From NCBI RefSeq assembly GCF_016616425.1, contig NZ_CP067101.1, positions 2,232,001-2,296,000 of the forward strand: DNA of 64,000 nt, written 5' to 3'. The stretch comes from Bradyrhizobium diazoefficiens. Its GTDB lineage: Bacteria; Pseudomonadota; Alphaproteobacteria; Rhizobiales; Xanthobacteraceae. The notes under the pieces were generated by a model. It did not search any database. It was given only the letters and a program-made list of their open reading frames with translations, and had not been told where the DNA came from. Below, piece by piece: positions 1 to 64,000 of the stretch (the first letter of the stretch is position 1; every line of letters starts with the position of its first letter). The translations under genes were made by a program, and so were the position numbers.

Positions 1-591
1 CGATCAGGTGGTCGAAAAAAGTTCCCCATGTCGCCGGCACCGGAGAGCTTCTATCCTACACGAACAACATGAATTTGGTGAGGGAGCATCCTTGTTCTCC
101 GGCCGGATCACGCCAAAAGAAGGGCGCGGAGCTCGCCTTAGTTCCTGGGATGGCTGCTGCGTGATGGTCCGCTCGCGAGAATTGCATTGCTGATTTGACG
201 AGCGCGGCAAAGATGCATGCCTCGCGAAAATTTCGACATACACCCACAGCTAGAAACTTATCGAAATTCCCGCAAATGATTTCTGCCCTTTGTCGAGGGA
301 CTGTGGCGCCTCAAAGATGAGCGACAGAAGCGCTCATGCACTTACAAACATCGTATTGGACGTGGAACTTGGCGGCACGTTCGCTCTTATGTCGGCACTG
401 TGACGTCATTTTGAGCGCGCCGAATCCGACTGCGCATTTCTGACATGAGCGCATTCATCCGTGCGCCGCAAAAAGTTTGCGTGCAACGCCACAATGTCGC
501 TGCGATCACTCAACACTTTCCGGTCCGGGAAGAGACGAGTCTTCAGCATCACGATGAGCATCAGACACTCTCTCGATCGATGGAGGTTCGA
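1..591. other. No supported gene; probable upstream region of the first EPS gene
   Basis: No reading frame here looks like a protein: the short frames are arginine/cysteine-rich and mutually overlapping. The last 150 bases are in frame with the following sugar transferase, but a better start lies at 592. No convincing promoter, terminator or RNA gene was recognised. Confidence 0.5.
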
Positions 592-2022
592 ATGGCCGTG
601 GCAACCTATGGTTCTGAAAATGCGCATGCGCTGTCATCGACACGCGGTGGCGCTCTTCAAAGGCCATTTCAGATCGTCGTCATGGCGGCGGACTTTCTGC
701 TGATCTTGTTGAGTTATGCAGGGGGAGCCTCGCTATATAGCGCGGCCGTCGCTTCGGCCGCCGACGGCGCCTCGGTGGGGGCGGGGTTGTTTGTCGGCGT
801 GGTGTTCGTCGCGGTGGCCTATCTCCGGGACGTCTATGCCACGCATCGCCTCCTCAATATCGAATGGCAGCTTCGAAAGGCGGTGTTCATTTGGCTCACC
901 TCGCTGACGGTCCTTGCCGTCGCGGCCTTCCTGTTGAAGTCGACGGACAATCTGTCCCGCGGCACCGTCATCGTCTTCGCTGTGATCGGCGGAATTGGCT
1001 TGATCAGCCTTCGCTTCGTATGGCAGGCCGTGTTCGGCACGAGCTTTGCGAGAAGCCGATTGGTCGATCGCAAGGTGATCCTGCTCAGCCTCAAGCCGCT
1101 CGATTTCACCTCGAGCCGGCTCAAGGATCTGCGAAGGAACGGCTTCGACGTCACGCGCCATTTCGTGCTCGGGCCCGATCCGGATAACGGTCACTGGGAG
1201 CGGCAAATTCGCGATGTCATCCGTCAATCGCGCTCCGCTGACGTGGATGAGTACTTGCTTGCGATCGACTGGAACGAATTGCCGATGCTGCGAAAGCTGG
1301 GGCCATACTTGCGTGCCGTTCCCCAGCCCATCCGCCTGCTGCCGGATGACCCGATCGCCGATCTGGTCGCTCGTCCCTTTCTGCCGGTCAGTGGAACCGT
1401 AGCGGTTGAAATCCAGCGTCCGCCTCTCACTATTTTCGAGCGGCTGCAAAAGCGCTGTCTCGACGTTGGCGTAGCCCTGCTCGCGCTTGTGATATTGACG
1501 CCGCTGCTGCTGACCGTTGCCTTGCTGATCAAGCTGGATTCCCCGGGAACGGTGATATTCCGTCAGTCGCGCCGCGGCTTCAACGGCAGGCCGTTCGAGA
1601 TTTGGAAATTTCGAACCATGACAGTTTGCGAGAACGGCGAGACGATTGCCCAGGCGACCAAGAAGGATGCTCGAGTCACCAAGGTCGGGCGGTTCCTTCG
1701 CATGACGAGCATTGATGAGCTGCCGCAGCTGTACAATGTGCTGCGCGGGGATATGTCCCTGGTTGGGCCGCGTCCGCATGCACTCGCCCATGACAATTAT
1801 TATGACGAGCTCATCAGCAAATACGTCTATCGCCATCACATGAAGCCGGGTCTGACGGGCTGGGCCCAGGTGAACGGGTTCAGGGGCGAAACGCCGACCA
1901 TTGATCTGATGGAGAAGCGGGTCGAGTATGACGTCTGGTACGTCAGCAACTGGAGCATCTGGCTGGACCTGAAGATCATGGCCCGCACTGCGTCCGCAGT
2001 GATGTTCCAGGAAGCCTACTAG
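592..2022 (+). CDS. Undecaprenyl-phosphate sugar-1-phosphate transferase (EPS chain initiation)
   Basis: A 476-residue polyisoprenyl-phosphate hexose-1-phosphate transferase of the WcaJ/ExoY type, which loads the first sugar onto undecaprenyl phosphate at the inner membrane. The N-terminal third has several hydrophobic helices and the middle resembles the soluble CoA-binding-like domain of this family. The C-terminal third is the bacterial sugar transferase domain: a membrane-inserting helix after KRCLDVGVALLAL, then FRQSRRGFNGRPFEIWKFRT, the ELPQL.NVLRGDMSLVGPRP signature and KPGLTGWAQVNG near the end. The frame is open back to 445, but ATG 592 has GGAGG at 582-586 with five bases spacing, so it is preferred. 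It stands first in a long polysaccharide region, which fits the priming role. Which sugar is transferred cannot be read from the sequence. Confidence 0.93.
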   Translation: MAVATYGSENAHALSSTRGGALQRPFQIVVMAADFLLILLSYAGGASLYSAAVASAADGASVGAGLFVGVVFVAVAYLRDVYATHRLLNIEWQLRKAVFIWLTSLTVLAVAAFLLKSTDNLSRGTVIVFAVIGGIGLISLRFVWQAVFGTSFARSRLVDRKVILLSLKPLDFTSSRLKDLRRNGFDVTRHFVLGPDPDNGHWERQIRDVIRQSRSADVDEYLLAIDWNELPMLRKLGPYLRAVPQPIRLLPDDPIADLVARPFLPVSGTVAVEIQRPPLTIFERLQKRCLDVGVALLALVILTPLLLTVALLIKLDSPGTVIFRQSRRGFNGRPFEIWKFRTMTVCENGETIAQATKKDARVTKVGRFLRMTSIDELPQLYNVLRGDMSLVGPRPHALAHDNYYDELISKYVYRHHMKPGLTGWAQVNGFRGETPTIDLMEKRVEYDVWYVSNWSIWLDLKIMARTASAVMFQEAY

Positions 2023-2058
2023 CCGCTCAATTTCCCGATCGTCTGGAACTGCAGGAAC

Positions 2059-2346
2059 TTAGGTTCCGTCTTGCGACGATTTGCGCAAGAGCCGCGTGAT
2101 CGCATCGCGCAAGGCGAGAAGCGATGGTACGAGCACGAAGAAAGCCCCCGCCGCAGCGGAAATGATGATATGGCGAATCGAGAAGGGTTCGTTCTGCTTG
2201 ATTTCTCGTTGGCTCGGATCGATGGGCGCCGTTGAGAGCGTCGTCGCCATCGGCTCCCCAAGCGGCTTGCGCGGGGGAATCACGATCAACACGAACAGGA
2301 TGTTCAGCAGAACCCAAATAGTCAAAATCGTAAGAACGATCAGCAT
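2059..2346 (-). CDS. Small two-helix membrane protein, unknown function
   Basis: A 95-residue protein with an N-terminal hydrophobic helix (about residues 1-24, rich in L, I and V), a polar middle of about 35 residues and a second hydrophobic helix (about 57-82), followed by a basic tail. This is the pattern of a small inner-membrane protein. It is convergent with the sugar transferase, 36 bases from its stop. I do not recognise a family. Its position in the polysaccharide region is the only hint of role. Confidence 0.6.
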   Translation of the reverse strand: MLIVLTILTIWVLLNILFVLIVIPPRKPLGEPMATTLSTAPIDPSQREIKQNEPFSIRHIIISAAAGAFFVLVPSLLALRDAITRLLRKSSQDGT

Positions 2347-2879
2347 TCCGAGCCCGCCAGACAGGAACTACAACACCAGCTGAAGTTAGCTTCAGGGAAC
2401 CCAGAAAGAAAGCCGCCCGAAGTTTCCGCATTTTGAGACATCGGGGTGTCGACTTATCGATGGATAGTTGCGAGTTGGCGCACGGGCTTCGTATCCTTGC
2501 CTTTGGCTAGGGCAATAATTGCAGTTTGTGGATTCCGGACGAATACGGACAGCGTGCACACCGGGTCTGTGGCGGACCCATAGCCCGTCGTGGCCTTCTG
2601 CCGAATGCGACGGCCTGATACCAGTCCAGCAGCGCAGGCCGAGCACTTTGTTGACCGGCGCGAGTTGAAAGCGGCGATCCAGGGAGGGCTTTTTGCTCTC
2701 ACTGAGCACTCGCACTCCCCTGGATCGCACGGACGATGCTCCTCCATAGCGCTGGTCGCGATCCATGCTCGACGCAGTAGCTCTTGTGGTGGTGCCTCTG
2801 TCCACCTCGATGCGCCTGAGCATGTCGATTTGGCGCGGTCGAGCAGGGAAATCCACGTCTTCGCGGCACATGGTGGCCT

Positions 2880-3005
2880 GAGGCTGGAAGCGTCGTTGAC
2901 GAGCACCCCCAGCCCACTCCTGGCGTTGAGCGCAAGCTTTTTGCATCAGCGAGCTCGCGCCCAGATCGCTTTCGATCAGAACGACAGGTTGGTATTGAAC
3001 AGCGC
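2880..3005 (-). pseudogene. Possible relic of a tyrosine autokinase (BY-kinase) ATPase segment
   Basis: Read on the minus strand, one frame gives VVLIESDLGASSLM, resembling the Walker A' stretch of capsular tyrosine kinases (compare ILIDGDI in the intact kinase at 9672-12080). A neighbouring frame continues with GLGVLVNDASSL, resembling the GL..VL.G.A.. segment that follows in that family. The two parts are in different frames and nothing upstream gives a Walker A loop, so any such gene is dead. The rest of 2350-3190 holds only arginine/serine-rich overlapping frames with no family resemblance. The resemblance is short, so this is a weak call. Confidence 0.3.
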
Positions 3006-3263
3006 GTCTTGGCGGATGTGGAGAGCAACGCACCGGTCTTCGTCGGTGGACGAATATCGGGCCAGACAGCGAGGCATTTCACGTCAAGCTCATCTTCGAC
3101 CTCGGCCGGCGGTCCGCCGGTTGGCGCTCAGCAGTTCACGCGCAAATGCGACGCTAAAGCCAGGGCGGGCGGATTTGTGCTGCTCTCAAGGGAGACGTCA
3201 TGAGATCGTCGAATTCATTCGGTTATCGTCGCACGAACGACACTAGCCAATCAGCAAATCAAG

Positions 3264-3404
3264 ATGCTTCAGAAAACGCGAGCGGCGCTCCCTCTCACGA
3301 AGTTCAGGGAGCGGGCATTTGAAGGCGCATTTTTCGGCATTGCGCTGATTGCGATGGCAGGCTGGATTTACTTCATCGCACTGCTGCTGGTGCGACTGTT
3401 CTGA
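3264..3404 (+). CDS. Possible 46-residue single-helix membrane protein
   Basis: ATG at 3264 opens 46 codons ending at TGA 3402-3404. The N-terminal 20 residues are basic and polar; the remainder is one hydrophobic helix with aromatic residues (GWIYFIALLLV), a plausible small membrane protein. There is no good ribosome binding site directly upstream. A different frame starting at ATG 3200, with GGGAG five bases upstream, overlaps it and stops at 3322; the two could be one gene broken by a frameshift. Family not recognised. Confidence 0.3.
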   Translation: MLQKTRAALPLTKFRERAFEGAFFGIALIAMAGWIYFIALLLVRLF

Positions 3405-3693
3405 CGAGTTTAGAGAATAATGCTCCGCAGCAATATTTATCGATGCAGGCGGCGCTCTGATCAATCTGACGCCTTGAGGAAACTTGGAGTTCAAGCGACT
3501 CGATAGCGAGGACGTTCCCAGTCAGGCGGACGAGTTGGCTGCAAATGACGGCGACGTGGCGGCCGACGAGAAGCACGAGGCCGCCTGGAACGGCTGGATA
3601 GCGCAAAACGACGCCGAACAGCTCGGTGCTTTAACCTTTATTAACCATCGCGGATCCATTTTCTGATCTCGCGCTCAACCGGAAGTGCAAGCC

Positions 3694-4116
3694 ATGTTTC
3701 AACTGTTCTCGCGGGCCCGCACGCAAAACTTCCTGAGAGATCACTTCCGCTTAGAACAGACGTTCCGCGCCCGATCTTCCGAGCGTGATGCCGAGACCGA
3801 TCGTACGCGCATCGAAGCCATCATGCTGGCGATCGACAACGCGCTGCACGCGGCCGAGCGGGAGCAGTCGGGCCTGAACCGCCGTGTCGAAGACGTGCTG
3901 GCGCGGGCGGCCGTGACGTTCGGCAATGGCGACGATGAATATCTTGAGCGCGAGCCGCTGGACAGTCACCACCAGGATCTGTTCGATAAGGAGATACTGA
4001 ACGGGCAGCGCAGGCTCGCGGAACTCAGTGCCTCGATCGCCCATTTCAAATTCCTGAAAGCGACGATGTTGAGCCGCTTTCCGAGCTACCGGCCTACGGC
4101 CGGCGAATCCAACTGA
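3694..4116 (+). CDS. Hypothetical protein, charged and helical
   Basis: A 140-residue protein, rich in arginine, glutamate and alanine, with long predicted helical stretches and no signal peptide or membrane segment. ATG 3694 is chosen over the GTG at 3685 because GGAAG at 3681-3685 sits eight bases before it. The gene stands alone between the small-ORF region and a convergent secreted protein. No enzyme motif is visible and I do not recognise a family. The composition and clean ribosome binding site support it being real. Confidence 0.6.
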   Translation: MFQLFSRARTQNFLRDHFRLEQTFRARSSERDAETDRTRIEAIMLAIDNALHAAEREQSGLNRRVEDVLARAAVTFGNGDDEYLEREPLDSHHQDLFDKEILNGQRRLAELSASIAHFKFLKATMLSRFPSYRPTAGESN

Positions 4117-4277
4117 GCGCAGGCGCGGTGCGCCGACATGACGCCGCGCCGCAATATGGTGGCTGACCTCGAGCGTTAGCCGATGCCAATATCCATCGGC
4201 GGTCGCGCGGCCGTACACTACCGCGACGAAAGCTCAACTCGCTCCGACCTCGGTCGCCCCATGCAATCAGCGCTGCC

Positions 4278-4610
4278 TCAGTATTGAAAGACCAGATCGG
4301 GATTGCGGGGATTCACGTACCGAACGTAAGTCCGGGTCGGACCATAGGAGTAACGAGGTTCGTCGCTTTTGGTCCGCGGATCAACGGTATTGGGATAGGA
4401 GGCCTCAAGCGAACGGTGCCGAACATAAACTGCGGCCGGGCAACCACATCGCGGACCGCAATACGGATTCGGTCCGCGATCGATCTGGAGCAAGCTTGCT
4501 GCAACACGAGCTTTCCGCGGCGGAACGGCATAGTCGGCGGCGCGAGCTGGCATAATCGATCCTATCACAGCCGAAGTCAGTGCAACGAGGACGACATACG
4601 ATCGTGACAT
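4278..4610 (-). CDS. Small secreted protein with CGPRCGCP motif
   Basis: A 110-residue protein beginning with a classic signal peptide (hydrophobic core about residues 5-20, cleavage likely after PARA), so it is exported to the periplasm or beyond. The mature part carries a compact cysteine cluster, CGPRCGCP, around residues 51-58, followed by a tyrosine- and arginine-rich tail. AAGGAG lies at 4619-4624, eight bases before the ATG at 4610. It lies downstream of the 4782-6833 gene pair on the same strand. Function unknown; the cysteine cluster could bind a metal or form disulfides. Confidence 0.7.
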   Translation of the reverse strand: MSRSYVVLVALTSAVIGSIMPARAADYAVPPRKARVAASLLQIDRGPNPYCGPRCGCPAAVYVRHRSLEASYPNTVDPRTKSDEPRYSYGPTRTYVRYVNPRNPDLVFQY

Positions 4611-4781
4611 CGCGCTTGCTCCTTAATTGCGATCAGCCGCTCGTGCGACAGCGAGCAACGGACGGATCTTGCAGAGGCAAACTTGAACGCAGTCTGACCG
4701 AGATAGATCAGCAGATTCGTGCGCTTCGTGCTTGGGCCGTCAGTTACCCCGCATCTCGTATAGCTGTCTCGTGTCCGAATT

Positions 4782-5459
4782 TCAACCGCGCAGTGTCGCA
4801 AGGAATGACGGATCGATCGATTCAACAGCGTGTTCCAGAAAGGTCTTTCCCAGCACGGACGCTCGCCGATACGCCGACACGATTGCCGACTTCAACTCAG
4901 GCCGGCGGGTCATGATCAGCTGAATGTCGTTGCGCACGAGATCCTTGACGTCCGGAATAGCGAGCGCATCAAAGCGGGCCGCTAGGTCGATCCGAACGGG
5001 CATCAATCGCGCGTCGTTTGGTGCGATGAAGTACGCCATCTTCAGCGCCTCGACCACGACGGGATCGTGTGGGTCGCGCTGGGCCTGAAGCAGCGACAGC
5101 GCCATCCACAGTTCGGGATTGTAAGGCGAAACTGACAGCGTCTGTCTTACCCTACCGAGGATGTCGGCATGCTCTGTCGATCGGACGGTCGCCGGTCGTT
5201 GCTGGCCTAGCTCGATCGTCCGCAGCGCGGCGATCAACACATGATTGCTCTCGAGTTCCGATCCAAAGGGAGCGAGCGTTGTCGGCAGGGGGGGCACGTC
5301 GTCAGTCCAGCGCGAGCTGATTTTGGCTGCGGTGGTAGGAAATGACGTGCGCTCCAACGCTGTCAACTCTGCTATGGCCGAGGCGATCGCATAAGATCCG
5401 ACGCTTAGTGACAATGCCATCAGAAGAATGCGAAATCTACTCGAGGAAGTCATTTCCAT
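4782..5459 (-). CDS. Membrane-anchored or secreted helical (TPR-like) protein of EPS cluster
   Basis: A 225-residue protein with an N-terminal hydrophobic segment (about residues 8-30) that can act as signal peptide or membrane anchor. The rest is soluble and helical; the stretch around residues 100-145 (SPYNPELWMALSLLQAQR and a following ALKMAYFIAPND) has the spacing of tetratricopeptide repeats. It begins 33 bases downstream of the O-antigen-ligase-like gene on the same strand, so the two are probably one transcript. TPR partners of Wzy/WaaL-type proteins are common, which suggests an accessory role in polymerisation. Two ATGs (5459 and 5453) are possible starts. Confidence 0.7.
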   Translation of the reverse strand: MEMTSSSRFRILLMALSLSVGSYAIASAIAELTALERTSFPTTAAKISSRWTDDVPPLPTTLAPFGSELESNHVLIAALRTIELGQQRPATVRSTEHADILGRVRQTLSVSPYNPELWMALSLLQAQRDPHDPVVVEALKMAYFIAPNDARLMPVRIDLAARFDALAIPDVKDLVRNDIQLIMTRRPELKSAIVSAYRRASVLGKTFLEHAVESIDPSFLATLRG

Positions 5460-5492
5460 GAACAGTTCAATGTAGGGTCAATCCGATGTCGC

Positions 5493-6833
5493 TTAGGTTT
5501 TGGCAGCGCTGGTCCGGCCCGTAGATTGCGCAAGTCCAAGTGCGACCATCACGGCCACAATGATCTGGACGGTGGGATTCGAGAGGCTTGAATCAAGGAA
5601 ACTTTCGCAGAGGACAACCAGAACGCCAGCGGCTGCAGCCGCCGCGAAAAAGAAATCACGTCCTCTCCGAACGGCGCCGCGAAAGGTAACGAAGAAGATC
5701 TGGGCGGCGAAGCCCATCAGGATCACAATCGCCAGCCGTCCCGACTCGATGGCGATCAATATTGCGGTGGAAAGAGGGGCGGGCAGCGCTCCGGCGCCAA
5801 AGTCCTGATAGGAGATCGAGGTTAGTCCAAATGTTCCAACGCCATTTCCCAACCTCGGTGCATCCGAGAGCAGGCGTTCTGCCGCTGCGACCGTCTCCGG
5901 CGTGGCGCTGACGAATCCAAGCAGGCCCAAACTACCGGATTGAGAGTGCGGCATGACCATGGCGCCGGCGGTTGCTGCGAAGACCACAAACAAGATCGTC
6001 GATGGCCAGGACCGGAATCCCATGCTCCGGACAGCGGCTATGAAAATAATGGCGGTCAAGCCCAAGCCAGCAACGGCCAGCAAAGCGCCTCGTTCGAGGG
6101 TTGCCATTGCGGCGACCGCCACGCCAATTCCGAACAGACCGGAAAGAACACCGAGCCAAAGCTGGCGCAAGGCCAGATTGTGGCTTTGCTGCTGTTGCAG
6201 GTGCCGTTCGAGCGTCCTGGCAACGAGCGCGCCATTTGCCAATATCGCTAGCGCGGCCGCTGCCGGAAACGGGCTTGCAGCCGCGCCTGTGTCGGGAATC
6301 ATGCGTGCAAACAAATCATATCGGCTAAGCAGGACCTCAGCCGATATGAAAGTCGTTACAACGCACAATACGGACAAGACTGTCCTGGCCCTTTGGCGAT
6401 CTATAGTGATGGTGACCGTTGACACCAGCAGCGACGCGTTAACCAGATAGAGCAATAGGCTTCGCAACGTTGCTCCGGGATCAACGCTGATGCGGCCCGG
6501 CAGCGATGGTTGGTTCAATGCAATCGATGTGGCCGACCATATTGGGTTTGCAAGCGAAAAAGTGGGAGCCGGAAAAATCTGCAATGCCATCCAGACGACC
6601 GGAAGCAGGAATGCTGGCAAGAATCGCTTCAGTAACTGCGCAGCCAAGGCAAGTTCGGTCTTCGGCCCCGTTGCTGCGATGGCCGCCATCACCGCAGCTA
6701 CAAGCGCAAGCACGTGCTGTGCGAAAGAGCCGCTCACCATTGCCAAGATCGGAGTCGCAGCCAGCAATGCGATCAGAAGGTAGTAAGCAGTCGGCAAACT
6801 GTGAGGCTTCGAAGCGGGAATGGAGTTCATCAT
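5493..6833 (-). CDS. O-antigen ligase / Wzy-like polysaccharide polymerase
   Basis: A 446-residue integral membrane protein with about ten to twelve hydrophobic helices and a larger periplasmic loop near residues 290-345, where the segment RLGNGVGTFG matches the conserved G.G.G...F feature of the O-antigen ligase/Wzy superfamily (PF04932). Such proteins join lipid-linked repeat units or transfer chains to an acceptor on the outer face of the inner membrane. The downstream helical-repeat gene is probably co-transcribed. The window holds a second, unrelated-looking polymerase at 15893-17209. Two adjacent ATG codons at 6833 and 6830 could serve as start. Whether it is a polymerase or ligase cannot be decided from sequence. 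Confidence 0.8.
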   Translation of the reverse strand: MMNSIPASKPHSLPTAYYLLIALLAATPILAMVSGSFAQHVLALVAAVMAAIAATGPKTELALAAQLLKRFLPAFLLPVVWMALQIFPAPTFSLANPIWSATSIALNQPSLPGRISVDPGATLRSLLLYLVNASLLVSTVTITIDRQRARTVLSVLCVVTTFISAEVLLSRYDLFARMIPDTGAAASPFPAAAALAILANGALVARTLERHLQQQQSHNLALRQLWLGVLSGLFGIGVAVAAMATLERGALLAVAGLGLTAIIFIAAVRSMGFRSWPSTILFVVFAATAGAMVMPHSQSGSLGLLGFVSATPETVAAAERLLSDAPRLGNGVGTFGLTSISYQDFGAGALPAPLSTAILIAIESGRLAIVILMGFAAQIFFVTFRGAVRRGRDFFFAAAAAAGVLVVLCESFLDSSLSNPTVQIIVAVMVALGLAQSTGRTSAAKT

Positions 6834-7002
6834 GACAAAGGGCGGACGTCGGTCAGTGTTGCATAGGCAAAAATGGCAACGCGATGTCGTCTGAGAGATT
6901 GCGCAGGTCGATGGTATGACTGCTCACAGGACATACGAACTGGCCGAATGCCGTTGGCTTTCGGGATTGGCGCAGCCATAGAGTTCCTCGCAGCCGGCCG
7001 AA

Positions 7003-7647
7003 TTATCGAGCACGGCAGTCTTGCTCCAAAGCGCGGAGAGCGGTAGCCAGCGCTGCGATCGGCACCGTTCCGCGGATCGCTGCCGGCGTGGTCCCGATCT
7101 CGACGGAAAGCTCGTTCTCGTTCTGCCAGTCGCTGGCGGCAAGCTTGGACGCGTCGGCTGGCAGTAGGAGCGCTGCGCCCCTCTGGATTACAGATGCTTC
7201 GAACTCTGCCCGCTTTTTTCCTGTTGTCAGGGTCACGTTCGGCCGCGTCGAGAGTGGCAGTGGTTCGAGAACGATAAGCACAGTTTTAACACCGTCCTTC
7301 CCGCATTGCAGGTCCAATCCCGCAAGGCGACCATCCGATTTGGCACTATCGACGGCGTGCATCACGGAAACGGCGCCGGTCCCCCCGTCAGGACTTTTGC
7401 TCTTTACCAGTCGCCATCCGCCCTTAAGCTGGGTCGACTGGCTAACGGACTCGACTTGCCTGAAGGCCTCTTCATCGCAACGTCGACGCTGTTCGGTGTT
7501 GATGCCGGATCCGCAGTTTAGAAGGCCGGCACGCGGCGGCTCCGCTCGGGAGGAGCCACCGGTCAACACCAAGAGGCTGACGCAGAGCAGGGGCAGGCGC
7601 AGCATCCAAAAGGCGGACCGAATGTTCGTTGGAGCCAAATTCTTCAT
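7003..7647 (-). CDS. Secreted protein of unknown function
   Basis: A 214-residue protein with a signal peptide (hydrophobic core about residues 14-30, cleavage near SSRA). The mature part contains four well spaced cysteines (in LNCGSG, RRCDEE, LQCGKD and EQDCRAR) and a beta-rich middle. The arrangement of a single beta-rich domain around a V....LDLQC-type strand faintly resembles TagO/VasI-like type VI accessory proteins, but the similarity is too weak to name it. It is upstream of, and on the same strand as, the ligase-like gene, 169 bases away. Confidence 0.65.
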   Translation of the reverse strand: MKNLAPTNIRSAFWMLRLPLLCVSLLVLTGGSSRAEPPRAGLLNCGSGINTEQRRRCDEEAFRQVESVSQSTQLKGGWRLVKSKSPDGGTGAVSVMHAVDSAKSDGRLAGLDLQCGKDGVKTVLIVLEPLPLSTRPNVTLTTGKKRAEFEASVIQRGAALLLPADASKLAASDWQNENELSVEIGTTPAAIRGTVPIAALATALRALEQDCRAR

Positions 7648-7759
7648 CGCGTACTCAGGGGGTCTGGCGGCCCTATCGTGGAACCTAGTCCATTACATCC
7701 CGAGACTTTGTCGCCATCGGGGTGATGCTTTGACATCTACTTTTGAGAGGGAGCATTCG

Positions 7760-7773
7760 GCTTCATGTGAAGC
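7760..7773. promoter_or_regulatory. Palindrome with ATGT centre, candidate operator
   Basis: GCTTC-ATGT-GAAGC, a perfect 5-base inverted repeat around ATGT. A second palindrome with the same ATGT centre lies 36 bases downstream. Both stand between divergent genes (secreted protein and export lipoprotein). An operator role is inference. Confidence 0.3.
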
Positions 7774-7795
7774 GGCGGCCGAAGGCATGGTTCAA

Positions 7796-7809
7796 GTTCC
7801 ATGTGGAAC
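7796..7809. promoter_or_regulatory. Palindrome with ATGT centre, candidate operator
   Basis: GTTCC-ATGT-GGAAC, a perfect 5-base inverted repeat with the same four-base centre as the palindrome at 7760-7773. It lies 12 bases before the first copy of the direct repeat. Confidence 0.35.
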
Positions 7810-7820
7810 GAATGAAAATA

Positions 7821-7917
7821 GATTAGAATGCTTGTCCAAATGGGACCCATTGGGCGGGTGGCTGTGACTGCACTGCAACAGCATCCCCTATTCTCGACCG
7901 CGGCAATCCCTCCTTTT
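7821..7917. repeat. Direct repeat, copy 1, upstream of export gene
   Basis: A block of about 97 bases beginning GATTAGAATGCTTGTC is repeated 128 bases further on with only scattered substitutions and single-base gaps. The central 33 bases (from GGGCGGGTGG) are identical in both copies. Neither copy encodes a plausible protein. It lies in the gap before the Wza-type gene. Confidence 0.85.
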
Positions 7918-7930
7918 CCCCTGGAACTTG

Positions 7931-7948
7931 TGCATCGTGTTCGATGCA
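7931..7948. promoter_or_regulatory. Palindrome between the two direct repeats
   Basis: TGCATCG and CGATGCA form 7-base arms around TGTT. The palindrome ends exactly where the second copy of the direct repeat begins. It could be a protein-binding site or a hairpin. Confidence 0.35.
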
Positions 7949-8048
7949 GATTAGAATGCTTGTCGAAATGGGGACTCATTGGGGCGGGTGGCTGTGACTG
8001 CACTGCAACAGCATTCCCTTATTCTCGACCGCGGCAGTCTCTCCTTAT
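7949..8048. repeat. Direct repeat, copy 2, upstream of export gene
   Basis: Second copy of the block at 7821-7917, offset by 128 bases and ending about 80 bases before the start of the polysaccharide export gene. If the block carries a promoter or operator, the duplication would give two copies in tandem. Confidence 0.85.
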
Positions 8049-8127
8049 TCTAACCATTTGCGGCGGTTTCGTTGGCGGCACTTCGGGATTTGGCCAGGCC
8101 TGAACTGGCAAGTGATGGGGATCAGCC

Positions 8128-9324
8128 TTGAGACGCAGCGTTTTAGTGTGGGGAATCTTGCTCGGCATTCTGCTGTCGTCCGCGGGATGCTCGATCATGC
8201 CCATGTCCGGGCCGGAAGATCATGTCATCAAGAGCCAAGTCACGAAATCGGGTCCGGACTACGAGCTGGTCAAGCTCACGCCGACTGTCGTCGATATCCT
8301 GAAGGAATACGGTCCGGGCGCAATCGCAGGGTCATTTCCTGATCGCCGGCCCCCGCCAGGCATCAGGTTCGGCGTCGGAGATACGGTCGCCGTGTCGATC
8401 TTCGAAGCCGCCGCAGGCGGCTTGTTTATCCCGGCGGAAGCCGGCGTGCGGCCGGGTAATTTCGTAGCTTTGCCGAATCAGAACGTCGATTTGAACGGCT
8501 TTATCACGGTTCCATATGCCGGCGCCGTCAAGGCCGCGGGACGGACGCCACGCGAGATTCAACAGGACATTGTAAAGGCGATCGGCAATCGCGCTATCGA
8601 GCCCCAGGTCGTCGTGTCGCTGATTACGCAGAATACTTCGCTCATCAGCGTGCTTGGCGAGGTAAAAACGCCCGCCCGTTTGACCGCGAATGCGGCCGGG
8701 GAGCGGGTACTCGATTTGATTGCGCGCGCCGGCGGCCTGACAGGGCCTGGCTGGGAAAGCTGGGTGACGCTGGAGCGCGCCGGCAAGCGTGCCACGGTTC
8801 CGTTTGGTGCCTTGGTTTATCAGCCTGCTAACAACATCTGGGTCCATCCCGGCGACACCATCTATGTCTACCGAGAACCGCAGGTCTTCCTTGCGTTTGG
8901 AGCGTTTACGGCCGGGGGAACGATAGGGGGGCAGGCCCAGTTCCCGTTCGATATGTGGAAGATCAACATGGCGCAGGCGATGGCCAAGGCTGGCGGCCTG
9001 ATCGATACGCAGGCCGAGCCCGCGGGTGTTTATATCTATCGGCGTGAGCCGCGCGAACTGGCGGAGCGGTTGGGCATCGACTGCTCCAAATACATCGGTC
9101 CGCTGGTGCCCGTGGTCTATAATGCCGATTTCCGGGATCCGGCCGGCTTCTTCCTCGCAAACCAGTTCCAGATGCGGGACAAGGACGTGCTGTTTGCCGC
9201 GAACGCCGCCACGGTCGACACGGCTAAGTTCTTGCAATTCGTCAGGCTGGTGGTTGGCACCGCCAACGACACGATCGTAACCGCGAACAACGCACAAATC
9301 CTGCGGATCAACTCGCGCCAGTGA
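8128..9324 (+). CDS. Polysaccharide export outer-membrane lipoprotein (Wza/GumB/ExoF family)
   Basis: A 398-residue protein starting at TTG 8128 (GGGG at 8117-8120). The N-terminus is a lipoprotein signal with lipobox LSSAGC, so the mature protein is attached to a membrane through cysteine 21. The body fits the polysaccharide export family: a PES domain early on (around FGVGDTVAVSIFEAA and VPYAGAVKAAGRTP.EI) followed by SLBB-type beta-grasp repeats (SVLGEVKTPAR; HPGDTIYVYREPQVF). Such proteins form the outer-membrane channel for EPS made by the Wzx/Wzy route and work with a Wzz/kinase partner, which is encoded convergently at 9672-12080. The upstream repeats probably belong to its control region. 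Confidence 0.92.
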   Translation: MRRSVLVWGILLGILLSSAGCSIMPMSGPEDHVIKSQVTKSGPDYELVKLTPTVVDILKEYGPGAIAGSFPDRRPPPGIRFGVGDTVAVSIFEAAAGGLFIPAEAGVRPGNFVALPNQNVDLNGFITVPYAGAVKAAGRTPREIQQDIVKAIGNRAIEPQVVVSLITQNTSLISVLGEVKTPARLTANAAGERVLDLIARAGGLTGPGWESWVTLERAGKRATVPFGALVYQPANNIWVHPGDTIYVYREPQVFLAFGAFTAGGTIGGQAQFPFDMWKINMAQAMAKAGGLIDTQAEPAGVYIYRREPRELAERLGIDCSKYIGPLVPVVYNADFRDPAGFFLANQFQMRDKDVLFAANAATVDTAKFLQFVRLVVGTANDTIVTANNAQILRINSRQ

Positions 9325-9671
9325 CGATCAGCGCGTGCCTTTGGACGACGATCTGAAACGAATTCGCGGGGCCTGAGACCCGCGAATTCGGCAAGCTGAC
9401 AGATAGGGAGATCCGGAGCGACCATCGCGGGCTCGCGCCACGAACTTGAGATATTCCTACACAGGCTCGCTTGAGATAGCTCGAGGCCTTGATCGTGTTC
9501 TATGGCGCGAACTCACCCTCATGATCGGGTTTGCCGCTTAAGCCCTGCGAGCTGACCTGGACTCGATCCGGTCAGGTCGCGCTCGAACCGGCCAGCGTAG
9601 CGTTCAATGGGCTCTGGAGCATGACCTTTTCAGAAGGTCGCTGCAAATCGTTCCGGATCAAGCTTCAGGCG
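9325..9671. other. Intergenic region between convergent export and co-polymerase genes
   Basis: No gene seen. It contains the strong hairpin at 9359-9390; the remainder shows nothing recognisable. Confidence 0.6.
9359..9390. terminator. Perfect 12-bp hairpin, terminator-like
   Basis: Arms 9359-9370 and 9379-9390 are perfectly complementary (CGAATTCGCGGG with its reverse complement) around an eight-base loop. It begins 35 bases after the export-gene stop. No T-run follows on either strand, so it may be a transcript-stabilising stem or a non-canonical terminator rather than a classic intrinsic one. Confidence 0.55.
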
Positions 9672-12080
9672 TCAATCGACGTAGCCGTATCTTTTGTAGT
9701 GCTTGTTGCGATAATAGGCCGCGCCGTAGGTGTCATAGCGACTCATCACCGCCACGTTCACCTTGTTGAGCACCGCACCCAGCATACGCTCGCGCACGAT
9801 CGGTGTTTCCGCCAGAACGCGCTCGACGACGTCGACCTTCGATTTCGCCCACTCGATGACGAGGATGTAGCTATCCGCGAGCCCCCTCGTGGCTCGAACG
9901 TCGACCACCGGCGCAAGCGGGCTGAGATCGAGAATGATGCGATCATAGTGCTGGCGCAGATGCTGAAACAGGTTTTCCATCTGCTGGGAGGCAAGCAGAT
10001 CGCTCGAATTCGAGAAGCGTGATGTCACCGCACAGGGAAGAAAATGCAAATTGGTTTGCGGATCGGTCCAGACCACGTCTCTCCAGTCGGCTTTGCCGGC
10101 GATGACGTGGATCAAGCCAAGCTGTGCATTCGGCGTGAGCCTGGCTGTGAGGCGCGGATTGCGAATGTCGCCATCGATCAGAATTGTGCGGGAGCCGCTT
10201 TGTGCCACTGTCTGCGCCAGCGCTTCGCTGATGGTCGACTTGCCTTCGTCCGGAAGAGCGGACGTAATACCGAGGACTTTGTTGGAGGCTGAACCGTAGT
10301 TGCTGAGGTCGCTGGCGAGCTTGATCGACCGGAATCCTTCTGCGAAACGCGAAAACGGCGCGTTGATTACGTAGCGCCCGACACTGTCCTCGGCAGAAAG
10401 CAGCCGCTCGCGATGTGGCTGCGGGTGGCTGGAGCCCGGCTCTCCCCGCTCGAGCGCCAATGCGTTAGGTTTCGGCGGCGCCTGCAAAGATCTCGGTTTG
10501 GTTCGTTTGCGGAACGGCCAGGCTGCCCTGCGGAGTTGGGCGGGTTCGCTGGCGTCGCCCAAACCTTGGCCGATAATCGGAATCGAAGCGAGACAGTTCG
10601 TCTGCACGAGTTGCTCGACCTGAGAAGCGGTTCGGAAGACGCGATCCATCATGTCGAACAGGATGGCGATGATACCCGCGAGAATCGATCCGCCCACCAG
10701 CGCCGCAAGAAGGATAAGGGTTGTTTTGGGCGACGTTTTGTTGGGAGGAGTCGTCGCCGCCTGGGTGATCACCCGTGCTTCGGTGATGGGGAACGACTGC
10801 TGCTGAACCGAGACCATGTACAATTGCAGGAAATTGTCTGACAGGGCGCGGGCGCTCTGTGCATTGCTTTCCAGATCCCTCAGGACGATCTGGGCTTGGC
10901 CGGTATCGTTCGAGACTGCAATCGTATCGTTCAGGCTCTTCTGACTCGATGCTTCGCGCGCCTTGGCGATTTCGAGGTCGCTCTTGTAGACCTCGGCCGT
11001 GCGCCGAAGTTCGTCAGTGATCGAGCGCCGGATTTCGCGCATCTGGTTGCGCAAATTGACGACTGCCATATGCGTCGGCCCATACCTGTTCGACCAATCG
11101 GCCTGCTTCGCCGCGTCCTCGAGATAGGTCTGGCGCAGCTTGGTGATGACCGGGTTGGCCATTGTCTCGCTCACGGTGGCGAGATCGTTCAGGATGACCT
11201 TGGAGTCCTCGCTGTCTGCATTCAATATCGAGGTGATGCGTTCGAGTTTGGCCTGGGCCTCGGCCCGCTGGCTGCGGGCAACAGTTAGCGAACTGTTGAG
11301 TTCCGCGAGCCGTTGCTCGGTCAGAAGTCGTCCACCGGCATCGACGATGTTATTCTTGGCCTTGAAGTCGGCGACGGCCCGCTCGGCGGAGGACGCCTGC
11401 GCCCGCAATTCCTTCAATCGGTCCTGCAACCAGACGGCGGCTCGCCGGGACGCCTGATATTTCGACTCGAGGGAGTCGACAATATAGCCTTCGGCGACCG
11501 CATTGGCGATCTGCGCAGCCTGCTCCTGCGACAACGCTTGAAACGATATCTCGATGACATAGCTCACGCCGACGCGTTTGATGCTGAGGTTGCTTGCAAA
11601 GCGGGCAAGAGCCGCGCGCAGAAGTTGCTCCTCGCTGGGCGGTTTCGACTCGGAAAACAATCCGGAAATCGCTGCGTTGATGCTGCTGAGCAGTCCGCCG
11701 CCATCGCTCATAAACTCCGGCGACTGCGCAAGCTTCAAGTCCTTGATGACCTTGGAAGCAATCGCTTCAGACTTGAGGATTTCGACCTGACTATCGACCA
11801 TTGCCGAGTCGATCGGGTTGTCGCTGCCGTTGGTTGGCGCTTGGGTCTGGAGACCCTGCATCTTGCGACTGTCGATCACCAGAACGGCCGTTCCGGTATA
11901 TCGTTTCGGCGTCGTGAACACGTAGACGCCGGCCAGACAGAGGCACAGGAGCAGCGTGAAAATCGCCACTGGATATTGTCGGCCGATCAGCGCGAGCGCG
12001 GAGGAGATCGTCTGCTCGAGCGATGGGGCCTCGGGTGCTGTGGGACCGATCTCGCGAGGTGTGATTCTTGTCTGAAGCAT
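9672..12080 (-). CDS. Polysaccharide co-polymerase fused to tyrosine autokinase (Wzz/GumC-BY-kinase)
   Basis: An 802-residue inner-membrane protein controlling EPS chain length and export. The N-terminal part is a Wzz domain: first membrane helix around residues 34-53, a large periplasmic coiled-coil region, and a second helix around 450-475. The C-terminal part is a BY-kinase ATPase: Walker A LPDEGKST (609-616), Walker A' ILIDGD (633-638) and Walker B IILDLSP (715-721). It ends in a cluster of seven tyrosines (782-800), the usual autophosphorylation site. This one-polypeptide form is typical of proteobacteria. ATG 12080 is used; the frame is open to a TTG at 12122 with no better ribosome binding site. 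It faces the Wza-like gene and should work with it. Confidence 0.92.
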   Translation of the reverse strand: MLQTRITPREIGPTAPEAPSLEQTISSALALIGRQYPVAIFTLLLCLCLAGVYVFTTPKRYTGTAVLVIDSRKMQGLQTQAPTNGSDNPIDSAMVDSQVEILKSEAIASKVIKDLKLAQSPEFMSDGGGLLSSINAAISGLFSESKPPSEEQLLRAALARFASNLSIKRVGVSYVIEISFQALSQEQAAQIANAVAEGYIVDSLESKYQASRRAAVWLQDRLKELRAQASSAERAVADFKAKNNIVDAGGRLLTEQRLAELNSSLTVARSQRAEAQAKLERITSILNADSEDSKVILNDLATVSETMANPVITKLRQTYLEDAAKQADWSNRYGPTHMAVVNLRNQMREIRRSITDELRRTAEVYKSDLEIAKAREASSQKSLNDTIAVSNDTGQAQIVLRDLESNAQSARALSDNFLQLYMVSVQQQSFPITEARVITQAATTPPNKTSPKTTLILLAALVGGSILAGIIAILFDMMDRVFRTASQVEQLVQTNCLASIPIIGQGLGDASEPAQLRRAAWPFRKRTKPRSLQAPPKPNALALERGEPGSSHPQPHRERLLSAEDSVGRYVINAPFSRFAEGFRSIKLASDLSNYGSASNKVLGITSALPDEGKSTISEALAQTVAQSGSRTILIDGDIRNPRLTARLTPNAQLGLIHVIAGKADWRDVVWTDPQTNLHFLPCAVTSRFSNSSDLLASQQMENLFQHLRQHYDRIILDLSPLAPVVDVRATRGLADSYILVIEWAKSKVDVVERVLAETPIVRERMLGAVLNKVNVAVMSRYDTYGAAYYRNKHYKRYGYVD

Positions 12081-12726
12081 CCGGCTCGCCTGCGTGTACC
12101 TATTGGACTGTAGCGTGTGCAATGCGTGGCATCAGGCGGGTAGAACTAACCCAATGTCAGCAAGAGTTCGACGCCGTGGTGGAGTACGGCGGTCGAGGTA
12201 GCAGCTTTCGAAAGCTGGTCGGCACCACCGATACCATCGCGGGAACAGATAGTCAGATCGGTACGACAAAGTGTCGGCGGCGGGTGCCATTGTCGGCGAC
12301 CAGATCACGCAACCCAAGGTCTCGACCTGCCAAACGTGCCTGTTTCGTCTGTCGCAAAATCATCATAATGCGCATCTCCGCCAACTCGTCCAGGACCTGA
12401 GGATGAAGACAAGTTTGCACCAGCCTTACCAGTCATTGGTTCGCCGATCTCTAGATGAGAATTGAGCAAATTCCATGCCGACCAAACGGAACAGGACGAG
12501 CGAACTCGCAGATTTTGCACTGCAATATCGACCTGAGTGTGACCAAGAAGCAAGTAGTGGAGCGAAAAACCCAACAGGTGGAAACCCGTTCCCGCGCGGC
12601 GCGAGGGCAAGTTGAAGGGAACCGAAAAGTGCTCGTTGTCGAAGCAACCTGTCAGGCGTGTGCCGGTTCCTATTCCACCGGCACAAATTCTCGTCGAACG
12701 CCGATAAGTCAGTTGGTCGAGACCGC
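12081..12726. other. Long intergenic stretch, no supported gene
   Basis: Several overlapping frames exist on both strands but all have serine/arginine-rich shadow-like composition, and none has a credible start or family resemblance. No repeat or terminator was seen. Confidence 0.5.
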
Positions 12727-13710
12727 TCAATCAAAATCCTTGACGGAGGACTCGCGACGCCACTCGGCAAGCGAGCTTGCCAGATCGTAATCGAACTTGA
12801 ATCCACTTGCGACCAGACGCTTTGGCAAAATGTTCGTGGAAAACCACAACTTCCGGATTCTGTCGCGGTTGATGCCGGTCTTGAGTCCGACAGCGTGAAG
12901 CAGCTCGAATGGAAGCACGGCCAGATTCATCAGCCATATCGGGATGATCACCGTTGGTTTGGGGTATTTGGCAGTTTGCGAGAAGGCTGAGCAAATCTCG
13001 TCAATCGTGTAGCGGTGCTCGTAGCAGAAGTTATAGATCGACACGCCGTCGTTGCGGGACGCCATGAAGAGCATCGATGAGACCAGATCCTTCACGTAGC
13101 CGCATGACTTGATCGTGTCGGTTCGGCCCGGATAAATGAAAGCGCGTCTTTCGAGAAGCCGCGACAATCGAGTGAAATTGCCGCGCTCAGAGTAGCCATA
13201 AATGACGGCGGGGCGAACGATAGTGAGCCGCCGGTCCGGGCTCTCGGACTGCCACAGACGATGAATTGCTTCGGCGGAAAGTTTGGAACGTCCGTAGGCG
13301 CTGACCGGCGCCGGCGTCGCATCATCGTCAAGCGGGGCTTCGGTCGGGCCGTAGATCGATATCGAGCTGGTGAAGATGACATTCGGGCTGCCGGTCTCCT
13401 TCGCAAATCGGCAGACGTTCACCGCGCCCAACACGTTTGTATAATAGTAATCTCCCTCAGGATGACCCGGAGTGACGTGGATCGCCGCCAGGTTGAAGAT
13501 GTCCGAGGGCATTCCGCCGCCGAGCTTGGGATCGATTGGCTCGCGAACGTCATGATGGATGTATTCGATGCCATCGACGTGAGCCCTCGGCTTGCCGATA
13601 TCGACCGATACGATCCGGTTGTATCTCCTGGAAGCGACCAATCGCGTCATCAGATGTGTACCGATGAAGCCTGCGCCTCCGAATACGATAGCTTGGCTAG
13701 GATTGGACAT
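12727..13710 (-). CDS. NAD-dependent sugar epimerase/dehydratase (extended SDR)
   Basis: A 327-residue extended short-chain dehydrogenase acting on nucleotide sugars. The Rossmann motif GGAGFIGTHL is at the N-terminus, the segment FTSSISIYG gives the catalytic serine region and YGRSK the catalytic tyrosine and lysine, as in GalE/WbpP-type epimerases and dehydratases. A likely NAD-interacting HHDVREP stretch lies at about residues 50-60. ATG 13710 is chosen over an upstream TTG (13725). It lies on the minus strand upstream of the co-polymerase gene, with a 646-base gap. The exact product (epimer or dehydrated sugar) cannot be inferred. Confidence 0.85.
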   Translation of the reverse strand: MSNPSQAIVFGGAGFIGTHLMTRLVASRRYNRIVSVDIGKPRAHVDGIEYIHHDVREPIDPKLGGGMPSDIFNLAAIHVTPGHPEGDYYYTNVLGAVNVCRFAKETGSPNVIFTSSISIYGPTEAPLDDDATPAPVSAYGRSKLSAEAIHRLWQSESPDRRLTIVRPAVIYGYSERGNFTRLSRLLERRAFIYPGRTDTIKSCGYVKDLVSSMLFMASRNDGVSIYNFCYEHRYTIDEICSAFSQTAKYPKPTVIIPIWLMNLAVLPFELLHAVGLKTGINRDRIRKLWFSTNILPKRLVASGFKFDYDLASSLAEWRRESSVKDFD

Positions 13711-14061
13711 GTGCTCGAGGGTCAACGTGAGGTATCGAAATTAGGGGTCATGAGTTCGGTCAGTACTTTGCGGCTAACTGGACGCGCAGGCTCGATGAGC
13801 TGCATCGCCTGCCGCTGCAAGAGGCATGCCTGCAAGAAGCAGGATGGCGTACAGTACGCCTGCTGGAGGCTGAAGGGTCCTGCTGCTGCACATCCATCAA
13901 ACTTGCAATCGCGGCAGCAGTTGGTTGGCTATCCATCGACCATGCGGCGATAACAAGATCGTTACCCGTAGCGTGACTGATGTCTTGGAGATTCACGGTT
14001 CCATGTCGGTCATGAAGGGAGGAGCGGTTGCGGCTACGACTGCTCGTCTGCATGGGCCCGC
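13711..14061. other. Intergenic, nothing recognised
   Basis: About 350 bases without a convincing reading frame. Overlapping frames on both strands are low-quality shadows. It is rich in CTGC tracts but no clear palindrome was found. Confidence 0.45.
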
Positions 14062-14514
14062 TCAATAGAGCTCGCGATATTCAAATTGGAAGTTTGTTGA
14101 TCCAGCCGCGATTCCCAGCACCCTCTGCAACTTCTGGTAGCCTGCGAGCGCAACGTCAATGCAATCGGTGCTCCCGGCATAACAAACCTTAACCCGAATC
14201 GATTGACCGCAAATATTTTGAACCACGACAATCTGGTCGATGATCTTGGGATTGATAGTTTGCGGGTGCGTCGACGGATGAACCGATATGCAAGGCTTTC
14301 CGTCCAGCGTCTTGTGACTTGGAGCGTAGGTGCCTTCCATGGGTCGAATCGAACTCGAGGGCCGAGTGGAAATGCCGGAGCCTCCATACATCGGAGGAGA
14401 CGTGCGACCGTAGCCCGAAATTTGAGCATCTGCCGTCGTTGCGAGCAGCGATGAAGCGACTGCTACGCATATCGCTGCGTAACCACGTGAACTCGTCGAT
14501 CGGCCGTCACACAT
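14062..14514 (-). CDS. Small secreted protein of unknown function
   Basis: A 150-residue protein with a signal peptide (hydrophobic core about residues 12-28, cleavage near TADA), a glycine/serine/proline-rich linker and a C-terminal domain of about 80 residues. That domain contains four cysteines (GKPCIS, QNICGQ, KVCYAG, TDCIDV) that could form two disulfides. GTG 14520 two codons upstream is an alternative start. Function is not recognised; export to the periplasm or surface is the supported part. It is isolated, pointing away from the GT2 gene that follows. Confidence 0.65.
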   Translation of the reverse strand: MCDGRSTSSRGYAAICVAVASSLLATTADAQISGYGRTSPPMYGGSGISTRPSSSIRPMEGTYAPSHKTLDGKPCISVHPSTHPQTINPKIIDQIVVVQNICGQSIRVKVCYAGSTDCIDVALAGYQKLQRVLGIAAGSTNFQFEYRELY

Positions 14515-14808
14515 TTTCACCGCTCGCTCTGCATAAATACTCAGTCAGGACGAACCAAATACAACATATGGCGATGATTGAGGCCGGCTCTTGACAGGAA
14601 GCTTGCGTATCTCGGCGGTAGGATAGCGTTAGAGCTTGGCAACAGAATGACCAGCAATTGGTTCCATCGATTGTCGGCAACCCAGCCTCTTTCTAGCGAT
14701 CCAAAACCCGTGCTAGAGACTGAACCCGCCACCGAAGAGTGTCTCGTCATCGGACATCGGTCGGCTGTCATACGATGAGCAGCTCAACGCGAGTATCCCC
14801 GACGTCCA

Positions 14809-15903
14809 ATGCTGAAAGCGATAACCAGCGAGGCTGCATTGCGGAAGGCCGAACAGGTACCCAGCCTTTCGGTGATCATTCCGAACCACAATTACGCCGC
14901 GTACGTGGGATCGGCGATCAGAAGCGCGCTGGACATACGATGGCACGGGATCGAAGTTATCGTTGTCGATGATGGGTCGACGGACAATTCGCTCGAGGTC
15001 ATCAACGAATTTGCGGATGAGATCACGATCATCAGTCAGGCCAACGCCGGGCAGATGGCATCCTGCGTGAATGGCTTTCGCAAGTCCTCCGGCGACGTCA
15101 TCATATTTCTCGATTCGGATGATGCCCTGCATTCCGACGTGATGACGGAGATTGCATCCGTTTGGTCGAATGCGGCGAGCAAATACCAATTTCAGATGCG
15201 GGTGATCGATGCGAAAGGACTGCCGACCGGAAATGTCCTGCCGCAGTACTTCTCCCGTCCGGCCTCTGAGGACATCCGCAGGTGGATGACAACGACCGGC
15301 GCCTATCCGACGCCGCCGGGGTCAGGAAATGCCTATCCGAGATGGTTTGTCGAGCACGTTTTCGGCTTTGAATCCGACTTTGTGGACCGCGCGCCGGACA
15401 GTTATCTTCTGGCAGCCGCTCCTGCATGTGGCGACGTCGTGACCATCACCAAGCCCCTGGCAGATTATCGCGTGCATGGCCTCAATCACGGGGCGTTCCT
15501 TCAACTTGACGATACCCGCTTCGCGAGAGAGGTCGATCTTGCGCAGCGGCGCCATAAATTCTTTGCTGAGATCGCGAGCACCGAAAATCTGCCGGTGATG
15601 CCCAATGCGCTCAATCGAAATGTCCTATTTCTTTGTTTGCGGACGGCGTCGTTCAAGCTGCGGCCGGATCTTCATCCAATGGCCAAGGACAGCTCATTGC
15701 GCATTGCGGTCGACGCGCTTCGGGCCGTTGCATCTCGGCAAGGCTTCTCAATATCTCAGCGCCTATCTCTGCTGGGCTGGATCTTGTGTGTGCTGATTTG
15801 TCCGCGGTACCTTCGACGTCCTCTGGTGGGTTTGCGATACGTGCCTGCCCAGCGGCCGAAATGGTTGCGTGCTTTGCTCGGTCTATTCCGCGTCATTCGA
15901 TAA
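14809..15903 (+). CDS. Family 2 glycosyltransferase
   Basis: A 364-residue GT-A fold glycosyltransferase. SVIIPNHNYAAYV is the opening beta strand, VVDDGSTDNS the nucleotide-binding Asp region and FLDSDD the DXD-like metal site. It likely adds one sugar to the lipid-linked EPS repeat unit on the cytoplasmic face. The C-terminal third is shared with the GT2 gene at 24513-25562: both have an SK.QF...IID/VID segment, a SGNAY motif and a closing hydrophobic region, so the two are paralogues. It ends in an 11-base convergent overlap with the polymerase gene. No strong ribosome binding site precedes the ATG. Confidence 0.88.
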   Translation: MLKAITSEAALRKAEQVPSLSVIIPNHNYAAYVGSAIRSALDIRWHGIEVIVVDDGSTDNSLEVINEFADEITIISQANAGQMASCVNGFRKSSGDVIIFLDSDDALHSDVMTEIASVWSNAASKYQFQMRVIDAKGLPTGNVLPQYFSRPASEDIRRWMTTTGAYPTPPGSGNAYPRWFVEHVFGFESDFVDRAPDSYLLAAAPACGDVVTITKPLADYRVHGLNHGAFLQLDDTRFAREVDLAQRRHKFFAEIASTENLPVMPNALNRNVLFLCLRTASFKLRPDLHPMAKDSSLRIAVDALRAVASRQGFSISQRLSLLGWILCVLICPRYLRRPLVGLRYVPAQRPKWLRALLGLFRVIR

Positions 15904-17209
15904 TCGGGACAGGGCTGGACTGCATCCGCTGGACGGAGACTTGACGGCGGGTCGACCGCAGGCGGGGACCTGGAGGCTGCGACCATACGCACAGCATTGC
16001 CATCATGATGAGAAAGGGAGCCATGGCGAGGTTGCCGCCGCCGAGCTGGTAGCAAGCCAGCATCGTCAATGCGAGCATAGAGTTGTCCTTCCTGAATATC
16101 GAGATGAGAAGATAGAACAGGAAGATCATGAACCCGATAAGTCCGTAATCTGCGACGAGCTTGAGGGCTGGGTTTCCGCTGCCGCCAAAATAGGCAGGCG
16201 ACCGCTCCAATCCCCCCGGCCCGGAGCCGATAAGCACTCTGTTGGTCTGAAAGAGATAGTCCCAGGTCTGTAGTTGCGCGACGTAGCGCGCATAGCCGCT
16301 CGATTTGGTCGAACTGAATTCATCGAGCCTGTTGACGATCGGATCGAAAGGTTCCGGCGCGACGAGATAGGCAGTCCCGATCGTCAAGGCGACGATCGAC
16401 CCGATGGCGATGACCCGCAGTGACTTGAGCGGAGCAATCAGGGGATAGGCCCCGAGGGACACGGCTAGCACCAGGAGGCCCGAGCCGGACCGGGTCAGGA
16501 CGTAGGAGATGGCGTACAACGGAAGGCTGGCAAATCGCCGCAACAGGAACAGATCGACGACAACGCCGATCGCGAGCAATTGGGATAGCCCTCCCGGCTC
16601 CATCGGGAAAAACCCGTTCGCGCGATGATTCAAGGATCCATAAAAATCAACCGCATTTTGATTGTAAGCGGATTCGACGAGGACGGGATCCAGCGCAGGG
16701 ATCGCATCCTTGAATGAGAAGATTCGTATCCCGCCGAATTGAAGAACGATCTGAACGATTGCGAGAACGGCGCATAGGCGAACATAGAAGATGAAGACGG
16801 GAAGCACTGCCTCGTTCGAGAATCTCGACGACGGTCCGAACAGGAAGATCGAATTCGTGACAAGAACCATCGCAAGCGACGCCGGGCTGATCTCAATACC
16901 GCGATCGGGAGATTCGACTGCGGCGATCGCGCTGAAGAGAAACCAGATAACGACAAGTCCGAACGCGAGACTCTGCGGCCCGCGAAGGCGCACCAGGCCA
17001 ACCCACCGTCCCCACGCAACAAGCGCAAAGAATCCGAACAGTGAAAAGAATATCTGTCCGGTTCCGATGAGGAGTCCGAAGCGCTGCATACAAATGCAAA
17101 GAATGAAGGCAGTATGCGCGAAAATGACGCTGTTGGTCTCATCGCTTGACGCTGCTGCAGCGCGCTTGTTAGACGAGGTGCTGGCTGGGAACGTATCGAG
17201 GCTCGCCAT
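15893..17209 (-). CDS. O-antigen/EPS polymerase (Wzy-like)
   Basis: A 438-residue membrane protein with about eleven hydrophobic helices. The large extracytoplasmic loop (around residues 290-345) contains VLIGSGPGGLERS and a following GNPALKLVADYGLIG, which fit the PF04932-type Wzy/ligase pattern of a G.G.G-like loop before a helix with DYG.IG. It would polymerise repeat units flipped by the Wzx proteins encoded at 20421 or 43389. ATG 17209 is the start. Its 3' end overlaps the convergent GT2 gene by 11 bases. Confidence 0.8.
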   Translation of the reverse strand: MASLDTFPASTSSNKRAAAASSDETNSVIFAHTAFILCICMQRFGLLIGTGQIFFSLFGFFALVAWGRWVGLVRLRGPQSLAFGLVVIWFLFSAIAAVESPDRGIEISPASLAMVLVTNSIFLFGPSSRFSNEAVLPVFIFYVRLCAVLAIVQIVLQFGGIRIFSFKDAIPALDPVLVESAYNQNAVDFYGSLNHRANGFFPMEPGGLSQLLAIGVVVDLFLLRRFASLPLYAISYVLTRSGSGLLVLAVSLGAYPLIAPLKSLRVIAIGSIVALTIGTAYLVAPEPFDPIVNRLDEFSSTKSSGYARYVAQLQTWDYLFQTNRVLIGSGPGGLERSPAYFGGSGNPALKLVADYGLIGFMIFLFYLLISIFRKDNSMLALTMLACYQLGGGNLAMAPFLIMMAMLCVWSQPPGPRLRSTRRQVSVQRMQSSPVPIIE

Positions 17210-17341
17210 GTTCGGACTCGTCGATTCCTTTGTCTTGGCGCCTCAGTTGGTAGGGTGCGCCTGGGCGCAAGATGCGATCGACCGTGGTCTCGCTCGTGAG
17301 GCTGTCAATCCTCTATACTTGAGCCTGTAGCGACTTCCCAC

Positions 17342-18469
17342 ATGGAACACGACACGAGAGCCAGATTTAACCCTTACGTTCATGGTGCCAGGGGTTTGTT
17401 TTGCCTCATGGTATTCGTCTATCACGTCGTCCATTCCGGACTCCCCACGTTTGATGTACTTGCCGGCGGGCCGTTGGGAGAAGCGCTACAGACCGGAAAA
17501 TTCGGCGTCGAATTTTTCTTCGGCATCAGCGGAATCGTAATTCTGCCAAGCCTGTATCGGGCGCCCTCCGTCGTCGCCTTTATTCTTGATCGCTATGCGA
17601 GGATTCTTCCGGTTCTTTGGGTAACGGTCATCGCAGTTGCGATGTTCGGCTGGCTGTCGGGTAAAGGCCCAGGTCTGTTGCTGGTCGGCGCAAATCTGTT
17701 GGCGCCGCCGCCCTTTATCGACATCATCCAGATCAATCCTGCCGCATGGTCGCTCGGATACGAATTCCTGTTCTACGGTGTATGTAGCATTGTCTTCTTC
17801 ACCGGCGGCTTCAGTCGGCCGCTGGCGCTGGCGTTGGCCGCCGGTTCGCTGATCTTTCTGGTGTTTTACCCCCGGGCGCTGCTGATGATCGGTGGCGTGC
17901 TCATTGCGGAAAAGTATCTATCGGCGACATTGTTGCAATCCCTGGCGAAGTACCCGGTGGTCTTCTTCGTGCTGTTCCTGACGACTTGGAGGGGCCTCGA
18001 GCTTGCTGGCGCCGTGGATTATGTGGGCTTTGTCACCCCTGCGTATCTGTCATTCAATGACTGGATCTTTGCTGTTCCGGTTGTCGCACTTGGTGGCGTC
18101 TTCGGGACGATTTTCCTGCTGGGTGTATCTCGCGGAAACGGTCTGCTCGGTAAGATGCTCGGTTGGCCGGTCATGCAGTGGCTGGGTACGATCAGCTTCA
18201 GTTTTTACCTCTGGCCGCCGCTCGTCATGGCCGGGGTCAAGCTGATCATGTATCGAACCGGTCTGGTCGATGCATTGGGGCACGGATCGCAACTGTTTTT
18301 CTTCCTGGTTTCGCTTCCGCCGTCGCTGATTGTTGCAATGATCAGCCATCGTCTCCTTGAAGTGAAGGTGACGGGACAGATTCGAAAACGTATTGATACG
18401 ATCTTGGAAGCGAAGCCGGTAGTCCACCCGATCATCAAGGACTCGGCAGCGCTCGAGAAGGGAACCTGA
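17342..18469 (+). CDS. Acyltransferase 3 family membrane protein
   Basis: A 375-residue multi-pass membrane O-acyltransferase (PF01757). The first helix carries the conserved histidine context FVYHVVHSG, and F.GISGIVI with a following LDRYARILPVLW matches the family's F.SGF/R..R..P.. pattern. Such enzymes put acetyl or other acyl groups on EPS or lipid-linked sugars. It is divergent from the polymerase gene (132 bases between starts), so the two may share a control region. The GH16 gene follows on the same strand about 205 bases downstream. Confidence 0.88.
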   Translation: MEHDTRARFNPYVHGARGLFCLMVFVYHVVHSGLPTFDVLAGGPLGEALQTGKFGVEFFFGISGIVILPSLYRAPSVVAFILDRYARILPVLWVTVIAVAMFGWLSGKGPGLLLVGANLLAPPPFIDIIQINPAAWSLGYEFLFYGVCSIVFFTGGFSRPLALALAAGSLIFLVFYPRALLMIGGVLIAEKYLSATLLQSLAKYPVVFFVLFLTTWRGLELAGAVDYVGFVTPAYLSFNDWIFAVPVVALGGVFGTIFLLGVSRGNGLLGKMLGWPVMQWLGTISFSFYLWPPLVMAGVKLIMYRTGLVDALGHGSQLFFFLVSLPPSLIVAMISHRLLEVKVTGQIRKRIDTILEAKPVVHPIIKDSAALEKGT

Positions 18470-18674
18470 TCGGCGAACGGTCAACTGTTCTTGATCGTTC
18501 GACAAGTCACCGCCCCAAAACGATCGCAAGTTGATTATCTAATCGGGAAAAAGCCGCAAGAGAGCGTGCACTTGCTCGCGCTGGCAGCGCCGCCGTTGCC
18601 ATCGTTTTTGCTCATTGATCTCCCACAGCGTGCCCCCAGCCGGGCCGGACAGACGAACCGAAAGGATCTCGTTG

Positions 18675-20021
18675 ATGATCGCAATTGCGCGCAGGCAAGT
18701 TCTTTATGTCGCTTCGATAGTCTTTGCACTCGGATCGGCAACGCCGGGTTGGTGCGCTGGTTGGGAGCTTGTATTCTCGGATGAATTCAACGGCGACAAG
18801 CTTGATCGAACCAAATGGGCGACCCGATACATTTACAACAACGAGACGATGAATCACTTCAACGACGAAAAGCAGCGCTATCGCGACAATCACGTGTTGT
18901 CTGGAGGCGTGCTGAGCCTGACTGCAAAAAGGAATGGGGAGGCGGATACGTTCGATTCTGCGATGATCCGAAGCCACCAGACGTTCTATTACGGCTATTA
19001 TGAAGCACGGGTTTTTCTTCCGAATGCGCGGGGATCGTGGCCGGCATTCTGGCTCGAAGCCGATTACGACATCGATGGAAAGTTCTGGCATCCGCCGGAG
19101 ATCGATATTTTCGAGTACGTCCTCAACGGCGTGGAAGACAAGCCGAACATGCTGCACTCGAATGCCATGAGCAAGGACAAGTGGACGCCGCAATCCTACA
19201 CGTATCTGGACAGCTCGTTCGTGCTCAGGTTCCAGGACATGGTCAGCAAGGAAGACCTGAACAAGGATTGGCATATTGCCGGCTTCGTTTGGGCACCTGA
19301 CCGCATTTCGTTCTTCTGGGACGGACGCCTCATCTACACGCGCATGTACCAATGGCTCAGGAATGACGGTCAACTGGGGCCGCCGGCGCACATCGATCTC
19401 AATTTCGCGGTCGGAGGAGCCGCGTGGGCGGGCCGCCACGGGATCGATGACGCGGCTTTCCCGCAGACGTTCAAGATCGACTACGTTCGGGTCTGCCAGT
19501 TCACGTCCTCTGAGCGCGGAGGCCGGAAATGCGGTCCGAGCGAGGTGACACCGGATCCGAAGGACTTTGGATACACGGCAGCAATCAACGATATGCCGAA
19601 GCCGACATTCCTCAACGTGACGAAGGTGGTAGCGGACAAGAAGCCGGATGCAGGGGTATTATTGCTGAATACAACCGATCCGCTCAAGATTAGCGTCCCG
19701 ATCAAAATTCCGGACGACTATCCGACAGATCGAACGCTTCACGTGTACGTCTTTAACGAAACGACCGGCGCCATTGTCGCATCGGCGGAGAAGCCGCTGC
19801 AACAGGCCTCTCGCAAGGAGGGCGAGGATGGTGTCAGCGTGATCGAAGTTGCGCTGCCGGCCGTGCCGCGTGAAGGAAACTATCTGTTAGGCAGCAAGCT
19901 GACGGCTAAGGTCGCAGGCGAAGTCGGCCCCAAACAAGTTCCTGTTGCTTGCGACACTACGGTGGTCCAACCCAAAAAAGCCCGATCCTGCCATCTATTG
20001 TCGCTGCATGTGCGTCGCTGA
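18675..20021 (+). CDS. Secreted GH16 endo-glycanase (ExoK-like)
   Basis: A 448-residue exported glycoside hydrolase. The signal peptide spans residues 1-28 (ending GWCA). The catalytic domain has the GH16 signature PEIDIFE, with nucleophile and acid/base glutamates E142 and E147 and the intervening D144. WPAFWLE just before it and FFWDGRLIY after it are also typical. A C-terminal region of about 150 residues looks like an additional beta-sandwich. ATG 18675 has AGGA eight bases upstream and is preferred over an upstream in-frame ATG at 18615. In rhizobia, GH16 enzymes near EPS genes cleave the nascent polymer; the same role is inferred here. Confidence 0.9.
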   Translation: MIAIARRQVLYVASIVFALGSATPGWCAGWELVFSDEFNGDKLDRTKWATRYIYNNETMNHFNDEKQRYRDNHVLSGGVLSLTAKRNGEADTFDSAMIRSHQTFYYGYYEARVFLPNARGSWPAFWLEADYDIDGKFWHPPEIDIFEYVLNGVEDKPNMLHSNAMSKDKWTPQSYTYLDSSFVLRFQDMVSKEDLNKDWHIAGFVWAPDRISFFWDGRLIYTRMYQWLRNDGQLGPPAHIDLNFAVGGAAWAGRHGIDDAAFPQTFKIDYVRVCQFTSSERGGRKCGPSEVTPDPKDFGYTAAINDMPKPTFLNVTKVVADKKPDAGVLLLNTTDPLKISVPIKIPDDYPTDRTLHVYVFNETTGAIVASAEKPLQQASRKEGEDGVSVIEVALPAVPREGNYLLGSKLTAKVAGEVGPKQVPVACDTTVVQPKKARSCHLLSLHVRR

Positions 20022-20420
20022 TCGAGCACGACCCGGTGTGATCCAAATCAGGCCGAGCGGTGCTAGCTCGGATTGGCGGCCCGTCCGAGGCGAGGTCTGA
20101 ATCTTGCATTGGCTGCGGCAGATGAGCCCGTTATGCGGGCTTGGCTGCAGCAGTTGATCTCTTGCAATGGTGGTCGGCCGTCCATGAACTCTAAAGTTCG
20201 CGCAGTCGGGCAAATCCTCAATGGCGCATTGCGCGGCAGCCCGAGTCGACTTTGTGATCATCGCACGTGGCGCAGTGAACATCCGCAAAACTGGCTGATT
20301 GCCGTCGGGGCAGAGTCGCTGGCGCGGAAGACGCCGATCCAATTCGGCGGCCGTGACGCTGGGTTTCGTGAAAGCGTCGGGCGCGCACTGGAGACCATCT
20401 GCCAATGAGCGAGCATTGAA
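20022..20420. other. Intergenic, no supported gene
   Basis: About 400 bases separate the GH16 and flippase genes. Frames on both strands have no family resemblance or ribosome binding site. Nothing regulatory was recognised. Confidence 0.45.
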
Positions 20421-22540
<2,120 letters not shown>

Positions 22541-23629
22541 ATGGCCGTAAATCCTATGAAGGATTCCCGTACTCTCATCACTGAGTTGCAGAGCGAGATC
22601 GACAGGGTCATCGGGCCCCATCTGGAAGGCGTCGAAAACTTTGCGCTGGTTGACTTCCCAAACCATCCAAATGTGGGAGACAGCGCCATATGGTTGGGTG
22701 AAGAAACCTATCTGCAGAAGAAGCTGGGTAGAGCGCCGTCCTACGTGTGTACCTATGATACCTGGGCGAAGGAGGATTTTGAACGAGCCGTTCCTGTCGG
22801 ACCTATCCTCATCCATGGCGGAGGCAATTTCGGTGACTTGTGGCCAAGTCATCAGGAATTTCGTCTGAGGCTTCTGTCGGAGTTTCCGGACCGTCAGATC
22901 ATCCAATTGCCGCAAACAATACACTTCTCCTCGAAGGAAAGCCTGAAGCGCGCCGCGGACGTCATCAACTCCCACAAAAGATTCCTGATTCTGGTCCGAG
23001 ACACGCAAAGTTTGAACGTCGCGAGAAAGGAATTCTCGGCGCGCGTCGAACTCTGTCCGGACATGGCATTCTGTCTAGGGTCGCAGATCTCGCGAGCGGA
23101 AATAACGAGGAAATTGTTGCTGCTGCTTCGAACTGATCACGAGAAGGTCGAGCGGACGCGGTCTCGTCCGCTTCCGAGCTTTGCCGTCGTTGAGGACTGG
23201 CTGACGGAACAGCGGGGCTTGGGAAAGTGGTTATTTCTCAAGGCGCTGCTCAAGACGTCCCTTCTCGTGTTCAAAGGGAGGATGCCGTCCGAGCTCGACG
23301 CGCGCATTCGTTGGTTTCACCTCCTGGCGTCCAACCGTGTCACACGTGGAATGAATCAAGTCGGATCGTCGGCCTACGTGATCACGGACCGGCTTCACAC
23401 GCACATCTTTTGTGTGTTGCTGAATGTTCCGCACTCGGTCCTTGACAACAATTATGGGAAGATCAGCACGTTTGTCGATGCCTGGAGCAAGCCGTTCGAA
23501 AAGTTGAGCCGGCCATTGAGCACGACTGTTGACGAGGCCATCGCTACCTTTTTGCATGTTTGCAAGGCAGGTCCAGCGCCGAGCGCGCACACAGATCAGA
23601 CATGCTCAAAATCAGAAGCGACGGACTGA
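22541..23629 (+). CDS. Polysaccharide pyruvyltransferase family protein
   Basis: A 362-residue protein of the pyruvyl transferase family (PF04230; ExoV/PssK/WcaK type), which adds ketal pyruvate to EPS sugars or transfers related groups. The N-terminus has VDFPNHPNVGDSAIW, matching the family's N.GD.. signature, then ILIHGGGNFGDLWP, the glycine-rich loop, and VRDTQSL, a typical RD.S segment. The C-terminal part has VITDRLHTHIF, matching the conserved D.RLH motif. ATG 22541 is used, although an ATG at 22556 is also possible. The GT25 gene follows seven bases downstream, suggesting co-transcription. Confidence 0.85.
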   Translation: MAVNPMKDSRTLITELQSEIDRVIGPHLEGVENFALVDFPNHPNVGDSAIWLGEETYLQKKLGRAPSYVCTYDTWAKEDFERAVPVGPILIHGGGNFGDLWPSHQEFRLRLLSEFPDRQIIQLPQTIHFSSKESLKRAADVINSHKRFLILVRDTQSLNVARKEFSARVELCPDMAFCLGSQISRAEITRKLLLLLRTDHEKVERTRSRPLPSFAVVEDWLTEQRGLGKWLFLKALLKTSLLVFKGRMPSELDARIRWFHLLASNRVTRGMNQVGSSAYVITDRLHTHIFCVLLNVPHSVLDNNYGKISTFVDAWSKPFEKLSRPLSTTVDEAIATFLHVCKAGPAPSAHTDQTCSKSEATD

Positions 23630-23636
23630 TCAATCG

Positions 23637-24455
23637 ATGGGCAGCAATCTCAGAATTGTGGTGATTAGTTTGGCCGATTCCCCGCGCCGCGAGCGTGCAG
23701 CCACGAACCTGGATGCGCTTGATATACCGTGGACCTTCTTTGACGCCTTGAGAGTGCCAGCCGAGGGGCTCCCACAATATGATGAAGCACTGGCCATTCG
23801 CTTTTGGGGCAGAGGCCTTTCGAGAGCCGAGATCGGCTGCGCTGCAAGCCATATGAGTGTCATGGCAAAACTGGCCGCATCAGACTCCGACGCTTCTTGG
23901 ACACTTGTGGTGGAAGACGACGTCGTGCTTGATGCCGGATTCAGCTTTCGATCGCTTCCGGCTATCTGCAACGCTGCCGACATCGGCTATCTCCGGCTGT
24001 ACGGGCGACACATGGCGCCGTGCAGGCACGTGGCCTGGCTGGATCAGCGGGAGTTGGTGCGGTTTGAGCGCGCGCCAATGGGCACGCAGGCGTATCTGAT
24101 CTCCAGCCGAGCAGCGGGTCGATTCATCGACAGCGTGACGACGATCCATCGGCCGGTCGACTGGGAGATGGACCGTTTCTGGGCAAATGGCCTCTACAAC
24201 TATGCGTTGTTTCCGTTCCCGTGCCTGGAGCTGACGCTTGCATCGTCGATCCAAAAGGCCGCGGAGTCGGCTCGCGAACCTACCGCAGTCGACAGAGCGG
24301 TCTGGTTTGCGTGGAAATCAAAGGAATACGTTCTGCGCTTGTCGGAAAATATCCGTCTTGGCCGGTCCGACAGGCGTATTCGCAGCCGCCTTGCCGGTGT
24401 CACCAGTTTTCAGGGATCGATGCCTAAGACGATTGGCACGATCGAAAGCGTGTGA
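23637..24455 (+). CDS. Family 25 glycosyltransferase
   Basis: A 272-residue glycosyltransferase of family 25 (PF01755). VVISLADSPRRERAA with the following FFDALR is the family start, SRAEIGCAASHMSV the conserved G.ighe/SH segment and LVVEDDVVL the metal-binding acidic strand. GTQAYLIS is also typical. GT25 enzymes usually add galactose or glucose in LPS or EPS cores. The start is placed seven bases after the pyruvyltransferase stop. The two likely act on the same polymer. Confidence 0.85.
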   Translation: MGSNLRIVVISLADSPRRERAATNLDALDIPWTFFDALRVPAEGLPQYDEALAIRFWGRGLSRAEIGCAASHMSVMAKLAASDSDASWTLVVEDDVVLDAGFSFRSLPAICNAADIGYLRLYGRHMAPCRHVAWLDQRELVRFERAPMGTQAYLISSRAAGRFIDSVTTIHRPVDWEMDRFWANGLYNYALFPFPCLELTLASSIQKAAESAREPTAVDRAVWFAWKSKEYVLRLSENIRLGRSDRRIRSRLAGVTSFQGSMPKTIGTIESV

Positions 24456-24512
24456 TTGACCCTAGAGGGTGCGCGACGACGATCTCACGAGGCGGGTTAC
24501 CTTGCGCTGCGC

Positions 24513-25562
24513 TCAGGCGTGCCTGCGTCGGATGACGCTGCCGAACCTCTGGAGCGGCCTTAGGAGTTCGGCTCTGTTGAACCGGAGCATGATCAGCCGG
24601 TATGCAAGCCAGGAGGGGCTCAAGAATAGCGCAGTAAACCAAACGATATGAGACGCGGCGGCGCGCCATCGGGGTGTCTTGGCCAGGGAAAGCCATACAC
24701 CACGGCACAGAAGCGAACTGGATGTGTCCGCGTCCTGGCCGACGTAGCTCAATCCCAATTTACGTGACGCGAGGCGATAGTTGATAAAGGCGATCTCATT
24801 ATCGATCGGCCTCGCAGCCTTCAAGTGCACCGACTTCCTGTCGCAATGCGCCTTCAGGATCTCGAACTCCCTGACGCGAAACCCGATCTGCCTGGGGAAA
24901 TCGGGAAAGCGTTGCGCGCGGCCCTTCGCGTCATTCCGACTGATATTTCTGCCATGAAGCCGATATTGCCCCAAGATTGCCTGCACCGTGACAACATCCC
25001 CGTAGAGGGGCGCGATCGTGTTGAGGGCACCGTCGTATCCGACCGGCGGATTGAGAGGGATGACTTGGCGAAGAAACTCCCGGGAATAAGCGTTTCCCGA
25101 CATGACCGGCCAGACATACGTTCCCGACTGGACAAACTCTGCGCGCACGTCGTCTGACGTGTAGGACCTGGGAAACGCACAAAACGAACGCCCAAGTGGC
25201 GTCCCGGCGCCATCGATGATTTCCAGATTGAATTGAACTTTCGAGACACCCTCGTTCCAGTGTGCGACGACGTTTTCGACCGCCTTCGGCATCAGGACGT
25301 CGTCCGCATCGAGGAACATCAACACGTCGCCTGTCGCCTCGCGATACCCAGCCTCGAATGCTGCGATGTTGCCTTGATTTGCCTGAAATATGGCTCGAAT
25401 CCTGTCAACATAACCGGCGATGATCTGGCGGGAACCGTCGATCGAGCCGTCGTCGACAACAATGATTTCATCCGCCGGACGCGTTTGATTCAACGCGCTG
25501 TCGATTGCCAATCCGACGTAGCGTTCGTAATTGTAGACCGTTATGACGATACTGATCTTCAA
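24513..25562 (-). CDS. Family 2 glycosyltransferase
   Basis: A 349-residue GT-A glycosyltransferase beginning at TTG 25562 (GGTG upstream). SIVITVYNYERYV, VVDDGSIDGS and MFLDADDVLMP give the nucleotide and metal sites. The C-terminal half is paralogous to the gene at 14809-15903, including the SGNAYSREF segment. It is oriented against its neighbours, convergent with the GT25 gene and divergent from the GT4 gene, so it has its own promoter. The sugar is unknown. Confidence 0.88.
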   Translation of the reverse strand: MKISIVITVYNYERYVGLAIDSALNQTRPADEIIVVDDGSIDGSRQIIAGYVDRIRAIFQANQGNIAAFEAGYREATGDVLMFLDADDVLMPKAVENVVAHWNEGVSKVQFNLEIIDGAGTPLGRSFCAFPRSYTSDDVRAEFVQSGTYVWPVMSGNAYSREFLRQVIPLNPPVGYDGALNTIAPLYGDVVTVQAILGQYRLHGRNISRNDAKGRAQRFPDFPRQIGFRVREFEILKAHCDRKSVHLKAARPIDNEIAFINYRLASRKLGLSYVGQDADTSSSLLCRGVWLSLAKTPRWRAAASHIVWFTALFLSPSWLAYRLIMLRFNRAELLRPLQRFGSVIRRRHA

Positions 25563-25665
25563 CGTGTGTCACCAAATTCGCAGTCGTTACGAGAGGCTAT
25601 CAATCCATGCCTTGATGAGCCAGAAGTAATTACATGTCCGAAAGCATAGTTGGTGAGACAATCGC

Positions 25666-26865
25666 ATGAAGATCACTCTGATCGACCCGTCACTGTTTAC
25701 CTGGCCGTACGATCTCAAATTGGCCAAAGGGTTGACCGATATTGGGCATGCAGCCAGCATTGTCGGGCGTCAGCTTGGACGGAAGCCTTCCGCCGATGAG
25801 GGACGGTTTCTTGACCAGCATTTTTATCCAGGATTGCAATCGCGCTTTTTCAAGAAACTTCCGCGCAATGTGCAACTGGGGCTGAAGGGCCTCAGTCACG
25901 CCGAATCCATGGCTCGGCTGATCAGGCGCTTCAAGAGAACGCCGCCTGACGTAATCCATTTCCAGTGGGCTCCGCTGGCGATCGTCGACAGCCAGTTCAT
26001 TCCCAAGTTCAGAAGGATCGCGCCAACGGTGCTGACCGTTCACGACTCGAATCCGTTCAACAACAATCCGAGTTCGCGGATCCAACGAATTGGCGCACTC
26101 AAGATCTTGCATTGCTTCGACCATGTTATCGTTCATACGACCGTCGCACGCGATCGCCTGAGGCGTGTCGGCATCCCGGACGAGAAGATATCCGTGATCG
26201 CGCATGGATTGCTGACGGATCATATCGAGCGGCCGGCGGACGAGCCGTCGGCTCGGGACGGGCGCGTTCAAATACTCATGTTCGGCAAGATAAAACCTTA
26301 CAAGGGCCTCGACGTCATGTTTCGCGCCCTTGCGCTGCTTCCTCGAGACGTCAGGGCGCATTGCGTGGTCAGGATCGTGGGCTGGCCGGAAATGCCGATG
26401 GAGCCGCTGTTCGCGATGGTGAAGGATCTTCAACTCGAACAGCAAGTCGAATTCGACCTGCGTTTCGTTCCGGAGGATGAAGTGACTTCGCTGGTATCGC
26501 GCGCCGACGTCCTCGCGTTTCCGTACCGGGACATCGACGCATCGGGGGTGCTGATGCTGGCGATCGCGGCGGGCCGTCCGATCGTCGCGTCGAACCTCGG
26601 AACCTTTTCGGAATGGTTCGGCGATCAGGCGGACGGCACGCTAGTGCCTCCGGACGATCCCCTCGAATTGTCCCGGTCGCTTGAGCGCTTGATCAGCAAC
26701 CAGGACTATCGAGGCGCCAAGGGTCAAAGGATGCTGGATTTGCGCGATTCCGTGCCGACATGGACGTCGATTGCACGCCTGACCGAGGCCGCCTATGCGA
26801 AAGCGGGCGAGCGCGTGCCTGCACCGGCCAGCGCCGCCCACATTCTGCAGGGGTCACGAAACTGA
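25666..26865 (+). CDS. Family 4 (GT-B) glycosyltransferase
   Basis: A 399-residue retaining GT-B glycosyltransferase. The N-terminal domain includes PPDVIHFQWAP and VLTVHDSNPF; the C-terminal domain has ILMFGKIKPYKGLDVM and the nucleotide-sugar site around YRDIDASGVLMLAIAAGRPIVA, where the usual E.FG position is a serine-glycine segment. ATG 25666 has GGTGAG shortly upstream. The product would add a sugar to the lipid-linked repeat unit. The 3' end overlaps the convergent ExoA-like gene by 12 bases. Confidence 0.88.
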   Translation: MKITLIDPSLFTWPYDLKLAKGLTDIGHAASIVGRQLGRKPSADEGRFLDQHFYPGLQSRFFKKLPRNVQLGLKGLSHAESMARLIRRFKRTPPDVIHFQWAPLAIVDSQFIPKFRRIAPTVLTVHDSNPFNNNPSSRIQRIGALKILHCFDHVIVHTTVARDRLRRVGIPDEKISVIAHGLLTDHIERPADEPSARDGRVQILMFGKIKPYKGLDVMFRALALLPRDVRAHCVVRIVGWPEMPMEPLFAMVKDLQLEQQVEFDLRFVPEDEVTSLVSRADVLAFPYRDIDASGVLMLAIAAGRPIVASNLGTFSEWFGDQADGTLVPPDDPLELSRSLERLISNQDYRGAKGQRMLDLRDSVPTWTSIARLTEAAYAKAGERVPAPASAAHILQGSRN

Positions 26866-27852
26866 GGCGGTCATCTGCCAGCTCGTCTGACGGATCGACA
26901 GGAGGCCCCAGAAAAAGCCCAGCGCCCAGGCGAAATGCATCACGACAGCGGCGGGCAGCGCAAGCAGGCCGCCAATTGAGCGATGCCTTACCGCAATTGC
27001 CACTGCTGTCAGCCACAGTATCGTCAGATAGGCCGCCGGCAAGGCCAACAGCGCCGGCGCCACCGGTGACAGCAGGATGGCGCAGAACGTGACTGCAACA
27101 TGAGCGGGCACCAGGAACTGACGCAGTCGCAACGATCCGGGATGCCGCCTCACGGTTCTCGATCGACCACGACCATAGTTGAAGTATTGTTTCGCCAGGC
27201 TCAGAAGACCCGACCTTGGGCGGTATGAGAGGCGGATATCAGAATCCAGAAATATCCGGCCGCCTATCGCACGCAGCCTGCAGTCAAATTCTGCATCCTC
27301 ATTGTGCGTGAAGGTTTCATCATAACCCCCCACTCTGCGGAATGCGTCGATCGTGATGGCCGCGTGATGTCCGTGGTCGACGAAGCCGCTTTGCTTTCCG
27401 CCGCGATGGGCTGATCCGCCGGAGCCGACCTTTGTGTCCGAGACCCAGGCGATGGCCTTCTGCAGGCGGTTGTCACCCCGTGAGTCCATGGGGACGACGA
27501 CCGAGTCGGCGTTTCGCTCCCGCAAGGTCTTGAGGAGGCTCGAAACATATTGCGGCGGATATCCGCAATGGGCGTCACACCGCACCATGACCTGCGCGTC
27601 GGCACCATAGACCTTTACGGCCAGATTGACCCCGGCACTCTGCAGCCGCCGAGGATTGTGCAACAGATGTAAGTCGTCAATTTCCTTGGCGAGCGTGCGG
27701 ACGATGTCGGGGGTCCCGTCGGTGCTGCCGCCATCCGCAACCACGATTGTGCGGTCTTCGTGGTGGTTGTCTCGGGCCAAGTTACGGACAACGCTCTCGA
27801 TGTGGTCCGCCTCGTTAAGTACCGGTATGACGATGAGGATTTTTCTGAACAC
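26854..27852 (-). CDS. ExoA-like family 2 glycosyltransferase
   Basis: A 332-residue GT2 protein starting at GTG 27852 (AGG five bases upstream). ILIVIPVLNEADHI, VVADGGSTDGT and MVRCDAHCGYPP are the hallmarks of the succinoglycan ExoA group (beta-1,3-glucosyl transfer in Sinorhizobium). FTHNEDAEFDCRL is the acceptor/base region. The last 100 residues contain two or three membrane helices, also seen in ExoA. The enzyme probably adds an early sugar of the repeat unit; the exact linkage is inference. It overlaps the GT4 gene tail to tail. Confidence 0.87.
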   Translation of the reverse strand: MFRKILIVIPVLNEADHIESVVRNLARDNHHEDRTIVVADGGSTDGTPDIVRTLAKEIDDLHLLHNPRRLQSAGVNLAVKVYGADAQVMVRCDAHCGYPPQYVSSLLKTLRERNADSVVVPMDSRGDNRLQKAIAWVSDTKVGSGGSAHRGGKQSGFVDHGHHAAITIDAFRRVGGYDETFTHNEDAEFDCRLRAIGGRIFLDSDIRLSYRPRSGLLSLAKQYFNYGRGRSRTVRRHPGSLRLRQFLVPAHVAVTFCAILLSPVAPALLALPAAYLTILWLTAVAIAVRHRSIGGLLALPAAVVMHFAWALGFFWGLLSIRQTSWQMTASVS

Positions 27853-28112
27853 GGCCTAGCGGTCACTTGCAGTTGTTTGCTCAATTCGTTGGCAGGCGCG
27901 AATGCTCTGTGATGCACGCCAATGGACAATTCCACGGTCCGACAAAAGAATGGCCAACTCGTGACCTCCTCGCTTGATCTCTCTTGATGCCTCGGCGAAC
28001 TTGGCGAGTATTCTTCATCGTCCCGCCTTCAAAATCTGCGATCTATCCTGCGTGGGTTGGCGATCTGGCCGATCGCCCGAACATCGGAAGCAACCCTAAT
28101 GGGAGCGACATT

Positions 28113-28499
28113 GTGAGAGTTGTTGTTATCGTCTTCGTCCTATTGCTTGCTCTGTGTCATCCTGCGTCGGCTGACCCGATGGCGTTGGAATTTTCCTGGC
28201 GCGGAGCGCAGGGCTGCGTCACGCTGTTCCCAAATCCCGAGATCCATTTGCGCAACGTTCCGGCGGGCTCCGTGTCGGTGTCGCTCACATTGACGCAAGG
28301 CGATCGGGAAATGGGAGGCCAGGACGTTCCAGTTCCCGGCAACGGCATTTTGCCGTTTGGCTCAATCCGGACATTCGGACCTTGCAAGCCCGGATTGTAT
28401 GAATGGACCGTTCTCGCAAAGTCATCGACCGGGCAGGTCCTATCGGAGGCGCATCAGGCAAGGTTCTACCCTCCGGACGAACCGGCAACGAAGCAATAA
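28113..28499 (+). CDS. Small secreted protein, faintly PEBP/YbhB-like
   Basis: A 128-residue protein starting at GTG 28113, with GGGAG seven bases upstream. The frame is open further up, but that region has no coding character. The signal peptide runs to about PASA (residue 22). The mature part holds FPNPEIHLRNVP, a GNGILPFG loop and FGPCKPGLYEWTV, a spacing reminiscent of the GPCPP...Y.FTV signature of phosphatidylethanolamine-binding-like YbhB proteins. The match is partial. It is alone between the ExoA-like gene and the galE operon. Confidence 0.65.
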   Translation: MRVVVIVFVLLLALCHPASADPMALEFSWRGAQGCVTLFPNPEIHLRNVPAGSVSVSLTLTQGDREMGGQDVPVPGNGILPFGSIRTFGPCKPGLYEWTVLAKSSTGQVLSEAHQARFYPPDEPATKQ

Positions 28500-28784
28500 T
28501 TTCGCCCCACGTCGCCGTTTCGGGTCTTTTGCCATTGCGCGTTGCGCGGGTTCCACGCGCCTGCGTGCTGCAATTGCTCGTACGAATGACGCCACAATCC
28601 ACCTAGATAAGATTTGTCGGAATTTGGAAGGGTCGGGAGATCAAGAGCAAGATAGTGCTTTCATGACTAGGAGTTGAGCGTTGTTGGCTCGAAATTTGAT
28701 GAAGACACGTAACGATGTCGCCGGTCCGACAAATTTCGATAATCCTCCGCTTCCGATCGATGCGCAGCGCGCGGACGCGGCGAG

Positions 28785-29768
28785 ATGAAGAAGACCGTTC
28801 TGGTCACCGGCGGTGCCGGCTACGTCGGCTCGCATTGCTGCAAGGTATTTGCGATGGCGGGCTGGAACGTCGTGACGCTCGACAATCTGTCCCGGGGTTG
28901 GCGCGATGCGGTGCGCTGGGGACCGTTGGTCGAGTGCGATATTCGCAATTCAGCCGGCGTGCGCGCCGTGCTGGAAACACACAAGCCAGACCTCGTCGCG
29001 CACTTTGCGGCGCTCGCCTATGTCGGCGAATCCGTCGCAGATCCGGCCATCTATTACGACAATAATACGAGAGGAACGCTTGCCCTCCTGGAGGCGATGC
29101 GGGCGGCCGGCTGTCGGCGCATCCTCTTTTCCAGCACGTGTGCCAGTTACGGAGTACCCCGGCACACCCCGATAGACGAAACACATCCACAGGCACCGAT
29201 CAATCCGTATGGTTGGTCCAAGATGATCATCGAGCGTATGCTGGAGGACTTCGGTCGCGCGTACGAGCTGTCGTCGGTTTCGCTGCGCTATTTCAACGCG
29301 GCCGGCTGTGATCCCGACGGCGAGATCGGCGAGCGTCACGAACCGGAGACGCATGCCATTCCGTTGGCGATCGAAGCGCTGCGACGGCCCGATCGGCCTT
29401 TCACCATTCTGGGAACGGACTTTCCGACGCCGGATGGCAGTGCAGTCAGGGACTATATCCACGTCAATGACCTCGCGCAGGCGCACCTGCTCGCAGGTGA
29501 TATGCTGTTGGCTCGAAGCGGTGCTCATGTCTTCAATCTCGGTACGGGGGTGGGCACGAGTGTGCTCGAATTATTGGAAGCCGTGAAGCGTGTCTCCGGA
29601 AACGCCCCGGTCGTCCGCCGCGGCCCACGCCGTTCTGGCGACCCGCCCACGCTCGTCGCCTCCTTTTCTAAAGCCGAGCGGGAGCTCGGCTGGAGGCCGC
29701 GGCAATCAAGCATCGACTTCATTATCGAGACTGCACTCAGGTGGAGCGACGGCAACCGGCCGGCATAG
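28785..29768 (+). CDS. galE: UDP-glucose 4-epimerase
   Basis: A 327-residue extended SDR that interconverts UDP-glucose and UDP-galactose, supplying galactose for EPS (ExoB role in rhizobia). The N-terminal NAD motif is TGGAGYVGSHC. FSSTCASYG gives the catalytic serine/threonine region, YGWSK the tyrosine-lysine pair, and SLRYFNAAGCDPDGEIGE is the family signature. AVRDYIHVNDLA is also diagnostic. It heads an operon: the next gene starts six bases after its stop. The length matches the family (about 330). Confidence 0.93.
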   Translation: MKKTVLVTGGAGYVGSHCCKVFAMAGWNVVTLDNLSRGWRDAVRWGPLVECDIRNSAGVRAVLETHKPDLVAHFAALAYVGESVADPAIYYDNNTRGTLALLEAMRAAGCRRILFSSTCASYGVPRHTPIDETHPQAPINPYGWSKMIIERMLEDFGRAYELSSVSLRYFNAAGCDPDGEIGERHEPETHAIPLAIEALRRPDRPFTILGTDFPTPDGSAVRDYIHVNDLAQAHLLAGDMLLARSGAHVFNLGTGVGTSVLELLEAVKRVSGNAPVVRRGPRRSGDPPTLVASFSKAERELGWRPRQSSIDFIIETALRWSDGNRPA

Positions 29769-29774
29769 TGTCGC

Positions 29775-30941
29775 ATGAAGATGATCGATATCCCGTTCAC
29801 AGGAATTGGACTGGGAAGAGGGGTGGCGCATGTCTCCGTGACGTCGGCTTCCGAAGTTGCGGAAACGCCGTTGAGCGAGGGCATGACGGTGTTCTGGCGC
29901 GCCGGCCAACCGATCGGCCATGTGCTGATGCATGAAGGCCAGATCACCGACGCCAGGATCGATCATATCGACGCCACCTTTCTGTCAGCCGTCGATTCCA
30001 AGATGCGAACCCCGACGAAAGCGAGGCTCTCGGCGAGCGTGGTGATCTGCACGCGCGACCGTCCGGACGAGCTGAGAAAATGCTTGTCGTCGTTGCCGCG
30101 GCAGACCCACCCTCCACGAGAAATCATTGTGGTGGACAACGCATCGCGCGATCGGCGGACGCGGGATGTCGCTTTGGCCGCGGCAGCGACCTATATTCGC
30201 GAAGATCGACCGGGTCTGGACATTGCGCGCAATGCCGGCGCGCTCCAAGCGACCGGAGATATTGTCGCCTATACGGACGACGATGTGCTGCTTCACCCGT
30301 GCTGGCTGGAGCAACTGACATGTGCGTTTGACTCTCCCCAGATCGGTGCGGTGACTGGGCTCGTGCTTCCCGCCGAGCTCGCGACCGAGGCGCAACGGCA
30401 TTTCGAGACCTATTGGGGATTTGGCAAAGGCTATCGCGAGCAGGATTACGATAGCGCGATCTTCCGATCGCATCGCGGTCAGGTCCTTCCCACGTGGGAT
30501 ATCGGCGCCGGAGCGAGCATGGCGTTCCGGCGCGAGGTGTTTCAGGCCGTCGGACTTTTTGATGAGCGCCTGGACGTCGGTCAAGCCGGCTGCTCGGGCG
30601 ACTCGGAGTACTGGTATCGATTGCTTGCGGCCGGCTATACGTGTCGTTACACCCCGGCGTCAGTCGCATTCCACTTTCACCGCAGGACGATGGATGGCCT
30701 GGCCAGCCAGATCTATCACTACATGCGCGGTCATGCGGCCGCACTCCTGGTGCAGTATGAGCGAACCGGAATCCGAGCGAACCGACGATTGGCCTACTAT
30801 CACAAGCCGCGTTGGTATCTCCATCGGCTGCTCCGGAAAGCGGTGGACGGAGAGAGCATTCGCGACCGCTTCCTGAAGGAAGAACTGACGGGGTATCTCG
30901 CGGGACTGCTATTCTATCATCGGCGAAGGCTGCAAAGATGA
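29775..30941 (+). CDS. Family 2 glycosyltransferase with N-terminal extension
   Basis: A 388-residue protein. The first 80 residues form a separate domain (with FWRAGQPIGHVLMHEG) before the GT2 core, which opens SVVICTRDRPDELRKCL and has VVDNASRD and YTDDDVLL as nucleotide and metal sites, then WDIGAGASMAF and SEYWYRLLAAGY. A basic, tyrosine-rich tail closes it. It starts six bases after galE and its stop overlaps the next start (ATGA at 30938), so translation is probably coupled. The donor sugar is unknown. The N-terminal extension also occurs in other GT2 subfamilies. Confidence 0.88.
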   Translation: MKMIDIPFTGIGLGRGVAHVSVTSASEVAETPLSEGMTVFWRAGQPIGHVLMHEGQITDARIDHIDATFLSAVDSKMRTPTKARLSASVVICTRDRPDELRKCLSSLPRQTHPPREIIVVDNASRDRRTRDVALAAAATYIREDRPGLDIARNAGALQATGDIVAYTDDDVLLHPCWLEQLTCAFDSPQIGAVTGLVLPAELATEAQRHFETYWGFGKGYREQDYDSAIFRSHRGQVLPTWDIGAGASMAFRREVFQAVGLFDERLDVGQAGCSGDSEYWYRLLAAGYTCRYTPASVAFHFHRRTMDGLASQIYHYMRGHAAALLVQYERTGIRANRRLAYYHKPRWYLHRLLRKAVDGESIRDRFLKEELTGYLAGLLFYHRRRLQR

Positions 30942-33868
30942 CGGCCTACCCGCGTACGTCGATCGTGATCGCCGCTCGTGATGCCGAGGACACGATCGCG
31001 GAAACGCTCGGCAGCCTGCTCGCGCAAGGCGTCTGCGCCTGGGAGGCTCTGGTCGTGGACGACGGCTCGAGCGATGCAACGGCCGCGATCGTTGCTGAAC
31101 ATGCAGCGCGCGATTCCCGCTTTCGGCTTCTGACCTGCGGCGGAGAGGGCGCTTCCAGTGCTCGCAACAAGGGGATCTCAAACGCAGCCGGCGACCGAAT
31201 ACTCTTCCTGGACAGTGACGATTGGATCGATCGATCGTTCCTCGCACGGATGAATGCTGCGCTGGATCTCGACCCGTCAGCTGTGGCCGCCTATTGCAAC
31301 GGTTGCCGGGTCATGCCTGATGGTGGCGTGACTCCGGTTCGGAGTGACCCATCCATCCAAGACAACGCATTTGAGCGTTTTGCCCGCAGGTGCGCCACGT
31401 TCATCCATGGCGTGCTTGTCCTAAAGAGCGCGGTCGCAAAAGTCGGTGGCTTTGAGACCAGCCTCCGCACGTGCGAGGATTGGGACCTATGGCAACGGAT
31501 CGCTCGCTGCGGCGGCAGGTGGCTCCATGTCGATGAGACATTGTGCTATTATCGAACGAGCGAACGTTCTCTAACACAAGACGTCAATCGCATGCTGGCC
31601 GACGCGCAGGTGGTCATTGCGCGCGGATTTTCCAGCGATGCTCGCGTCAACGAGCCGGCGCTCGCACATCGGACCGGAGCATCACTTGCAAACGGCAGCG
31701 CCGCAGCCGCGTACGCATATTTCGCGCTCTGGTGTGCCGGATTTGAATGCGGCCGCCGGAACGCCAGCGATCCATCACTGGAAACGCTCAGCGACATTCC
31801 CAAGACCCAGACGTCGGCGGACGAGATCACCGGCGTGCTGCTCGAGGCCGTCATGGTCGGGGCAAGAACGGTGCCTGCCAAGCTGGCGGAACGGTGGCCG
31901 CAATACGGAGACGGGATAACCCGCCTCATCCTGGCAATCGGTTGCGCGTGGAACGACCCGGCGGCGGGGCGAAAGTGCCAATACAGCTTTGAACGGAAAG
32001 TGCTCGACTATGACGACCTTTCGGCGCCCAGGGTCCTCACACTGACACTCGGCACGCGCGTTGACCTTCGCCATATCCGCGCTATCCGACCAATCGGGAC
32101 TGTTGATCGATTTTACGTCTATCTCTGCGATGGTTCGCGCATCCTGACGCTGGTCGATGTTGGTGTCCTCGGTATGGTCGGCAGCCGATTCTGGATCTCG
32201 TTGGCTGCCGATGGCTCCGTTCATCCGCAGGTCAGAGACCGGATCGGATGGCTGGTTCGGGCAAAGATCGCACTCCACAAGCGAACCGGACGGGTTCGCT
32301 CCTTCATGCGAGACGGCCAACATACTCACCGGGGACAGCTACGCGAGTTGGCCGCGCGGGCCTCATGTGAGGCACGGTCGCGAGCCATCTCAGGCATCGC
32401 CGCTTCCAGCAGTCCCGCGCAACGTCCCACAAAATCCCGAGACACCGCACGCAAGCAGTATTGGGAGGGGCTCTTCGAGCAAGAGGACCCCTGGAACTAC
32501 GGCTCGCTGTATGAACAGGAAAAGTACACGCGGCAGCTGGAGCTTCTGCCAGACGGACCAGTGAATCACGCGCTCGAGCTCGCGTGCGCAGAAGGGCACT
32601 TCACGCTCCAGTTGGCCCCCAAGGTCGGATGCCTGCGTGCGGCCGATATTTCGTCCAAGGCGCTCGATCGCGCTCGTGTCCGATGCAGCGGGCATCCGAA
32701 TATCGAATTCTCCCAACTGGATTTGTCCGTCGATCCTTTGCCGCGCGACATCGACTTGGTCGTCTGCTCCGAAGTCCTTTATTACCTTAATGACAAGGCG
32801 CAACTAGAATCGGTCGCGAAGCGACTGGTGCAGGCGCTGCGTCCTGGCGGTTACCTTGTGGCGGCCCATACCTTCGTGCTGAAGGACAACATGTCGCGAA
32901 CGGGGCTCGACTGGGAAAGTCCGTATGGGGCGGAGACGATCTCGCGGATTATCCGGAGCGTGCCCGGACTTGCTCTGGAGACATCGATCGAGACGGAGCT
33001 GTACCGTATCGATCGATTCAGGCGGCTACTTCCGGGCGAAGTGCCCCCTGACGCACAGGTGAAGTGCGCGGCTATCAACGCGCCGATTGAGGTCGAGGTT
33101 GCGCGGTCCATCGTGTGGGGTGGGGCCGTGGCGCGCCGGTCTGACGTCGCGCAATCCGAAAGACGCACGCACGCTCCGGTTCTGATGTACCACCGAATTG
33201 CGGCAGAAGGGCCAGGCGAACTGGCGCGGTACCGTTTATCTCCGGAGGCGTTCGGCCAACAGATGCTGTGGCTGCGCCGAAATGGCTACCACACGATCAA
33301 TTCGGATCAGCTCGCCTGGTTCGTGGCAAACGATCATCCGTTCGTCGGCAGGCCGGTGCTGATCACCTTCGACGATGGCTACGAAGATTTCGCGGAGTAT
33401 GGATGGCCGATTCTCCAGGCAAACGATTTCTCGGCAGAGGTGTTCGTTGCGACCGATTTCGCGGGAAAGCGCGCTGAATGGGATGCGCCGTTTGGGCCGC
33501 CCGCTTCGCTGCTTGGGCCGAACAGGATCGCCGCGCTCGCCGCCGAGGGCGTATCCTTTGGCAGTCATTTGGCGAGTCACCCGCGGGGCGAGCACCTTGC
33601 GACCCGGACTCTCGCCGAGGAATTGACGCGATCTCGCGCCCAGCTTGAGCTGTGGCTTGGACGACCGGTAACGTCACTTGCTGCACCCTTTGGCTCTACC
33701 GATCAGCGGCTTGAAATCCTCGCCGCCGAATGTGGTTACAAAACTCTGTTCAACACGGTCGGACGGGCCGCGACGCTGAAGGACAATCTGTTGGATTTGC
33801 CGCGAATTGAGGTCAAAGGCGATTTTACGTTGGACACATTCGCTCGTTGCCTGGAGCAGTACCAATGA
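30938..33868 (+). CDS. Three-domain GT2 / NodS-like methyltransferase / NodB-like polysaccharide deacetylase
   Basis: A 976-residue fusion. Residues 6-215 are a GT2 glycosyltransferase (VVDDGSSD at 39-46, DSDD at 92-95, CEDWDLW at 179-185). Residues 216-500 are a linker of unknown type. Residues 505-700 are a NodS-like SAM methyltransferase, with YWEGLFEQEDPWNYGSLYE at the start and the SAM loop ELACAEG (547-553). Residues 747-960 are a NodB-family deacetylase: LMYHRI (749-754), TFDDGY (810-815) with D812/D813, SHLASH with H877/H881, and AAPFG (915-919). All metal ligands are present. NodB removes an N-acetyl group and NodS methylates the free amine in Nod factor synthesis; here both chemistries are joined to a glycosyltransferase, suggesting an N-methylated aminosugar in the polymer. 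Start and stop both lie in ATGA overlaps. Confidence 0.9.
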   Translation: MTAYPRTSIVIAARDAEDTIAETLGSLLAQGVCAWEALVVDDGSSDATAAIVAEHAARDSRFRLLTCGGEGASSARNKGISNAAGDRILFLDSDDWIDRSFLARMNAALDLDPSAVAAYCNGCRVMPDGGVTPVRSDPSIQDNAFERFARRCATFIHGVLVLKSAVAKVGGFETSLRTCEDWDLWQRIARCGGRWLHVDETLCYYRTSERSLTQDVNRMLADAQVVIARGFSSDARVNEPALAHRTGASLANGSAAAAYAYFALWCAGFECGRRNASDPSLETLSDIPKTQTSADEITGVLLEAVMVGARTVPAKLAERWPQYGDGITRLILAIGCAWNDPAAGRKCQYSFERKVLDYDDLSAPRVLTLTLGTRVDLRHIRAIRPIGTVDRFYVYLCDGSRILTLVDVGVLGMVGSRFWISLAADGSVHPQVRDRIGWLVRAKIALHKRTGRVRSFMRDGQHTHRGQLRELAARASCEARSRAISGIAASSSPAQRPTKSRDTARKQYWEGLFEQEDPWNYGSLYEQEKYTRQLELLPDGPVNHALELACAEGHFTLQLAPKVGCLRAADISSKALDRARVRCSGHPNIEFSQLDLSVDPLPRDIDLVVCSEVLYYLNDKAQLESVAKRLVQALRPGGYLVAAHTFVLKDNMSRTGLDWESPYGAETISRIIRSVPGLALETSIETELYRIDRFRRLLPGEVPPDAQVKCAAINAPIEVEVARSIVWGGAVARRSDVAQSERRTHAPVLMYHRIAAEGPGELARYRLSPEAFGQQMLWLRRNGYHTINSDQLAWFVANDHPFVGRPVLITFDDGYEDFAEYGWPILQANDFSAEVFVATDFAGKRAEWDAPFGPPASLLGPNRIAALAAEGVSFGSHLASHPRGEHLATRTLAEELTRSRAQLELWLGRPVTSLAAPFGSTDQRLEILAAECGYKTLFNTVGRAATLKDNLLDLPRIEVKGDFTLDTFARCLEQYQ

Positions 33869-34860
33869 GCACTGTGGCACCCCTGGTCAGTGTGGTCATT
33901 CCCGCCTTCAACGCCGAGGCAACGATCGACGAGACGCTTCGCAGCGTGAGGTCCCAGTCGCATCGGGAGCTGGAAATCATAATCGTGGACGACGGCTCGA
34001 CCGACAATACGGTTGCAGTCGCCCGGCGGCATTTGGCCGAGGATTCCAGAATATCCGTGATAACACAGCAGAATGCAGGAGTGGCGGCCGCCCGGAATGC
34101 GGGCTGGCAGGCGGCGCGCGCAGACTTCGTCGCGTTCATTGATGCCGACGATCTCTGGACGCACGACAAGATTGAGCAACAGCTTCGGGTCTTGCTCGAT
34201 GGAGACAAGAGAACAGGCCTCGTCTATAGCTGGTACGATTGGATCGACGCTGACAGCTGCGTAAGTGCCAGGTCGGATCCCGTCTTCCATTCGGGCGAGG
34301 TGCTAGACTATCTCTGTCAGGGAAATTTCATCGGTAACGGCAGCTCGGCATTGGTTCGCCGGGAAGCCCTCACAGCTGCAAGAGGTTTCGAGAGCGGACT
34401 GCGGGCGTCGGGCGCCGAAGGCTGCGAAGATCTGCTGTTCTATTGCCGTGTCGCGGAAGCCTATCGCTTTGCGGTCGTACCGCAGTACCAGATCGGCTAT
34501 CGCTACCTTCCTAATAACATGTCAAGCAACATGCCTCGGATGTTCCGGTCGTGGATGCTGGTTGCCGATGAGATCATGACGCGGCATCCCGGACGCGGGC
34601 CGCTGCTCGAGCAAGGCTTCAGAAACTATGCACGTTGGCTGCTCCGGAGGGCTCTGACGGGCGGTCAGTGGTGGTACTTCGCTTCAATCGTTGGACTCCT
34701 GTGCAGACGGAATCCCTTGCTGGCGGTCAGGGTCTGTGTGCACGATGTGCCGCGGGATATCGTCTCCGAAGTCCGGTGGAAATGGCGACATCAACGCCGC
34801 AGGTCGGTTCGACACCGGCTTTCGTCGTTTGCCATCGGCGATCCAAATCAATCGCTATGA
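33865..34860 (+). CDS. Family 2 glycosyltransferase
   Basis: A 331-residue GT2 protein. SVVIPAFNAEATI opens the fold, VDDGSTDNT and FIDADDLW form the donor and metal site, and GCEDLLFYCR holds the general-base acidic residues. The C-terminal 80 residues are basic and hydrophobic, consistent with membrane association. It overlaps both neighbours by four bases (ATGA), so it should be made together with the three-domain protein and the transporter. It probably adds a sugar to the same repeat unit. Confidence 0.9.
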   Translation: MSTVAPLVSVVIPAFNAEATIDETLRSVRSQSHRELEIIIVDDGSTDNTVAVARRHLAEDSRISVITQQNAGVAAARNAGWQAARADFVAFIDADDLWTHDKIEQQLRVLLDGDKRTGLVYSWYDWIDADSCVSARSDPVFHSGEVLDYLCQGNFIGNGSSALVRREALTAARGFESGLRASGAEGCEDLLFYCRVAEAYRFAVVPQYQIGYRYLPNNMSSNMPRMFRSWMLVADEIMTRHPGRGPLLEQGFRNYARWLLRRALTGGQWWYFASIVGLLCRRNPLLAVRVCVHDVPRDIVSEVRWKWRHQRRRSVRHRLSSFAIGDPNQSL

Positions 34861-36734
34861 CAGAGAACGCAGGCAATGCAGGACCGAGAGCTGCTCGCCG
34901 CGCAGCGTTGGTCGAACTGTTCAAACTGCTCAAGCTTGCGCCGTTGCCCCGTTGGGTCACGCCAGTGCTGATTCTCGTTGGGTTCGCTGCCTCGTTGGCG
35001 GAGACGGTCGGAATCACCCTCGTGCTCCTGTTCTTCTATTTCGCTATGGGGCAGGTGGAGCTTGCGACCTCGACCAGCGGTCTGCTGGGCGAAGCGCTCC
35101 GGTATGCGGCGAACTGGTTTCACAGTTCGACAGAGACTGCTGTCATTCTGCTCTTTCTCATTGTTGCCCGGGGTGCTCTTTCCTTCGTCAATACACTTAT
35201 CAGTGCGCGTGTTGGAGAGAATATCAATGAAGTTGCGCGCAACCGCGTTCATCTGCAGTATCTGTCGACTTCGTATTCGTTTTTCCAGCGCCATGATGAA
35301 GCCTATCTCATGGAGGTACTGGGAACCGAGACCTGGGTGATCTCCGGCGCATACGCCAGCCTTACCCGCATTATCGTGAGCTCGTGTTCGATTTTTCTCT
35401 TCGCTTCCTTTCTGCTGGCGCTCTCGATCAAGATAACCGTTCTTGCCGTCGCGGCCTCAATGCTCGTATCGGCTGGATTGCGTCATCTTTCGTTGCCCAT
35501 CCAGCAGCTAGGAACCGGCGTAAAGCTGGTTCATCAAAGACTGGGTGAGCATATGCTGATGACGCTCCAGGGGATGCGCACGATCCGCGCATATGGCCAG
35601 GAGGAAAGTCACCAGACGCGCTTCGAGCAGGCATCGCGGCACGCCAGACAGGTTGCGCTGCAGCTTGCGCGCCTATCCGCCCTGATCTCGCCCCTGACGG
35701 AGGTGGGATATCTTATCGTTCTGTTTCTTGTCATCGCGTTTGCTGATTTATGGGGAATCGGCTTCGCGACGAGCCTGACCGCGGTCGCATTGCTCTATCG
35801 ATTGCAACCGCATATGCGAGATCTTGAGGGGAACCTGCTGTATATGGCGCAGATCGAGCCGCAGTTGAGGTCCATCAGACAGATGCTGGCGACGGACGAC
35901 AAGGAGTACCCGAACGACGGACACGTCCCGGTGGCCACGCTGAAGGACAGCATCTCATTTCGCAACGTGACGTTCCGCTATGATGCCGGCACCGAGCCTG
36001 CTCTTTTGGATGTTTCGTTTGACATTCCTGCGGGGAAGACCACTGCGCTCATCGGAGCCAGTGGAGCGGGCAAGACCACGATCGTAAATCTATTGTTGCG
36101 GCTCTATTCGGCCAGCGAGGGTGTCATACTGGTGGATGGGCGATCCGTCGAAGAAATTCGTCGAACCGATTGGCTCGGCATGCTCGCGATTGCAGGCCAG
36201 GATGTCGACCTGGTCGAAGGCACGGTGATCGACAACGTTCGAATGGCCAAGAGCGACGCCTCCGAGGAAGAGGTGCGGCAGGCGCTGCGGGTCGCGGGCA
36301 TTTCAGAAGTCGTCGAGGCCTTGCCCGACAAATACGGCACCTGGGTCGGACAGCATGGCCTTCGCTTCTCGGGCGGCCAGCGGCAGCGTCTTGGTCTTGC
36401 ACGCGCGATAGTGCGCAGTCCGAAGTTCCTCATTCTCGACGAGGCGATGAGCGCGCTCGATCTGACGCTGGAGGATAGCGTTCGATCTGCAATCCAGCGG
36501 CACTTCAAGGGTCGAACCCTGTTGCTCATAACGCACCGCCTGGAGTCTGTGCGCGATGCGGACCATGTGGTCTGCATTGAAAACGGTCGGGTTCTCGCGG
36601 AGGGGCCTCCGGCCAAGGTCCTGGCGAGTCGAGGGGCGTACGCAACGGGAACTTCGCGAGAGGATGTGCTCACATCTCGGATGCGGAATACGGTTCCCCA
36701 ATTGGAACCAACGTCGGCGCGCGCTCAGCCCTGA
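34857..36734 (+). CDS. ABC transporter, fused permease-ATPase (PglK/MsbA-like flippase)
   Basis: A 625-residue half-transporter: six membrane helices in residues 30-345, then an ATPase domain with Walker A GASGAGKTT (about 400-408), signature SGGQ (505-508) and Walker B LILDE (525-529). It would act as a homodimer. There is no C39 peptidase or other N-terminal domain. Its place at the end of a glycosyltransferase operon argues for flipping lipid-linked oligosaccharides (PglK-like). The RTX protein gene that follows 170 bases later raises the alternative of type I protein secretion, but no HlyD or TolC gene is near. Start ATG 34857 overlaps the previous stop. Confidence 0.87.
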   Translation: MTENAGNAGPRAARRAALVELFKLLKLAPLPRWVTPVLILVGFAASLAETVGITLVLLFFYFAMGQVELATSTSGLLGEALRYAANWFHSSTETAVILLFLIVARGALSFVNTLISARVGENINEVARNRVHLQYLSTSYSFFQRHDEAYLMEVLGTETWVISGAYASLTRIIVSSCSIFLFASFLLALSIKITVLAVAASMLVSAGLRHLSLPIQQLGTGVKLVHQRLGEHMLMTLQGMRTIRAYGQEESHQTRFEQASRHARQVALQLARLSALISPLTEVGYLIVLFLVIAFADLWGIGFATSLTAVALLYRLQPHMRDLEGNLLYMAQIEPQLRSIRQMLATDDKEYPNDGHVPVATLKDSISFRNVTFRYDAGTEPALLDVSFDIPAGKTTALIGASGAGKTTIVNLLLRLYSASEGVILVDGRSVEEIRRTDWLGMLAIAGQDVDLVEGTVIDNVRMAKSDASEEEVRQALRVAGISEVVEALPDKYGTWVGQHGLRFSGGQRQRLGLARAIVRSPKFLILDEAMSALDLTLEDSVRSAIQRHFKGRTLLLITHRLESVRDADHVVCIENGRVLAEGPPAKVLASRGAYATGTSREDVLTSRMRNTVPQLEPTSARAQP

Positions 36735-36903
36735 ATGTACCAAAGCACGGACTTCAGTTGAGCCGTAGCATTACGGTGTCTCCGCAGAAATCTCCGCCCA
36801 TCACTTGATTCTCGCGTCATGCGTCAAATTGTGTCTAACCGGTAAGGCTCTTTTGAACGCCCGCATAGTTGTGTGTCCCGTTAAAGGGAGCACGCAATCC
36901 ATC

Positions 36904-39900
36904 ATGACTATTATCAATGGTAGCGCTGGTGCTGACGTTCTGTTTGGCGGTACCGGAAATGATGTTCTGACCGGAGGGGCAAGCAGCGATACTTTCGTCA
37001 TCTCGAAGGGGTACGGCTCCGACATCATCACCGACTTTCAAGCGGGCAGCGGCGGCGATGCGCTGCGCGTGCAGAACTATGGCTTTGCGACGTTCGCCAA
37101 TTTCCTGGCCGCCGCGACGCAAGTGGGGGCCGATACGGTCGTAACTCTCTCATCGACCGAAACCCTTACCCTGCAGAATGTCACGCTTTCGGCCCTGGTT
37201 GCAGACAACGTCGTGCTGGATAATCCGCTGCCGACAGGCGGAACGGCATGGAACTGGGCGGGTACTGTCCCCACGGGCGGCACACTGACGACCGGCGCGA
37301 CAAATGACGGCATGGAGGCCGGCGGTACCGGCGTTACTCTGGTGGGCGGAGCGGGGGACGATACCTACTATGTTTATGACCACAACACGAAAGTTGTCGA
37401 ACAGGCAGGAGAGGGTGTCGATACCATCTGTGTCTGGAACATCAATGGATACAGCCTCGTCAATGCGCCCAACGTCGAGAACCTGATCCTGACGGATAGC
37501 GTTCCGTCTCCCGCCACCGGTAATGACCTCAACAACATCATTGTCGGCAATGCCGGCGACAACATGATCGACGGCGGGCGGGGCAACGATGTGCTGACCG
37601 GCGGGGCCGGTCATGACACCTTCGTGGTAACTGCAGGCAACGGCAACGACATCGTCACCGACTTTCAGGCGGGCGTCGGCGGGGACATCCTGCAACTCAA
37701 CAACACGGGCTTCAAGACGTTCGCCGACATTACGGCGGCCATGAAACAGGTCGGCACCGACCTCGTCCTGACGATCGGCAGTGGCGAAACCATAACCCTC
37801 GAAAACACCAGCCTTCAGAATCTCGCGGCCGCAAATGTCAACATCATCAGTCCCCTGACCGGACTGGTCCAGACCTTCAACGACGACTTCAACACGCTCT
37901 CCGCGGGCCAGGATCCGAGCCTGACCTGGCGCACAAGCTATGCCTGGAGCGGAGCCGCAGGGTACGGGCTGGCCGGCGAACAGGAAGTGTATGTCGATCC
38001 CAGCTTTTCCGGGCTACCGGCAACTCAGTCATCGACGGCGCTCGGGCTTAATCCGTTCTCGATCCAGGACGGCCACCTCGTGATCACGGCGCAGCCCTTG
38101 CCCACGAGTGCCACGCCTTATACCGGCAGCGCCATTTTCTCGTCGGGCATGATCTCGACCCAGAACAGCTTCACCCAGACCTACGGCTATTTCGAGATGA
38201 CGGCCACGCTGCCCAGCACGAGCGGCGCGTGGCCGGCATTTTGGTTGTTGCCGACCAAGGCCAATAACCTCAACACGGAAATCGATGTGCTCGAGGCCTT
38301 TGGCCAGGATGCCGACCAGGCTCATTGGGCCATTCACTCGCCATACGCGCCTGCGGCAGATGGTGGTTGGGCAAATACAGCCGACCTGACCGCTGGAGAA
38401 CACACGTTTGGTCTCGAATGGACGCCTTACCAACTGTCGTTTTTCGTAGATGGGAAGGAGGTCGCACAGCAGGCCACGCCCTCCGACATGAACACGGCGA
38501 TGTACATGATCGCCAACCTTGCGATGGGCGGCAGTTGGCCGGGCAATGCCGCTCCCGGGTCAACGGCGACGATGACCATCGATTCAATCAAGGCTTATGA
38601 GCTGCCGGAATACACGCTCGCGAACTACACCCTTCTCACGAGCGGCGCCTCGACCAATACCATCGCGGGAAGCGCGGCTGCGGATACACTGACCGGCACT
38701 TCCGGCAATGATCGCATCGGTGGTGCCGGAGGCGCCGATACCATGACCGGCGGCGCTGGCGACGACACCTATGTCGTGACCGATTCGGCCGCGAAGGTTG
38801 TCGAAGCCTATGGCGGCGGCGTCGATACGGTACTCTCTTCGGTGACGTACACGCTTCCCAGCTACGTCGAGAATCTGACGCTGGTCGGTTCGGCGGCCAT
38901 CAATGCCACAGGCAATATCCAGTCCAACAACATCATCGGAAATTCCGCGGCCAACGTCATCACTGGCGGGCTTGGCAATGATATCCTGACCGGCGGTGGC
39001 GGGGCGGATAGCTTCGTAATCAACTCTGGCGACGGCTCGGACATCATCACCGACTTTTCGCCGGGCTCGGGCGCCGGACACGACGTTGTCCAGTTGAACG
39101 GCTTTGCCTTCACGTCATTCGCCGATGTGCAGGCGGCGATGACCCAGGTCGGGAGCGACGTGTATCTGAAGTTGACGAGCCAGGACACCCTGGTGTTCCG
39201 CAACACGACGGTCTCAACGTTCTCCAGCGACGATTTCCAGTTGCCGGCAACGCTTCCCGTTGGCGGGACGATCACGTCCTGGATCAGCGGGAAAGCGAGC
39301 AGCCGCATGGTGTATGGCACCGCGGCGAACGACAAGCTCACGGCTGTGAATAGCGATGACACGCTGGTGGGAGGTAACGGCGACGACACTTACGTCATCG
39401 GCAGCGCGAACCAGAAAATAGTCGAGAATTCCGGCGCCGGCGTTGACAGCGTGGAGGCCTGGACATCGTACACGTTGCCGGCCAACGTCGAAAACCTGAC
39501 GCTGATGATGGGCGGGCTCGCCGGCGTCGGCAACCAGCTAGCCAACCGCATGGTCGGCTCGAGCGGGGACGACATTCTCGACGGCGCCGGCGGGAACGAC
39601 TGGCTCTCCGGAGGGGCCGGCAACGATACGTTCATTTACAATGCAGGCAGCGGCAGCGATACCATCGCGGATTTCCATGTCTTGACGAGCGCGACTGCCG
39701 AGCACGACAAGCTGATCCTGAAAGGTTACGATAGCAGCGCCTATTTGACCCATGTGAACGACGTATGGACCGTTCACTACGCGGGCGGAACAGATAACCT
39801 GCGCATTGCCGGCGTCACGAGCTTGGCGTCGGCCGACTATTCATTCGCTTCCGCGACGAATTCGCCGATTGCGATGGCGCCTATCGCCGTGCCGACGATT

Positions 39901-42465
39901 TCGGCGGCCAACGACAGCGGCTCGATCGTGTCGGGCCTCATCAACACAAATCATCTGATCCTTACGGGCCACGTGCAGGCAGGTGTAACCGTCAAAGTGT
40001 TCGACGGGCCCAATCAGATCGGCACGGCGGTCTCCGACGGTAGCGGTACCTGGAGTTTCGCGACCGCAACGCTGGTCGAAGGGGTCCATGCTTTCACGGC
40101 CGCTGCAATGGACGGCGTCGGCAATCTCAGTGCCCTTTCGACCGGGGTCAATGTCACCATCGACACGGTCGCCCCGACTGCGCCCAAGGTCGTGTCGTTC
40201 TCGCCCGACAGCAATGTTGCTGGCGATGGCTTGACCAACATCAATCAGGTGAACTTGGCTGGAACCGCTGACGCGGGCAGCATGGTGCAGGTCTTCGACA
40301 GCGGCACGATGATCGGAACGGCGGTCGTCGATGCCAATGGAGCTTGGTCCTTCGCGACAGGAAATCTGGCGGACGGCAGCCACATCTTTTCCGGCAGGGC
40401 CGCGGACGCCGCCGGCAATATCAGTGCTTCCTCAGGCGCGCTGAACGTCACGGTCGACACGCATGCACCGGTTGCACCCGTCGTGACCTCGGGTGCACCT
40501 GCAGCTCCGAACGCCATATTGGTTTCCGGCACGGCGGAGGCCGGAAGCACTGTTCGGCTATACGAAGGCTCGAACTTGCTTGGCACCGGCGTTGCGGGGG
40601 TAAGTGGGACCTGGAGCATCACCACCGGATCGCTCACGGCAGGCCAGCACAGCTTCACCGCGACCGCGACCGATGTCGCCGGCAATTTGAGCCAGCTATC
40701 GAACGCCTTCAGCTCCGCCGTGGGTAAGGTGATCGAAGCGGTCGGCACGACTACGCTCAGCCAGGTGGGAAGCAACTTCTACCTTTCCACGGCTGGGTCG
40801 TCGGTTCTGTTGAAAAATGGTGGGACGGCGGTTGTCGCTGGGCAGCTTGGCCCATGGGTGCCAGTGGGGACGGAAACATCGTCGAGCGGCTATCTTGTCG
40901 CCTGGAAGATCCCTTCGACCGGACAGTTCACGATCTGGAACACCGACAGCAACGGCAATTTCGTATCCAACTATCTGAACAAGGTGTCCGGAACAGACCC
41001 GGCGCTCGAGTCGAGCGAGACCCTCTTTCACCAGGATCTCAATGGCGATGGTGTGATCGGCGTTCCGCCAACGGTGGCGACGTCGCCCACGACAATTGTC
41101 GGGACGACGATCGAGGCATTCGGCTCGACCAGCCTGATTGCGGTCGACAAGAATTTCTTGTTGATCTCGACGGCCGCTGGCACTGGGCCGATCTTGAAGT
41201 ACGGCGGCGCCGCGGTCGTTCCGGGGCAGTTCGGGGTCTGGACGCCGGTGGCGGCGGAGCAGACCTCCACTGGTTACGACGTGGCTTGGAAGATTCCGGC
41301 CACCGGCGAACTCTGTGTGTGGGCTACGGACAGCAACGGCAATTTCGTATCCAACTATCTGAACAAGGTGTCTGGAACCGATCCGGCGCTCGAATCGAGC
41401 GAGACCCTCTTTCACCAGGATCTCAATGGCGATGGTGTGATCGGTGTTCCGCCAACGGCGGCGACGTCGCCCACGACAATTGTCGGCACGACGATCGAGG
41501 CATCCGGCTCGACCAGCCTGATTGCGGTCGACAAGAATTTCTTGTTGGCCTCAATGGCGGCGGGCACTGGGCCGACGTTGAAGTACGGCGGTGCCGCGGT
41601 CGTGCCGGGACAGTTCGGGGTCTGGACGCCGGTGGGCGTGGAGCAAACGACCAGCGGCTATGACGTGGTCTGGAAGATTCCGGCCACCGGCGAACTCTGT
41701 GTGTGGACCACGGACAGCAATGGCAATTGGGTATCGAACCTCCTGAACAAGGTGTCCCCGACTGACCCAGCTGTTAAAGCGATCGAGACGACATTTTACC
41801 AGGATCTCAATGGCGACGGTGTAATCAACACGTCATCGACCGTCCTCGATATCTCCGGGAACGTTGTATTGAAACTCGGTAGTATGACGCAGGCCACGAC
41901 GATCAACGCCGGCGCCACACTCGAATTATCCGGCGCCGCTTCTGGATCGATCACCTTCAAGGCGTCGACGGGCAATCTGGTGCTGGACCATGCGGCGCAA
42001 TTTACGGGGACGCTGATCGGTCTGACGGGTGACGGTACCGCGGCGAACTCCAACCATCTCGATCTGAAGGACGTCGCGTACGGAACGGGGACATCGGCGT
42101 CGTTTTCCGGCAACACAGCCGGCGGCGTGTTGACGGTAGTCGATGCCCAAAATCACGCGGCACACATTTCGTTGGTTGGCGACTACACCAAATCGACCTT
42201 CAATCTCTCGAGCGACGGAACAGGCGGAACGCTGGTCATCGATCCTCCGAAAGCCAATTTTGATTTTGCCCCGGTCCCGGCGTCGCAGCCTCTCGCGACT
42301 GCGCCGGTCGTCGACGAGACGTTGCATGAATCGATCGGGATAGCTCCCGTCGCGGGGACCGGCCGCCCGGATGCCGGCCCCGGCCTTTATCAGTTCGATC
42401 TCGTTCATGCGGCGGGCCCGCTCGATGCCCACCTGGCGGAGTTGCATGACTTCATCCTTCGCTGA
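36904..42465 (+). CDS. Giant RTX protein with GH16 catalytic domain, Ig-like and W-rich repeats
   Basis: An 1853-residue protein with no N-terminal signal peptide, as expected for type I secretion. Calcium-binding RTX nonapeptide blocks (GG.GND.L type) occur at about residues 3-60, 135-160, 210-265, 580-630, 675-720, 800-835 and 885-925. A GH16 domain spans about 320-567, with WPAFWLLP and EIDVLEAFG; E459, D461 and E464 fit the catalytic ExDxxE. Three bacterial Ig-like domains follow (about 1000-1275), then three tryptophan-rich C-terminal-type repeats of 126-128 residues (about 1276-1640) and a beta-rich tail. The architecture parallels rhizobial ExsH, an RTX GH16 EPS-cleaving enzyme. GGGAG lies 13 bases before ATG 36904. 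Confidence 0.9.
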   Translation: MTIINGSAGADVLFGGTGNDVLTGGASSDTFVISKGYGSDIITDFQAGSGGDALRVQNYGFATFANFLAAATQVGADTVVTLSSTETLTLQNVTLSALVADNVVLDNPLPTGGTAWNWAGTVPTGGTLTTGATNDGMEAGGTGVTLVGGAGDDTYYVYDHNTKVVEQAGEGVDTICVWNINGYSLVNAPNVENLILTDSVPSPATGNDLNNIIVGNAGDNMIDGGRGNDVLTGGAGHDTFVVTAGNGNDIVTDFQAGVGGDILQLNNTGFKTFADITAAMKQVGTDLVLTIGSGETITLENTSLQNLAAANVNIISPLTGLVQTFNDDFNTLSAGQDPSLTWRTSYAWSGAAGYGLAGEQEVYVDPSFSGLPATQSSTALGLNPFSIQDGHLVITAQPLPTSATPYTGSAIFSSGMISTQNSFTQTYGYFEMTATLPSTSGAWPAFWLLPTKANNLNTEIDVLEAFGQDADQAHWAIHSPYAPAADGGWANTADLTAGEHTFGLEWTPYQLSFFVDGKEVAQQATPSDMNTAMYMIANLAMGGSWPGNAAPGSTATMTIDSIKAYELPEYTLANYTLLTSGASTNTIAGSAAADTLTGTSGNDRIGGAGGADTMTGGAGDDTYVVTDSAAKVVEAYGGGVDTVLSSVTYTLPSYVENLTLVGSAAINATGNIQSNNIIGNSAANVITGGLGNDILTGGGGADSFVINSGDGSDIITDFSPGSGAGHDVVQLNGFAFTSFADVQAAMTQVGSDVYLKLTSQDTLVFRNTTVSTFSSDDFQLPATLPVGGTITSWISGKASSRMVYGTAANDKLTAVNSDDTLVGGNGDDTYVIGSANQKIVENSGAGVDSVEAWTSYTLPANVENLTLMMGGLAGVGNQLANRMVGSSGDDILDGAGGNDWLSGGAGNDTFIYNAGSGSDTIADFHVLTSATAEHDKLILKGYDSSAYLTHVNDVWTVHYAGGTDNLRIAGVTSLASADYSFASATNSPIAMAPIAVPTISAANDSGSIVSGLINTNHLILTGHVQAGVTVKVFDGPNQIGTAVSDGSGTWSFATATLVEGVHAFTAAAMDGVGNLSALSTGVNVTIDTVAPTAPKVVSFSPDSNVAGDGLTNINQVNLAGTADAGSMVQVFDSGTMIGTAVVDANGAWSFATGNLADGSHIFSGRAADAAGNISASSGALNVTVDTHAPVAPVVTSGAPAAPNAILVSGTAEAGSTVRLYEGSNLLGTGVAGVSGTWSITTGSLTAGQHSFTATATDVAGNLSQLSNAFSSAVGKVIEAVGTTTLSQVGSNFYLSTAGSSVLLKNGGTAVVAGQLGPWVPVGTETSSSGYLVAWKIPSTGQFTIWNTDSNGNFVSNYLNKVSGTDPALESSETLFHQDLNGDGVIGVPPTVATSPTTIVGTTIEAFGSTSLIAVDKNFLLISTAAGTGPILKYGGAAVVPGQFGVWTPVAAEQTSTGYDVAWKIPATGELCVWATDSNGNFVSNYLNKVSGTDPALESSETLFHQDLNGDGVIGVPPTAATSPTTIVGTTIEASGSTSLIAVDKNFLLASMAAGTGPTLKYGGAAVVPGQFGVWTPVGVEQTTSGYDVVWKIPATGELCVWTTDSNGNWVSNLLNKVSPTDPAVKAIETTFYQDLNGDGVINTSSTVLDISGNVVLKLGSMTQATTINAGATLELSGAASGSITFKASTGNLVLDHAAQFTGTLIGLTGDGTAANSNHLDLKDVAYGTGTSASFSGNTAGGVLTVVDAQNHAAHISLVGDYTKSTFNLSSDGTGGTLVIDPPKANFDFAPVPASQPLATAPVVDETLHESIGIAPVAGTGRPDAGPGLYQFDLVHAAGPLDAHLAELHDFILR
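40732..41830 (+). repeat. Three tandem in-frame repeats of about 380 bases inside the RTX gene
   Basis: Units begin at 40732, 41110 and 41494 (spacing 378 and 384 bases). The shared motif DSNGN recurs at 40945, 41329 and 41713, exactly 384 bases apart. From about 40945 onward, consecutive units agree in roughly nine bases of ten, with several substitutions silent. Each encodes one tryptophan-rich repeat ending in a DLNGDGVI calcium-site-like motif. Confidence 0.85.
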
Positions 42466-42557
42466 CGTCCTTGCGACCTGCATGACTGCGGACGCCAACA
42501 GTCAATGACGTGATCAGATGGACCGGACGAACCAGGCAAAGCGAATTCGACCGTCGC

Positions 42558-42842
42558 TCAGCGCATATTGGTCCGATTGCTGTTAAGGTTCGGGTTGGCA
42601 GACACCGCCGGGGGGACCCCTTGACCGATGGGATTCCGAAACGGATTATGGCTCGGCCGGGTTGCGACCGGATAGTGCGGGCCGGTCGTAGCATTCGGTG
42701 AGCGATACCGCTGAGCCCCCTGATACTGGCTTTGATATTGGCTTTTATACTGGTGTTGGTACTGGCTTTGCCGGGTACCCTGCGCAAACGTTGGCGCGGC
42801 CAGAGCAAGCGGAGCAATCAACAAGAGCCTGAGCGACAACAT
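42558..42842 (-). CDS. Small secreted Gln/Tyr-rich protein
   Basis: A 94-residue protein starting at ATG 42842 with AGGGAGG at 42849-42855, six bases away. A signal peptide (to about residue 20, TFAQ) is followed by a low-complexity stretch built of SQYQ-type units and then a proline/asparagine-rich tail. The composition suggests a disordered surface or matrix protein. It is convergent with the giant RTX gene. No family recognised. Confidence 0.7.
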   Translation of the reverse strand: MLSLRLLLIAPLALAAPTFAQGTRQSQYQHQYKSQYQSQYQGAQRYRSPNATTGPHYPVATRPSHNPFRNPIGQGVPPAVSANPNLNSNRTNMR

Positions 42843-43072
42843 TGCGGCCTCCCTTTGCGGAACCTGTCGATGGTCAAGATACAAGTCTATTGACATCAAT
42901 TAGTTTGCCGTCCGCGCTCTGGAAAGAGGTCAGGGCTTCCTATTACCCGAGTTGGTCGGGACCCGTAGCCTCGGAATGTGGCCTTTAGTTCGGGTCAAAA
43001 CCAGCTAAAATGACCGCAACATCGATGCGGAAAAATGTCGCGTCGATCGGGAATTCCGGCAAGGAAAGTACC

Positions 43073-43327
43073 ATGTTTGCCAATTGGAAATACGGGTGCA
43101 TGCTAATTGCTCTCGTCAGCGCGGCGCTCGGCTCATCTCCGGATCGCGCGTCGGCGATTACCGCAGAGGTTGCCAGAAAGTGCAGCGCTCTTACCGCCAA
43201 ACAATTTCCGCCGCGCCAGCCCGGAAATCCGGCGGCGGGGAGGATCAAGGGATCGGGAAGCGATCAGCGGGCTTATTACGAAAAGTGTATCGCGAATGGC
43301 GGCAAGATGGACAACGAAGCCAAATGA
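43073..43327 (+). CDS. Small secreted protein with conserved KCIANGG motif
   Basis: An 84-residue protein; ATG 43073 is preceded by AAGGAAA at 43061-43067. The signal peptide ends near RASA. The mature region contains KCSALTAKQFPPRQPGNPAAG and YYEKCIANGG; the two cysteines probably pair. It resembles small secreted proteins common in Bradyrhizobium, by recall rather than by search. The gene lies between divergent and convergent neighbours and has no obvious operon partner. Confidence 0.65.
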   Translation: MFANWKYGCMLIALVSAALGSSPDRASAITAEVARKCSALTAKQFPPRQPGNPAAGRIKGSGSDQRAYYEKCIANGGKMDNEAK

Positions 43328-43388
43328 CCAGATCAGTGTGACCTGATTAAAATGAGTCGGCTCAAGCAGACAGTCCGGGGAAGCTTGC

Positions 43389-44906
43389 CTAGATCTGGGC
43401 TGCCGCCTTTCGATAGCCGTAGTGCAAAAGACGCTTCGCGAGCGCCCTCTTCTGCGCGAAGAAGGCAACGGCAGCGAGATATGATGCGTAGGATAGCGCC
43501 AGCAGCGTAGCCAACTGGGTCGGGGAGTTTCCATCCAGCAACGAGGCGGCCGAAATCCATGTGACAGCCGCCGCAACCAGACAACCGATCCAATGCGGAC
43601 CTGTTGTTTCGATCAGGCTCCTGATCGTCACCGGGCCGTTGCGACCAATCGATATCGCGTAAAGCGGCAGCACGATGGCGCAATTGACCAGCGCGTACGA
43701 TATGGCAATCCCCAACCCGCCCCAGGGAAGGCCGACCACGAATGAGGTCACATTGATCAGGGCGGTCCAAACGCCAAGCCTGAAATACTCCTGGCCGCGT
43801 CCTTGACTGAGAAACAGCCAGGCCGCTGTTGCGGTCGCGACCTGGATCAAGCCCGCAAGGCCAAGCCACGAAAAGATCGGGGCTGCGCCCACCCAATGCT
43901 CGCCCAGGACAATCCTGAAGAGTGGCTCCGCAAGAAAAATGGCAAAGACAATGCCTGGCTGACACGCAAGCATGACCATGGAAAGAACGTCATCGTAGGC
44001 GCTCAGGTATTTTTCCTTGTCGAAACGAAGCCGGGAAAGCAGCGGGACGATCACTTGGCCGATCGGGGTGTGCAGTTGAATGATTGGGAACAGCAACAGC
44101 TTATAGGCCCGATCGTACAGGCCGAGTTCTTCGCCGCCCCGGAATTTGCCGATGAGAATGTTGTCTGCGTTTCTCGAGAAATAGTTGACCAGATTGAAGC
44201 CGGACACCTGCAGGCCAAATTTTGCCATGTGCCGCGTCTCGCTATCCAAGTGTGGATATCCGGGGCGATAACCCGAACAGACCCAGATGCCGGTTGTCGA
44301 AACGAGAGTGAGAACGAGCGTGGACAGGTAAAGTGCCCAATAGTTTCGCAAGATGACGACTGCGGCCACCCCTGCGACAACGGAAGCGGTTGTCGCTGCA
44401 ACATCGAGGACTGCCAGGGTCTTGAACCGGGATTCTTTGGCCAGCAGGGCGGCGGGAACGGTTGGAAGGCCTGCAATGAGGCTTAGTCCGGCAATTGCGA
44501 CACTGAGGTGTTGAAGCCTGGGATCGCCGTAGAACAGTGAAATCGGATACGCGCTCAACGCCAGGGCAAGCGCAGATGCTGCGGAAGCGAGTACCGAAAG
44601 CCAGAACAGCGCGTCGATCTGGCCCTTCGTGATCTCCGTACGCTGAATGATGGCCTGTCCAACGCCCAGGTCCTTGATAAGGCCGAGGAACGTTGCCGCG
44701 GTTGCAGACATGGCAAGTATGCCGAAGTCGGATGGCGCGAGATTTCGCGTCGCGAACACCGTCAGCACGAAGCCGGCGAACACTTTCCAGGCCTGAGACC
44801 CGCCCGTGATGAGGATGTGGGTTGCGGCCCGTGACTTGCTGTCTCTGTCCACGAGCTTACCCGACAATTTCAAACAGTTCTTGCCCAGCCTTGCGGCTAC
44901 CTGCAA
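43389..44906 (-). CDS. Second polysaccharide flippase (Wzx, MOP/PST family)
   Basis: A 505-residue membrane protein with about twelve to fourteen helices. The N-terminal segment contains FATRNLAPSDFGILAMSA, the PST flippase signature, and GVGQAIIQR follows as usual. It would move lipid-linked repeat units across the inner membrane. The frame opens at TTG 44906; GTG 44852, with GGGTAAG upstream, is an equally plausible start. It is separate from the main operons and stands beside a small secreted protein. It is one of two flippases in the window. Confidence 0.87.
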   Translation of the reverse strand: MQVAARLGKNCLKLSGKLVDRDSKSRAATHILITGGSQAWKVFAGFVLTVFATRNLAPSDFGILAMSATAATFLGLIKDLGVGQAIIQRTEITKGQIDALFWLSVLASAASALALALSAYPISLFYGDPRLQHLSVAIAGLSLIAGLPTVPAALLAKESRFKTLAVLDVAATTASVVAGVAAVVILRNYWALYLSTLVLTLVSTTGIWVCSGYRPGYPHLDSETRHMAKFGLQVSGFNLVNYFSRNADNILIGKFRGGEELGLYDRAYKLLLFPIIQLHTPIGQVIVPLLSRLRFDKEKYLSAYDDVLSMVMLACQPGIVFAIFLAEPLFRIVLGEHWVGAAPIFSWLGLAGLIQVATATAAWLFLSQGRGQEYFRLGVWTALINVTSFVVGLPWGGLGIAISYALVNCAIVLPLYAISIGRNGPVTIRSLIETTGPHWIGCLVAAAVTWISAASLLDGNSPTQLATLLALSYASYLAAVAFFAQKRALAKRLLHYGYRKAAAQI

Positions 44907-45274
44907 ACGCTGGCGGCAAATCTATCGCTCTCACTACGGCGGTCCCGGCGGTCGCTGGCTTTTAGCTTGGCTTCGACACGAATGGAAGACGCGACTGAGC
45001 GGTGGGGGATCGGCAGATTCTGCGGGAGTTTTGCAACGTGTGAATGGGCGCGGAGACCGACATCGAAGGCTTGCGCAAAAAGCACCAGCGGCTTTCGCGG
45101 TCACAATAATACCCACAGTTCGTCACATTTGAGTTCGCAGGCCCGCACGCCAGACTTCGCGAGCACCGACACCAGGGAGGGCCACAATTGCGCTTGCGAT
45201 GCTTGCATGACGCAAGTGGTTCGATAAGCTTTAGGCCGATTTGCGATCGCAATTCCGGAGTTCCGAGGCAGGGG
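44907..45274. other. Divergent promoter region, no gene recognised
   Basis: About 370 bases lie between the second flippase (minus) and the HTTM-like gene (plus). Short frames exist but lack coding character. It should hold both promoters; no specific element was recognised. Confidence 0.45.
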
Positions 45275-46918
45275 ATGGCGCTATATACCGTCGCATCACA
45301 GCAACGAACCCGGTCTGGCATCTCGTCGCTCGCGGGACCTCTCATCCTCCTTGGAATAGCCGTCATTCTCTCTGCGGTCTCGCGGCGGACCGTCACGCAT
45401 CTCGCGCGGTGGTCTGATATTTATGCTCTTGTGCTTGTTTGCGCGGCATTCGCTGGCGCGATCGCCTTCAGCTCCGTTCGCTACCGGGATTTCTCGCCGC
45501 CATTGCGGATTACCTCCTTCGCAATCGGAATGACGATCTTCGTGCAGTTGTTGTTCGATTCGTGGGGCCCCTTCGCAGGACCTCCCAATATCCTGTTCGG
45601 CTCCGGCGACAAGATTCTGTTCTTCCGCTACGGCGCAGTGCTTGCGGTCGTGGCTGGCATCGCTGCGATCTGGCGTCCTTCATTTCTGGTGCCGCTATTC
45701 TATTTCTATCATGCCTGGCGCGAAATGGTCAGCGTCGTGTCCGGCATCTTCGTCACCGAGACCGATTATCTCGGCATGCTCGATATCGGCAATTTCTGCG
45801 TCCTTGGCGTACTGGGTACGATGGTCCTGACCAGCGCCTGGACAATGGATCGCATGCCGCGGCTGCGGACAGTGTTCGCTTCCACAGGCGGCGTGAAAGA
45901 GCTCCGAGATCGCGCCTACGGTCTGATCTGGGCGTGCGCCGTTGGGGCGCATCTCGGCAGTTATTTCTGGTCGGGAATCGCAAAGCTGCAGGCAGGAGGC
46001 GAGAAGCCGTGGACCTGGCTGTTCGCGAATCCCACGCAGACCTCGATCCTGATGGGGCTCGAGCGTGGTGATGCTCCGCTCGGTCTATGGCCGGGCGTTC
46101 TGCAGATGGTCTGGGATGCGATCGTCAGCAATCAGCTTCTTTTCAACGCCTCTGTGCTGGGCGCGCAATTGCTCTCACCGCTGGCTGCGATCTCGACGCG
46201 CGCATTGTCGTTCTTCTGCCTGCTTTTCGATCTCTTCCATGTCGGCGTCTACTTCACGCTCGGGGCGCTGTTCTTCTTCTGGATTGCCCTCAATCTGTTC
46301 ATCGTCGCTGCCGCACGCACTCTGCCGCGCGATGGATTCACCCCGGCGATGAAGCTCGTGATGGTCGTGACCATCGTCTGCGGCCGTTTCTTTTTCTATA
46401 CCAACTTCCTCGGATGGCTGGATGGGCCGAAGCTGGCAAGTCCACGAATTTTCGTCGAAACCCGCGACGGTCGCCAAATTCTCGCGCCGTCCACCTATTT
46501 CGGCATTTACTCGTACATGATCGGGACTGGTACCATGTACATCCCCGAAAACCATTTCCGCGCGCGCGTTGGTGGCAACAGCCACGACCTCGCGAGTTGG
46601 CACGATGCGATCACTTGCGGCCCGGAGACCCTTCCGCGCCAAGACACCGGAGTAGCCATGGAGGCGGTGGAGAAGCTGATCCGCCGGACGGACCATTTTT
46701 TCCGCGTCAACCCATGGGTCAAGGAGAACAACATCTTCTATGCCTATCCGCACCATATGCTCTCCAATCCGTGGATGTACCCCGCATTCAATAAGCTGAC
46801 GATGAACGATATCGTCGCCTATCACTATATCGTTGACTCGGTGTGCCTCAGCCTTAAGGAGGGCAAGCTCATGCGCGACGTTCGGAAGCGAACGGATTAT
46901 CAAATTGATCCGCGATAA
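45275..46918 (+). CDS. HTTM-like multi-pass membrane protein
   Basis: A 547-residue protein with about ten hydrophobic helices in the first 390 residues and a soluble C-terminal domain of about 140 residues. The region around YFWSGIAKLQAG and the later FHVGVYFTLGALFFFW resembles the HTTM (vitamin K-dependent carboxylase-like) superfamily. GAGG at about 45265 precedes ATG 45275. The next gene, a DCC-type thiol oxidoreductase, starts inside its last codons. HTTM and DCC genes often occur together, which supports the assignment. The substrate is unknown. Confidence 0.7.
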   Translation: MALYTVASQQRTRSGISSLAGPLILLGIAVILSAVSRRTVTHLARWSDIYALVLVCAAFAGAIAFSSVRYRDFSPPLRITSFAIGMTIFVQLLFDSWGPFAGPPNILFGSGDKILFFRYGAVLAVVAGIAAIWRPSFLVPLFYFYHAWREMVSVVSGIFVTETDYLGMLDIGNFCVLGVLGTMVLTSAWTMDRMPRLRTVFASTGGVKELRDRAYGLIWACAVGAHLGSYFWSGIAKLQAGGEKPWTWLFANPTQTSILMGLERGDAPLGLWPGVLQMVWDAIVSNQLLFNASVLGAQLLSPLAAISTRALSFFCLLFDLFHVGVYFTLGALFFFWIALNLFIVAAARTLPRDGFTPAMKLVMVVTIVCGRFFFYTNFLGWLDGPKLASPRIFVETRDGRQILAPSTYFGIYSYMIGTGTMYIPENHFRARVGGNSHDLASWHDAITCGPETLPRQDTGVAMEAVEKLIRRTDHFFRVNPWVKENNIFYAYPHHMLSNPWMYPAFNKLTMNDIVAYHYIVDSVCLSLKEGKLMRDVRKRTDYQIDPR

Positions 46919-47318
46919 CGACAACGACGTCTGGGTTATCTACGACGGCGAATGCCCGTTATGCAGTCGCTATGTCCTGTTGTACCAGTTGAGGGAGCAG
47001 GGACAACGCGTCCGCCTGATCGATGCGCGTTCGGAGGATCCGATCGTTGACGATATCCGCGCGCGCAAGCTCGACCTCAACGAGGGGATGGTGGTTCGCT
47101 GGCGCGATCAGTATTACCACGGCGCGGAGGCGATGCATCTGTTGGCGACGCTCGCGGGCGAGACGACGTTGTTCAATCGGGTCAACCGATGGTTGTTTTC
47201 CCGGCCGCGACTCGCACGCGCGATCTATCCGACGCTCGTCCGCGGAAGAAAGCTTCTCCTTCGGCTTCTCGGTCGCAAGCTGATCGGCGACATCTCTGAT
47301 CCCGGAGCATCACCTTGA
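46905..47318 (+). CDS. DCC family thiol-disulfide oxidoreductase (DUF393)
   Basis: A 137-residue thioredoxin-fold protein. VIYDGECPLCSRYV carries the DGxCxxC motif of the DCC family (PF04134), giving a predicted redox-active cysteine pair. The start is set at TTG 46905, overlapping the previous gene by 14 bases; the frame is open a further 24 codons upstream, but those would read through the membrane protein's coding sequence. It is a likely redox partner of the HTTM-like protein. Its stop overlaps the convergent glycosyltransferase by nine bases. Confidence 0.82.
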   Translation: MIRDNDNDVWVIYDGECPLCSRYVLLYQLREQGQRVRLIDARSEDPIVDDIRARKLDLNEGMVVRWRDQYYHGAEAMHLLATLAGETTLFNRVNRWLFSRPRLARAIYPTLVRGRKLLLRLLGRKLIGDISDPGASP

Positions 47319-48542
47319 AGGACAGCTTCCGGTCCTTCCTGCGTGCGTGCTTGCGGCACCGGACGTGGGGTGCAACTCTTGCGTCGCGGCCTTGTACGCT
47401 TGCGAGATCTGCATCAGCCCGTAGCTGACGAGATCATGCGACGATTTGTAGATCCGGCTTCCTGGATAGGTGAGCTCGAATGACGGATCCTGAGCGAGCC
47501 GCTCCGCATAGCGTCGATACTCGACCGATCCGCGGTAGTAATTCCCCTCGCGGACGGCGGTGGTGACCTTGTCTGTGAAGTCGTGGAGAAACTTGAAATG
47601 GAGCAGGGCGCCCGTGACGTCTCCTGGCTTGCCAGGCGGAGCCATGAGGTGGCCGGCGGCGATATAGCGACGGCCGGGCAACCAGCGTGCGAGCGGCACC
47701 TTGGTGAGGAGCGGCGGCTCCCAGCGCGTGATGTCGACTGCAGGCAGCAGCCGCGCCAGCCCATGAGGTTCGAGCAGCCGTACGAGTGCATCGTAAATCG
47801 CGATCTTCGCGGGCATGGGCTCGTCATAGAACAGCCTCGCTCGCGCTCCACCAATCAGGTAGTGCGTTGGAAAGCCGCGCCGGCGGCGCTTCGCATAAGT
47901 ATCTGAATCGAAGTAGGGGCAGAATGTAACGAGGCTCTCGCTGGCGTGGTAGCGCTCCGGACCGCCGAGCCAGCGCGGATACATATCGACCATCTCTGCA
48001 GTCATGCAATCCGCGCCGGTGCTCTCCAGGTGGTTGCATAGCGATCGAAGATCAATGTTTTCACAGCCAGGGTAGACAAAGAGCTCGTCGGCGTCGAGCG
48101 TCAGCGCCCACCGTCCCGGTGCGAATTGGTCGAGCACGGCGCTGGTCCAACGCGCTCCACCGCGCGATTCTGCAAACGGCTCGCGGATCTCGAACACGTG
48201 AACATCCGGCTGGTCGAGCAGGAATTCTCGCGTGCCGTCGTCTGAGCGATCATCGATCGCGAGGAAACGTTGGACCCCGAGCCGGCGATGGTGGCGCAGA
48301 AAATCGGGCAGTCGGAGCATCTCGTTGCGGAGTTTGCCGACCGCCACGATCTCATTGGCGCCGATATCGAGCGGCCGGGTATCAATCCGGTGAATAACGG
48401 GATCTGGACGTTGTTTCGGCTGCGATGCACGCAATCGCGTTGCCATCGAAAGAGCTACAGCCGCTTGGGTCGTTCCGATCGACGCTTGCAATGCATTCTG
48501 TGCGCCGCTGCGACGTGCTGCTGCTCTCGCCAGCAATTCCAT
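47310..48542 (-). CDS. Family 2-like glycosyltransferase (PF13704 type)
   Basis: A 410-residue protein. LRNEMLRLPDFLRHH, FLAIDDRSDDGT and LTLDADELFVYPG match the Glyco_tranf_2_4 group, where donor binding uses the DD.S.DG segment and metal the D.DE segment. It has no obvious membrane helices. ATG 48542 is used; the frame continues to an ATG at 48629 without a better ribosome binding site. It is convergent with the DCC gene. This group often modifies surface polysaccharides; the sugar is unknown. Confidence 0.82.
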   Translation of the reverse strand: MELLARAAARRSGAQNALQASIGTTQAAVALSMATRLRASQPKQRPDPVIHRIDTRPLDIGANEIVAVGKLRNEMLRLPDFLRHHRRLGVQRFLAIDDRSDDGTREFLLDQPDVHVFEIREPFAESRGGARWTSAVLDQFAPGRWALTLDADELFVYPGCENIDLRSLCNHLESTGADCMTAEMVDMYPRWLGGPERYHASESLVTFCPYFDSDTYAKRRRRGFPTHYLIGGARARLFYDEPMPAKIAIYDALVRLLEPHGLARLLPAVDITRWEPPLLTKVPLARWLPGRRYIAAGHLMAPPGKPGDVTGALLHFKFLHDFTDKVTTAVREGNYYRGSVEYRRYAERLAQDPSFELTYPGSRIYKSSHDLVSYGLMQISQAYKAATQELHPTSGAASTHAGRTGSCPSR

Positions 48543-49174
48543 TTTGGATTCCCGACCAATCCACTTTGGAGATATTGCTAAGTCAAGGATACGATAAAGA
48601 CGGCGAAGATGGGTGCCATGGACGGTCATATTGTCTCAGCGAGTTGATCTCCATTCATAAGTCCATCTTGCGGCACAAATATGCGTTTCTTCTACCTGTT
48701 GGCGAAAAATATCGTTCGACGACTTCACGGGCGCTGTCCCAGATACGCCTATCGTTGCCACTAATTCCCGAACAGCTTGAACTGCCGCTGATGCATATGC
48801 TGATGTCACATAAAGCGGGTGTCGCGCCGCTGCTTCCTTGAGAAGTTCGAACTGCCCCCAAGAGGCATTCATCACAGCTGACGTCGAGGGACAGGCTCTC
48901 CGACGGTTTTCAAAGTGCCAATTGACGCGCCGCTTCAGCATCCATGTCCAATTGACTGCTAGATCTACCGAAGCATCAATGATCGCCGGATCGTAGGGCG
49001 CGGCGTGGCTTGAGCGAGTGTGAACCAAACGAGAGCCTCGGCCGAAGATTCCGCGACCCGACAATACCCTCCGCGGCGGCACATGCGACTGAGTAAACAC
49101 GAAGCTTAGCAAGGGGGACCGCTGTGCAGGTACGCTACGCTGCAATTCTTGGCGTGCGCGCCTGGCGACCTCGG
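48543..49174. other. Intergenic stretch, no supported gene
   Basis: About 630 bases. A 169-codon frame on the minus strand (48636-49145) has an arginine-rich first half and no recognisable motif, so it is not called. No repeats seen. Confidence 0.4.
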
Positions 49175-49477
49175 TCAGGAATTTGGCAACAGTGCGGTCC
49201 GTGCTTCAGGCAATGGCGGGGATGCCTCCGATTGCACCTGATCAAGCACCGAGAGGTTCTCGGTGAGTAGGCAGATCAACAGGCTCGTAAAATATGCGAC
49301 CTGCATCACCACTGCGCTGGCGACGAATGCTGTCGCGCCGGTGGCAAAACCCTGCTCATGGCCCAAGTAGAACGCTGGAACCATGATGAGCATTGTTGCG
49401 GGAATGAGGACGTGCACGCGAAAAAAGCGTCCCAGAAGGATCCCCGCCACGCCACCTGCCATTATCAGCCAGACCAT
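49175..49477 (-). CDS. Small three-helix membrane protein
   Basis: A 100-residue protein starting at ATG 49477 with GGGAGG four bases upstream. Three hydrophobic helices (about residues 1-15, 22-38, 48-72) and a short polar tail are visible. No motif names a family. It is an isolated gene in a poorly coding stretch. Confidence 0.55.
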   Translation of the reverse strand: MVWLIMAGGVAGILLGRFFRVHVLIPATMLIMVPAFYLGHEQGFATGATAFVASAVVMQVAYFTSLLICLLTENLSVLDQVQSEASPPLPEARTALLPNS

Positions 49478-49922
49478 ACCCCCTCCCACCTCTGCGCCGA
49501 GATGCCCGATACCGACATCGGCGCATTTCAACCACAGAACTGCTGAAAAGATACCAATTTCTGGCTGCGCCTGCTAGTCGGTTGATACCCGTGCCGGGAC
49601 GCCGCAGGCGGATAACGGCACCTTTCCTCGAACATCCTCAACTCTTTACCAACAATCTCGCGGGCTTTGGTCCTATTGGAGCCCTCTCGGTTCGAGCGCG
49701 CCATGCGCCCTGCTTTTTGTTTCAGAAAGTCTGGGGTTCCATTCTCAGGAGTTATTTCGTCCCAGGAGGTATTGCTGCTTGAACAGTCAGTCGGCGCAGT
49801 TGCGCATCCTGGCGTGAAGCCGGTTCTGGCGGTACCGAGCCGGCGTCGGCAATGGGGCGAGACTCGCAGAACCTGCCCAGAGATTTGTGGCCAGACCGAA
49901 ACGCAAGTGGAGGGGGCTTGAA
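49478..49922. other. Intergenic, no supported gene
   Basis: About 445 bases with only short overlapping frames on both strands. Nothing recognised. Confidence 0.4.
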
Positions 49923-50342
49923 CTAGTTCTCCTGCGCCCGTCGCTGCAGGAGCGCGACCAATTCTTCGAGACTCTGTTCGACGTTTGCAGGTTGCAAAGA
50001 TCCGGTGGCGGCCTCGGGCCGATCAACCTGGACGAGGTGCAAGTCTGCGCCGGCAGGCTGCGTGGGTTTCGCCGGCTCCCAACCTTGAATGGATATCTCC
50101 TGAAACGTGCGCGTGATGTCGTGGTTCGTCCGCCGCTTCGCAGTCATTGGCGCTTGAGATGCGGCACGTCGCGTCCTCGCGCGTTCATCCGAAGATGAGT
50201 GCCAGGGTCCAGGCGTCGCCGAAATGTAAGGCTGGAATTTCAGGTATTCCGAATGTCGCTTGCGGGAGATCAGCGCGCGTGTGCTGTAGCCAGCAGCGAA
50301 GCCAATTGCGAGTAGAATAATTATGATCAGGAGCCCCAACAT
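49923..50342 (-). CDS. Small membrane-anchored protein with soluble tail
   Basis: A 139-residue protein: one N-terminal helix (MLGLLIIIILLAIGFAAG) followed by a basic stretch and a polar, probably disordered C-terminal region ending in an ELVALLQRR helix. The topology suggests an inner-membrane anchor with the rest in the cytoplasm. TTG 50345, one codon upstream, is also possible. Function unknown. Confidence 0.5.
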   Translation of the reverse strand: MLGLLIIIILLAIGFAAGYSTRALISRKRHSEYLKFQPYISATPGPWHSSSDERARTRRAASQAPMTAKRRTNHDITRTFQEISIQGWEPAKPTQPAGADLHLVQVDRPEAATGSLQPANVEQSLEELVALLQRRAQEN

Positions 50343-50634
50343 CAACTATACGTGCGCTCTCACAATTATGCCTCAAAGCCAGCCTGCTGCCGTCTATCTC
50401 CCCTAATTGACGATTTGAAGGCACGTTGTTCGCCGTGTCCGGCCTGGGTTGCTCTCGTTTCAGGATCGTGTCTTGATGTGTCAGCGCTGGTGCGTGGTCG
50501 TTCGCAGTATTGCCATGGTCCGGTGAGCAGTTCAGTTGGCGTCAATCGGCCTGCGACGCGGCGCGCGTCGCGAACAATGCGACGGCCATCGATTGACCGG
50601 CCGTTCAATCTAGCCGCAAGTCGCAAACTCCGAA

Positions 50635-51868
50635 ATGCTGAGATCGCCGATCTCGTTATCACAATCTCCAGATTCCGCAGAAGGCAGCGCGCAGAAGATC
50701 GGAGCCGTCAACGGCTTTCGTGGACTCGCCATTATGATGGTGGTCGTCTTTCACCTGTTTGTGCCGTTTACATCCAGCACGCCATCGTTTCCCGGCGAGC
50801 TCGATCCGAATGGTCTCCTTGCCCTTATCGCGAAGCACGGCTTCCTGGGCGTGAATATCTTTTTTGTGCTCTCTGGATTCGTTCTGTACCTTCCCTATCG
50901 CACAAAAAAGAGAGCGATCAATCGCCTGGCGGACTTCCCGGAGTTCTATTGGCACCGCGGCCGCGCGGTTGCTTCCGCTGTACTACATCGTCGTCCTCGT
51001 GACGGTTGCTCTCCATGCGAAGTCACCCGCTGGATCGCATGCCTGGTATCTGGAGCTTGGCGGACTTCTATTGGCACTTTTCATTTTTGTGCCGCATGGG
51101 TTTATGCCCCCCTCCAACCCGGTATTGTGGTCCGTCGGTGTTGAAATCTGGTTTAGCCTTTTGTTTCCGCTGCTTCTCCTTCTGATCGCGCGGTGGAGCC
51201 TCGAAAAGCTGGTGCTGTTGAGCGTCATCGTCTGCTCGGCCTTCGTAGTAGTCGGCAATCTCATCTCGGTTGAGCGGATTGGCATATTTCGCCCATTTGT
51301 GGGCGGCATCTTCGGGTCGTGTTACCGGTTCATTTTTGGAATGTTGGTGTGCGATCTTTACGTCAAGTCAAGGGAAAGTGCGTCGCTCAGGCGATACTAT
51401 CCGTACGGGCTCGTGCCAGGATGTCTGCTGATGATTGGCGCCATATACCTCAAGGATAACGGCCCTTGGGCGGTGAGTATTCTCTACGCAACGATCTTTT
51501 GCGCCGGATTCTCCATGGTGCTGCTTGCGGTCCTATCCGGAGCATGGCTCACAAATCGCGTGTTCGAGGCATGGGCACTTCAAGTCATTGGATGCATGTG
51601 CTACAGTATCTATGCGTGGCATTCGATCATCATGGTTGAAATGATCCCGCCGGATACGTCTTCGTTGAAAGACACGCTTCGATTGTCATTGCCGTATGTC
51701 GCGACAATGATCGCGTTGAGTGCCTTGAGCTATCGCTACATTGAGTTTGGCCATCGGCGCGATTGGAGGACCTTGTTCTTGTTGCGCAACTCCAAGTTCT
51801 ACGAGCTCGCTGGCGGTCGGATATCCGGTCGGGATGACGCGGAGACGAACCCCATTGCATCGTCCTGA
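50635..51868 (+). pseudogene. Acyltransferase 3 gene with a frameshift
   Basis: The frame from ATG 50635 encodes GAVNGFRGLAIMMVVVFHLF and FLGVNIFFVLSGFVLYLPY, the standard start of an acyltransferase 3 protein, but after about 50955 it turns into arginine-rich nonsense. A second frame takes over near 50970 with AARLLPLYYIVVLV and runs to 51868 with the remaining membrane helices. Together they make a normal-length protein (about 410 residues) interrupted by one net +1 shift in the GC-only stretch GCGGCCGCGCGG. It is a pseudogene or a sequencing error; only reads could tell. Confidence 0.8.
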
Positions 51869-51979
51869 GACGCTTTCTGGAGCCCCGCGGCCCGCCGTCG
51901 GCTTCAGGGTCTTAGCGTCGCTCGATGACGAGGTCGGCTTCTTGCCCGCAAGTTTGCGGATCGGCGGCGAGGCTTTGGG

Positions 51980-52855
51980 ATGACTGAAGGCATTCACTGC
52001 ATCCGAAGCGGCGGCTTGTCGGCGACCGTCAAGGCGCACGGCGCCGAGCTGTGCTCGCTGAACGGCAGCGGTGTCGAATTCGTCTGGCAGGCCGGGCCAG
52101 AATGGCCGCGCCACGCTCCGCTGCTGTTTCCGATCGTCGGGCGCCTCGCCGGGGACGAATTGCGACACCGGGGCAAGACATACCGGATGACCCAGCACGG
52201 TTTTGCGCGCGACAGTCGCTTTGCGTGGGCGGAGCGCGGCGAGAGCCGCTGCACGCTGGTGCTCGAAGACAGCGAGACGACCCGCGCTCTTTATCCATTC
52301 GCGTTCCGGCTGACCGCAACCTATACGCTCGATGATGCCGGCCTCGATCTGACGCTCACGGTCGCGAACACCGGCAAGGAGACGTTGCCGGCCTCGCTCG
52401 GCGGTCATCCCGCCTTCAACTGGCCGCTCCGACCCGGGCTGGCGAAGGAAAGCTACGCGCTGACCTTCACGGGCGCGGAGACGTCTCCCGTCCGCCGTCT
52501 CGATGGTGGACTGCTGCGCCCGGCAACTGAGCCGAGCCCGGTCAAAGACGCCGTGCTCTCCCTGTCCGAATCCCTGTTCATCGACGACGCCATCATCTTC
52601 GACCGGATCGAGAGCAACGCCGTCCGCTATGCCGCGTCGACCGGCCCCTGGCTGAAGATGTCCTGGAGCGGCTTTCGCGAGCTCGGCGTCTGGTCAAAAC
52701 CATCTGGCGCGCCGTTCCTCTGCATCGAGCCCTGGCGCGGTCATGCCAGTCCTGCCGGATTCGACGGCGAGTTCACCGACAAGCCCGGTCTGATGCATAT
52801 CGCGCCGGGAGCGGAAGAGCGCCTGTCGTTCCGGATCGAGGTCGGATCGTCCTGA
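51980..52855 (+). CDS. Aldose 1-epimerase family protein
   Basis: A 291-residue beta-sandwich protein of the galactose mutarotase-like superfamily (LacX/YihR-type). LLFPIVGRLAGDEL is the characteristic R.. segment, MTQHGFARD the first catalytic histidine motif and SLGGHPAFNWPL the second; the glutamate is in CIEPWRG. It interconverts anomers of aldoses, or binds them, in sugar metabolism. GGCGAGG lies upstream of ATG 51980. It ends 27 bases before the convergent RNase Z-like gene. Confidence 0.9.
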   Translation: MTEGIHCIRSGGLSATVKAHGAELCSLNGSGVEFVWQAGPEWPRHAPLLFPIVGRLAGDELRHRGKTYRMTQHGFARDSRFAWAERGESRCTLVLEDSETTRALYPFAFRLTATYTLDDAGLDLTLTVANTGKETLPASLGGHPAFNWPLRPGLAKESYALTFTGAETSPVRRLDGGLLRPATEPSPVKDAVLSLSESLFIDDAIIFDRIESNAVRYAASTGPWLKMSWSGFRELGVWSKPSGAPFLCIEPWRGHASPAGFDGEFTDKPGLMHIAPGAEERLSFRIEVGSS

Positions 52856-52882
52856 CTCGAAGGGCGAACCGATCGACGGCCC

Positions 52883-53731
52883 TCACACCTCGATGCGCGT
52901 GAGATCCTCGCCGAGCACGACAGGACCCGCATAATCCTGCCTGACATCCGCGAGCAGTGCGTTCAGCATGGCATCGTCGGTGCGCGGCCGGTGATGGGTC
53001 AACGCGAGCTTCTTGACGCCGGCCTTGGCCGCGACCTTGCCGACCGTATCGCCGCAGGCGATCGTGAATTTCGCAAGGCGGCGGAGGTGCTCGTTGTTGA
53101 TCTCAGGCGTTGCGAGGAAGCAGCACTGGACGAGCAGGTCGGCGCCCTCAGCCAGCCGCTCGAGCCCGGGGCAGGGGACGGTGTCGCCGGAAATCGCAAT
53201 GACCTTCCCCTCCGCTTCGAAGCGGTAGCCGAGACACATCCATCGCGCGAGGAAGGCCGGCGGCATGTCCAGGCCATCGCCATGCGAGACCAGCTCGGCG
53301 CTGATCTTCCAGCGCCCGGTATCGAGAACGGGACCCGGTACGATGTCCGATGCGACCACAGGCTTCCAGCCGCCAAAGGTCGGCTCGCCCTTATCCCGCC
53401 AGGTGATGTCCTTGTCGTAGACCTGCGTGATCAGCGTGTTGACGAGCCGCTCGGTATCCGGCGGTCCATAGACGCGCAACTCGTCCTTGCGTCCGTGCAT
53501 CCATGAATTCAGCATCACATCGTAGAGGTCGCCGATGTGGTCGAAGTGATGATGCGTGAGAAAGACGGTGTTGATGGCACCGAGCGGCACGCCGGCCTTG
53601 CTGAGCTGCACCACGACGCCGCGGCCAGCGTCGAACAGGATATTCTCGTCGCCGTGCCTGATCAGCGTGGTCGTCGCCATGCGGCGCGGGTCCGGGCGCG
53701 GGCCGCCGGTGCCGAGCAGTATGACTTCCAT
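52883..53731 (-). CDS. MBL-fold hydrolase, RNase Z / arylsulfatase-like
   Basis: A 282-residue metallo-beta-lactamase-fold protein. FLTHHHFDHIGDL gives the HxHxDH zinc motif, ISGDT is the distal aspartate and LALTHHRP the later histidine. MEVILLGTGGPRPDP is the typical opening of the RNase Z/ElaC group. ATG 53731, with GGAG about eleven bases upstream, is preferred over an in-frame ATG at 53761. The natural substrate could be RNA, phosphodiester or sulfate ester; sequence alone does not decide. Confidence 0.87.
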   Translation of the reverse strand: MEVILLGTGGPRPDPRRMATTTLIRHGDENILFDAGRGVVVQLSKAGVPLGAINTVFLTHHHFDHIGDLYDVMLNSWMHGRKDELRVYGPPDTERLVNTLITQVYDKDITWRDKGEPTFGGWKPVVASDIVPGPVLDTGRWKISAELVSHGDGLDMPPAFLARWMCLGYRFEAEGKVIAISGDTVPCPGLERLAEGADLLVQCCFLATPEINNEHLRRLAKFTIACGDTVGKVAAKAGVKKLALTHHRPRTDDAMLNALLADVRQDYAGPVVLGEDLTRIEV

Positions 53732-53824
53732 GGTGCCTACTCCACCGCGAAGAGTCTTCACAATAAAGTCGAAGGCGGCAATGAAGCAAGCCGCATCGGG
53801 CCGGCGGGGACGGAGCAGGTGCGT

Positions 53825-54985
53825 TCAGCGCATGCCGGCCGCAGTGGCGGCGATGGTCGGCCGGATGCTTGATCGGTCCGATCCCGCTGTTGTCAGGCGA
53901 TGCGCCAGGTTCTGCGCGCGCCGCTCCACCAGATGCCATGTCGCCCGTGCGACGAGATAGCTCAGCGCAGCAGTGGCGGCATAGGCGATGAGCAGCGAGA
54001 TCAGCCCGTCCGCGAGCGGCCAGAGCTGACGGAGGCCGTAGATCACCGCGAAGTGCGACAGGTACATCGAATAGGAATTGCGGCCGAGCGCCTCGATCGG
54101 CTGGAAGTGGATGGCAAGCTTGATGCAACCGACAACCAGCGCGCCGAGCACGAGATTGATCATGAGATAGTTGAATTCGTGTGCGCCGGTCGCGCGGTTG
54201 GCGGCAAAGGACAGTGTGATGAACACGGCGAAGATCGCGGCATCTGACCTGGTGAAGCCGTCGCGCAGCGAGAAGAACAGCGCGCATCCGATCAGGAAGA
54301 CCGGAAGCTGGTTCAAGGAGCTGAGGTGCAGCGTGGTCCAGACGAACGACTCGTGGCCGGGACCGTAATAGCTGGAGAACAGCTCGAAGGCCCATGGCTT
54401 GAACAGGCAGACATTGACGAGATGCAGCACGATGGCCAGCGCGAGATAGAGACGGCGACGCGACCCGAACGCGGTGATCAGGAACGGGAAGACGAGATAG
54501 AAGGTCATCTCCGCCGCGATCGACCAGTCGCCGGGCACCACGCTGTTGACACTGTCCAGCCAGAAGCCGTGCAGAAACGTCGCGGTCAGGATTACTTGAA
54601 GCGGCCCGATGCCGTTGGGCGCGTTGTAGCTCGGCCCGGTGCCGTTGATGGCGAGGTAGGCCGGAATCGCGAGCCAGAACATTGGCGCGATGCGCAAGGC
54701 GCGCCGGATGTAGAACTTGCCGGCCGGATTGGCCTCGCCGGCGCGCTGCGTCCACATCAGGCCCATCGTCATGGCGCTGACGAAGTAGAACACGTTGACG
54801 CCGGTCCAGCCGCACATGAAGGCGTAATCGACGGCGTGGATATTTGATGGAAAGGATTGTGAAACGTGGATCGCCATCACGCCAAGGATGGCGAGGCCGC
54901 GCAGCACATCGAGCGTGTGCGAACGAGCGAAGGGCGCCGTGCCCTGAACGGCTCGACCGGTAGCCAACCGGGCCTGCCCCTGCAT
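53825..54985 (-). CDS. Acyltransferase 3 family membrane protein
   Basis: A 386-residue membrane O-acyltransferase. LDVLRGLAILGVMAIHVSQ is the conserved start with the catalytic histidine, FYIRRALRIAPMFWLAI the R.RR..P.. segment and WSIAAEMTFYLVFPFL the W.S.E.. motif. About ten hydrophobic helices are seen. ATG 54985 has GGAG eight bases upstream (GTG 54988 adjoins it). It probably acylates a polysaccharide; it is 93 bases upstream of the MBL-fold gene on the same strand. Confidence 0.9.
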   Translation of the reverse strand: MQGQARLATGRAVQGTAPFARSHTLDVLRGLAILGVMAIHVSQSFPSNIHAVDYAFMCGWTGVNVFYFVSAMTMGLMWTQRAGEANPAGKFYIRRALRIAPMFWLAIPAYLAINGTGPSYNAPNGIGPLQVILTATFLHGFWLDSVNSVVPGDWSIAAEMTFYLVFPFLITAFGSRRRLYLALAIVLHLVNVCLFKPWAFELFSSYYGPGHESFVWTTLHLSSLNQLPVFLIGCALFFSLRDGFTRSDAAIFAVFITLSFAANRATGAHEFNYLMINLVLGALVVGCIKLAIHFQPIEALGRNSYSMYLSHFAVIYGLRQLWPLADGLISLLIAYAATAALSYLVARATWHLVERRAQNLAHRLTTAGSDRSSIRPTIAATAAGMR

Positions 54986-55318
54986 CACGCTTGCTCCGTG
55001 GTTCTGCTTTGTGCAGGCGAGACAATAGACGCGCAGGTGGGCATTCCGAAGCCGGAGGCCTTCTTTACCTTAACCGAAGGTTGAGGGCGCGGCAGATTTC
55101 GCCGCCGGCCAGAGCCGGGCTCGGCTGAGATAAGGCACTACGTCGCGCCAAGTACGTTGCGCCAAGGCAGCATGGCTCGGTCATAGCGCTCTGGAGTTAA
55201 CAAACCGGCCTCCGATCACTGTCGCGTGCGAGCGCTCGGATCGCTGGGTGTCGCTTGCGAAGGCCCGGCCGGCCGGTCGTCGATCGCATGGCGATGCCGA
55301 TGTGCTCGACGCACGGCT
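54986..55318. other. Intergenic, nothing recognised
   Basis: About 330 bases between the acyltransferase (minus) and a small secreted protein (minus). No coding frame or clear regulatory element. Confidence 0.45.
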
Positions 55319-55522
55319 TTAGTGCCGGCTGGATGCCGCGGAATTGTCCGTGGTGTCGCCCTGGAGCTCCCGTTCGAACCGGCGCTTCACCTTGGCGAGG
55401 TCATGGTCCACGGCTGCATTGCGTAGCGTCGGGTTGAGTTCGACGTCGGTTCGCCCGATGTCTCCCGGGGACGAGAGAGCCAAGGAACTGGCGAGCAGCA
55501 GGGCCGTTGCGAAAATGGTCAT
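55319..55522 (-). CDS. Small secreted protein, hypothetical
   Basis: A 67-residue protein with an N-terminal signal peptide (hydrophobic core about residues 3-17) followed by a charged 45-residue tail (KRRFEREL). It is divergent from pgm, 126 bases away. No family recognised; the signal peptide is the main support. Confidence 0.45.
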
Positions 55523-55648
55523 GGCCTATCCATGCGCCCAAATGCGGCCATTTGTTGCCGGCGTCGGCCAACGGCTTTTGGGTTGGCGGGTGCAGGCCCA
55601 ATGCTATGGTGTGGCAGACCTCAATTTGACAACGACGAGGATATTCCA

Positions 55649-57295
55649 GTGGCTGATGTTCATCCCGCGGCGGGCAAGCCGGCCTCGCCGGACGCGCTCA
55701 CCAATATTCCCCGGCTGGTGACGGCCTATTTCGCTGGCAAGCCCGATGTCGCGGATCCCGCACAGCGCGTGGCGTTCGGCACCTCCGGCCATCGCGGCAC
55801 CTCGTTCAAGAACACCTTCAACGAGGGTCACATCCTCGCGACCACGCAGGCAATTTGTGACTACAGACGAGAAAAGGGGCTGACCGGCCCGCTCTTCATC
55901 GGCATCGACACCCACGCACTGGCCGAGCCGGCGCTGGTCAGCGCCGTCGAGGTATTCGCCGCCAATGGCGTCGACGTCATGATCGACAAGGACGGCGGCT
56001 ACACGCCGACGCCGGTGATTTCGCACGCGATCCTGACCTACAACAAGGGTCGCAGCTCCGGCCGCGCCGACGGCGTCGTCATCACGCCCTCGCACAATCC
56101 GCCGGAAGACGGCGGCTACAAGTACAATCCGCCGCATGGCGGTCCCGCCGATACCGATGCGACCTCCGTCGTCGAGAAGCGCGCCAATGCCTACCTCGCC
56201 GACGGCCTCAAGGGCGTCAAGCGCATGGACTATGCGAAGGCACGCAAGTCTTCGAACGTCCACGCCCACGACTTCATCGCGCCCTACGTCGCCGATCTCG
56301 GCGATGTCGTCGATCTCGCCCTCGTCAAATCCGCCGGCATCAACATCGGCATCGATCCGCTCGGCGGCGCCGCCGTGCATTATTGGCATCCGATCATCGA
56401 GCGCTACGGCCTGAAGGCCACGGTGGTGAACGAGGCGATCGACCCGACCTTCCGCTTCATGACGGTCGACTGGGACGGCAAGATCCGCATGGATTGCTCC
56501 TCGCCCTACGCGATGGCGAGCCTGATCGGGATGCGCGACCGTTTCGATGTCGCCTTTGCCAACGATACCGACGCCGATCGCCACGGCATCGTGACGCGAT
56601 CCGGCGGCCTGATGAATCCGAACCATTATCTTGCGACCGCGATTTCCTATCTGTTCGCGCATCGTCCGAACTGGAGCAAGGATGCCGCGATCGGCAAGAC
56701 CGTGGTGTCGAGCTCGATCATCGATCGCGTCGCCAAGAAGCTCGGCCGCAAGCTGGTCGAGACGCCGGTCGGCTTCAAATGGTTCGTCGACGGCCTTCTC
56801 ACCGGCTCCTTCGGCTTCGGCGGTGAGGAGAGCGCGGGTGCCTCGTTCCTGCGCCGCGACGGCACGGTGTGGACCACCGACAAGGACGGCATCATCCTCG
56901 GCCTGCTCGCTGCCGAGATCATGGCGAAGACCGGCCGCGATCCCAGCCAGTTGTTCAACGATCTCACCGCGGAGTTCGGCGTGCCCCACTACGCACGCAT
57001 CGACGTCGCCGCGACCGGGCCGCAGAAGAACATTTTGAAATCCGTCACGCCCGAGCAGCTCGGCCTGAAGGATCTCGCCGGCGATCCCGTCCGCGCCACC
57101 CTGAGCAAGGCGCCCGGCAACGGCCAGCCGTTCGGCGGCATCAAGGTGGAAACCGATTTCGGCTGGTTCGCCGCGAGGCCGTCGGGGACGGAGGACGTCT
57201 ACAAGGTCTACGCCGAGAGTTTTCGCAGCACCGAGCACCTGAAGCGGATTCAGGAAGAAGCCAAGGCCGGGCTGAACAAGGTGTTCGGCGCGTAA
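55649..57295 (+). CDS. pgm: Phosphoglucomutase (alpha-D-glucose phosphate-specific)
   Basis: A 548-residue phosphohexomutase that interconverts glucose-1-phosphate and glucose-6-phosphate, feeding UDP-glucose and hence [11 protein letters not shown] is near the N-terminus, [15 protein letters not shown] contains the phospho-serine loop, [10 protein letters not shown] is the magnesium site, [10 protein letters not shown] the sugar-binding loop and RPSGTED the phosphate-binding loop. All are intact. GTG 55649 has GAGG eight bases upstream and gives the usual family length (about 546). It stands alone as a transcription unit. Confidence 0.96.
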
Positions 57296-57360
57296 GCGCG
57301 CCGAGGCCGAGCGCTTTCGAGCTTACCCCTCCGACGGGAGCGCTTGCCGCATCCTTCGCT

Positions 57361-57463
57361 GTCATCATCCGCGAAAGCGGGTGATCCAGTACGCCGCGGC
57401 CTCAGTTGTTTGAACCCAATGTCCGCCGCGGAGTATTGGATTCCCCGCCTTCGCGGGAATGAC
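57361..57463. repeat. Palindromic intergenic repeat (REP/BIME-like)
   Basis: Two inverted arms, 57361-57400 and 57424-57463. Each carries a GTCAT..CCGCGAA.GCGGG..ATCCA.TAC..CGCGG pattern, one the reverse complement of the other, separated by 23 bases. This is the style of repeat found between genes in Bradyrhizobium-type genomes. It also could form a long hairpin after pgm. Confidence 0.8.
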
Positions 57464-57476
57464 TCGTGGTTGGGTG

Positions 57477-57484
57477 TGTATACA
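57477..57484. promoter_or_regulatory. TGTATACA palindrome, candidate GntR operator
   Basis: Perfect 8-base palindrome, 91 bases before the vanA start. An identical site lies 73 bases downstream, about seven helical turns. GT...AC half-sites are usual for GntR-family regulators, and one is encoded in this operon. Confidence 0.5.
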
Positions 57485-57549
57485 GAACGCAAGTTAGAGG
57501 TACCATGGTAGGAAGATTTCGGCCTTGAAGGATTGCATCTCCCTGTTAT

Positions 57550-57557
57550 TGTATACA
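57550..57557. promoter_or_regulatory. TGTATACA palindrome, candidate GntR operator
   Basis: Second copy of the 8-base palindrome, ending ten bases before the vanA ATG. Occupancy here could block initiation. The regulator assignment is inference. Confidence 0.5.
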
Positions 57558-57567
57558 TGCCGTATTC

Positions 57568-58638
57568 ATGAACCTTGAGAGTGCGCCCGTGACCAAACCC
57601 TTCCCCATGAATGCCTGGTACGCCGCCGCCTGGGACGCCGAGGTGAAGCCGGCGCTGCTGCCGCGGACGATCTGCGGCAAGCACATCGTCTTGTATCGAA
57701 AGGCCGACGGCTCGGTTGCTGCGCTCGAAGATGCCTGCTGGCATCGTCTGGTGCCGCTGTCCAAGGGCCGGCTCGAAGGCGACACCGTCGTCTGCGGCTA
57801 TCACGGCCTCAAGTACAATGCACAGGGGCGCTGCACCTTCATGCCCTCGCAGGAAACCATCAATCCGTCGGCCTGCGTGCGCGCCTATCCCGTGGTCGAG
57901 CGCCACCGCTACATCTGGCTCTGGATGGGCGATCCCGCGCTGGCCGATCCTGCGCTCGTCCCCGACATGCACTGGAATCACGATCCGGCCTGGGCCGGCG
58001 ACGGCAAGACCATCCACGTCAATTGCGACTACCGCCTCGTGCTCGACAACCTCATGGACCTCACCCACGAGACCTTCGTGCACGGCTCCTCGATCGGCAA
58101 TGACGCCGTTGCGGAAGCGCCGTTCGAGGTCACCCATGGCGAGAAGACCGTGACCGTGACGCGCTGGATGCGCGGCATCGAGCCACCGCCGTTCTGGGCC
58201 AGGCAGCTCGGCAAGACTGGCCTCGTCGACCGCTGGCAGATCATCCGTTTCGAAGCGCCGTGCACCATCGCGATCGACGTCGGCGTGGCGCCAACAGGTA
58301 CCGGCGCGCCGGAGGGCGACCGCTCGCGGGGCGTCAACGGCTTCGTGCTCAACACCATCACGCCCGAGACGGAGAAGACCTGCCACTATTTCTGGGCGTT
58401 CGTGCGCAACTATCAACTCGGCGAGCAGCGCATCACCACCGAGATCCGCGAGGGCGTCTCCGGCATCTTCCACGAGGACGAGCTGATCCTCGAGGCGCAG
58501 CAGCGCGCCATGGACGAGAACCCCGATCGCATCTTCTACAACCTCAACATCGATGCCGGCGCGATGTGGTCGCGCAAGCTGATCGACAAGATGGTAGCGA
58601 AGGAAAACGCGCCGCAGCGCCTTCAGGCTGCGGAGTAG
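57568..58638 (+). CDS. vanA: Vanillate O-demethylase oxygenase subunit (Rieske oxygenase)
   Basis: A 356-residue Rieske non-heme iron oxygenase that with VanB removes the methyl group from vanillate, giving protocatechuate and formaldehyde. The Rieske cluster ligands are C57-x-H59 and C76-xx-H79. The mononuclear iron site is D164-xx-H167-xxxx-H172 within DNLMDLTHETFVHG. FPMNAWYAAAW at the start and the length fit VanA. ATG 57568 is used; GTG 57589 is an alternative. It heads the operon with the regulator (7 bases downstream) and VanB. Related demethylases acting on other methoxybenzoates cannot be excluded. Confidence 0.9.
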   Translation: MNLESAPVTKPFPMNAWYAAAWDAEVKPALLPRTICGKHIVLYRKADGSVAALEDACWHRLVPLSKGRLEGDTVVCGYHGLKYNAQGRCTFMPSQETINPSACVRAYPVVERHRYIWLWMGDPALADPALVPDMHWNHDPAWAGDGKTIHVNCDYRLVLDNLMDLTHETFVHGSSIGNDAVAEAPFEVTHGEKTVTVTRWMRGIEPPPFWARQLGKTGLVDRWQIIRFEAPCTIAIDVGVAPTGTGAPEGDRSRGVNGFVLNTITPETEKTCHYFWAFVRNYQLGEQRITTEIREGVSGIFHEDELILEAQQRAMDENPDRIFYNLNIDAGAMWSRKLIDKMVAKENAPQRLQAAE

Positions 58639-58644
58639 ATCATC

Positions 58645-59397
58645 ATGGCCGAGCGTGAGGTCGACCGCTCCGTCTCGCAGACCGTGAAGGCGCAACTCGC
58701 GCTGCGCGACCAGATCCTGTCAGGCGCCTTGCGTCCGGGCGAGCGCATCTCCGAGCTCCAGGCGGTGGAAACGACCGGCGCCTCGCGTACCCCGGTGCGC
58801 ATGGCGCTGGTGCGGCTGGAGGAAGAGGGGCTGTTGGAGGCGATCCCCTCCGGCGGCTTCATGGTGAAGGCGTTTTCGGAGCGCGACATCTCCGATTCCA
58901 TCGAGCTGCGCGGCACGCTCGAAGGCCTCGCCGCGCGCTTTGCCGCCGAGCGCGGCGTCTCCGCGCGCGAGCTCGAGCCGCTGAAGGAGTGCCTGGCAGC
59001 GATCGACGAATTGCTGCGCCAGGTGCCGATCTCGATCGAAGCGTTCTCGTCCTATGTCACGCTGAACGCGCGCTTCCACGCGCTGCTCACGGAGCTGTCG
59101 CGCAGCCCCCCGCTGATCCGCCAGATCGACCGCGTCTCGGCCCTGCCGTTCGCATCCCCAAGCGGCTTCGTGATGGCGCAATCGGCTCTCCCCGAAGCGC
59201 AGCAGATCCTGATCATCGGGCAAGAACACCATCGCGTCGCGATCGACGCCATCGAGAACCGCGAAGGCGCACGCGCCGAAGCGATCATGCGCGAGCATGC
59301 GCGGCTCGCCGTGCGAAACTTGCGGCTCGCGCTGCGCAACCGGACTCATCTCGACCTGTTGCCGGCGCTCGCGCTGATCAGGTCCGCAACCGACTGA
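58645..59397 (+). CDS. GntR family regulator (FCD/VanR-like)
   Basis: A 250-residue transcription factor. The N-terminal winged helix-turn-helix includes LRDQILSGALRPGERISE and SRTPVRMALVRLEEEGLL; the C-terminal helical FCD domain (about residues 85-230) carries the metal/ligand histidines, as in ARFHALL and EHHRVAIDAI. It most likely represses the operon until vanillate or a similar aromatic acid binds. It sits between vanA and vanB, 7 bases after the former and 11 before the latter. It should act at the TGTATACA palindromes. Confidence 0.9.
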   Translation: MAEREVDRSVSQTVKAQLALRDQILSGALRPGERISELQAVETTGASRTPVRMALVRLEEEGLLEAIPSGGFMVKAFSERDISDSIELRGTLEGLAARFAAERGVSARELEPLKECLAAIDELLRQVPISIEAFSSYVTLNARFHALLTELSRSPPLIRQIDRVSALPFASPSGFVMAQSALPEAQQILIIGQEHHRVAIDAIENREGARAEAIMREHARLAVRNLRLALRNRTHLDLLPALALIRSATD

Positions 59398-59408
59398 GGG
59401 CAGTCACC

Positions 59409-60389
59409 ATGCGCTTCATCGAAACCTGGATTCCGGCAACGCTCGTGACGACCCGCGATGTCGCCCCCGGCATCCGCGAATTCCTGATCCGGCCCGATCA
59501 GTTCGACGGCGCTGCCTATCCGGTCGGCAGCCACATCAATGTCAACGTGACCATCGACGGCCTGCCCGAGACGCGGTCCTATTCGCTGGTCGGAGAGGCG
59601 GCGCCGCAGGGCCTGCGCATCGCAGTGCGCCGCGCCGAGGATTCCCGCGGCGGCTCGCGCTACACGTGGCAGCTCGCGCCGGGCGCGCGGCTCGACATCA
59701 CGCAGCCCGCCTCGCTGCTTGCGGTCGACTGGGCGCGCGAACGCTACTGCCTGATTGCGGGCGGCATCGGCATCACGCCGATCCTCGGCGCCGCGCAGGC
59801 GCTGGCGCGGCGTGGGGCCGACGTCGCGCTGCATTATGCGGTGCGCTCGCGTGGCGAGGCCGCCTATCTCGACGACCTCGCCGCGATGCTCGGCGATCGC
59901 TTGGTCGTCCATGCCAGCGACGAGGGCAAGCGGCTCGATCTCGACGCGGTGTTCGCGTCATTGCCGCAAGGCGCATTGGCGTTGTTCTGCGGTCCGATGC
60001 GCATGCTCGACGCTGCGCGCCACGCCTGGATCGGCGCCGGCCACCCGCTTCCCGATCTCCGCTACGAGACCTTCGGCTCCAGCGGCACGCTGCCGACCGA
60101 GGCGTTTCGCGTGCGCCTGAAGGGCTCGAATGTCGAGCTCGAAATCCCGCGCGAGCGCTCGATGCTGGACGTCCTCAATGCCAGCGGTCACGACGTGATG
60201 TACGACTGCAAGCGCGGCGAATGCGGTCTCTGCGCCATCGACGTGGTCGAGGTCGACGGTGAGATTGACCATCGCGACGTCTTCTTCAGCGATCATCAGA
60301 AGGAGAGCAACCAGAAGATCTGCGCCTGCGTCTCCCGCGCGCGGGGGACGATCACCGTGGACACGCTGCTGCGGGCGGATGCCGTTTGA
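59409..60389 (+). CDS. vanB: Vanillate O-demethylase reductase subunit
   Basis: A 326-residue phthalate-dioxygenase-reductase-type flavoprotein that passes electrons from NADH to VanA. RSYSL (56-60) binds the flavin, AGGIGITPIL the nicotinamide nucleotide, FCGP the C-terminal part of that domain, and the final [2Fe-2S] domain has C267, C272, C275 and C305. The order FMN-NAD-ferredoxin is as in VanB. ATG 59409 is chosen, 11 bases after the regulator; the frame is open further upstream only as a shadow of the regulator gene. Confidence 0.92.
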   Translation: MRFIETWIPATLVTTRDVAPGIREFLIRPDQFDGAAYPVGSHINVNVTIDGLPETRSYSLVGEAAPQGLRIAVRRAEDSRGGSRYTWQLAPGARLDITQPASLLAVDWARERYCLIAGGIGITPILGAAQALARRGADVALHYAVRSRGEAAYLDDLAAMLGDRLVVHASDEGKRLDLDAVFASLPQGALALFCGPMRMLDAARHAWIGAGHPLPDLRYETFGSSGTLPTEAFRVRLKGSNVELEIPRERSMLDVLNASGHDVMYDCKRGECGLCAIDVVEVDGEIDHRDVFFSDHQKESNQKICACVSRARGTITVDTLLRADAV

Positions 60390-60440
60390 GCCGGCCTGGA
60401 GCAGGAGCCTCTTGGGACGAATGGACGGCGCGGCGGGGTC

Positions 60441-60562
60441 CTAGCCTCTCCCGCTTGCGGGAGAGGCCGGCGCGAAGCGCCGGGTGAGGGTTCTCTCCTC
60501 TGGGGGAGTCCCACCTTGGAGACACCCTCTCCCCAGCCCTCCCCCGCAAGCGGGGGAGGGAG
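60441..60562. repeat. Intergenic repeat with two hairpins
   Basis: Two strong hairpins close the element: arms 60445-60454/60457-60466 (CCTCTCCCGC...GCGGGAGAGG) and 60537-60547/60550-60560 (CCCTCCCCCGC...GCGGGGGAGGG). A GGCGCGAAGCGCC stem lies between. This is a widespread type of rhizobial intergenic repeat. It lies between the convergent vanB and GGDEF-EAL genes and could also end transcription from both. Confidence 0.8.
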
Positions 60563-60598
60563 TGCACCTCTCCGCATTGCTGGCACTCGGGCCACCAC

Positions 60599-62557
60599 CT
60601 ACGCCGCGTAAGTCGCCCGCTTCTTCGCGCCGAGCAGCGTCATAACACCATCCGCCGATACCGGCCGGCTGATCAGATAGCCTTGAATCTCGTCGCAACT
60701 GATCTGGCGCAGATATTCGAGCTGGTCGGCGGTCTCGACGCCTTCGGCGACCACGCCGATGCGCAGGTCACGCGCAAGGCCGATCACCGATTTCACGATG
60801 GCAGCGCAGTCCGGCTGCACCAGCATGTCGCGGATGAAGGACTGGTCGACCTTGATGCGGCTGAACGGCAGCTTGCGCAGGTAGGTGAGGGAGGAAAAGC
60901 CCGTCCCGAAATCGTCCAGCGCCACGGTGACGCCGAGCTGCAGCAGCGCGTTCAGGACCGACTCGGCCGCGCCGTATTTCGACAGCAGCATCGATTCCGT
61001 GATCTCTATCTCGAGCCGGTGCGGGGCGATCCTCGCCTCCGCAAGGGCCTGCACGATGATCTGGAGGATGCCGGCATTATGAAACTGCGCCGCGGAGAAA
61101 TTCACCGCGACCCTGATCTCGTCCGGCCACTCGGCAACCGTCGCGCAGGCACGGCGGATGACCCATTCGCCGATCTCGTGGATCAGCCCGGTCTCCTCCG
61201 CGATCGGGATGAATTCGCTTGGCGGCACCAGTCCGCGGGAGGGATGCTGCCAGCGCAGCAGCGCCTCGAACCCGGTGATGCGATCGTTGCCGAGATCGAG
61301 AAACGGCTGGAACACGAGGAACAGCTCGTTTCGCGCGATCGCACCCTCGAGGTCCGATTGCAGCGCCTTCCGATCACGTGACATCATGTCGTCGCTGGCC
61401 TCGAAGAAGCGGATCGTACCGCGGGCGGCCTTCTTGGCGCGGTAGAGCGCGGCGTCGACATTCTTCATGACGTCGAGCGGCGTATTGCCGTCCCGTGGTG
61501 CCAGCACGATGCCGACGCTCGTCGCGCCCAAGATCTGGCGGCCCTCGATCCGGAACGGCTCCTCGAAGGCCGCGACGAAGCGTTCGGCGACCTCGAGCGC
61601 TTCCTCGGGGCGGGTCAGATTGGCCATCACCAGCGCGAACTCGTCACCGCCAATGCGCGCGACATGTTCGGCCGCGCGCGTGCAGCGCTGCAGGCGGCTT
61701 GCGACCTGGACCAGGAATTCGTCGCCGGCGGGATGGCCGAACTTGTCGTTGACCTCCTTGAAACGATCGAGATCGAGCAGGAGCACCGCGAACTCCTCGC
61801 CCGACAGCGCCAGTCGCTTGAGCGCGGCCTCCAGCGTCTCGTTGAAGGCAACGCGGTTGGGCAGGTGGGTCAGAGGATCCAGCCGCACCGTGCGCTCCGC
61901 CTCGATCTGCCGCATCACGCGACGCGCGAACGAGAGCGAATTGACGAATACGCCGCGCATCAGCACGGTGCCGTAAACCACGACGAGGAAGGCGATCAGG
62001 AGAAACGCCAGATCGCCGTTCCTGCCGAGGCAGATGGCGATCCCAACGAAGATCGGGGCCGTGAAGGCGATGGCTGCGATCGGGATGGTCGCGAAGGCGA
62101 GCGCGCCGCCGGCCAGCATGCCCGAGCAGAGGCAGGTGATGACGAGCTGGCCGCCGGTCGAAGCATCGGCGAAAAAGGCGACCGGAACGATGCCCCAGGC
62201 GGCGCCGAGAACGAAGGCATTTCGCACCAGCCGGTGCATGGCGCGGCGTGAGACGAATTGCGGCTTGGTGATGCGGTGCGCGGCGCGGGATTGCAGACCG
62301 AATGCGATCGCGGCGCAGGCCACGGCGGCGGCCCAGACCAGGGCGAAACTCCTGTCCGGTGACTGCCAAAGCGCGATGGCGAGCACGATGGCGTTGCAGG
62401 CATTGGCGAGCATGATGCCGACCGAATAGCCGAGCACCAGCGCCATCTGTTCGGCGCGGATATGGCCGGCCACGGCTTCGTCGGTTGCGGGGCCGCCAAA
62501 GGCCGACAGATCGCCAGCGAACAGCCGCGCGACATAGCTGGTCGTTTGAGTCCGCAT
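60599..62557 (-). CDS. Membrane GGDEF-EAL protein (c-di-GMP synthesis/breakdown)
   Basis: A 652-residue protein. The first 205 residues hold about six membrane helices, probably a sensor. The diguanylate cyclase domain (about 220-385) has an intact GGDEF motif at 303-307; the segment where the inhibitory RxxD site should be reads RAAE. The phosphodiesterase domain (about 400-640) has EAL at 431-433 and DDFGTGFSS later, so it looks active. It therefore could both make and break c-di-GMP, a messenger that commonly controls EPS production. It stands alone, convergent with vanB. Confidence 0.93.
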   Translation of the reverse strand: MRTQTTSYVARLFAGDLSAFGGPATDEAVAGHIRAEQMALVLGYSVGIMLANACNAIVLAIALWQSPDRSFALVWAAAVACAAIAFGLQSRAAHRITKPQFVSRRAMHRLVRNAFVLGAAWGIVPVAFFADASTGGQLVITCLCSGMLAGGALAFATIPIAAIAFTAPIFVGIAICLGRNGDLAFLLIAFLVVVYGTVLMRGVFVNSLSFARRVMRQIEAERTVRLDPLTHLPNRVAFNETLEAALKRLALSGEEFAVLLLDLDRFKEVNDKFGHPAGDEFLVQVASRLQRCTRAAEHVARIGGDEFALVMANLTRPEEALEVAERFVAAFEEPFRIEGRQILGATSVGIVLAPRDGNTPLDVMKNVDAALYRAKKAARGTIRFFEASDDMMSRDRKALQSDLEGAIARNELFLVFQPFLDLGNDRITGFEALLRWQHPSRGLVPPSEFIPIAEETGLIHEIGEWVIRRACATVAEWPDEIRVAVNFSAAQFHNAGILQIIVQALAEARIAPHRLEIEITESMLLSKYGAAESVLNALLQLGVTVALDDFGTGFSSLTYLRKLPFSRIKVDQSFIRDMLVQPDCAAIVKSVIGLARDLRIGVVAEGVETADQLEYLRQISCDEIQGYLISRPVSADGVMTLLGAKKRATYAA

Positions 62558-62869
62558 TTCAGAGCCTGCAGCATGGGCCGATTGTCCGACCCGATCGGGA
62601 GAATTCGCTGCAAAGCTTTGACGAACTATGAATTAACCTTGGCTGCGGCGTCCGCCGTAACCGCTTCTGCGTGTTCAAGTCGGTGTATTGCTAACAAATC
62701 GATACAAAATGCGCGGCGACGCGCGAGCGGGCGCCAGTCCGCCGAGTAGTGCGCCCGCCGGCTTGGAGCGTGCAAACACGCTGCAGCGCAGCTACGGAAC
62801 AACGTTACATCTGCAAAATTTGCGGAACGAAACCTGCCGTCGGTGTTTCTCGGCATTTGGGAGGTGCCC
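62558..62869. other. Divergent intergenic region
   Basis: About 310 bases between the GGDEF-EAL gene (minus) and a small conserved protein (plus). It should contain both promoters. No element was identified with confidence. Confidence 0.45.
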
Positions 62870-63157
62870 ATGACTTCTCAGGCCATAGAAGGTGCGTGTG
62901 CATTCGCGTGGCGGAACTATCTGCTGCTCCATAGCGGCATCAGCGAGAACGACAACCGGCGTTCCGCTCTCCATCGCTACGTCACCAACCTGCGGGATAC
63001 CGGCGAAAATCGTTTCGATCTCCTGCAGATAGCGGCAGTCGCTTACTTGAAAAAGCTGGACGAACTGCATGACGAGCGATGTGCGAGACTCGCGGCTGAT
63101 CAGATCTTGGCTGAGTGCTTGGAATCACGCAGTGCACCGCGGACACTTGGGTCATGA
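62870..63157 (+). CDS. Small conserved protein, unknown function
   Basis: A 95-residue cytoplasmic protein, helix-rich, with GGGAGG five bases upstream of ATG 62870. FAWRNYLLLHSG and RSALHRYVTNL are notable segments, and a YLKKLDEL stretch follows. It resembles small proteins of rhizobial genomes by recall; no function is known to me. It is followed 24 bases later by another small gene on the same strand. Confidence 0.65.
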   Translation: MTSQAIEGACAFAWRNYLLLHSGISENDNRRSALHRYVTNLRDTGENRFDLLQIAAVAYLKKLDELHDERCARLAADQILAECLESRSAPRTLGS

Positions 63158-63181
63158 AGCCAGACCGAAGGAGCGAACGAC

Positions 63182-63424
63182 ATGGCAGACAAGACCACGA
63201 ACGCAGATCGTTTCGCGCGCGATCCCCAACGCGGCATTGCCGCGGCAGCAGCAATCGGCATGAACGCCGTGAAGCCAATCATGAACTTTCAGATCTCAAT
63301 GCTGAGGATGTGGGCGGATAGCATTGAGAGGTTCGCGAGCAAGTACGACAAGGAATTGGAGGAAGCCGCGACCTCTGGAGATCAACAGCCGGATGCACGG
63401 GCAGATAAGGAACGCGCTGCGTAA
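63182..63424 (+). CDS. Small helical protein, unknown function
   Basis: An 80-residue protein with AAGGAG eight bases before ATG 63182. The central amphipathic helix (IMNFQISMLRMWADSIERFA) recalls the core of phasin-like proteins, but the length is short. It may be co-transcribed with the gene upstream. Function is not known. Confidence 0.65.
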   Translation: MADKTTNADRFARDPQRGIAAAAAIGMNAVKPIMNFQISMLRMWADSIERFASKYDKELEEAATSGDQQPDARADKERAA

Positions 63425-63499
63425 TTCGTGCGAATAGGTGAAGTCGGTTCTGGAGGCGCCTCGGCTTGGGCGTCAGGGGCCCGCTCGTGTCCGTACGGG

Positions 63500-63865
63500 T
63501 CAGCGCCCGAGCTGCTTCGGGTCGTAGTAGAAGCGCTCCTCGATCAACCGATCGTCCCGCCAGGTCTGCCACGCGATCTCATCGAGCGTTCGCGTGTCGC
63601 CTTCAGCATTGGTAAAGCTGAAGATCCAGCGCGTCGCGACATGGTCGGCCTCGATCAGGCTCGGGCCGATACGGACGGCCTTGACCTCGCTGAAGGCTGC
63701 CAGCACGCTGCGCTCCTTGGCGATGAGCTTGTCGCGGCCGATCGTCGGGACGGCGTTGTTCTCATAGGTCGCGGCATCGGGCGTGTAGAATTGTTCGATC
63801 GCGCCGACGAAATCCCCGTCCTCCAGGCGCCTGGCAAAAGCTTCGACGACGTCACGGCTCGGCAT
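63500..63865 (-). CDS. SnoaL/NTF2-like protein
   Basis: A 121-residue protein of the NTF2/SnoaL fold: an N-terminal helix (VVEAFARRLEDGDF), then a curved sheet ending in DRLIEERFYYDP, as is usual in this family. Such proteins are small isomerases, hydrolases or ligand binders. ATG 63865 has GAGGT five bases upstream, better than an ATG four codons earlier. It is divergent from the truncated gene at 63965, with a long palindrome in between. Confidence 0.8.
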   Translation of the reverse strand: MPSRDVVEAFARRLEDGDFVGAIEQFYTPDAATYENNAVPTIGRDKLIAKERSVLAAFSEVKAVRIGPSLIEADHVATRWIFSFTNAEGDTRTLDEIAWQTWRDDRLIEERFYYDPKQLGR

Positions 63866-63884
63866 GGCGCACCTCATATAAAAC

Positions 63885-63918
63885 CGACTGATGGTCGGTA
63901 AATACCGACCGGCAGTCG
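63885..63918. promoter_or_regulatory. Long palindrome, candidate operator
   Basis: Arms 63885-63899 and 63904-63918 match in 13 of 15 positions (CGACTGATGGTCGGT with its partner), separated by AAAT. Placed between divergent genes, it looks like the operator of a dimeric repressor, probably the one whose gene begins at 63965. Confidence 0.6.
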
Positions 63919-63964
63919 AAAAGTCAACTGGCCGCCTCCATCGAATTGAATTAGACGGAACAGC

Positions 63965-64000
63965 ATGGCCAAACAGGCGGAGCGACGGGCAGCGACGACC
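63965..64000 (+). CDS. Start of a gene cut by the window edge (possible TetR regulator)
   Basis: ATG 63965 opens MAKQAERRAATT before the window ends. A basic N-terminus of this kind and the palindrome upstream fit a TetR-family regulator, but too little is present to be sure. Confidence 0.35.
   Translation, partial: MAKQAERRAATT

Follow-up and report, generated by a model that had tools for sequence, protein, structure and literature searches.

What would a bacterium make with a single protein that joins a glycosyltransferase, a methyltransferase and a deacetylase? The question is raised by a gene, here called TRI, in the window (the whole 64,000-nucleotide stretch of Bradyrhizobium diazoefficiens DNA that was analyzed). 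In translation TRI is a single open frame of 976 residues (Table 1). Its ATG shares four bases (ATGA, 30938–30941) with the stop codon of the upstream GT2 gene, and its own stop codon overlaps the start of the next gene in the same way (33865–33868). The first-pass annotation had described one chain carrying three complete catalytic domains, and this is confirmed by the frame, the Pfam matches, the residues and the fold matches; D812, D813, H877 and H881 of the deacetylase and the SAM loop ELACAEG (from residue 547) were also found intact where it had placed them. Among 68 relatives with frames longer than 900 aa, D812 and H881 occur in 68/68 and D813 and H877 in 67/68, E547 and G553 of the SAM loop occur in 68/68, and two more deacetylase residues that the annotation had not named, H752 (67/68) and R956 (68/68), are also kept. 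The protein of locus L085 is the exception at each deacetylase residue kept in 67/68. The model of the whole protein has a pLDDT of 88.5, and no 19-residue stretch has a Kyte-Doolittle mean of 1.6 or above (maximum, 1.59), which fits a soluble protein.

The TRI architecture is not unique; it belongs to a large, annotated and seemingly unstudied enzyme family. NCBI names it “trifunctional glycosyltransferase/class I SAM-dependent methyltransferase/polysaccharide deacetylase,” and the proteins so named are the TRI family itself, identical in full-length architecture. In a homologue search that scored the best 7,993 candidates, identity to TRI was 49–87% among the matches listed (the best 120 of 941), plus one near-copy at 97%. 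The listed homologues diverge to as little as 49% identity along their full length, so the three-domain arrangement is real and far beyond chance. It is found in at least rhizobia, other proteobacteria, cyanobacteria and further phyla, a lower bound on its spread in which several records are metagenome bins. A literature search found no functional paper on the trifunctional family.

Table 1. Coordinates of TRI, its domains and the adjoining genes in the window.
Feature	Position	Strand	Details
UDP-glucose 4-epimerase GalE	28785..29768	+	directly upstream of GT2-A
GT2-A, upstream cassette member	29775..30941	+	ATGA overlap with TRI
Trifunctional gene (TRI)	30938..33868	+	GT2 – middle domain – NodS-like methyltransferase – NodB2-type CE4 deacetylase, 976 aa
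GT2 domain	30938..31633	+	residues 1–232; Pfam 8–119; DSDDW 92–96, EDWDLW 180–185
Middle domain	31634..32386	+	residues about 233–483; helical bundle and small beta element
NodS-like class I methyltransferase	32450..33097	+	residues about 505–720; DPW 517–519, ELACAEG 547–553, EVLYY 612–616, W659
CE4 deacetylase, NodB2 type	33173..33868	+	residues about 746–976; VLMYH 748–752, D812, D813, H877, H881, R956
GT2-B, downstream cassette member	33865..34860	+	ATGA overlap with TRI
ABC exporter, membrane and ATPase	34857..36734	+	ATGA overlap with GT2-B

The N-terminal domain is a GT2 glycosyltransferase, with a Glycos_transf_2 match above its cut-off (PF00535, 1.9e-26, 93.4 bits) and the DxD-type motif DSDDW. 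It is followed by a region that had been left as an unassigned linker with the remark that it could be a further domain, a suggestion borne out by the structure models, in which it is folded. Prediction is confident as far as residue 420 or so and for residues 461–480. Neither Pfam nor NCBIfam gave a match to this middle domain, the PDB gave no clear fold match for residues 225–482, and the models make it a candidate new fold.

The C-terminal domain is a CE4 deacetylase: it carries D812, D813, H877 and H881 and matches Polysacc_deac_1 (PF01522) over residues 805–936 (6.8e-19, 68.5 bits against a cut-off of 23.1). It had been called NodB-like, a label that its features do not support. The motif order DD ... 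HXXXH ... RxPYG ... DxxDW ... LLH of the NodB1 type is present in the genome's own NodB and absent in TRI, and the two proteins match only at E 0.021, with PF01522 and the Asp-Asp and His-His motifs in common. TRI is instead of the NodB2 type, with VLMYH as its first motif, AAPFG (915–919) without an arginine, and R956 near the C-terminus. Excerpts of PMC10967932 and PMC8807736 describe this same order for NodB2 enzymes (PgaB/IcaB/PplD): VLMYH first, motif 3 without Arg, a C-terminal Arg, and no motif 4. TRI also has the Asp-Asp and His-X3-His motifs in common with PplD, PgaB and IcaB. All eight PDB sequence matches of the domain (8/8) fall in the PgaB/IcaB/PplD set, by entry or by protein, and its best Foldseek match is PplD (6dq3, TM by target 0.88). 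In the PDB sequence match, H752 and R956 align with residues 15 and 212 of the 6dq3 chain, the spacing of H105 and R302 of PplD. The PgaB model TIGR03938 was not reached (78.1 bits against a cut-off of 321.9). PplD is membrane-anchored, with an extracellular catalytic domain, according to an excerpt of PMC8807736, whereas the TRI deacetylase is fused to a glycosyltransferase and a SAM enzyme and has no evident membrane stretch.

The methyltransferase domain is nearest to NodS, but forms its own clade. It matches the Pfam NodS family (PF05401) over residues 512–670 (4e-21, 76.2 bits against a gathering cut-off of 24), a membership that alone says little, as PF05401 is over cut-off in 82/142 genomes of the class and 6/14 control genomes. 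The best PDB sequence match is NodS, followed by two phosphoethanolamine N-methyltransferases, the best Foldseek match is NodS (3ofk, TM by target 0.83), and the NodS encoded elsewhere in this genome (L150:254-856:-) is 34% identical; the three results together support the NodS-like label of the first-pass annotation. NodS, TRI and their near relatives share D517, P518, W519, E526, E612 and Y615, in the DPW and EVLYY motifs and at E526, and each of these residues occurs in at most 40% of ten distant PF05401 rows. Every NodS row and every TRI row has W659. The domain thus stands inside Pfam's broad NodS family and outside the NCBIfam NodS equivalog NF041650, whose cut-off of 300 bits is reached neither by the whole protein (85.8 bits) nor by the methyltransferase domain (89.9 bits). 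In the methyltransferase tree, which left out L012 and L108 (under 115 residues), the 25 TRI rows form one clade (98/94) and the 3 NodS rows another, and the tree does not show the two to be sisters, a point against the reading proposed below. Unlike NodS, TRI is a fusion, lies outside the nod cluster, and is present in cyanobacteria and other phyla.

The reading that we consider somewhat probable on balance is that TRI is a cytoplasmic one-chain glycan-building enzyme that performs sugar transfer, de-N-acetylation and N-methylation. In what follows, all catalytic activities and their order are inferred, as are the choice of N- over O-methylation, the sugar, the membrane-linked acceptor and the route of export. 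The GT2 domain would extend a growing oligosaccharide, probably lipid-linked, by a sugar; the CE4 domain, of the PgaB/IcaB/PplD kind without a membrane anchor, would remove the N-acetyl group from a HexNAc residue; and the NodS-like domain would then methylate the freed amine with SAM. The folded middle domain is probably what holds the acceptor or keeps the modules together. Completion of the oligosaccharide would fall to the two neighboring GT2 enzymes, and its passage across the membrane to the HepA/MsbA-like ABC exporter. The best NCBIfam match of this exporter is HepA (NF045513, 346.4 bits, under its cut-off of 725), then MsbA. Its longest open reading frame begins earlier than the start given in Table 1, at 34635. 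Relatives of these neighbors (E 1e-20, 70% coverage) occur in TRI loci at 15/75 for GT2-A, 21/75 for GT2-B and 18/75 for the exporter, and all three in 11/75. Because GT2 and ABC families are widespread, it is gene order and coupling that carry the argument for a cassette.

This cassette sits within an exopolysaccharide locus of the Wzx/Wzy type, whose product it may decorate or feed. Besides an initiating sugar transferase, the window encodes a Wzc-like protein and a polysaccharide export protein; it has two Wzx-type genes, and a further gene is a probable Wzy whose match does not reach the cut-off. Two alternatives to our reading concern the identity of the product. In one, the deacetylase and methyltransferase modules act on a glycolipid or a linkage sugar and not on a polysaccharide. 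PplD, the closest solved relative of the TRI deacetylase, acts on the linkage GlcNAc of streptococcal rhamnopolysaccharide, and the exporter is of the MsbA/HepA sort. In addition, two annotated Mesorhizobium loci (L024 and L045; nine proteins) have no polysaccharide genes directly beside TRI, which is flanked there by cyclase, redoxin, OmpA and channel genes. The placement of TRI within the exopolysaccharide locus of the window argues against this alternative, and we judge it rather unlikely. The other alternative, proposed by the first-pass annotation, is that TRI assembles the repeat unit of the principal Wzx/Wzy exopolysaccharide, which would then contain an N-methylated or free aminosugar. 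The gene content of the window is in its favor, and the description of the surroundings as an exopolysaccharide locus stands. However, the partners that recur across phyla are the two GT2 enzymes and the ABC exporter, and the Mesorhizobium copies lack polysaccharide neighbors, so an exopolysaccharide repeat unit is only one possible product. In ten loci outside Bradyrhizobium, chosen for holding the exporter (which is therefore present there by choice), no Wzx or Wzy was found among the 25 commonest neighbor families, although single genes may exist; the scan covered 114 ORFs of 210–1150 aa and the 25 commonest of 65 and 108 families. With the Wzy of the window also below its cut-off, we hold the repeat-unit proposal to be similarly improbable. 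Both alternatives differ from the one-chain enzyme reading in product only, and the probabilities of the readings do not sum to one.

A third alternative concerns the chemistry. Class I methyltransferases carry out both N- and O-methylation, and similarity cannot separate the two. TRI could be an O-methyltransferase, capping for example a sugar hydroxyl, with the deacetylase acting on another residue and the fusion merely grouping three modifiers. The Bradyrhizobium exopolysaccharide compositions quoted in an excerpt of PMC8707904 favor this alternative over ours: they include O-methyl sugars (4-O-methylgalactose, 2-O-methyl- or 4-O-methylglucuronic acid) and name no aminosugar. Against it, the three solved structures closest in sequence are all annotated as N-methyltransferases, and deacetylation and methylation appear to be linked both in near relatives and in natural variants. 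Chito-oligomers were never N-methylated without prior deacetylation, according to an excerpt of PMC5080398. In 9/14 loci of near methyltransferases that are neither NodS nor TRI, a PIG-L domain lies 281–324 bases away on the same strand. These pairs, adjacent or fused, resemble TRI in joining a de-N-acetylase to a NodS-like enzyme, but the deacetylase is of an unrelated family (PF02585) and the methyltransferase belongs to another clade. The remaining 5/14 have no PIG-L within 1 kb, a point against our reading; in three genomes beyond the 14 loci, G230 has a PIG-L pair and G257 and G296 do not.

The methyltransferase has been lost at least six separate times in TRI relatives, and 5/7 of the natural deletions end near the borders of its domain. 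The variant count covers 200 rows (P0001–P0121, six more, and 73/75 of the loci L013–L087, with L069 and L072 dropped at 600 aa or shorter), in which the same gene may appear twice, once from each source. Deacetylase catalytic residues are changed in 4/7 methyltransferase-less proteins against 1/184 complete ones (Fisher p 3.2e-6, not corrected for kinship). Six rows lack the glycosyltransferase; P0096 (a 2.3 kb contig) and L056 were not counted as true variants. L056, whose deacetylase positions are also changed, comes from a 5.4 kb contig that contains runs of N and a broken frame. On a tree of 135 rows (128/184 complete proteins, including L085, and the seven methyltransferase-less ones) there are six methyltransferase changes, as on the smaller 103-row tree, and five deacetylase changes, 4/5 of the latter on methyltransferase-less tips, which make up 3.6% of its length. 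Several observations count against our reading. The other 3/7 methyltransferase-less proteins keep the whole deacetylase set, which also favors the O-methylation alternative, and complete proteins also show changes in glycosyltransferase (8/184) and methyltransferase (2/184) residues. Kinship-aware pair tests were not significant, either with 103 rows (3–4/6 pairs agree, none opposes, p 0.125–0.25; 96/184 complete rows, without L085, the only complete protein whose deacetylase set is changed) or with 135 (p 0.125–0.625). In addition, some methyltransferase-less variants are each represented by a single metagenome sequence and may be genes in decay. The natural losses suggest that the deacetylation and methylation steps of TRI work as a pair. 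Together with the PIG-L pairs they lend support to the deacetylate-then-methylate logic of the first-pass annotation, and we regard O-methylation as the least probable of the three alternatives.

If TRI is the one-chain enzyme proposed here, it may belong to a widespread and seemingly unstudied pathway of rhizobia, cyanobacteria and other phyla. In this pathway, which we put forward only tentatively, one cytoplasmic enzyme would couple a PgaB/PplD-type deacetylase with a NodS-type methyltransferase in one module, a new domain would hold the enzyme together, and dedicated ABC export would deliver an N-methyl or free aminosugar. Deacetylation followed by N-methylation would then be a recurring device, seen in NodB with NodS, in the TRI fusion, and in PIG-L with a NodS-like enzyme. 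Chemistry in the style of Nod factors would be far wider than nodulation, with unrelated deacetylases serving one methyltransferase group. Natural variants without the methyltransferase would be predicted to have changed deacetylase residues. Basic N-methyl aminosugars would likewise be predicted at the cell surface, where the literature consulted was not found to report any for these organisms. Charged sugars matter in adhesion and host contact, and the product of TRI would therefore be of practical interest in rhizobia.

The trifunctional gene encodes a single protein of 976 residues, which holds in one chain all three of the domains that the first-pass annotation had proposed (table). Residues D812, D813, H877 and H881 and the loop ELACAEG are found where it had placed them. 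An ATGA is shared between this gene and each of its neighbours, GT2-A upstream and GT2-B downstream, and a further one between GT2-B and the ABC exporter gene, at an in-frame ATG of the latter (34857-34860); from these overlaps, the four genes look translationally coupled. The nearest models of the ABC protein are HepA and MsbA, and its scores lie under both cut-offs.

Features of the window, with domain positions in residues of the trifunctional protein
Feature	Position	Remark
Initiating sugar transferase	445-2022	
Poly_export	8128-9324	
Wzc-like	9672-12122 (-)	
Wzx-type genes	at 20421 and 43389 (-)	
GT2-A	29775-30941 (+)	
Trifunctional gene	30938-33868 (+)	
Glycos_transf_2 (PF00535)	residues 8-119	Pfam, well above cut-off
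NodS (PF05401)	residues 512-670	Pfam, well above cut-off
Polysacc_deac_1 (PF01522)	residues 805-936	Pfam, well above cut-off
GT2-B	33865-34860 (+)	
ABC exporter gene	34857-36734 (+)	
Large RTX protein	36805-42465	directly after ABC gene; GH16 domain, three W_rich_C stretches
Pyruvyl transferase, acyltransferases, GH16 enzymes		further EPS-locus content

The fusion is not unique to this strain. A protein search found 941 relatives among the best 7,993 candidates, and by reading of the listing PF00535, PF05401 and PF01522 occur together in 115 of the 120 listed; P0045 and P0115 lack the methyltransferase, P0046 the deacetylase model, and P0050 and P0096 the GT2 model. Many relatives carry the NCBI label "trifunctional glycosyltransferase/class I SAM-dependent methyltransferase/polysaccharide deacetylase". 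The survey of this architecture that the first-pass annotation called for found at least 75 loci, most in Mesorhizobium and others in Bradyrhizobium, Reyranella, Neoroseomonas, Novosphingobium, Maritimibacter, a Methylococcaceae bin, cyanobacteria, Paraflavisolibacter, an Acidobacteria bin and Myxococcota. Occurrence is scattered: 14 of the 195 genomes in the genus, 2 of 198 in the family sample and 2 of 385 in the class sample. One genome of the genus (G573) has two copies (C1:4117875-4120802 and 7509185-7512115). The record of Synechococcus sp. CS-1325 (locus L036) has a rhizobium-like gene and cassette; the methyltransferase clusters among rhizobial rows, and this points to a mis-binned contig or to a transfer in recent time. 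A literature search found no paper on the protein, and the phrase "trifunctional glycosyltransferase" in none. The gene is real and intact, and belongs to a family that is widespread, named by NCBI and seemingly unstudied. The new elements are the evidence for coupling, the assignment to NodB2, the cassette with its exporter, and a predicted folded middle domain without family assignment.

The description of the methyltransferase as NodS-like holds in that NodS is its best solved relative by sequence (8.3e-20) and its best methyltransferase match by fold (3ofk, TM by target 0.83). However, it reaches 89.9 bits against the NCBIfam NodS cut-off of 300. A 64-domain tree places the family's 25 rows in a clade of their own (98/94), separate from NodS, and gives no firm branching order between the two. 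The genome's own NodS passes that cut-off (344.9 bits) and matches the domain at 34% identity (E 1e-24); it sits at a distance of 3.7 Mb, in an apparent nodABCSI cluster whose nodA, B, C and I were named by reading rather than by family model. Residues D517, P518, W519, E526, E612 and Y615 are common to the family, NodS and near relatives, each in at most 40% of ten distant PF05401 rows. Every row of the family and of NodS has W659.

The label "NodB-like" was misapplied to the deacetylase. All eight of its PDB sequence matches (6dq3, 4v33, 6go1, 4hd5, 3vus, 4f9d, 4wcj, 5bu6) fall, by entry or by protein, in NodB2, the motif class of PgaB, IcaB and PplD, which a structural survey defines by VLMYH first, motif 3 without arginine and motif 4 missing (PMC10967932). 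The protein has VLMYH at 748-752, AAPFG at 915-919 and R956. The PplD counterparts are H105, D167 and R302 together with D168, H223 and H227, which bind Zn; mutating H105 or D167 has an effect like that of the deletion (PMC8807736). In the alignment with PplD (6dq3), H752 and R956 correspond to chain positions 15 and 212, 197 apart, the same spacing as H105/R302. In contrast, the genome's own NodB reads TFDDG, HTMTH, RAPYG, DPRDW, LLHD and matches the domain only at E 0.021. By its matches, motifs and distance from NodB, the domain is CE4 of the type seen in PgaB, IcaB and PplD, and strictly speaking not NodB-like.

Natural variants bear on how far deacetylase and methyltransferase depend on each other. 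Among 200 rows, 184 are complete, seven lack the methyltransferase, six the GT and one the deacetylase (P0166), and two are partial. Four GT-less rows lie on long contigs (L051, L052, L053 and L066, all Mesorhizobium); they start within the middle domain or shortly before it, and keep the tested methyltransferase and deacetylase residues. Methyltransferase deletions are bordered near residues 491-511 and 716-739 in five of seven rows; alignment breaks fall at 424 and 684 in P0167 and at 441 and 744 in P0168. Well-supported branches of a 103-row tree, built without methyltransferase and catalytic columns and leaving out L085, require that the methyltransferase was lost at least six times separately. 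The deacetylase set (H752, D812, D813, H877, H881, R956) is changed in four of seven methyltransferase-less proteins (P0045, P0161, P0167, P0168) versus one of 184 complete ones (L085; Fisher 3.2e-6, kinship ignored). In the 103-row tree all four deacetylase changes fall on methyltransferase-less tips (4.7% of tree length); once L085 is included, in a tree of 135 rows, such tips (3.6%) carry four of the five changes. A pair test was not significant, three to four of six pairs agreeing (p 0.125-0.25 with 103 rows, 0.125-0.625 with 135). The GT residues tested (D42, D92, D94, E180) are all unchanged in six of these seven proteins, P0168 carrying D42N; complete proteins show a changed GT residue in 8 of 184 and a changed methyltransferase residue in 2 of 184. 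Some methyltransferase-less proteins may be decaying genes. The whole set is kept in P0115, P0160 and P0162, which argues against strict dependence.

The proposed link to EPS stands in so far as the wider window is, by gene content, an EPS locus; its Wzy match scores below cut-off. The RTX protein reaches 686.7 of 700 bits against the NCBIfam endo-1,3-1,4-beta-glycanase EglC, just under cut-off, and has relatives in L013, L014, L015 and L084. GC is about 56-62% in the EPS region and climbs to 61-67% past about 52 kb (52000-64000), a pattern that would fit a different origin of the EPS locus or a different constraint on it. The link is nevertheless overstated, since the exporter cassette recurs elsewhere and most Mesorhizobium copies have other neighbours. 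Relatives of GT2-A, GT2-B and the ABC gene occur in 15, 21 and 18 of the 75 loci listed, all three in 11. Among 32 loci displayed, the window's gene order is kept in L013 and L014 (Bradyrhizobium), L049 and L063 (Mesorhizobium), L036 and L048; cyanobacterial L079, L081, L082 and L083 run GT2-B, ABC, two GT2-A, trifunctional gene, and L076 has exporter and GT2s on the opposite strand. Ten loci outside Bradyrhizobium were chosen for holding the exporter, one of them (L064) without GT2-A or GT2-B relatives; the 25 neighbour families commonest there include no Wzx/Wzy family, though single Wzx or Wzy genes may occur. Most Mesorhizobium copies among the 75 have none of the three neighbours; in the two annotated (L024, L045), the adjacent genes that match a family encode cyclase, redoxin, OmpA, TPR and channel proteins. 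Together these neighbourhoods make an ABC-exported oligosaccharide or glycolipid a more likely product than an obligatory EPS repeat unit. Both routes are available in this window.

PIG-L de-N-acetylases, which belong to another fold family, adjoin or are fused to NodS-like methyltransferases elsewhere in the order, which makes a second such pairing, with an unrelated deacetylase. Among 14 loci whose methyltransferase is next best after NodS and this family, nine carry a PIG-L domain on the same strand at a distance of 281-324 bases (G355, G372, G386, G400, G430, G435 twice, G446, G476); none lies within 1 kb in the other five (G366, G442, G451, G454, G472). With NodB-NodS this makes three pairings of the NodS-like group with a deacetylase. 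In Nod-factor synthesis, chito-oligomers are N-methylated only once deacetylated (PMC5080398). The chemistry guessed in the first-pass annotation is plausible; given the three pairings and this order, amine methylation following deacetylation is the likeliest reading.
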